A model generated the notes under the pieces. That model saw only the letters and a list, made by a program, of their open reading frames with translations, was not told the origin of the DNA and searched no databases. The position numbers and the translations under genes are program-made. A stretch of 32,572 nt of DNA, from positions 1 to 32,572 of the IMG/VR virus record IMGVR_UViG_3300006810_000193. One strand, given 5' to 3'. Every line of letters starts with the position of its first letter. Within the stretch, counting starts at the first letter, position 1. Positions 1 through 32,572 of this stretch are shown in pieces. The DNA is from a virus.

Positions 1-84
1 ACATTTGGTCTGGAGGCATCATACAGGAGTGAAGATTCATACGGCATCAACACCTTCCTGCCGTCATTCTTTAAATCAGACTAA
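1..84 (+). CDS. C-terminal end of an unidentified phage gene
   Basis: The first 84 bases read as one open frame of 27 codons ending in TAA at 82-84, entering from outside the window. The visible residues include GLEASYRSEDSYGINTF and end PSFFKSD. I do not recognise the family from this short piece. Its orientation matches the genes that follow. The next gene is about 195 bases away, and a hairpin and a C-rich tract lie between, so this is probably the last gene of an upstream transcription unit. The frame call rests only on the absence of stops and natural-looking composition. Confidence 0.55.
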   Translation, partial: TFGLEASYRSEDSYGINTFLPSFFKSD

Positions 85-139
85 ACGTGATGTGCGACGA
101 AAGTTTATAGAAGTGGGCATTCGTTCGTGAACAGCAGTT

Positions 140-158
140 AGGGGGTATTATGCCCCCT
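140..158 (+). terminator. Possible terminator hairpin without U-tract
   Basis: AGGGGG at 140-145 pairs perfectly with CCCCCT at 153-158 around the seven-base loop TATTATG. The stem is short but almost all G-C. It lies 56 bases after the stop codon at 82-84. The bases after it (TATGTGTCG) are not a T-run, so it is not a canonical intrinsic terminator. It may instead stall polymerase or protect an mRNA 3' end. Confidence 0.35.
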
Positions 159-186
159 TATGTGTCGCCCCCCGTGCCCCGCCCCC
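153..186 (-). other. C-rich tract; potential G-quadruplex on the minus strand
   Basis: Four C-runs occur in 34 bases: C5 at 153-157, C6 at 168-173, C4 at 177-180 and C5 at 182-186. The spacers are 10, 3 and 1 bases. The minus strand therefore has four G-runs of at least four, which meets the usual pattern for an intramolecular G-quadruplex. The first run also forms the 3' arm of the hairpin at 140-158, so the two structures would compete. The rest of the window is AT-rich. Confidence 0.45.
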
Positions 187-279
187 GTATATAAAAACGC
201 CCTACTTCCCTAAGCTATAAACGACCCAAAACGCGATCTCGATTTCACTCACTCAAAAAAATTTTTTCATATATAAAAA

Positions 280-471
280 ATGACGATAGGATTCAAAGAT
301 ATGCAAAAAAATCCCGCAGAAAATTTTACGACTATAGAGATTGATCCAGTTAGTGGTGAGCACTACGTCACTATTCCAGAATGGATATGTGATGAGAAGG
401 GATGGTATGAGGGCGTAGAAGTCAATATTGAAGTTGAGAATGACTGTATAATCATCAGAGACATTGAATGA
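280..471 (+). CDS. Small AbrB-like conserved cyanophage protein
   Basis: Encodes 63 residues. The core HYVTIPEWICDEKGWYEGVEV followed by an acidic beta-rich end (NIEVENDCIIIRDIE) resembles the swapped-hairpin AbrB fold (a strand, a 'GW.EG..V' turn, then strands) found in small DNA-binding proteins and antitoxins. Similar proteins are common in cyanomyoviruses, with no proven role that I know of. The start is uncertain. ATG 280 has no ribosome site and abuts a TATATAAAAA box, whereas ATG 301 has AGGA at 288-291, nine bases upstream. If the box is a promoter, transcription would begin after 280 and ATG 301 (56 residues) would be the real start. AbrB-like is a weak structural guess. Confidence 0.65.
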   Translation: MTIGFKDMQKNPAENFTTIEIDPVSGEHYVTIPEWICDEKGWYEGVEVNIEVENDCIIIRDIE

Positions 472-478
472 AGACACC

Positions 479-507
479 TTGACGATGCCTAGATAATACT
501 GTATGAT
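479..507 (+). promoter_or_regulatory. Sigma70-like promoter
   Basis: TTGACG at 479-484 and TATGAT at 502-507 are separated by exactly 17 bases. Each box differs by one base from the sigma70 consensus (TTGACA, TATAAT). The predicted transcription start is near 514, about 16 bases before the ATG at 530. It could let the host polymerase transcribe the glycosyltransferase-like gene and its followers early. Confidence 0.6.
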
Positions 508-509
508 AC

Positions 510-522
510 TGAAGTAACTTCA
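510..522. promoter_or_regulatory. Perfect palindrome at the predicted transcription start (operator-like)
   Basis: TGAAGT-A-ACTTCA is a perfect inverted repeat with six-base arms and a one-base centre. It starts three bases after the -10 box at 502-507 and covers the expected +1 site. The position fits a small operator, but 13 bases is short and the binding protein, if any, is unknown. Confidence 0.3.
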
Positions 523-529
523 TTCGATT

Positions 530-1294
530 ATGGCTAAAGGATTTACTGTAAAAGCAAATGCGCCGAGTCCCTCAGAGAAGAAAAAAACAACTGAGTGGGA
601 CTTTGAGAAAGCAAAAGAAATGGTCAAGGGGAAAACCATTGTATTCTGTCTTCCTGGTAGAGGAGTTTCATACACCTACCTGAAGAACTTTGTACAAATG
701 TGTTTTGACCTTGTGCAGGCAGGGGCGAGCATCCAGATCTCGCAGGATTATTCCTCCATGGTTAACTTTGCAAGATGCAAATGTCTTGGAGCAAACGTAC
801 TGCGAGGACCGGATCAAATTCCCTGGGACGGCAAACTAAAATATGATTATCAATTGTGGATTGATTCTGATATTGTTTTCAATACTGAAAAGTTCTGGCA
901 ATTAATTCTTTTGGATAAAGATATTGCAAGTGGTTGGTATTGTACGGAAGACGGGCGAACGACCTCTGTGGCACATTGGTTAGAGGAAGATGACTTCAAG
1001 AATAATGGTGGAGTCATGAATCACGAAACTCTAGAAACAATCGCCAAGCGCAAAAAACCGTTTACCGTGGACTATGCAGGTTTTGGATGGTTGCTCATCA
1101 AGAATGGTGTCTTTGAACACGAAGGTATGAAGTATCCTTGGTTTGCACCCAAGATGCAAGTCTTTGAGTCTGGAGCAGTTCAGGATATGTGTGGAGAGGA
1201 TGTATCATTCTGTCTCGATGCAATCGAAGCAGGATTTGAGATTTGGTGTGATCCTCGCATTCGCGTTGGTCACGAAAAGACTCGGGTTATCTGA
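530..1294 (+). CDS. GT-A-type glycosyltransferase-like protein
   Basis: Encodes 254 residues. A lysine-rich head (about 1-35) precedes a Rossmann-like core starting KTIVFCLPGRG. The hydrophobic segment YDYQLWIDSDIVF places the metal-binding DxD motif at Asp112-Ser113-Asp114. A GED triad at 222-224, just before VSFC, and His248 in VGHEK sit where GT-A enzymes have their acidic catalytic site and second metal ligand. It probably moves a sugar from a nucleotide-sugar donor; the acceptor is not visible. A sigma70-like promoter lies just upstream. No ribosome site is seen, so the leader would be very short. The stop overlaps the next ATG (TGATG). GT-A class is fairly secure; the target (virion protein, host surface or DNA) is unknown. 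Confidence 0.75.
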   Translation: MAKGFTVKANAPSPSEKKKTTEWDFEKAKEMVKGKTIVFCLPGRGVSYTYLKNFVQMCFDLVQAGASIQISQDYSSMVNFARCKCLGANVLRGPDQIPWDGKLKYDYQLWIDSDIVFNTEKFWQLILLDKDIASGWYCTEDGRTTSVAHWLEEDDFKNNGGVMNHETLETIAKRKKPFTVDYAGFGWLLIKNGVFEHEGMKYPWFAPKMQVFESGAVQDMCGEDVSFCLDAIEAGFEIWCDPRIRVGHEKTRVI

Positions 1295-1455
1295 TGAAAG
1301 AGACAAATTATACAATTCTCCATAAAGGAGATATTCTGTATAAGGGATTGACAGAAGAAGAATACTTTGATATTATGGAGGACCTTTCAATAGAGTTCTA
1401 TCAGAAAGGTTCTCCAAGACCTCAAGATCTTGAGACAAAAATGTTTGAATTTTAA
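1294..1455 (+). CDS. 53-residue conserved cyanophage protein
   Basis: ATG 1294 shares one base with the TGA of the previous gene, and the frame runs to TAA 1453-1455. The protein has an acidic centre, LTEEEYFDIMEDLSIEFYQKG, like small cyanomyovirus proteins I recall with a 'SEEEYFDxMEDLA' core and a 'G.P.P.dl.T' tail. This one continues SPRPQDLETKMFEF. No function is known to me. The stop-start overlap implies translational coupling with the glycosyltransferase-like gene. It is soluble, with no membrane segment. Confidence 0.7.
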   Translation: MKETNYTILHKGDILYKGLTEEEYFDIMEDLSIEFYQKGSPRPQDLETKMFEF

Positions 1456-1459
1456 GGAG
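1454..1459 (+). promoter_or_regulatory. Strong ribosome binding site AAGGAG
   Basis: AAGGAG overlaps the stop codon of the 53-residue gene and lies 11 bases before ATG 1471. It is one of the few good Shine-Dalgarno sites in the window and supports the short gene downstream. Confidence 0.6.
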
Positions 1460-1470
1460 CACTAATTATT

Positions 1471-1614
1471 ATGGCAATGCGTTCAAAAATCGGCGGCAGC
1501 AACTTTATGCCCGGGAAACCCAAAAAGTCTCGTCAAGGAACTGGAAAGAATACAAAATATGCTGCTACCTCGCGTAACTCGGCTCGTAAGCGGTATCGTG
1601 GTCAAGGTCGTTAA
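1471..1614 (+). CDS. 47-residue very basic conserved cyanophage protein
   Basis: Encodes 47 residues with many Lys and Arg, Gly and Ser and few acidic residues. It opens MAMRSKIGGSNFMPGKPKKS and ends RKRYRGQGR. It matches a short basic protein I recall as widespread in cyanomyoviruses, of unknown role. The composition suggests nucleic-acid or capsid-interior binding, which is inference. The start is supported by AAGGAG 11 bases upstream. The next gene begins 29 bases after its stop. Confidence 0.75.
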   Translation: MAMRSKIGGSNFMPGKPKKSRQGTGKNTKYAATSRNSARKRYRGQGR

Positions 1615-1643
1615 TACATACATTTAGTATTGTAAAAGTAACC

Positions 1644-2321
1644 ATGGCATGTTTGATTGCTAATCTTCCTTCAATGGAAGTATGGGTTCGTAAAGAATAT
1701 CTAACAGATCATCAAAGTGGTCATGGCGAATTTGTAAAGGGCGTTTGGGTTTCGGTCAAGTCGATTCCCGGACGCGCTTTTTATTTTGAGACTTATTTAC
1801 CAGAATATGCGGCAATGTATGACAAATTGCCCATCAGCGCCTTTGTCTCGGACCCTGAGACCCCTTCTCCTGACATGAGCCTACCAAACCTCCAGTTTTG
1901 GAATTGTATGGACTACGGAGTCGTCTCGGTGGATAAGAAATTTATTGGATCAATGGACTTCGAGTGTTATACAAGAGATCATGGTATTGTAAAAGGCACT
2001 TATATTTGCACAATTGACAATTATCATCATGATCCAGACTATGTTGACTATGCCACAAGCGAAAATCCTGCCGAACATAAGTCACATAATTTGATTGAAC
2101 TTGAAAATGGGCAGTATGCTCTCTATCCAAACAATAGATTACGTATTTTTGACAATAGTTTGACTCCAGTTAATCCAAAAACACCAGATTTTAAGGTTTC
2201 AACCCTATATTATCAAGTTGAAAACGGTCATGACCGCCTTGGAATGGGTCGCGAAGACGAATATTTTTGGAAAACAGCAAAGGAACGGCAAGAATTTATT
2301 GAAGAAGACGAAAATAAATAG
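1644..2321 (+). CDS. Conserved cyanomyovirus protein of unknown function (225 aa)
   Basis: Encodes 225 residues. The opening LIANLPSMEVWVRKEYL, then HGEFVKGVWVSVKSIPGRA and FETYLPEYAAMYDKLPISAF, match a conserved cyanomyovirus hypothetical protein I recall. A central segment (TYICTIDNYHHDPDYVDYA) is rich in His, Asp and Tyr. A later stretch reads NGQYALYPNNRLRIFDNSL, and the tail is acidic. There is no signal peptide, membrane segment or catalytic motif I can name. The chain looks globular and beta-rich. The start has no obvious ribosome site. I cannot assign a function. Confidence 0.75.
   Translation: MACLIANLPSMEVWVRKEYLTDHQSGHGEFVKGVWVSVKSIPGRAFYFETYLPEYAAMYDKLPISAFVSDPETPSPDMSLPNLQFWNCMDYGVVSVDKKFIGSMDFECYTRDHGIVKGTYICTIDNYHHDPDYVDYATSENPAEHKSHNLIELENGQYALYPNNRLRIFDNSLTPVNPKTPDFKVSTLYYQVENGHDRLGMGREDEYFWKTAKERQEFIEEDENK
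2313..2320 (+). promoter_or_regulatory. Weak late-promoter-like box AATAAATA
   Basis: AATAAATA overlaps the last codons of the 225-residue gene and lies 55 bases before the ATG at 2376. It matches seven of eight bases of the T4-type late box. Because the coding sequence here is A-rich it may be chance. Confidence 0.25.
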
Positions 2322-2350
2322 AAAAAAGGGATAGCAACCCCTTAAAAAGT

Positions 2351-2370
2351 TCTGATTTCACCAATCGGAG
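2351..2370 (+). promoter_or_regulatory. Ribosome site partly enclosed in a hairpin
   Basis: TCTGATT (2351-2357) pairs with AATCGGA (2363-2369) through six Watson-Crick pairs and one G-U pair around the loop TCACC. The Shine-Dalgarno GGAG at 2367-2370, five bases before ATG 2376, has three bases inside the stem. Folding would lower initiation. A weaker hairpin, AAGGG/CCCTT at 2326-2343, lies just before it. Confidence 0.35.
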
Positions 2371-2375
2371 CAAAA

Positions 2376-2615
2376 ATGGCAAACTCACCTGTTGATAGAG
2401 ACGTAAATTACATGAGAGAGATGTGGGGAACTGAATCTTTAATTACTGATTACAATGCAAAACTTGAAAAACCCACCAAAAGAGTCATTTCTGAAGTAAT
2501 GCATGACACTGCACCTCGTCATGACTTCAAAAAACAGTCAGAATTGCATGAAAAAATTCGTAATGATGAAGATTATGATGACTGGGAGTATGGAACAGAA
2601 CCAATCTATGGTTGA
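2376..2615 (+). CDS. 79-residue acidic hypothetical protein
   Basis: Encodes 79 residues, preceded by GGAG five bases upstream of the ATG. The chain is hydrophilic, with a Lys-containing middle (LEKPTKRVISEVMHDTAPRH) and a strongly acidic end (NDEDYDDWEYGTEPIYG). No domain, signal peptide or membrane segment is visible. It is the last gene before the late promoter of gp25 and belongs to the less AT-rich left part. I recall similar short proteins in cyanomyoviruses but no function. Confidence 0.65.
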   Translation: MANSPVDRDVNYMREMWGTESLITDYNAKLEKPTKRVISEVMHDTAPRHDFKKQSELHEKIRNDEDYDDWEYGTEPIYG

Positions 2616-2628
2616 TTCCGGAATTGGG

Positions 2629-2636
2629 TATAAATA
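2629..2636 (+). promoter_or_regulatory. T4-type late promoter TATAAATA before gp25
   Basis: A perfect TATAAATA lies 22 bases upstream of ATG 2659. In T4 this box is read by the phage late sigma factor gp55 and is centred about ten bases before the start site, so the leader would be about 16 bases. No other gene start between here and 18283 has a comparable box, so this promoter probably drives gp25, gp6 and the first giant gene. Confidence 0.75.
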
Positions 2637-2658
2637 AATTCAGAAAAATCCTATTAAA

Positions 2659-3060
2659 ATGGCAATTCAGAGGATATCTAGGTCCTTTAAAGACATTAGT
2701 TTATCATTTGAACCACACCCAATAACAAAAGACCTGCAAGTTCTTAAAAATGAAGCAGCGATTCGCAGGTCTGTGAGAAATATTGTAATGACAATACCTA
2801 CCGAAAAGTTTTTTAATCCACTTTTCGGTACTGACATAAGAAAATCTTTATTTGAATTTGTGGATTTTGGTACTGCATCAGTAATTAACAGTCAGATACG
2901 AAATTCTATTAATAATTTTGAATCTAGAATAGATAATCTTCAAGTTTTGGTGAACCCTTATCCCAATTTGAATTCATTTGAAGTGACTATTGTTTTTGAT
3001 ATCATTGGCCAAGAGTTTCCGACACAAGAATATTCTTTCCTATTAGAGGCAACAAGATAA
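2659..3060 (+). CDS. 25: Baseplate wedge protein gp25
   Basis: Encodes 133 residues, against 132 in T4. It has the GPW/gp25 family pattern: an N-terminal strand region, VLKNEAAIRRSVRNIVMTIP (NEAAIRRSVRNI is typical), then KFFNPLFGTDIRKSLFEFVD, then a C-terminal alpha-beta segment with NPYPNLNSFEVTIVFDI. In T4 gp25 joins gp6 and gp53 in the wedge and helps nucleate sheath assembly; the family is also conserved in contractile injection systems. It follows a perfect late promoter and ends one base before the gp6 ATG. No Shine-Dalgarno site is visible. Confidence 0.93.
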   Translation: MAIQRISRSFKDISLSFEPHPITKDLQVLKNEAAIRRSVRNIVMTIPTEKFFNPLFGTDIRKSLFEFVDFGTASVINSQIRNSINNFESRIDNLQVLVNPYPNLNSFEVTIVFDIIGQEFPTQEYSFLLEATR

Positions 3061-3061
3061 T

Positions 3062-5095
3062 ATGCCTTTTACAAAATTTACAAATCTGGATTTTGACCAG
3101 ATAAAAACATCAATTAAAGATTATTTGCGATCCAATTCAGAATTTTCGGATTTTGATTTTGATGGATCAAATTTTTCAGTGTTAATTGATACTCTAGCAT
3201 ATAATACGTATATTAATGCTTTTAATTCAAACATGATTGTGAATGAGTCCTTCTTGGATTCTGCAACACTTCGTGAAAATGTAACATCTCTAGCGAGAAA
3301 TATTGGGTATGTTCCAAGATCTAAAACTGCATCAAACAGTAGAATAACAATATCGGTAGAACCAGAACTGAAGACGGTCAACGGTATCATTCAACCCATA
3401 AGCAGTTCTATAACCCTTAAAAGGGGGTTAGTTTTTACGGGCAATAGAAGTGATACAAACTATGTTTTCTCAACGTTAGAAGACATTACAGTGCCTGTAG
3501 AGGAGATCAAAATCAGAAACGCTGATGGATCTACAACAACAAAATACATAGCAACATTTAAAGACATAAAAATATATCAAGGCATATACTTATCACAAAA
3601 ATTTGATGTTGATAATTCAATTAACCAAAGATTTATTTTGGGTAATTCATCCATTGACACATCTCTTCTTAAGGTCTATGTAAATGAATCAAGTGATCCT
3701 AACGACAATCAATCTTTAGGAACTGAATACCGATTGCTTGATAATATTGTTAATGTAAAACCTATTGATCCGATATACTTACTTCAAGAAATTCAAGATG
3801 AAAAATATGAGTTGTTTTTTGGAGATGGTATTATCGGGAAAAAGGTTGACAGTGGTGTAGTAACTGCAAACTATATCGTAACGGATGGAAGAGATGGAAA
3901 TGGAGTTAAAGAGTTTTCATTTGCCGGTAATTTAGTAACTAACAATCTATCAGTATTAGGTTCTAGCGAACAATCTATAAAGTTGTTGAGCAATATCATT
4001 TTTGGATATTATCAAAAATCTGAAGATGGAACATATGCTGTTATTTCTGTTTCTCCTACATCTTCCAGTAATGGAGGAGATATTGAATCAATAGAGTCAA
4101 TTAAAAGATATGCTCCTAGAATCTATTCAACTCAGAATAGAGCTGTTACTTCGAATGATTATGAAAATTTAATAAAACAAATATATCCAAATACGGAATC
4201 GGTTTCTGTTGTTGGTGGTGAAGAAATGGATCCTCCACAATATGGAAATGTTCAGATTTCTATAAAACCAAAAAATGGATATTTTGTATCAGATTTTGAT
4301 AAAAGTAGAATATTGACGGATTTAAAAAAATATTCAATATCTGGAATTAATCAAAGAATAATTGATTTGAAAGTTATTTTTGTTGAAATTGATACTTCAA
4401 TTTATTATGATGACACAAAAATTTCTACAGCGGATTCTCTTAAAACTCAAATTATCTCTACTCTCACTAATTATTCAAATAGTTTAGATTTAAATAAATT
4501 TGGTGGCAGATTTAAGTATAGTAAAGTTTTAGGAATTATTGACAATACAAATAGAGCGGTTACGTCAAATATCACAAAAGTAAAAATAAGAAGAAATCTT
4601 ATAGCATTTATAAATCAATCCGCACAATATGAACTATGTTTTGGTAATGAGTTTCATGTTAAGTCTGGTCAATACAATATAAAGTCTACAGGATTTACAA
4701 TTTCGGGGGAAACTTCTACAGTTTATTTGACTGATACTCCAAACCCAGACAAAAAAACTGGAATTTTATCAATAATCAAAATTTTATCATCCGGTGAAAT
4801 TAGAGTTGTGGCAAAATCTGCCGGTATTATAGATTACAAAAAAGGAGAAATAAATTTAACTACAATAACAATAACTTCAACTCAAAGAGATAATAATATT
4901 ATAGAAATAGAAGCGATACCAGAATCAAATGATATTGTTGGATTAAAAGATTTATATATCAATTTTAATCTTGAAAAAAGTAAAATAAATATGGTAAAGG
5001 ATGTAATATCTTCTGGCGAAGAAAGTTCCGGATCTGTATTTATTCGGAATTCATACACTTCAAGTTACTTAAACGGCACACTATTTAGAGAGTAA
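3062..5095 (+). CDS. 6: Baseplate wedge protein gp6 (baseplate J-like)
   Basis: Encodes 677 residues, against 660 in T4. The N-terminus is characteristic: FTNLDFDQIKTSIKDYLRSN, then LIDTLAYNTYINAFNSNM and ATLRENVTSLARNIGYVPRS. Further on are ELFFGDGIIGKKV and a J-like segment, RAVTSNDYENLIKQIYPN and VSVVGGEEMDPPQYGNVQIS. In T4, gp6 dimers with gp7 form the wedge core and the inter-wedge ring that changes diameter during contraction. The gene starts one base after the gp25 stop and ends one base before the next ATG, so the three are probably co-transcribed and coupled. Confidence 0.93.
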   Translation: MPFTKFTNLDFDQIKTSIKDYLRSNSEFSDFDFDGSNFSVLIDTLAYNTYINAFNSNMIVNESFLDSATLRENVTSLARNIGYVPRSKTASNSRITISVEPELKTVNGIIQPISSSITLKRGLVFTGNRSDTNYVFSTLEDITVPVEEIKIRNADGSTTTKYIATFKDIKIYQGIYLSQKFDVDNSINQRFILGNSSIDTSLLKVYVNESSDPNDNQSLGTEYRLLDNIVNVKPIDPIYLLQEIQDEKYELFFGDGIIGKKVDSGVVTANYIVTDGRDGNGVKEFSFAGNLVTNNLSVLGSSEQSIKLLSNIIFGYYQKSEDGTYAVISVSPTSSSNGGDIESIESIKRYAPRIYSTQNRAVTSNDYENLIKQIYPNTESVSVVGGEEMDPPQYGNVQISIKPKNGYFVSDFDKSRILTDLKKYSISGINQRIIDLKVIFVEIDTSIYYDDTKISTADSLKTQIISTLTNYSNSLDLNKFGGRFKYSKVLGIIDNTNRAVTSNITKVKIRRNLIAFINQSAQYELCFGNEFHVKSGQYNIKSTGFTISGETSTVYLTDTPNPDKKTGILSIIKILSSGEIRVVAKSAGIIDYKKGEINLTTITITSTQRDNNIIEIEAIPESNDIVGLKDLYINFNLEKSKINMVKDVISSGEESSGSVFIRNSYTSSYLNGTLFRE

Positions 5096-5096
5096 T

Positions 5097-6335
5097 ATGA
5101 TAACGACTGGTATTGAATCTAAAGTAAAGATTCAGGATATTGTTTCTAATCAAGTACCATCTTTTATTTTAGATGAAAGTCCAAAATTTGTAGATTTCTT
5201 GAAAACGTATTATACGTCTCAAGAATATCCTGGTGGACCAGTAGATTTATCTGAAAATTTGGATCAATATTTAAAGTTAGATAATCTAACTCCAGAAGCT
5301 ATTGTTGGATTTACTACACTAACGTCCAATGTTGATTCGGATTCTTCCGTAATATATGTTTCTAGCACTAGGGGATTTCCGAGAAAGTATGGTCTTTTAA
5401 AAATTGATGATGAAATTATTACATATACTGGTATTACCACAAATTCCTTTACAGGATGCGTTCGTGGATTTAGTGGAATTACAAATTATCATAATGAATT
5501 TGATAGTGAAGAATTAATATTTGACTCTTCTAGTTCAAATTCTCATACTGCAACAAAATCTGTAGAGAATTTAAGTTCATTATTCCTTAAAGAATTTTTT
5601 GAAAAGTTAAAAATTACATTTTCTCCTGGATTTGAGGGTGTAAATTTAAATAAAAATATTGATGTAGGTAATTTTATTAAAGAAGTAAGATCATTTTATT
5701 CATCTAAAGGTACAGATGCTTCTATTGAGACTTTACTCAGAATTCTTTTTGGAAAGTCTGGAAAAACTATAAATCTTGAGCAATATTTAATAAAACCATC
5801 AGATTCCGATTTTATTAGAAGAGAGGTTATTATTGTTGAAGGAATTAGTGGTGATTTATCAAAGTTATCTGGGCAAACAATCTATAAAAATACCGATTCT
5901 GAAACTAGAGCAGTAGTTTCTGAGGTAGAACCATTTACAAGAAAGGATAAAGTTTATTATAAGTTATATGTTTATGTTGGATATGATGATAAATTATCAA
6001 TTGAAGGCACGTTTGAAATAACACCCTCAACAAAATCTTGCGATAAAGTATTGCCAGAATCTGAAGTAATCACTGTAGATTCTACTATTGGATTTAGTCC
6101 CTCAGGCATTATTTACTCTGGCAATAATATTATTACATACAAAGAAAAATCTGTTAATCAGTTTTTAGGATGTGTGGGGATAGTATCTACAATTAACAAA
6201 ACTGGTAATATTATTTCAGATAAAACTTATTATGGATTTGAAGGTGGAGATATCTCAAAAAAATGCACATTTAGAATAACTGGAGTTATTTCCGATATTT
6301 CTAATATTAATAATGATAAAGTCTCTGTGTCCTAA
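5097..6335 (+). CDS. N-terminal segment of the giant baseplate protein (gp7 position), ended by an in-frame TAA
   Basis: Encodes 412 residues. It opens VKIQDIVSNQVPSFILDESP and FVDFLKTYYTSQEYPGGPVD, a start I associate with large cyanophage baseplate proteins encoded after gp6. At about residues 75-140 is a 'surface strand' module: YVSSTRGFP, LKIDDEIITYTGI and CVRGFSG. Next comes a helical region, KEVRSFYSSKGTDASIETLL, which looks like the gp53/gp7-type wedge-binding part. A degenerate second module lies near the end. The frame stops at TAA 6333-6335, but the same frame then stays open to 18230. I therefore think this is the N-terminal tenth of one 4,377-codon gene and not an independent gene. 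By position between gp6 and gp8 the whole matches T4 gp7 (1,032 residues). Confidence 0.8.
   Translation: MITTGIESKVKIQDIVSNQVPSFILDESPKFVDFLKTYYTSQEYPGGPVDLSENLDQYLKLDNLTPEAIVGFTTLTSNVDSDSSVIYVSSTRGFPRKYGLLKIDDEIITYTGITTNSFTGCVRGFSGITNYHNEFDSEELIFDSSSSNSHTATKSVENLSSLFLKEFFEKLKITFSPGFEGVNLNKNIDVGNFIKEVRSFYSSKGTDASIETLLRILFGKSGKTINLEQYLIKPSDSDFIRREVIIVEGISGDLSKLSGQTIYKNTDSETRAVVSEVEPFTRKDKVYYKLYVYVGYDDKLSIEGTFEITPSTKSCDKVLPESEVITVDSTIGFSPSGIIYSGNNIITYKEKSVNQFLGCVGIVSTINKTGNIISDKTYYGFEGGDISKKCTFRITGVISDISNINNDKVSVS
6333..6335 (+). other. In-frame TAA inside the giant gene (readthrough, nonsense mutation or sequence error)
   Basis: The codons read GTG TCC TAA AAT CAG. The stop is codon 413 of the frame starting at 5097. 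The next 50 codons have no stop and look coding (for example NKTYKEIFANSWIYNTSTS at 6387-6443). The first in-frame ATG after it is at 7365. Single-base alternatives such as AAA, CAA, GAA or TAT would restore the frame. Confidence 0.85.
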
Positions 6336-6485
6336 AATCAGATTATAAGTATTAAGTATCTTGGAGATAATATAAGAAATCCTATTACAGAAAATAAAAC
6401 TTATAAAGAAATTTTTGCAAATTCTTGGATTTATAATACATCAACGTCAATTGATATTGAGTCGATATTATCCAGCAATATTACA

Positions 6486-9400
6486 TTGAAAACTAATATT
6501 GATAAGTCTCAATTTAAAGTTGGTGATAGAATTGAAATTATTGATCGAGGATCTAGAGAAGTAGTTTATCCTTTGTTGCCTGGGGATATTCCTTTTGTTG
6601 AAAGTGTAGATCAAAATAGTGAAGGTTTATTAAATTCTTTATCATTAAGGAACTTTAATCCTGAACTGGAGACTGGAAAATTATATTCTATTAGAAGAAT
6701 AATTAATAAAGCATCTAGTGTAAGTGTTCCCATAGAATATGGAAATGATCAAATCATTTCTGATATTCAAAACCTTTATACTAATAAAATTGGCGAGGAA
6801 GAGTATGCATATGTTGCATCAAATGGATTGCCATCATCAGAATTCAGAGATTCTCAAGTTTATAATTTTGATATAGATCCAGAAACTCAAAAAAGACCAA
6901 AAATTCCATCAGTTATTGATATTGATCAGGCAATTTACCAATATCAAATTGATCAGACTTCTGTAGATCCTCTTCAAGATGTTGATCAACAAACACTTTT
7001 ATCTAGTGGTGTTAAAAGATTTACTACTATAAGTTTTCCAGACAGAGTTAAGTTTTTAACTGGTGATAGAGTATATTATTATCCAGAATCCAATCCACTT
7101 ATTGGATTAGTAGAAGGATCTTATTATGTTAAGGTTTTTGATAACGCAAGAAAAATAAATTTATATACCTCAAAATCGCATATTGGTTCAAGTGTGCCAA
7201 GTTTAAGTTTTTATGCTTCAAGTACAGGTATAGGAACACATACATTTACTTTATACGAACATAGGTCAAATTTAATTAAACCAAAAAAAATATTTAAAAA
7301 GTTCACATTAAATCCAAATTTAGAATCTGGTAACAATCAAGAAACTACTCCTGGGCCAACAGGAATGTTGATAAATGGAGTTGAGATTGGAAATTATAAA
7401 ACAGAAGATAAAATATATTATGGACCACTAACATCAGTAAATGTTATATCTCCTGGAAAAAATTATGATGTTATAAATGAACCAAAATTAAAGATAACAA
7501 GTCCAAATAATGGAATTGATGCTAATGTTCAAACAGTGGTTACTGGAAAAATAGAAGATATTATTTTAGATTCTAGAGATACTAAATTCAATCTTGATGG
7601 AGAAGTATCAGTAAACATTAGTGGAGGAAATGGAACTGGAGGATTATTTGCTCCAATTATTGTTAGGAAAAGACTTGAATTATTATTTAATGCAAATCCA
7701 GTTACTCAAGGTGGTGGTATAGGCACTGCAACAAACCAAATAACTTTTATTGATGAGCATGGTCTCATTGATGGACAATCCATAATTTATAGAAATGAGA
7801 CGAACAGTCCAAATGTTCCTATTGATAGTGACGGAAATACTTTACCAGATACTACTCTTATCAATAATGCATCATACTTTGTTAGAGTTGACAATAATAA
7901 AACAATTCAGTTATTTGAATCAGCTTTTGATTATCAAAATAATAATCCAGTTTTGTTTAACCTTAATGTTACGACTGCAGAATATGGATATGGTGGTATT
8001 CAGAAATTTTTAGTTGGTGAAGATTCAAGTGTTTTAAGTGAAATAAAAATATTAGACTCTGGATCTTTTACCAACAGAAAATTGATAGTAAAACCTGTTG
8101 GAATTAATACACTAAACAACACCATTAACTTCAAAAATCATGGATTTAATAGTGGAGAATTAATTGAATATAATTTTGATAGCACAACAGGTATTGGCAT
8201 ATCAATTACTCCAAATATAGGACTTTCTACGTCTACAGATACAAATTATCTTGTGCTAAAAGTAGATGATGATTCATTTAGAATTTGTGATGCTGGAATT
8301 GGAGGAACTATTACAAGCAATTTTGATAAAGAAAAATTCGTCAGATTTCACAGTAGTGGATCTGGATATCATTATTTTAAATATCCAGATATTAAAGTTT
8401 CTGTTACTGTTAGATCCTCTGGGTATGGTGAAAAGAATATAAGAGCATTTCCAGTAATAAAAGGATCTATAGTTGATGCATATTTGTATGAGTCTGGATC
8501 TGGATTTGGATCAAATATTTTAAATTTTGAGAAAACTCCTTCTATTAATGTAATAGAAGGAAAAAAAGCACAAATTTCTCCCGTAATATCTTCAGGTCTC
8601 GTAATAGACACAAATATTCAATTTAGTGGATATGATTATTTTTCTACCCCAGAGATAACTGTATTTGACCCAACAGGATCTGGATCTGGTGCAAAATTAA
8701 TTGCTAATGTTGAGGATGGAAAAATAAATGAAGTAATCATTCAAAATTCTGGAAGAGGATATTCAGATAGTAGTAGAATAGAAATAGTTAATTCGGGATC
8801 TGGTGCATTATTTGAGTCAAATGTAAGACCACTTAACGTTAATAATGTAAATAAGATACCAGAAAAACAATATCAAATTTTAAAAGATATAAATGGAACT
8901 AGTTTAAATTATCTCATTTCTGGTTATTACGATAATCTTAGACAAACTTTTAGAGATACGGGATCTTCTAATTCAAATATTATTGGTTGGGCGTATGATG
9001 GAAATCCTATATATGGCGCATATTCTCAAACAGACCCAAATGACAAAACATCTCCAACAAAGAGAATGGAGTCTGGATATAATTTGAGTTTGGATAATAT
9101 TCCTGATAGACCATCAATAACAGACTTTCCTTTAGGATTTTTTATTGAAGATTACTCTTTTGATGGAAGCGGAGATTTGGATAAAAATAATGGTAGATAT
9201 GCAAAAACAAATGAATTTCCAAACGGTGTCTATGCCTATTATGCAACTATAGATATAAACAATAATCCAGTTTTCCCATATTTTATTGGAAATAATTATA
9301 GATCAAATATTCTTGATGATAATAAAACGTTAGATCAAGATTTTGATTTAAATAATTCTGGTTTTTTAAGAAATACATTTCCATATAAGATTTCTGAACT

Positions 9401-12400
9401 TAATTCGGATAATGATTTTATTATAGAAACTAATGAAATATCAAGGCAAAAAACTAAAATAGAATCTATAAGAAGTGGACCTATTGATCAAATTGAGATC
9501 ATTAATCCAGGAACAAACTATAATGTTGGTGATGAGTTAGTATTTGACAATACAAAAACCGAAGGTGGTGGAGCTATTGCAAAAGTATCTTTAGTTGGAG
9601 GAAAAACTATTGAAAATATTCAACAGAATATAGTAAATTATGATCAATCGGTAGTTACTTGGGAAGATAATACAACTCTTAGAATAACAACTCCATCCGA
9701 ACATAATTTTTCTTCTGGAGATTATGTTTCTATTTCTGGTATTGCTACTGTTATTCCATCTCCTCCCATATTAAAACTTGAAGGGGCATACAAAAAAATA
9801 ACTGTAGATCAACCTGTAGTTCTCACTTTAGAAGATGAAATTGTTGCTTCTCCTGAGAGCCCTGCTGGATATGCAACGACTGAAATTTTTGTTTCTAACA
9901 TTTCTGAGAAATTAAGTCCGGATACAGAATTACTGATAGGCGACGAAACCTTAACTATTTTAAATATATTTCCAAATGAAAATGCACTTAGAGTGCAAAG
10001 AGGAAACCCATCCGAAACTCACTCGGTAGGTGCATCTCTTACTGCAAAAAATTATGACTTTACAATTAAAGAAAATTTTGAATCATTTGATTCAAAATTA
10101 AATAATAAAGTTTATTTTAACCCTCACGAATCTGTTGGACTGGGGACAACGGCGGGAGAAACTTATAGCGTAACACTTGGATTTGGAACATCTAGAACTA
10201 TTAGTAGATCAATTTTATCTGGAAGTATTTACTTAGAAAATCATAAATTTAATGTTGGTGATAAAGTCCGTTTACATTTAAATGATGTCAACGGCAACGG
10301 GACTCTGAATAGTAGGATTCCAGTAACAGATACCTTAGGAACTCCAAATATAATTGAAATTTTAGATGGAGATGTTTTATATATTGCAAAGAAAACTCCA
10401 AACTCAGTAGGACTTGCTACAAATAAAGATGATTTAAATAATATACTATATTACAGAGAACCTTTTACAGCGACTAATATAGACAATTACTACTTAGTGT
10501 CCAATTATAATCAAGAATATGCAAATATTGATAAAATTACTGCAACTGTGTCAATATCAACTTCACATGGACTTGTAAATGGTGATATTGTTAAACTGTC
10601 TGTAGAACCAAATTTAAATGTTGGTGTTGGAACTTCAATATCAGTAAAAGTTATTAGGAATTATGATCAAACTATTGGTATAAACACGGTTTTATCAGGT
10701 ATATCATCATATCCACAATCCGGAAATAATCTTCCTTGGGTATTTACTACGTCTCCACAAAAACATAACTTTAAAACGGGTGATAAAATACTTTATTCTA
10801 ATATAAACTCTATAGTTCTTGGATATGGGTCATCAGATTTCCATTTGACTGCTAATGATTCTGATCCAGAAATGCAAAATGTTTCATTTTATGCTCGCGT
10901 TCTTAGTGATACTGATTTTAGTGTAAGTGAGACATATGAAGATACATTTAAACCATCCGTAAATGGAAAAACTTCATTAAGTATAACTAATGGACCTAAT
11001 GCTCCTACCGATCCATCTTGGTCATGGGGAGGCAATATTCATGTATGGACACTAGTAAACCCACAAATTGAAGTTACTAAAGGAAATAATATTGTCTTTG
11101 ATGTTTCTGATCCATCATTAGTAGGAAATAATTTCAAAATTTTCTATGATGAAGATTTTAATAATGAATTTATAACTGATTCTAATAGCGAAACATTCAA
11201 TGTTGCTTCAGTTGGAACGGTTGGAGTTAGTAGTAATGCTTCAGTTACAATCAATTATTCCGGCGCTTTACCTAAAAAATTATTCTATAATCTGGAAAGT
11301 TCCTCTGGTTTGGGTATATCTACAGTAAGCAAAGATGTAGTGAATTACAATCGGATTTCATATGTAGATAGTAATTATACTGGTTCTTATCCAGTCATTG
11401 GAATTGGGACAACAACAGATGTTACATTTGATATTTCTCTAACAAAAGAAAGTGAAAGAGTTTCTTATGCAAAGTCAGAATCTAGCAAATTAGAATATAA
11501 TACACTCTCTCATACTGCGATTGGACCTATTAAAAATATTGATGTTGTGTCTAGGGGGGAAAATTATAAAAAGTTACCACCAATTACATCAATAGAATCA
11601 AAATTAGGTAACGGTGCTATTTTAATTTGCAATTCTGATATTATAGGATCAATAAATGAAGTAGAAATTTTAGATACTGGTTTTGAATATTCTTCTGATC
11701 AAACTCTTTCGCCAAGAGCATTTGTCTCTCCTTCAGTTAGTTTGAGAAATTCAAATATTTTAAAAGATATTGAAGTAATAAAAGGAGGATTAAATTATAC
11801 TAATCCCCCAACAACTGTTCTTGTTGATTCTATAACTAGAGATTCTATAAAAGGTGGATTAATAAACGCAAATCTTTCTGCACAATCCATATCATCAATT
11901 GATATCGAGATAACTCCATATGGAGTAAGTGGTGATGCAGAACTCTTTGTTGAAAATAATTCAAATGGTATCAGTATTATATCAGTTGAATCAAGCAACA
12001 GTGGTATATTTACATGCACTTTAAATACTCCTATATTAGGATTTTCGCAAGACTCAATAATTAATGTTGGAGATTTAGTTTATATTGAGGGTATTCAAAA
12101 ATATAGTGAGGATGGTAGTGGATTCAATTCATCAGATCTTGGATATAGATTTCTTAAAGTATCTGGATATCAAAAATTAAGTGAAGATCGTATAACTATT
12201 GATGCTTCAGAATATACAAGTAATACTGGAATTGCTAAAACAATTCAAGATTCATCAGGAACAATAATTAATAAGAAAAATTATCCAGAATTTAATGTAA
12301 TTACACAATCATCTTTATTCTCTGTGGGAGAATCTTTATTAGTTAATGGTGTTGAAGTTGACTTAAAAGTAGAATCTAATACAAATGATACTGACTTAAA

Positions 12401-15400
12401 AGTCGTAGGCTCTTATGAGTTATTTGTCAATGACAAGATTGTTGGAAAATCATCAGGAAATACTGCATACGTTTCTACTATTGAAAAAGCAGATGCAGTT
12501 TATAAAGTTGATTATTCTATTAAAAAAAGATTTGGATGGCAATCAACAACTGGAAGATTGAGTGAGGATTATCAAGTAATTCCGGATAATGATTATTATC
12601 AAACTCTTTCTTACTCAATAAGAAGTCCTCTAACTTGGGATGAAGTAAAAACTCCAGTTAATAATCTGGTTCATGTGTCTGGCATGAAAAACTTTGCAGA
12701 TACTGAAATAATGTCTAATAATGATTCTATAAGTGGAATTACTAGTGCTAATACTGATCTTGATATCTTCTTAGATTTGATTAGTGAACAAAGAGTTGAT
12801 ACTATTCATAATTTTGATAATGCTAGAGTCATTGATGTTGTGAATGGAATATCTAAAATTTTAGAATTTGAAAAATCAGTTTTCATACCATACACTGAAG
12901 CAATAACTAATTCAGTATTAAAAATTGATGATATTTCTCCAGAATTTTCTCAGTTTGAATCAGAACCACTTCCATATAGAGATTTATTTGAAATAAATCC
13001 AGTAAGAGACTATAGAAATTATACATTTAAATTGACAAGTGTTGATGGCACACAATTACAATTAACTAGATTAGCAATATTATCAAATCCAAGTGAAGAA
13101 TCATTCTCTCTTGAGCAAGAATCTTTAGCAAATGTTGGAACTGGTATTACACATTTGGATGGTGAATTATATGGAGAATTTTCTTTAGTAACAACAGAAT
13201 TTGAAGAAACTTTCTTGAGATTTACTCCAAAAGATCCATTTACCACTGAATATGATATAAAATATTTGGAAAAAAGATTTGGTGACAGTGCGGTTGGTGT
13301 AGCAACAACTTCAATCGGATTTATTGATTTAGTTAGTGCAGTAACTGGTGTTACTACTGGAGTTGGGACTAGAGATTTAATTAGTCTACCCAAAAATGAT
13401 TATACATCTGTGTATATTGATGTTTCACTTAATACCCTTATTAGTAATAACTTAAATGTTGTTCGGTTATATGCAACACATGATGGAGCAGCATCAAGCA
13501 TTACATCATATATGTTTGACTCAGAAACAACAAACATATCTAAAGAACCTATTGGTATATTTACCTCAGTAATAGATGGTGATGACTTTAAGATCAGATA
13601 TACGAATGATGAAGAAATTGAAACCGTAGTTGTTAGAGCTAGATCAATTTGTTTTGGTGATTATGACCAATCATTAAATCCAGAAGACACATATCATTTC
13701 AATCTTCCTGGACAACCAGAAGGTTCAGAAAGGTCGGTTTTCTATAAATCCACCCATGTCGAAACTAGCGATACTGCATCTAATTTACCAATTGGAATAT
13801 GCACTGTAAATAAAAATACAGTAGATGCTATTCAATCCGTTGTTGAAGTTACAGTCTCTGGATCTGCAGGAGCTGCTTATACTGGAACTGCATTATATGA
13901 TGTAACTTTCCTATCAGATTCTACTAACACATATAGTCAAGAGGGTCCTGCATTATATCGCACAGATGATGTTTCTGGAATTGGTACTTTTGGTGCTGAA
14001 TTAGTCAATAATGATTTTATAGTTAATTTCTATCCTAATGATAGACAAAATCAAGGCACTATAACAATTAAGGCACTTTCTGAGTGTTATTATAGAGATG
14101 TAGATACTGTTAATATTGCTCCACCACTACAATATGGTTCTGTAATTGAAACTCTCAAGACATTCGAATATTTTGCATTAGAAGGGGAAAGAATTAACAA
14201 GAAAAACTTTGTCCTTCGCCATGAAACAGTTCCCATTTTTGCAAAGACTATTAATCCTCAAGATACAACACAGTTTAATCCATCAACTGGCATATTTAAT
14301 ATCCCAAATCACTTCTTCAGTGATGGTGAGGAAGTGAGTTATACTGCAACATCAACTTTTATTGGAGTAACACCTTCTAAAATTCAATATGATAATGGTG
14401 GCACATTAACAGATTTGCCAGATACAGTTTACATATCTCTTGAAAGTGATTTTGAATATGATACCTTTAGGATTAAATTATCTCCTGGTGGTTCCGCATT
14501 GACCAATTTAACTACAGGAGGTGGTAATGCTCATATCTTCTCTATGAGTAAGTCTTTAAGTAAGGCTATTCTTTCAATTGATGGTATGGTCCAGAGTCCT
14601 ATTGCGTTTACAAATATTACTTACAATTTACAAGGAAATGTAAATGGCGAAGTTACTGCAGAGGCAACAACTTTTGCATTAAGTGGAATTACAACTGTAA
14701 ATGTTTCTGATATTATTAAAGTTGATGATGAACTTATGGTTGTCAGATCCGTTGGATTTGGAACTACAAGTCTCGGTCCTGTAACTGGAATTGGACAAAC
14801 TACTATTGTAACAGTTGAAAGAGGTATTTTAGGAACAGAACCGTCTTTACATAGTGATTATACTGGCACTCCTGGTGTCGGCATCGCAAGTATATTTAAG
14901 GGATCTTACAACATAATTAATGATGAGGTTCATTTCATAGATGCGCCAAAAGGAAATTCATCAATTACAAGAACTGAAAATAATTTAAAATTCCAAACTT
15001 CTGAATTTACAGGTAGAGCGTTCTTAAGAAAGGATTACTCAACGAATAGAATATATGACGATATATCAAATGAATTTAATGGAATTGGAAGAACATTTAC
15101 ATTAACTGTAAATGGTTCTAGTGATGTTGGTATCGGCACGAGTGGTGGTAATGGACTCGTTCTTATTAACGGAATATATCAAACTCCTTCAGCATTAAAT
15201 AACCCTGAAAATAATTTTGAAATTATTGAGGAAGCTCCTTCGGTAAATGTTCCATCTGGAATATCTAGTGTAAGATTTACTGGTTTAACAACTAGTGGTG
15301 GCATCTTTATATCCGAAGAAGATGTCAATCAAAATCAAATTCCTAGAGGTGGACTAATTGTTTCTATTGGATCTTCTGGTGGTCTTGGATATGCGCCTCT

Positions 15401-18230
15401 TGTAGGTGCAGAGATTGATTTAATCACTAATCATCACCTACCTTCAAATTGGGGAGTAAATCCATCAAATCCTGATTTAGGTATCGGTTTAGTTGTTGGA
15501 AAATTTGTTACTGAAGTATCTTCAGAAGGCACGTTTACGGGAAGTAGTGATACAATTACCGGGATTAATACTTCCGGAATCTCTACTGGAATGGAACTAC
15601 AAAATAGTGATAATGTTGCATATGGACAAACAGTAACAAACATTGGAAATTCTGAAGTTACAATTAGTAGTTCCAGCTACATTGGTCATGGAACAACATC
15701 TATTAATTTTGGTTTTAGAAAACCACTCGGTGGATCTGGATATTTTAATAATCCAACCGTTTCAATTGCTACTACAACATCTGGAACTGATGCAGTAATT
15801 ACTGCAACGGTAGGTGCGGGTGGAACCGCAATATTCAATATTATTACTGCCGGATCTGAGTATCCGGACTATCCACAGGCATTTGTTTCTGAACCTTCTT
15901 ATGAAAATCTTGAAGTTGTTGGTGTTTCTAGAGTAGGTCTTGGTGCAACTACTGATACTGGAGTTGGATTACTAATGGATATTGAAGTTGGTGCAGCAGC
16001 AACAACTGGAATTGGATCAACAACCAGCGAAGTTAGAGGATTTAAAATTAAGAGACAGGGATATTCATTTAAAAAGGGTGATATATTCACTCCTGTCGGA
16101 CTAGTAACCGCTACTGGATTGTCTTCTCCAATTGAACAACTTCAATTTGAAGTCTTAGAGACCTATGATGATTCATTTGCAGCATGGCAATTTGGTGAAC
16201 TTGAATTTATTGATACGATTAAACCATATCAAGATGGTATTAGAACTAGATTCCCATTATTCTTCAAAGGTGAGTTGTTTAGTGTTCAGGTTGCAGAAGA
16301 ATCAAGAATGAATGTTGAAAATTCACTCTTAATCTTTGTCAATGGAGTATTACAGAATCCTGGAGAAAATTATTCCTTTAGTGGTGGAGCATCATTTACA
16401 TTCTCAGAACCACCTAAAACGGGAGATCAAATAGCAGTATTCTTCTATAGAGGAACTGCAGATATAGATGATAGGCAAATTGGTTCTGTCATACCAACTT
16501 TGGAAAGAGGTGATGAGGTTCAAGTTAAGGAATATTTGAATATTTCTGGACAAAATTCCAGAAGAGTTTTTGATTACAAAGAATCTGATGTATTAGAAAC
16601 TTCTCCATATAAAGGTAAAGGAGTTTTTGGAGAGGATTCTGGTGAGATTGGAAGAACTTTTAGACCAGTTTCTTGGACTAAACAAAAGAAAGATTTAGTT
16701 CTTGGTGGAGATATTGTATATAAAACAAGAAGATCCTTACTCGGACAAATATATCCAACAACTAATATCATTAAAGATGTCAATCCAGGTGATACTGAAA
16801 TGTATGTTGAAAATGTAGATTTGTTAGTCTATGAAAATCCTTCTGCATTTCTAGGAGAACAAATTAAATTATTCCTTATTGATGATAATACAGATTTTGT
16901 TCCTGCAGAATTTAATGTGGGCATTTCAAATGGATCTATTGACACGTTTGAAATAACCAATCCAGGAGCAGGTTATACAAGTAATGATGGATCTCTTACA
17001 TTAATTGTAAATGATCCACCATATACTATAAGACCTGGATGGCCAGATACGGTTGAAGTAGAAGAAGGAAATCTTATCAATGTTTCAAATAATTTATCCC
17101 TTCCTCCACAAAGATCTTCAGTTGGAATACTAACTGTAGCGATTGGCATTGGTGGAACTCTCATGAACCCTTCAATAACAAATTCTGGTGCTGGTTATAC
17201 TGTAGCACCAACTGTTGCTGCCCCATTACCACCTGCAAATGAGGAAGTTGTTGGAGATTTGAATACATTAGAAGGATTTAGTGGTATTGTTACTTCAATA
17301 CGTCAAAGTGGAACTTCTGGTGGAGAGGTAGTTCAATTTAGTTTAGATAATCCATTGGAAGACTGGGTATGGGATACTAGTTATGTTGGTTCCGATACTG
17401 GAAGTGTTGTAATCCAGGATACTACAGTTCCATTTTACAGTGGTGGTACTGGTGTTGAATGGACAGTTTATTTTGTTGATAGAGTATTTACTAAGATAGT
17501 AATGACTAATAGGGGTTCTAACTATCCATTTGACCTAGCTTCCGCACAAGCTCTTAATTCTAACTTTGGTTATCCAATCAAAATTACACCAAGTATACCT
17601 CAGGCATCCAGTTCATCTTCGATACAAATTGATAAGGTAATGGCTTCAGCACATAATATTGCCAAAATTGAATTTGATCTTAGAGAACAATATTTAAATG
17701 ATAATATGGATGCAATTAATAATAATGATTTTAATGAAGATGGTACTTTGGGAGTAGGTGATTACATATCTATTACAGGCACTAGTGTTCCAAGAGGTGA
17801 TTATTTTGAAACATTAGATCTTGCTGTTCAATCACAAATAGTTCTGGGTTCTGCTAATTATGATAGTTCTGGTAGACAATCTTCTGGTAGACCATCAGTT
17901 TCAATAGCATCAACATATATGGATTCTATTTACAAAGTAGAAGAATATGATAGAAAAGATGGTAATAGAACCGGAATTATAACATCTTTTGCTTATATTA
18001 ATGATTTGACTAATCTTCCAACTGCAGATGTGAGTGATGGGGCTGCGATTGGTAACTTCTCTTGGGGTAAAATTGGAATTACTAATACTATTACCGGCAC
18101 ATACAAAGTGTTTGGTAATACTGTTGATGCAGATTTGACAAATTACACAACTGTCCAGAGAAGAAGTTCTGGTCTCAGAGATACTGGATCACTGACTCCA
18201 GGACCTGGAATTGCTATAACATCCAATTAA
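6486..18230 (+). CDS. Giant baseplate/virion structural protein (main part; gp7 position)
   Basis: From TTG 6486 the frame gives 3,914 residues, but coding potential begins at 6336, directly after the TAA, and is continuous with the frame from 5097. TTG 6486 has no ribosome site, so this start is only formal. The protein is a string of beta-rich modules. At least seven copies of an 'H.F..GD.V.Y' module lie between about 7.7 and 14.3 kb, with a related copy near 7.0 kb. Many 'G.GY...P.v.i' repeats are present. A YHYH-like domain is at 8979-9306 (GWAYDGNPIYGAY, NGRYAKTNEFPNGVYAYYAT, FPYFIG). Three 'I.VNG..Q.P' modules are near 14.57, 15.16 and 16.34 kb, and there is an 'SSGNTAYV' module near 12.45 kb. 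It lies between gp6 and gp8, like T4 gp7, but is about four times as long. It presumably forms the wedge periphery and carries fibre or receptor-contact parts. I see no membrane segment or protease motif. Confidence 0.85.
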   Translation: MKTNIDKSQFKVGDRIEIIDRGSREVVYPLLPGDIPFVESVDQNSEGLLNSLSLRNFNPELETGKLYSIRRIINKASSVSVPIEYGNDQIISDIQNLYTNKIGEEEYAYVASNGLPSSEFRDSQVYNFDIDPETQKRPKIPSVIDIDQAIYQYQIDQTSVDPLQDVDQQTLLSSGVKRFTTISFPDRVKFLTGDRVYYYPESNPLIGLVEGSYYVKVFDNARKINLYTSKSHIGSSVPSLSFYASSTGIGTHTFTLYEHRSNLIKPKKIFKKFTLNPNLESGNNQETTPGPTGMLINGVEIGNYKTEDKIYYGPLTSVNVISPGKNYDVINEPKLKITSPNNGIDANVQTVVTGKIEDIILDSRDTKFNLDGEVSVNISGGNGTGGLFAPIIVRKRLELLFNANPVTQGGGIGTATNQITFIDEHGLIDGQSIIYRNETNSPNVPIDSDGNTLPDTTLINNASYFVRVDNNKTIQLFESAFDYQNNNPVLFNLNVTTAEYGYGGIQKFLVGEDSSVLSEIKILDSGSFTNRKLIVKPVGINTLNNTINFKNHGFNSGELIEYNFDSTTGIGISITPNIGLSTSTDTNYLVLKVDDDSFRICDAGIGGTITSNFDKEKFVRFHSSGSGYHYFKYPDIKVSVTVRSSGYGEKNIRAFPVIKGSIVDAYLYESGSGFGSNILNFEKTPSINVIEGKKAQISPVISSGLVIDTNIQFSGYDYFSTPEITVFDPTGSGSGAKLIANVEDGKINEVIIQNSGRGYSDSSRIEIVNSGSGALFESNVRPLNVNNVNKIPEKQYQILKDINGTSLNYLISGYYDNLRQTFRDTGSSNSNIIGWAYDGNPIYGAYSQTDPNDKTSPTKRMESGYNLSLDNIPDRPSITDFPLGFFIEDYSFDGSGDLDKNNGRYAKTNEFPNGVYAYYATIDINNNPVFPYFIGNNYRSNILDDNKTLDQDFDLNNSGFLRNTFPYKISELNSDNDFIIETNEISRQKTKIESIRSGPIDQIEIINPGTNYNVGDELVFDNTKTEGGGAIAKVSLVGGKTIENIQQNIVNYDQSVVTWEDNTTLRITTPSEHNFSSGDYVSISGIATVIPSPPILKLEGAYKKITVDQPVVLTLEDEIVASPESPAGYATTEIFVSNISEKLSPDTELLIGDETLTILNIFPNENALRVQRGNPSETHSVGASLTAKNYDFTIKENFESFDSKLNNKVYFNPHESVGLGTTAGETYSVTLGFGTSRTISRSILSGSIYLENHKFNVGDKVRLHLNDVNGNGTLNSRIPVTDTLGTPNIIEILDGDVLYIAKKTPNSVGLATNKDDLNNILYYREPFTATNIDNYYLVSNYNQEYANIDKITATVSISTSHGLVNGDIVKLSVEPNLNVGVGTSISVKVIRNYDQTIGINTVLSGISSYPQSGNNLPWVFTTSPQKHNFKTGDKILYSNINSIVLGYGSSDFHLTANDSDPEMQNVSFYARVLSDTDFSVSETYEDTFKPSVNGKTSLSITNGPNAPTDPSWSWGGNIHVWTLVNPQIEVTKGNNIVFDVSDPSLVGNNFKIFYDEDFNNEFITDSNSETFNVASVGTVGVSSNASVTINYSGALPKKLFYNLESSSGLGISTVSKDVVNYNRISYVDSNYTGSYPVIGIGTTTDVTFDISLTKESERVSYAKSESSKLEYNTLSHTAIGPIKNIDVVSRGENYKKLPPITSIESKLGNGAILICNSDIIGSINEVEILDTGFEYSSDQTLSPRAFVSPSVSLRNSNILKDIEVIKGGLNYTNPPTTVLVDSITRDSIKGGLINANLSAQSISSIDIEITPYGVSGDAELFVENNSNGISIISVESSNSGIFTCTLNTPILGFSQDSIINVGDLVYIEGIQKYSEDGSGFNSSDLGYRFLKVSGYQKLSEDRITIDASEYTSNTGIAKTIQDSSGTIINKKNYPEFNVITQSSLFSVGESLLVNGVEVDLKVESNTNDTDLKVVGSYELFVNDKIVGKSSGNTAYVSTIEKADAVYKVDYSIKKRFGWQSTTGRLSEDYQVIPDNDYYQTLSYSIRSPLTWDEVKTPVNNLVHVSGMKNFADTEIMSNNDSISGITSANTDLDIFLDLISEQRVDTIHNFDNARVIDVVNGISKILEFEKSVFIPYTEAITNSVLKIDDISPEFSQFESEPLPYRDLFEINPVRDYRNYTFKLTSVDGTQLQLTRLAILSNPSEESFSLEQESLANVGTGITHLDGELYGEFSLVTTEFEETFLRFTPKDPFTTEYDIKYLEKRFGDSAVGVATTSIGFIDLVSAVTGVTTGVGTRDLISLPKNDYTSVYIDVSLNTLISNNLNVVRLYATHDGAASSITSYMFDSETTNISKEPIGIFTSVIDGDDFKIRYTNDEEIETVVVRARSICFGDYDQSLNPEDTYHFNLPGQPEGSERSVFYKSTHVETSDTASNLPIGICTVNKNTVDAIQSVVEVTVSGSAGAAYTGTALYDVTFLSDSTNTYSQEGPALYRTDDVSGIGTFGAELVNNDFIVNFYPNDRQNQGTITIKALSECYYRDVDTVNIAPPLQYGSVIETLKTFEYFALEGERINKKNFVLRHETVPIFAKTINPQDTTQFNPSTGIFNIPNHFFSDGEEVSYTATSTFIGVTPSKIQYDNGGTLTDLPDTVYISLESDFEYDTFRIKLSPGGSALTNLTTGGGNAHIFSMSKSLSKAILSIDGMVQSPIAFTNITYNLQGNVNGEVTAEATTFALSGITTVNVSDIIKVDDELMVVRSVGFGTTSLGPVTGIGQTTIVTVERGILGTEPSLHSDYTGTPGVGIASIFKGSYNIINDEVHFIDAPKGNSSITRTENNLKFQTSEFTGRAFLRKDYSTNRIYDDISNEFNGIGRTFTLTVNGSSDVGIGTSGGNGLVLINGIYQTPSALNNPENNFEIIEEAPSVNVPSGISSVRFTGLTTSGGIFISEEDVNQNQIPRGGLIVSIGSSGGLGYAPLVGAEIDLITNHHLPSNWGVNPSNPDLGIGLVVGKFVTEVSSEGTFTGSSDTITGINTSGISTGMELQNSDNVAYGQTVTNIGNSEVTISSSSYIGHGTTSINFGFRKPLGGSGYFNNPTVSIATTTSGTDAVITATVGAGGTAIFNIITAGSEYPDYPQAFVSEPSYENLEVVGVSRVGLGATTDTGVGLLMDIEVGAAATTGIGSTTSEVRGFKIKRQGYSFKKGDIFTPVGLVTATGLSSPIEQLQFEVLETYDDSFAAWQFGELEFIDTIKPYQDGIRTRFPLFFKGELFSVQVAEESRMNVENSLLIFVNGVLQNPGENYSFSGGASFTFSEPPKTGDQIAVFFYRGTADIDDRQIGSVIPTLERGDEVQVKEYLNISGQNSRRVFDYKESDVLETSPYKGKGVFGEDSGEIGRTFRPVSWTKQKKDLVLGGDIVYKTRRSLLGQIYPTTNIIKDVNPGDTEMYVENVDLLVYENPSAFLGEQIKLFLIDDNTDFVPAEFNVGISNGSIDTFEITNPGAGYTSNDGSLTLIVNDPPYTIRPGWPDTVEVEEGNLINVSNNLSLPPQRSSVGILTVAIGIGGTLMNPSITNSGAGYTVAPTVAAPLPPANEEVVGDLNTLEGFSGIVTSIRQSGTSGGEVVQFSLDNPLEDWVWDTSYVGSDTGSVVIQDTTVPFYSGGTGVEWTVYFVDRVFTKIVMTNRGSNYPFDLASAQALNSNFGYPIKITPSIPQASSSSSIQIDKVMASAHNIAKIEFDLREQYLNDNMDAINNNDFNEDGTLGVGDYISITGTSVPRGDYFETLDLAVQSQIVLGSANYDSSGRQSSGRPSVSIASTYMDSIYKVEEYDRKDGNRTGIITSFAYINDLTNLPTADVSDGAAIGNFSWGKIGITNTITGTYKVFGNTVDADLTNYTTVQRRSSGLRDTGSLTPGPGIAITSN
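8979..9306 (+). other. YHYH-like domain inside the giant protein
   Basis: The segment reads IIGWAYDGNPIYGAYSQ, then SPTKRMESGYNLS, then an aromatic and acidic stretch with GDLDKNNGRYA, then EFPNGVYAYYATID and NNPVFPYFIGNNY. This closely follows my memory of the YHYH family found in secreted bacterial proteins and some cyanophage structural proteins. The YHYH motif itself is not present in the usual place before GWA.DG.PIYG. Confidence 0.65.
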
Positions 18231-18255
18231 CTCTAAAAAACAACCAAAAAACTTC

Positions 18256-18263
18256 CATAAATA
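18256..18263 (+). promoter_or_regulatory. Late promoter box CATAAATA before gp8
   Basis: CATAAATA matches the T4-type late box at seven of eight positions and lies 19 bases before ATG 18283, in one of the few gaps (52 bases) of the baseplate cluster. The expected leader is about 13 bases with no Shine-Dalgarno site. It would uncouple gp8 and the second giant gene from the first. Confidence 0.65.
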
Positions 18264-18282
18264 CCTAAAAAACTGATGTAAT

Positions 18283-19860
18283 ATGGCAGCTATAGTAACA
18301 GATCAATTTAGAATCCAAAATGCAACAACATTTATAGATTCTCTGACAAATAATTCCTATTATGTATTTTTAGGACTTGCAAATCCTTATGATGCTGGTG
18401 GAAGTAGTATAGGATTTGGAAGAACTACATCTTGGGATCCAGATAGTGCTGGAGGTTCAATACCACCTCCACCGGTAGATAATCAAAGTTATTTGTCTCA
18501 TTATAGAGATACTATATTGTTTGGAAAAAGAATATCTCAATCCAATGTGAGAAGAGTTATAAAAAAAGTAGAGTGGTCTGCAAATACCAGATACGATATG
18601 TATCGTCATGATTATGACATTTATAATCGTTCTCCTAATTCAGATTCCTCAAAATTGTATGATTCAAATTTTTATGTAGTAAATAAGGATTATAGAGTTT
18701 ATATTTGCCTCTATAATGGATCTAGTGGAAATAATTTAAAAGGAGAACCGTCTCAAGATGAACCACTTTTTACTGATTTAGAACCTTCGGTTGCCGGAGA
18801 TAGTGGTGATGGATATATTTGGAAATATCTTTTTACAATAGCTCCATCAGATATTGTAAAGTTTGATTCTACAGAGTATATTGTATTGCCAAATAATTGG
18901 TCAACTAGTACGGATTTTGAAATAAAATCTATCAGAGATGCTGGTAACTCTACATCCAATAATAACCAAATAAAAATCGTATATATTGAAAAATCTGGAA
19001 ATACTTTTTATAAAACTGGAACATACCCAATATTAGGAGATGGTACAGGTGCAGAAGTTCAAATTACAGCAAATAATTCCGGAGAAATTGTTAGGACAAA
19101 GGTAATTAATGGTGGTAGTGGATATACTTATGGTATTGTAGATTTAAAATCTCAATCATCTATACCTTCATCAAGTTTGGCAAAACTAGTCCCAATTATA
19201 CCCCCATCAAAAGGACATGGATATGATATTTACACCGAACTTGGTGCAGATAAGGTATTAATTTATGCTAGGTTTGATACTTCAACAAAAGAATTTGTGG
19301 CAAATACAAAATTTGCTCAAGTGGGAGTCATAAAAAATCCTGAGTCATTAAATTCAAGTTCTGTTATATCAAGCAATACATTTAGTGGATTATATGCAAT
19401 AAAATTGAATGGCACTCCTGAAAATTTACCAATAATTGGTAAAATTATCAGTCAAACAACATCGAATGATCAAAGTAAGTCGGCAAAGGGTTACATTGCT
19501 GCATATGATCAAGAAACAAATGTATTAAAGTATTATCAAGATAGATCATTATATCTTACCAATGCTATTAATACTGTAGATAGTTCTGCTATAACAAATT
19601 CTGGTCAATTATTACCATTTGAATCTTCCGGAATTTCAATTACTGCCGAAAATTTTGAAGGTTCTATTGATACCACTTTTAATGGAAGTACCGTTGAATT
19701 AAATGACGGTATAATTGGATTGGGAGTAACTTTTGTTGGTGGACTTGCTGAACCAGAGATAAATAAAGGTACTGGAGATATTATCTACATCGATAACAGG
19801 TCTATTGTTTCAAGAAGCATTAGACAAAAAGAGGACGTTAAAATTATTCTGGAATTCTAA
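18283..19860 (+). CDS. 8: Baseplate wedge protein gp8
   Basis: Encodes 525 residues; T4 gp8 has 334. The N-terminus AIVTDQFRIQNATTFIDSL followed by YYVFLGLANPYD matches the gp8 start (T4 has AIVTSKFRTEKMLNFYNSI then IYVSFGR). Further on are PPVDNQSYLSHYRDTILFGK, VEWSANTRYDMY and GDGYIWKYLFTI, the gp8 core. A 'G.GY' module (VINGGSGYTYGIVDL, near residue 277) and SKGHGYDIYTELGADKVLI follow in the extra C-terminal part. In T4, gp8 dimerises and stabilises the outer wedge on gp7. It has its own late promoter and ends three bases before the next ATG. Confidence 0.9.
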   Translation: MAAIVTDQFRIQNATTFIDSLTNNSYYVFLGLANPYDAGGSSIGFGRTTSWDPDSAGGSIPPPPVDNQSYLSHYRDTILFGKRISQSNVRRVIKKVEWSANTRYDMYRHDYDIYNRSPNSDSSKLYDSNFYVVNKDYRVYICLYNGSSGNNLKGEPSQDEPLFTDLEPSVAGDSGDGYIWKYLFTIAPSDIVKFDSTEYIVLPNNWSTSTDFEIKSIRDAGNSTSNNNQIKIVYIEKSGNTFYKTGTYPILGDGTGAEVQITANNSGEIVRTKVINGGSGYTYGIVDLKSQSSIPSSSLAKLVPIIPPSKGHGYDIYTELGADKVLIYARFDTSTKEFVANTKFAQVGVIKNPESLNSSSVISSNTFSGLYAIKLNGTPENLPIIGKIISQTTSNDQSKSAKGYIAAYDQETNVLKYYQDRSLYLTNAINTVDSSAITNSGQLLPFESSGISITAENFEGSIDTTFNGSTVELNDGIIGLGVTFVGGLAEPEINKGTGDIIYIDNRSIVSRSIRQKEDVKIILEF

Positions 19861-19863
19861 GAA

Positions 19864-22800
19864 ATGGCTCAAAAAACAAATTTAAATGTAAGTCCATATT
19901 ATGACGATTTTGATTCGTCAAAAAACTTCTTAAAGGTTTTATTTAAACCTGGTTTTCCAGTTCAAAGTAGAGAGTTAAATTCTTTACAATCAATATTACA
20001 AAATCAAGTAGAAGATTTTGGTAGTCATATATTTAAAGAGGGATCCATGGTGGTCCCAGGTAATGCAACTTTTGATGATCAATATTATTCTGTAAAATTA
20101 AATGATACTCAATTTGGAGTAGATTTATCGTTTTACATTGATAAACTTGTAGGAAAAGTAATTACAGGACAATCTTCGGGAACAACTGCAAAAGTTGTAA
20201 GAGTAGTTTTTCCAAAAGAGAGTTCTACAATAGATAATATTACATTATATGTAAAGTATATCAATTCTGACGAAAATTTTGCATTTGAACCATTTAGAGA
20301 TGGCGAAACTTTATCATGTGTAGAAAATGTGACTTATGGAAATACCACTATAAATTCAGGAACAACTTTTGCATCAATAATTGCTACTGATGCAACTGCT
20401 ATTGGATCTAGTGCTTCTATTGATTCTGGAATTTATTTTATCAGAGGTTATTTTGTAGAAGTCTCTAAGCAAACTATTATATTAGATTATTATACAAATA
20501 CTCCATCATATAGAGTTGGTCTTACAATCACAGAGTCATTAGTTTCTGCTAAAGATGATGATTCGCTGTTTGATAACGCTAAAGGATTTACTAATTATGC
20601 TTCACCAGGTGCTGATAGATTAAAAATATCTTTAACTTTATCCAAGAAAAGTTTAGATGACAACAAAGATACAAACTTTGTTGAACTTTTTAGGGTAAAG
20701 AATGGAAAGATCCAAAAAGTAACTGCAAAAACAAGTTATAATCAAATTAGAGATTATCTCGCACAAAGAACTTTTGAAGAATCGGGAAGTTATGCAGTAG
20801 ATCCATTTGAAATAACACTTCAAGAATCCTTGAATGATAGGTTAGGTAATAATGGAGCATTTTTCTCAAATGAAAAAACCAAACAGGGAAATGATCCTTC
20901 TGATGATTTGGCATGTCTTAAAATTGAGAATGGTAAAGCATATGTAAAAGGATATGATATTGATATCATCAATGAAGTTATAGATATTGAAAAACCAAGA
21001 GATACTGATACGTTTAGATCAACAGTTCCTTTTGAGGTTGGAAATTTATTCAGAATTAATAATGTAACTTCTACACCCCAACTAAGAAAAACAGTTACAT
21101 TATATGCTGGACTTGGACAATCTGGACCAAGTTCAAGTTCAGGAGGAGTAGGAGTTGCAAGAGTATATTCATTTAATTTGACAGATGCTCAATATACAGA
21201 CGCTTCCACATCTTGGGATTTAAGACTGTATGACATTCAAACATATACTGCTTTGCAATTTAATACAGATTTTTCAAGAGATGCTGGAGATCATATAAAA
21301 GGTAAATATAGTGGAGCTAGTGGATTTGTAGTTGCAGGAGATGCTGACGATAATTGTAGAGTAAGACAAACATCAGGAACTTTTATTGTTGGAGAACCAG
21401 TTATTATAAATGGAATTGAAACTTCAAAGACAATAATTAGTATTAATACTTATGGAATTCAAGATATAAAGTCAATTGAGCAAGATAACGCAACTCAAGG
21501 ATTTAATAATAGTGGATCAAATTTCACAGCAGATTTCATTTTAGATAGAGAAATCCTTCGAGGTGGAATTGCACAGGTTAATATAACTGCGGAAGGTGCA
21601 GGAATTTCTACAGTTACCGCTGGAGGAAGACCTTTTAATGGTATCAAAGTAAATGATATTATCAGATATCAAAGATCTGGAATTTCTTCAGAAACTTTTA
21701 ATAGAGTAACAAGTGTCGATAATACATTAACTTCATTTACAATCGCTGGTGTCTCTACTGTTGCTAATGTATTTGATGGTGGTCTTAGTAATAGTGAAAT
21801 TACTACTCCAATATCATTAGCAAAACTATTACCAAGAGGAACTGGGAGATTATATGCCCCATTATTTGATGAAAATGTTTCTGAAGTTAATTTATCAGAC
21901 TCTAAACTTAGAGTAATAGGACAAGTTAGAGGTATAGATGTAGGTCCTACCAATACATATGATCTTGCTACATCAGATATATCTGCTTCTACCAATTCTG
22001 AAATAACATTAAATACAGCAACTTCATCCTTTATCGGGTTTGATCAGGAAAATTATTCGCTGTTTTATGATGATGGCACTCCAGTAACTCTTTCGGATGA
22101 TGCATTTTCAATAACTACAGATAGTAATACTGGAAAAAATAGTGCTATCCAGATTAGAGGATTAGTAGATGCATCATCTGCAGGAAAAACCGTCCTTAAT
22201 TTTACTGTAGAAAAGGATAAAATTAAATCCAAAATTAAAGATTATGTTAGATGCTCAACACTGTATGTTGACAAATCAAAATTGGTAGAGTCGGGATCAA
22301 CATCAGACACCTCTTTAAATGATGGTCTCACTTATAATAAGTGGTATGGTCTTAGAGTTCAGGACGATCAAATTTCATTGAACGCTCCAGATGTAGTTAA
22401 AGTTTTAGCTGTTTATGAATCTTTAAATAATCAAAATCCAACACTTGATAGCATTGAATGCACTTCCACCAGTCAAGTGCAAAGCAACGCTATAGTTGGA
22501 GAAGATATTTTAGGTTCTTCTAGTAATGCAATAGCAAGAGTTGTTTCAGCACCATCTCCAAATATTTTAAATGTTGTTTATTTGACAAAAGAAAGATTTG
22601 TTGTTGGAGAATCTATTACATTTAGCGAGTCAAATGTAACTACAATTGTAGAGAATCAAACTAGAGGTTCATATAAGGATATATCAAATTCTTTTGCCTT
22701 AGACAAAGGTCAAAAAGATCAATTCTATGATTATTCGAGATTGATTAGAAAACCAAATACTCCAGATCCTACCAAGACCTTGTTGGTAATTTTTGACAAG

Positions 22801-25800
22801 TATGTTGTAGCAACAAATAGTGTTGGCGATGCATTTACTGTCGCAAGTTATAGTTCAGATAGGTTTACTGAAGATATTCCGACAATTGGTGTTAATAACG
22901 TAAGAGCATCAGATACTCTAGATTTTAGACCAAGAGTTTCTGAATTTAATCCAGCAGTAACTACGGATAGATCTCCTTTTGATTTTATATCAAGAACAAC
23001 ATCATTTGATTCATTGCCAGATACCATTTTAGCACCTAATGAAGTTTCAACAGTATCATATAGTTACTACTTACCCAGAATAGATAGAATTTATATTGAT
23101 ACATTAGGCAATTTTGTAGTAGATAAAGGCAAATCTTCAAAAAATCCCCAACCGCCACAGAAATTGGGTGAGTTTATGGAATTGGCAACTCTTAACATGC
23201 CAGCTTATCTTTATAATACTGAAGATGCATCACTTACTCTCATTGATAATAGAAGATATACAATGAGAGATATTGGTGAACTTGAAGGTAGAATTGAAAA
23301 TCTAGAGAAAACAACATCTCTCAGTTTACTTGAATTGGACACAAAAACTATTCAAGTAACAGATTCTGAGGGAAGAAATAGATTTAAGTCAGGATTTTTT
23401 GTAGATAATTTTAAAAATCTTGATAGAATTGATACAGATATTAGTTTGGTCTCTATAGATTCTACCGTTGAAGAACTTTCACCTATATTTACGAGAAATA
23501 CTGTAGATTCATTGTTAGCAGCGTCTTCTGATGCAAATCCACAAAATTTAGATCTTTCTACAAATTTCACTTTACTTGATTCTTCAATTCAAAAAACTGG
23601 AAATTCTTTAACCTTAGCATATAAAGAAGTTGATTGGTTGGAGCAACCATTAGCAACTAAAGTTGAAAATATCAACCCATTTAATGTTGTTTTATATGTT
23701 GGTGCCATTGAATTAACACCTAGTGTTGATACTTGGATTAGAACAACATGGATGGCAACTTTGAATCGTTCAAATACAGTTAACACTGCATCCACTAATC
23801 TTCAAACTAGAAACGTCACTAGAACTCGTTCAAATACTACGAGAGTTGCAAACGTGAGAAGGAGAGGAACTACTGTATTCTCTGGGACATCTACTTCTAC
23901 GGCAACCAACTGGGGAGTAAGTTCTAGAGTTGTTACTTCAACCAGCACATCTGTTCAAAATGTTTTAAGATCCAGCAGTGCTGAGGTCTTTATGAGATCT
24001 CGTAATGTTCATGTTAATGCAGAAAATCTAAAACCAAGAACTAGATATTATCAATTCTTGGATAGCACAAGTGGCGTTGATTTTATGCCAAAAATGTTGG
24101 AAATTGCAAGTGATTCTACACTGCAAAAATATGGTGCAAGCACTTCATTTAGTATTGGAGAAACTGTAGTAGGAACTATAGATGGTCAAGAAGTTACTCG
24201 CTTTAGAGTAGCACATCCAAGACATAAAGAAGGACCTTTTGCTGCTCCAACAAGATTCTATAATGCAAATCCATATACTACAGGAGCATTTACCGATACT
24301 TTCTATTCGTCATCATCCAAAACTTTGAATGTTGATACATTCTCAATGTCTCAGCAAGCTCAAGGTGATTATTATGGATATGCTGCAGCAGGGATGAAAT
24401 TAAAAGGTCAGACTAGTGGTGCTGAAGCATATGTAAAAGATGTTCGTTTAATCAGTGATAATTTTGGAGATTTACTGGGAGCATTCTTCCTAAAGGATCC
24501 AAATACAACACCTTCTCCTGCAATAAGAATCAGAACCGGCAATAAGACGTATAGATTGTCATCAAGTGCTTCAAATGCGGAAAATCTTCCAGGAAGCACT
24601 GCAATTTCTTATGGAGAAGCACCATATAATTCCACAGGAACACTGCAAGTTTGGCAGAGAGTAGTTACAGTAACTACAACTAGAAGAACAATTACAACAG
24701 TAACGAGAACAAATACGACAACCAGAACTAACAACTTTACACAATTTTTTGATCCACTCGCTCAAAGTTTTACAGTTGGTGGAAATATTCAAGTTAAATC
24801 GAATATTGATACTGAAGAAGATGCAAATGGAGCATTTTTAACTTCGGTTGATCTTTTCTTTGCAACTATTGATGAAAATAATGCTCCAGTAAGAGTAGAA
24901 GTTAGAACAATGGAGTTAGGAACTCCAACTTTACGAGTTATCGGTCCTAGTGTAACAATTAGACCAATAGAAGTTGATGAAAATGGAAACGAAATTGAAG
25001 TTATCAAAACTTCTTCAACTGGAGATGTTGCAACTAATGTAAAATTCCCAGAACCAATTTTCTTAGAACCAGGAAGAGAGTATGCTATCGTCCTAATTTC
25101 TGAAAATAGTGATGCATACGAAGTCTGGACTGCTGTGATGGGAGAAAAAACAGTTAATACCGCAACTCTTCCAGATGTTGATGCAGTTGTTTATACTCAA
25201 CAGTTTGCTCTTGGATCTTTATTCAAATCACAAAATGGATCAATATGGACAACTGATCAATTCCAGGATCTCAAATTTAAATTATATAAAGCAGAATTTA
25301 CTGAAACAACTGGTACTGCATATTTCTATAATCCAACTCTAGATGTTAGTAATGGATATAATCAAAATCTACCACCAAATCCAATTAGTGCCGCACCTAA
25401 AACAGGATATATTGGTATAGTAACAATTACTGATAGTGATACAGCAGGGATATTGACAGTTGGAAGAAAACTTTCTGGTAGTAATGGTATAGGTGGATCT
25501 GCTATAATTGTTGGAACTGGATCTAGTGTAACAGGAATAAACACGATTAGTGGTGGAGAAAATTATATTCCAAATCTCTCTTCTAGAAACTTTGCAGCAA
25601 CAAATATTAGTGGACTTGGAACAGGTCTTGTTTTACAATTCTCTACTTCTGGAGTTGGAACAGTAACGAATGTGAGTGTTGCAGAAACTTCTCCTGGATT
25701 TGGATATATTGAAGGAGACATTGTAAGTATAGTTGGAACTGCACTTACAACTGGAAGAGATGCCGAATTTGCAATTTCTGGAATTGGTAGTGCAAATAGG

Positions 25801-27318
25801 TTGTATTTAACAAATGTTCAAGGGTCTTTTGGACAAATAAATACTCCAAACGATTTTGCCGTTGGATATGGTTTAAGTTACTATGACGGATCAAATGTTG
25901 TATCTTGGGCAGCTACAACGATTACAGATTCTGTAGAATTGACAACAGGAAGAGAACTTTTTGTCAGACATTTTGATCATGGAATGTATTCCGCCACAAA
26001 TAAAGTTAAATTAACTAATGTGCAACCTGATGTGCCTCCAACAATATTAAACGCGCCTCTCTCCGCTATTAATAGTGGAACGTTTACTGTCGTTAATGGC
26101 ACCGAATTCGCTAATTTTGAAGGATTACCAGTTGGAAGCGAAAACTCAGGATATTTAAAAATCGGAAATGAAATTATTGAATATAGTAGTCCATCAGGAA
26201 ATCAACTTACTATTGTTAATAGAGGTCTTGATGGGTCAGTGGCAGAGAGTCATGAAGTTGGAGAAATCGTACAAAAATATGAATTTAATGGAGTTTCATT
26301 AAGAAGAATTAATAATAAAACTCATAGTATCTCTGGAACTATTGGAATTGATAGTTACAATATTAATATTGATATGTCTGCTTCTGGCAGTATTGCTAAA
26401 AATAGAAGTCAAGACACAAAAGATATCGGTAACAACGTTATCTATCCAGCACTGTCATTTAATACTAATAATAGTGGTGGTGGAGACAATGTATATGCAA
26501 CTGAAAACATACTATTCACTGGATTAAGACCAACTTATGATATTGAGACACCCTCAGCAAATACTTTCGTTAATGGTAGAGTAAGAACTATTTCGGGAAC
26601 AAGTGTGGGAGATGGTAATAATACCACCGAAAATTCCTTTATTGATATGGGATATCAACCTATTCAATTAAACACTTACAATTCTTTGCCAAGTCCAAGA
26701 ATAGTTTGTTCTGATGTAAATCAAAATGAATATCTAACAAATCTTCCCAGGAAAAAGTCATTCACGACTGCAATTAATTTTAATACAACAAATAAAAATG
26801 TATCCCCAATATTACATTTAAATACTGCATTTACAGAATTCTTTAATAGTCGTTTGAATAGTCCTGTTTCAGATTATACTACCGATAATAGAGTAAATTC
26901 TATTCTGGAAGATCCACATGCAGCTGCTTACTATAGCAGAGTTGTTCAACTTGCAAATCCAGCAACATCGTTAACAGTCATTTTATCCGCATATAGACAC
27001 GAATCTGCTGATATTAGAGTTCTTTATAGTCTTATAAGACCAGATTCTAGTGAAGTAGATGAAGAATTTGAATTGTTCCCAGGATACGAAAATCTTAGAT
27101 CCGTATCTACTGGATATGAAGTGATTGATCCTAATAAAAATACTGGACATTCTGATGTTAATATTCCATCCAGTATCGATGATGAATATTTAGAATATGA
27201 ATACAGTGCGGATAATCTTGGATTGTTTACTGGTTTTAGAATTAAGATTTTGATGAGTGGAACTAATCAGGCACAACCTCCAAGAATTAAAGATTTTAGG
27301 GCATTAGCAGTTAGATGA
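19864..27318 (+). CDS. Giant DUF4815-type virion protein (gp9-gp12 position)
   Basis: Encodes 2,484 residues. The N-terminus TNLNVSPYYDDFDSSKNFLK, KPGFPVQSRELNSLQSILQN and FGSHIFKEGSMVVPG is the DUF4815 pattern of cyanophage structural proteins. About residues 196-385 hold GIYFIRGYFVEVS and AYVKGYDIDII. Two Thr/Arg-rich stretches lie at about 1299-1370 and 1599-1626, the second just before DPLAQSF (about 1630) and a beta-sandwich-like VRVEVRTMELGTPT. Later come an 'E.I.Y...RG...H..G' module near 26.08-26.28 kb and a C-terminus reading PPRIKDFRALAVR. It stands where T4 has gp9, gp10, gp11 and gp12 and has no separate neighbours of that kind, so it probably combines peripheral baseplate and fibre-attachment roles. 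Its TGA overlaps the next ATG (ATGA). Confidence 0.85.
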   Translation: MAQKTNLNVSPYYDDFDSSKNFLKVLFKPGFPVQSRELNSLQSILQNQVEDFGSHIFKEGSMVVPGNATFDDQYYSVKLNDTQFGVDLSFYIDKLVGKVITGQSSGTTAKVVRVVFPKESSTIDNITLYVKYINSDENFAFEPFRDGETLSCVENVTYGNTTINSGTTFASIIATDATAIGSSASIDSGIYFIRGYFVEVSKQTIILDYYTNTPSYRVGLTITESLVSAKDDDSLFDNAKGFTNYASPGADRLKISLTLSKKSLDDNKDTNFVELFRVKNGKIQKVTAKTSYNQIRDYLAQRTFEESGSYAVDPFEITLQESLNDRLGNNGAFFSNEKTKQGNDPSDDLACLKIENGKAYVKGYDIDIINEVIDIEKPRDTDTFRSTVPFEVGNLFRINNVTSTPQLRKTVTLYAGLGQSGPSSSSGGVGVARVYSFNLTDAQYTDASTSWDLRLYDIQTYTALQFNTDFSRDAGDHIKGKYSGASGFVVAGDADDNCRVRQTSGTFIVGEPVIINGIETSKTIISINTYGIQDIKSIEQDNATQGFNNSGSNFTADFILDREILRGGIAQVNITAEGAGISTVTAGGRPFNGIKVNDIIRYQRSGISSETFNRVTSVDNTLTSFTIAGVSTVANVFDGGLSNSEITTPISLAKLLPRGTGRLYAPLFDENVSEVNLSDSKLRVIGQVRGIDVGPTNTYDLATSDISASTNSEITLNTATSSFIGFDQENYSLFYDDGTPVTLSDDAFSITTDSNTGKNSAIQIRGLVDASSAGKTVLNFTVEKDKIKSKIKDYVRCSTLYVDKSKLVESGSTSDTSLNDGLTYNKWYGLRVQDDQISLNAPDVVKVLAVYESLNNQNPTLDSIECTSTSQVQSNAIVGEDILGSSSNAIARVVSAPSPNILNVVYLTKERFVVGESITFSESNVTTIVENQTRGSYKDISNSFALDKGQKDQFYDYSRLIRKPNTPDPTKTLLVIFDKYVVATNSVGDAFTVASYSSDRFTEDIPTIGVNNVRASDTLDFRPRVSEFNPAVTTDRSPFDFISRTTSFDSLPDTILAPNEVSTVSYSYYLPRIDRIYIDTLGNFVVDKGKSSKNPQPPQKLGEFMELATLNMPAYLYNTEDASLTLIDNRRYTMRDIGELEGRIENLEKTTSLSLLELDTKTIQVTDSEGRNRFKSGFFVDNFKNLDRIDTDISLVSIDSTVEELSPIFTRNTVDSLLAASSDANPQNLDLSTNFTLLDSSIQKTGNSLTLAYKEVDWLEQPLATKVENINPFNVVLYVGAIELTPSVDTWIRTTWMATLNRSNTVNTASTNLQTRNVTRTRSNTTRVANVRRRGTTVFSGTSTSTATNWGVSSRVVTSTSTSVQNVLRSSSAEVFMRSRNVHVNAENLKPRTRYYQFLDSTSGVDFMPKMLEIASDSTLQKYGASTSFSIGETVVGTIDGQEVTRFRVAHPRHKEGPFAAPTRFYNANPYTTGAFTDTFYSSSSKTLNVDTFSMSQQAQGDYYGYAAAGMKLKGQTSGAEAYVKDVRLISDNFGDLLGAFFLKDPNTTPSPAIRIRTGNKTYRLSSSASNAENLPGSTAISYGEAPYNSTGTLQVWQRVVTVTTTRRTITTVTRTNTTTRTNNFTQFFDPLAQSFTVGGNIQVKSNIDTEEDANGAFLTSVDLFFATIDENNAPVRVEVRTMELGTPTLRVIGPSVTIRPIEVDENGNEIEVIKTSSTGDVATNVKFPEPIFLEPGREYAIVLISENSDAYEVWTAVMGEKTVNTATLPDVDAVVYTQQFALGSLFKSQNGSIWTTDQFQDLKFKLYKAEFTETTGTAYFYNPTLDVSNGYNQNLPPNPISAAPKTGYIGIVTITDSDTAGILTVGRKLSGSNGIGGSAIIVGTGSSVTGINTISGGENYIPNLSSRNFAATNISGLGTGLVLQFSTSGVGTVTNVSVAETSPGFGYIEGDIVSIVGTALTTGRDAEFAISGIGSANRLYLTNVQGSFGQINTPNDFAVGYGLSYYDGSNVVSWAATTITDSVELTTGRELFVRHFDHGMYSATNKVKLTNVQPDVPPTILNAPLSAINSGTFTVVNGTEFANFEGLPVGSENSGYLKIGNEIIEYSSPSGNQLTIVNRGLDGSVAESHEVGEIVQKYEFNGVSLRRINNKTHSISGTIGIDSYNINIDMSASGSIAKNRSQDTKDIGNNVIYPALSFNTNNSGGGDNVYATENILFTGLRPTYDIETPSANTFVNGRVRTISGTSVGDGNNTTENSFIDMGYQPIQLNTYNSLPSPRIVCSDVNQNEYLTNLPRKKSFTTAINFNTTNKNVSPILHLNTAFTEFFNSRLNSPVSDYTTDNRVNSILEDPHAAAYYSRVVQLANPATSLTVILSAYRHESADIRVLYSLIRPDSSEVDEEFELFPGYENLRSVSTGYEVIDPNKNTGHSDVNIPSSIDDEYLEYEYSADNLGLFTGFRIKILMSGTNQAQPPRIKDFRALAVR

Positions 27319-27518
27319 TTAAAGTAGAAGGACATGTAAATCTCTATAGAGATGAAAAAAGTGGCGCTATCATTAATACTGATAGCGCATCATATGATAA
27401 GTATGTAAAAACAATTGAAAATGCCGAAATAAAAAAACAAGAACTTGATAAGATAAAAAGTGATATTGATGAAATTAAATCTTTGTTGAGGGATCTTTTA
27501 AATAAACAATATCAATAG
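27315..27518 (+). CDS. 67-residue coiled-coil conserved cyanophage protein
   Basis: Starts inside the stop of the previous gene (ATGA), implying coupled translation. The N-terminal part IKVEGHVNLYRDEKSGAIIN is a short beta region; the rest (IENAEIKKQELDKIKSDIDE through IKSLLRDLLNKQ) shows heptad spacing of Ile and Leu typical of a coiled coil. I recall similar short proteins at this place in other cyanomyoviruses. It may be a small oligomerising virion or chaperone-like component; no function is known to me. A strong hairpin lies within its codons (27364-27388). Confidence 0.78.
   Translation: MIKVEGHVNLYRDEKSGAIINTDSASYDKYVKTIENAEIKKQELDKIKSDIDEIKSLLRDLLNKQYQ
27364..27388 (+). other. Strong GC hairpin inside the 67-residue gene
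   Basis: GCGCTATCA at 27364-27372 pairs perfectly with TGATAGCGC at 27380-27388 around the loop TTAATAC. A nine-pair perfect stem is unusual in this AT-rich coding sequence. It lies 49 bases after the ATG. No T-run follows, so it is not a standard terminator. Confidence 0.5.
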
Positions 27519-27533
27519 GGCAATTAGTTATCA

Positions 27534-27541
27534 TATAAATA
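27534..27541 (+). promoter_or_regulatory. T4-type late promoter TATAAATA before the neck cluster
   Basis: A perfect TATAAATA in the 49-base gap after the 67-residue gene, 26 bases before ATG 27568. It would start a late transcript covering the beta-sandwich protein, the fibre-like protein, gp13, gp14, gp15 and gp16. Confidence 0.72.
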
Positions 27542-27567
27542 CTTAAAAGTACATTGATCCCAGAATA

Positions 27568-27915
27568 ATGGCAGTTTATGTATCAAATATTGTTATTGAA
27601 CAGGGATATGATTTCGAGACTACCTTTGAATTAGAAAATTCTATAACTAATGAACCATTAGATTTGTCTACTTATGAATTGCCTAATGCAGTAATTAGAA
27701 AAACATATTCAAGTTCCAATATTTCGGCAACTTTTTCTAGTGAGTTTGTTGATGCTGTTTTTGGTAAATTTTTACTAAAATTAACTGCTGCAGAAACCAC
27801 GTCACTAAAACCGGGGAGATACTTATATGATGTAAAATTAACAACTCAAGGTACTGGTCTTACTTCTAAAGCAGTTGAAGGATCAGTTATAGTTAGGGGA
27901 GGAGTAACTAAGTAA
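27568..27915 (+). CDS. Small beta-sandwich virion protein (BppU-N-like)
   Basis: Encodes 115 residues. The pattern VIEQGYDFETTFELENSIT, EPLDLSTYELPNAVIRKTYS, FGKFLLKLTAAETTSLKPGR and YLYDVKLTT resembles the small beta-sandwich seen at the N-terminus of phage baseplate upper proteins and in many tail accessory proteins ('QG.df.lt..l.d..g.plDLtgy...a.iR'). Similar proteins occur near the neck genes in cyanomyoviruses. It follows a perfect late promoter, and its TAA shares one base with the next ATG (TAATG). A role as attachment or decoration protein is inference from the fold. Confidence 0.72.
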   Translation: MAVYVSNIVIEQGYDFETTFELENSITNEPLDLSTYELPNAVIRKTYSSSNISATFSSEFVDAVFGKFLLKLTAAETTSLKPGRYLYDVKLTTQGTGLTSKAVEGSVIVRGGVTK

Positions 27916-28742
27916 TGCCTACTATAAAAGCAAGAGTTGGTTCTCAAAACGTAGTAAGAGTTCTATCTCAACAAACATCTGCAGTATCAAAACTTTTAAA
28001 TTTAAGTGATGTAGAGTCAACAAAAAAGGATACTGACGGTGTAATTTTAGTTTGGAATAGGCCAACATCTCAATTTATCATGACAAGTGTCATTGATAAT
28101 GAGATTGGAATAAGTGATTTGACAGAATCTTATAATGCAACCACTGGAGCATTAATTGTATCTGGTGGTGTTGGTGTTGGGGGAAATCTTAATGTTGCAG
28201 GTATTGCTACCTTTGGAAGTGCATCTGTTACTGTTGATGGTGATAATGAGATCGTAACAGTTGGTAGTGGAGTAACTCTTAGTGGTGAGGATGGTATTCG
28301 TACCAAAAAACTAACAGTAGACGGCGATTTTGTGGCAAGAAATCTCACTATTAGTGGGATTGCTACTTTAGCCTCTGAAGGCGGAATTACAACGACTGGT
28401 GGAAATTTATATGTAGGAAGAGATTTATACGTTTCCGGAGTATCTACATTTATCGGTAATGCCACATTTAGAGGTGGCACTATTGGAATTGGTGATTCTA
28501 CTAGTGATGATATTAATGTATCAGGCGAATTTATTTCGGATTTAAATCCAAATTCTGATGGTCTATATGATTTAGGTATAATTGGAGAAAGATGGAGGAA
28601 CGCTAGATTTTCTGGTTTAGTTACTTCAACGACTTTAAATGTTGCCGATACAGCACTAATATCAGGAATATCAACTTTTGCAGAAGCAGTTTTTGTCAAT
28701 GGAACTCTTACTGCTGGTCTCATTGATGGAGGAGAATACTAA
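27915..28742 (+). CDS. Fibre-like protein in the fibritin (wac) position
   Basis: Encodes 275 residues. After a short head with LLNLSDVES and DGVILVWNRPTSQFIM come glycine- and valine-rich repeats: TGALIVSGGVGVGGNLNVAG, then GGNLYVGRDLYVSGVSTF and related lines, each recalling the triple-stranded beta motifs of phage fibres. Near the end YDLGIIGERWRNARFSGLVT matches the 'LGs...RW.dlylsG' segment frequent in tail fibre proteins. In T4 the gene directly before 13 is wac, the whisker fibritin, but fibritin is mostly coiled coil while this one is beta-rich. Homology to wac is therefore not claimed. It is coupled on both sides through TAATG overlaps. Confidence 0.75.
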   Translation: MPTIKARVGSQNVVRVLSQQTSAVSKLLNLSDVESTKKDTDGVILVWNRPTSQFIMTSVIDNEIGISDLTESYNATTGALIVSGGVGVGGNLNVAGIATFGSASVTVDGDNEIVTVGSGVTLSGEDGIRTKKLTVDGDFVARNLTISGIATLASEGGITTTGGNLYVGRDLYVSGVSTFIGNATFRGGTIGIGDSTSDDINVSGEFISDLNPNSDGLYDLGIIGERWRNARFSGLVTSTTLNVADTALISGISTFAEAVFVNGTLTAGLIDGGEY

Positions 28743-29581
28743 TGGCAAAACCAAGCACAAGACAAGGATTAATTGACTATTGTCTTCGCAGATTAGGGGC
28801 ACCAGTTCTTGAAATTAATATTGATGATGATCAAATTGATGATTTGGTTGATGATGCAATTCAATATTTTAATGAAAGACATTTTGACGGTGTTGAAAGA
28901 ATGTATCTTAAGTATAAAATTACTCAAGATGATATTGATAGAGGAAAAGCAAGTGGAACTGATGGTGTAGGAATAGTAACCACAACAGGAACTTCCACAA
29001 TAGTTGGAACAGCAACTACATTTAATTATTATGAAAATTCAAATTATATTCAGGTTCCAGATTCGGTCACCGGAATAGAAAGTATTTTTAAATTTGATAC
29101 CAGCACAATTTCTGGTGGAATGTTTAGTATTAAATATCAATTGTTCTTGAATGATTTATATTATTTCAATTCCGTAGAACTTTTACAATATTCAATGACA
29201 AAAAGTTATTTGTCGGACATTGACCATCTTTTAACGACAGATAAACAAGTTAGATTTAATAAGAGACAAGACAGATTATATCTTGATATTGATTGGAAAG
29301 CGCAATCTGAGGGAACTTTTATAGTTCTTGACTGTTACAGAGCATTAGATCCAGCATCATTCACTCAGGTTTATAACGATAGTTTTGTTAAAAGATATTT
29401 GACTGCTCTTATGAAGAGACAATGGGGTCAAAATTTAATTAAGTTTAATGGGGTTAAACTTCCTGGTGGAATAGAACTAAATGGAAGACAACTTTATGAG
29501 GACGCTGAAAGAGAATTAGATGCAATTAAACAATCAATGGCAATGGAATATGAACTTCCACCAATGGACTTGATAGGGTGA
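28742..29581 (+). CDS. 13: Neck protein gp13
   Basis: Encodes 279 residues; T4 gp13 has 309. The beginning LIDYCLRRLGAPVLEINIDD, then QIDDLVDDAIQYFNERHFDG, follows T4 ([20 protein letters not shown], DGLN). The end, VKRYLTALMKRQWGQNLIKF, KLPGGIELNGRQLYEDAERE and PPMDLIG, also matches (T4: [28 protein letters not shown]). In T4, gp13 sits under the portal and, with gp14, closes the filled head and gives the tail its docking surface. A short inserted Thr/Gly-rich stretch (GVGIVTTTGTSTIVGTATTF) lies in the first third. The start overlaps the stop of the fibre-like gene. Confidence 0.93.
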   Translation: MAKPSTRQGLIDYCLRRLGAPVLEINIDDDQIDDLVDDAIQYFNERHFDGVERMYLKYKITQDDIDRGKASGTDGVGIVTTTGTSTIVGTATTFNYYENSNYIQVPDSVTGIESIFKFDTSTISGGMFSIKYQLFLNDLYYFNSVELLQYSMTKSYLSDIDHLLTTDKQVRFNKRQDRLYLDIDWKAQSEGTFIVLDCYRALDPASFTQVYNDSFVKRYLTALMKRQWGQNLIKFNGVKLPGGIELNGRQLYEDAERELDAIKQSMAMEYELPPMDLIG

Positions 29582-29587
29582 TTCAAC

Positions 29588-31021
29588 ATGGCTCTTAATC
29601 CATTTTTTCTTCAAGGCACTTCCGGTGAGCAAAATTTACTTCAGGATTTAATTAATGAACATTTAACTATTTTTGGTTTAGAAGTTCATTATTTGCCTAG
29701 AGCTGTTTTTAGAACTGACAACATACTTCAAGAAGTTGAGTCATCAGTTTTTGATGATAATTTTGTTCTTGAGGCATATCTAGACAATTATGAAGGATAT
29801 GCTCCAGATTCGGACATAATGACCAAATTTGGATTGAGATTGAAAAATGAAATTAAATTAATTGTATCTAAAGAAAGATTTGAAGATTTTATTGGAGCAT
29901 ATTTGGGTGGACAAAATTGGGCTATAGATAATAATTTTATTACTGATAGAGAAAAGTATTTGGTAAATAGACCGGCGGAAGGAGATCTAATTTGGTTTCC
30001 TCTTGGAGAAAGATTATTTGAAATTAAAAGAGTAGAAGCAGAGAAACCATTTTATCAATTAAACAAAACATATGTTTATGAACTGCATTGTGAATTATAT
30101 GAATATGAGAATGAAGTTATAGATACCACTTCAGATCTTGTAGATAGTTCCGTGGTTGATGAGGGATATATTGCAACAATGACCCTTGCTTCTATTGGTG
30201 TTGATGCTTCTGCGACAGTTAGTGTTGGCGGAACTGGAATGGTTAGACAACTCACATTAACTCATGATGGGATTGGATATAATACTACTCCTACAGTAAC
30301 AATATCACCACCTTCTTCTGGTATAGGTACAGCAACAGCAGTTGCGATCACCACCAATACCGGAACAACATATTCCGTAAAATCATTAAAAATTACTAAT
30401 CCAGGATTTGGATATATCAATACACCAACGGTCACTATCACTGGTGGAGGAGGATCTGGTGCTAAAGCAACCGCAACTTTATGCAATAACGGAATATCAA
30501 CATTCTCCGTCAATCCAGACAACACAGGTTATTACAATACCACTCCAACTGTCACAATTACTGGTGGAGGAGGTTCTGGAGCAGTAGCAGACGCCGTTGT
30601 TGTTGATGGATCTATAACTTCATTCCATATCGTAAATACCGGAATCGGGTATACAGAATCTCCCACAGTTACTGTATCTGGAGTTTCTACAACTGGCATA
30701 GGAACATTTGCATTTAATGAGTTAATTACGGGTCAATCTTCTGGTGCTACAGCTCGCGTTAAAGATATTGAAATAAATTACATCCCAGTTGGTGGTGGAT
30801 TTGATACAGATAATCCAAATAAGTATTTAAAACTTGGAAATGTGACAGGAACATTTTATGTGGGAGAAACTGTCATAGGAGCAGCATCTTCTGCCGTCTA
30901 TATAGTTAAATCATATGACGATGACTCTTCTGGGGATGAATATGATATTAACGATAGTATTGAATTGGAAGCAGATTCTATAATTGATTTTACGGAAAGT
31001 AATCCATTTGGAGAATATTAA
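29588..31021 (+). CDS. 14: Neck protein gp14 with a large repeat insertion
   Basis: Encodes 477 residues; T4 gp14 has 256. The first 180 residues follow T4: GLEVHYLPRAVFRTD (T4 GVECYYVPREYVSFD), YLDNYEGYAPDSDIMTKFGL and EGDLIWFPLGERLFEIKRVE then PFYQLN (T4 [26 protein letters not shown]). The last residues, IDFTESNPFGEY, match the C-terminal peptide (T4 FESSPFDNDF). Between them, about residues 200-445, are four glycine-rich repeats of 39-45 residues and an ITGQSSGATARV module absent from T4. In T4 gp14 binds gp13 and the tail terminator. The insert would probably project from the neck, perhaps as a decoration or adhesion part. The stop overlaps the gp15 ATG. Confidence 0.92.
   Translation: MALNPFFLQGTSGEQNLLQDLINEHLTIFGLEVHYLPRAVFRTDNILQEVESSVFDDNFVLEAYLDNYEGYAPDSDIMTKFGLRLKNEIKLIVSKERFEDFIGAYLGGQNWAIDNNFITDREKYLVNRPAEGDLIWFPLGERLFEIKRVEAEKPFYQLNKTYVYELHCELYEYENEVIDTTSDLVDSSVVDEGYIATMTLASIGVDASATVSVGGTGMVRQLTLTHDGIGYNTTPTVTISPPSSGIGTATAVAITTNTGTTYSVKSLKITNPGFGYINTPTVTITGGGGSGAKATATLCNNGISTFSVNPDNTGYYNTTPTVTITGGGGSGAVADAVVVDGSITSFHIVNTGIGYTESPTVTVSGVSTTGIGTFAFNELITGQSSGATARVKDIEINYIPVGGGFDTDNPNKYLKLGNVTGTFYVGETVIGAASSAVYIVKSYDDDSSGDEYDINDSIELEADSIIDFTESNPFGEY
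30266..30700 (+). repeat. Four tandem repeats of about 40 codons in gp14
   Basis: Units carry 'G.GY..TPTVTI.GGGGSGA.A.A', starting near 30266, 30399, 30518 and 30635. The two central units share the identical 14-mer ACTGGTGGAGGAGG at 30440-30453 and 30560-30573, exactly 120 bases (40 codons) apart. High DNA identity in the centre and lower at the edges suggests recent duplication. Confidence 0.75.
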
Positions 31022-31872
31022 TGTTAGGCACTTATTTTTATCACGAAATTATACGAAAGACAATCATATCTTTTGGTACACTTTTCAATAATGTTTATAT
31101 AAAACAGTTGGATAAAAGTGGTGCTGTTGCCAATCAGCAAAAAGTTGGTCTTTCTTATGGACCAATGCAAAAATTTCTTGCAAAAATTCAACAGCAGGAT
31201 GAAGCAACAAAATCAGTTGCTATCAGTCTTCCAAGAATGTCATTTGAAATGACAAGTATTCAATATGATTCTACAAGAAAGGCAGGAGTAACTCAAACAT
31301 TTAAGGCAGTTGACTCTTCTGATGGAAACAAACTGAAAAAGGTATTCATGCCAGTGCCATATAATATTGGATTTGAATTGAATATATTCAGTAAATTGAA
31401 TGATGATGCTTTACAAATTGTTGAACAAATTTTACCATTTTTTCAACCATCATTCAATTTAACTTTGGATCTTGTAGATTCTATTGGAGAAAAAAGAGAT
31501 ACTCCAGTTGTTTTGGATAGCATTGATTTTCAAGATGATTATGAAGGATCTTTTCAGACTAGAAGAGCACTTATATACACTTTGAGATTTACAGTAAAAA
31601 CATATCTATTTGGTCCTATTGCATCTAGTGCTGAAGGTCTTATTCGTAAGGTTCAGGTTGATATTGCAAATACAACCAATACTAATACTGCAACAAGAGA
31701 AATGCGATATACTGCAACTCCAAAAGCACTTAAAGATTATAATGCAGACAATATAATCAACTCTGCAGATGATGCTTTGATTGAACCAGGGGATGATTTT
31801 GGATTTAATGAAAATTGGGATATTCTTCTAGACAGTAAAACTTATAGTCCAACACAACAACAAGATATTTAA
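31021..31872 (+). CDS. 15: Tail-sheath stabiliser / tail terminator gp15
   Basis: Encodes 283 residues; T4 gp15 has 272. Matches to T4 include GTYFYHEIIRKTIISFGTLF and NNVYIKQLDKSG (T4 GYFYNSSFRRYATLMGDLF, NIQIKRQLESG), LPRMSFEMTSIQYD, LQIVEQILPFFQPSFNLTLD (T4 QIVEQILPYFQPHFNTTMY), TRRALIYTLRFTVKTYLFGP and AEGLIRKV. In T4, gp15 hexamers cap the sheath and tube and connect the tail to gp13/gp14. Its position after gp14 and its TAATG overlap fit. The C-terminal 60 residues differ from T4 and end TYSPTQQQDI. Confidence 0.93.
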   Translation: MLGTYFYHEIIRKTIISFGTLFNNVYIKQLDKSGAVANQQKVGLSYGPMQKFLAKIQQQDEATKSVAISLPRMSFEMTSIQYDSTRKAGVTQTFKAVDSSDGNKLKKVFMPVPYNIGFELNIFSKLNDDALQIVEQILPFFQPSFNLTLDLVDSIGEKRDTPVVLDSIDFQDDYEGSFQTRRALIYTLRFTVKTYLFGPIASSAEGLIRKVQVDIANTTNTNTATREMRYTATPKALKDYNADNIINSADDALIEPGDDFGFNENWDILLDSKTYSPTQQQDI

Positions 31873-31877
31873 AGATT

Positions 31878-32318
31878 ATGAATGATAATTATGATGCTAT
31901 CGATAAAGCTCTGAATACAGAGAGTGATATTGTAGAGTCAAAACCAAAAAATTTAGATATCATTAAACCAAAAGGAGATGATATTAAAAAAGATTATGAA
32001 TATACTCGTGCAAATTTATATTCTCTAATAGAAAAGGGTCAAGAGGCGATTAATGGTATCATGGAGGTCGCTGAAGAAGGATCTAGTCCTAGAGCATATG
32101 AAGTTGCGGGTCAGTTAATTAAGAGTGTTGCAGACACTACTGATAAGTTGATTGATCTACAGAAGAAATTGAAGGACGTAGAGGCAGATACAAAGAAAAC
32201 TACAAATAATGTGACAAATAATGCCGTGTTTGTTGGATCAACATCAGAACTTCAAAAAATGCTGAAGCAAGGTTTTCTAAATAATAATAACGCAAACAAT
32301 AAAAATGAAGAAGTGTAA
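31878..32318 (+). CDS. 16: Small terminase subunit gp16
   Basis: Encodes 146 residues; T4 gp16 has 164. The core YEYTRANLYSLIEKGQEAIN, SPRAYEVAGQLIKSVADTTD and LIDLQKKLKDVEAD is a long helical region corresponding to T4 ([39 protein letters not shown]). The ending NNAVFVGSTSELQKMLKQG matches T4 NATVFMGSPTELMDEI. The protein forms rings that recognise phage DNA and regulate the packaging motor gp17, whose gene should follow outside the window. It begins five bases after the gp15 stop, and its last 14 bases overlap the next gene. Confidence 0.92.
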   Translation: MNDNYDAIDKALNTESDIVESKPKNLDIIKPKGDDIKKDYEYTRANLYSLIEKGQEAINGIMEVAEEGSSPRAYEVAGQLIKSVADTTDKLIDLQKKLKDVEADTKKTTNNVTNNAVFVGSTSELQKMLKQGFLNNNNANNKNEEV

Positions 32319-32572
32319 GCAGGGACATTACTACTGCTATAAAGATAAAAAGTGCAAGCGAATTCCTCTCGGATATCGTGTAGGTCTTGGTGGTTGGTTG
32401 CGTAAAGAAAAAGAAGAGGAAAAAGACGAAAACACAGAAGAGAATGGAAATCACAAGAATGGCGATGGAAATGGGAATGGGAACTCTAATGGGAGTTCTG
32501 ATGGTGGAGGCGTCTCCGAAGGTTGGAGTCAAAAGTATAAAAGGTCCATCGATTGCAATAACCCAAAAGGAT
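32305..32572 (+). CDS. Cys/Lys-rich, Asn/Gly-rich cyanophage protein (partial at window end)
   Basis: Begins at ATG 32305 inside the end of gp16 and is open to the window edge (89 codons). It starts MKKCKQGHYYCYKDKKCKRI followed by PLGYRVGLGGWLRKE, then a charged stretch, then NGDGNGNGNSNGSSDGGGVS, and finally EGWSQKYKRSIDCNNPKG. This order (Cys/Lys-rich head, Gly/Asn linker, EGWS.KYK.SIDC.NPKG tail) matches a conserved cyanomyovirus protein I recall between gp16 and gp17, whose end is Cys/His and basic. The Cys pairs could bind metal, but I do not know a function. The low-complexity linker is typical of the family. Confidence 0.75.
   Translation, partial: MKKCKQGHYYCYKDKKCKRIPLGYRVGLGGWLRKEKEEEKDENTEENGNHKNGDGNGNGNSNGSSDGGGVSEGWSQKYKRSIDCNNPKG

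Follow-up and report, generated by a model that had tools for sequence, protein, structure and literature searches.

Giant baseplate wedge proteins of the gp7-like type (PHROG 2885) are known from cyanomyoviruses, e.g. gp194 of S-SRM01 and gp7 of P-SSM2. Their genes are arranged in the order gp25-gp6-gp7-gp8-VrlC. In-frame stop codons inside phage genes are known from phage stop-codon reassignment, e.g. code 15 in crAss-like phages (PMC9523058). Literature searches yielded nothing on the gp7-like gene.

The stretch of DNA analyzed here (the window) is a 32,572-base cyanomyovirus record of IMG/VR, probably a fragment. It carries a gene of the same gp7-like family in the same gene order, and the match is full-length and collinear. 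The window copy differs from the cyanomyovirus genes by one internal TAA. An in-frame stop in a phage gene is shared with the code 15 phages. Unlike in those phages (PMC9523058), the window contains one isolated TAA that does not recur, and TAA ends most of its genes. Very probably, the TAA is a nonsense change of a single base, private to one assembled copy of a giant gp7-like gene that is otherwise uninterrupted; it would represent either an error or minor-variant call or a very recent null allele.

The interrupted gp7-like gene

The frame 5097-18230 comprises 4,378 codons, with the final TAA counted. The original prediction had described a single TAA interrupting this frame, and frame reading confirmed codon 413 as the sole internal stop (Table 1). 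The assignment to a baseplate gene and the coding-like character of the sequence past the stop were upheld as well. The frame is matched on both sides of the stop by PHROG 2885, a baseplate wedge subunit family with a profile of 4,179 positions, and the match continues across the stop nearly unbroken, with profile positions 2-404 before and 415-1344 after the TAA. Five consecutive, ordered segments of the frame together cover positions 2-4178 out of 4179 in the profile, leaving small gaps. The gene is located between gp25/gp6 and gp8 homologues and is also flanked by a VrlC-like gene. Judged from sequence, the frame is a real coding sequence of a gp7-like baseplate wedge gene.

Table 1. Coordinates of the gp7-like gene, its internal stop and its neighbors in the window
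Feature	Position	Strand	Basis
Internal TAA in the gp7-like frame; Glu (GAA/GAG) in relatives	6333..6335	+	Frame reading and homologue alignment
First 412 codons of the gp7-like gene (N-terminal part), ending at the stop	5097..6335	+	PHROG 2885, profile 2-404
Rest of the gp7-like gene; 3,964 open codons; collinear with uninterrupted homologues	6336..18230	+	
gp6-like baseplate wedge gene, intact; upstream neighbor	3062..5095	+	
gp8-like baseplate wedge gene, intact; downstream neighbor	18283..19860	+	

Codon 413 in homologous loci

Alignment with homologues had been proposed as a check together with the original prediction. Codons were compared in 68 sequences spanning the site, comprising the window and 67 other homologous loci. 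Protein-guided IMG/VR scans recovered loci whose N-terminal part is up to 73% identical to the window. A sense codon was found in 67 of the 67 other loci, all of which run through the site in a single frame; the stop occurs in the window alone. The codons at the site are GAA (33), GAG (20), AAA (5), GAT (4), GAC (4), GTG (1) and TAA (1). Since the glutamate codons GAA and GAG account for 53 of the 68 sequences, one G-to-T change explains the TAA. Glutamate is present at the site in 103 sequences of a larger homologue set. The closest relatives, L016, L020 and L021, share approximately 66-70% identity with the window over the aligned stretch and carry GAA. Their peptide reads VSVS-E-NQII against VSVS-*-NQII in the window, encoded by TCA/TCT GAA AAT and TCC TAA AAT, respectively. 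This one-base difference in the codon is directly observed; a G to T substitution in a glutamate codon of one assembled copy would have created the stop. The homologues G001 (4,374 codons), G002 (4,484 codons) and S-SRM01 (3,895 codons) are uninterrupted, and the gene of S-SRM01 is annotated in GenBank as one CDS. Presumably, the population expresses the gene as a single polypeptide of about 4,377 residues.

A pattern scan of viral contigs that allowed any codon at 6333-6335 revealed no further sequence nearly identical to the site. The contig IMGVR_UViG_3300025853_012895 is 99.96% identical to the window and begins at window position 9835, so the codon lies outside the overlap. Five differences are located in gp7 (9862, 10363, 12529, 12829 and 13584), all in codon position 1 or 2 and all changing the amino acid. 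Outside gp7, one difference occurs, at a third codon position. At 12829, the window encodes valine, whereas the contig and 97 homologues encode aspartate; hence, at least one more odd change is private to the window gp7. This lends mild support to an error in this copy or to a relaxed constraint on it, the five differences being too few for a test.

Isolated stops in other gp7 genes

A survey covered 229 dereplicated gp7 loci with about 715,000 codons. Internal stops were present in three loci (L011, L174 and L184), all TAA, each at a different gene position and none at the window site. Relatives of L011 have GAA at the interrupted codon. The stop in L174 falls within an insertion without counterpart, and that in L184 (TAA at L184:43-45) is close to the end of the contig or stored locus. 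Stops at the 5′ end were rejected as internal stops; they represent the gp6 stop, as queries extended upstream of the gp7 start. With the window included, four isolated stops occur in roughly 719,000 codons. Occasional errors or infrequent null alleles would produce isolated TAAs scattered at such a low rate.

A serine codon TCT or TCC precedes the TAA at L011:8497-8499, at L174:8756-8758 and at 6333-6335 of the window. This context was noticed post hoc and may be a coincidence. TCY represents 4.9% of the codons in the window gp7-like gene. The four isolated stops are without exception TAA, and in three cases the preceding codon is TCT or TCC. This counts against a reading as error or null allele, which offers no explanation for it.

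The deposited gp7 homologue of S-SKS1 shows three frame changes, at about 12860, 17606 and 20930, and no CDS is annotated on its first 7 kb. Runs of A are located near the frame breaks, and sequencing error is a candidate cause.

Constraint downstream of the stop

The gp7-like gene contains no second stop after the TAA. For an unselected downstream part, 565 new stops are expected per unit neutral divergence. The probability of finding no second stop falls below 5% past 0.0053 substitutions per site, while the nearest relative is at a dS of approximately 1. Were the downstream part unselected, the age of the change would thus be limited to approximately 0.005 substitutions per site. The missing second stop agrees with an error or with a mutation of very recent date. 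A functional readthrough would agree with it as well, and therefore the non-conservation of the stop among relatives is the deciding evidence.

Private amino acid changes in the window and in G001 numbered 38 and 41 before the stop, and 433 and 414 after it, respectively (Fisher p 0.64). The part after the stop shows no excess of window-specific changes, and neither decay nor faster protein evolution is seen there. The dN/dS values after the stop were 0.33 for window-G001, 0.30 for window-G002 and 0.30 for G001-G002. Apart from gp7, the genes of the window are intact and follow the gene order of G001. Each aligns full-length except the open frame 32305-32571, which is truncated by the window end and aligns to G001 only over residues 1-34.

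Readthrough, recoding and restart

Programmed or suppressor-mediated readthrough of UAA would yield the full-length protein, in agreement with the usual constraint downstream and the missing second lesion. The window covers just 32.6 kb of the phage genome, and a suppressor tRNA may be encoded elsewhere. Against this stands the stop's occurrence at the site in 0 of 67 other loci. The 13 window genes contain one in-frame stop in a total of 10,250 codons, whereas TAA ends 9 of the 13; TAA is thus not generally read as sense. A recurrent use of TAA as a sense codon, expected from stop-codon reassignment, was not found in the 10,250 codons of the window. In pseudoknot-free folding, the 101 nt that follow the stop form less stable structures than shuffled sequences do (z +1.57), and no tRNA gene is present within the 32.6-kb window. 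With no stop at the site in other loci, and no readthrough signal, RNA structure or tRNA gene found in the window, the readthrough considered in the original prediction was judged highly improbable. A variant in which leaky termination or a suppressor tRNA encoded beyond the window lets UAA be read through, involving the recurring Ser(TCY)-TAA context, appears just as improbable. After a +1 frameshift at TCC-TAA, translation would reach another stop within a few codons, and the homology picks up again in the original frame; thus, frameshifting is not needed.

In a true gene split, the downstream part would restart at TTG 6486, at another near-cognate codon or at ATG 7365. The break is located in a length-variable linker past the N-terminal region, which suits a split. 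The earlier observations that TTG 6486 is not preceded by a ribosome-binding site and that ATG 7365 is the earliest in-frame ATG after the stop were both confirmed, the former speaking against a restart there. TTG 6486 is present in only 6 of the 68 sequences, and no ATG, GTG or TTG column is conserved downstream of the break. None of the surveyed relatives possesses two genes here. Given neither a conserved start nor a split gene among the 67 other loci, unusual initiation or a gene split is very unlikely.

Origin and meaning of the stop

The private nonsense change remains the preferred reading. An assembly consensus error or a minor-variant call is probably the source of the TAA; a genuine, very recent null allele is possible, though rather unlikely. 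The simpler explanation in the original prediction, a base-call error or a dying allele, therefore stood, based on GAA in the nearest relatives and on 67 uninterrupted loci; programmed readthrough and unusual initiation did not. The TAA itself is present in the record, but the proposed break or readthrough is very unlikely to be a real biological feature of the phage, and a new mechanism of expression is not indicated. Readthrough, if true, would be a new mode of expression for a probably essential component of the tail. As the case illustrates, a comparison with relatives should precede any proposal of recoding when an isolated stop turns up in a very long phage gene from a metagenome.
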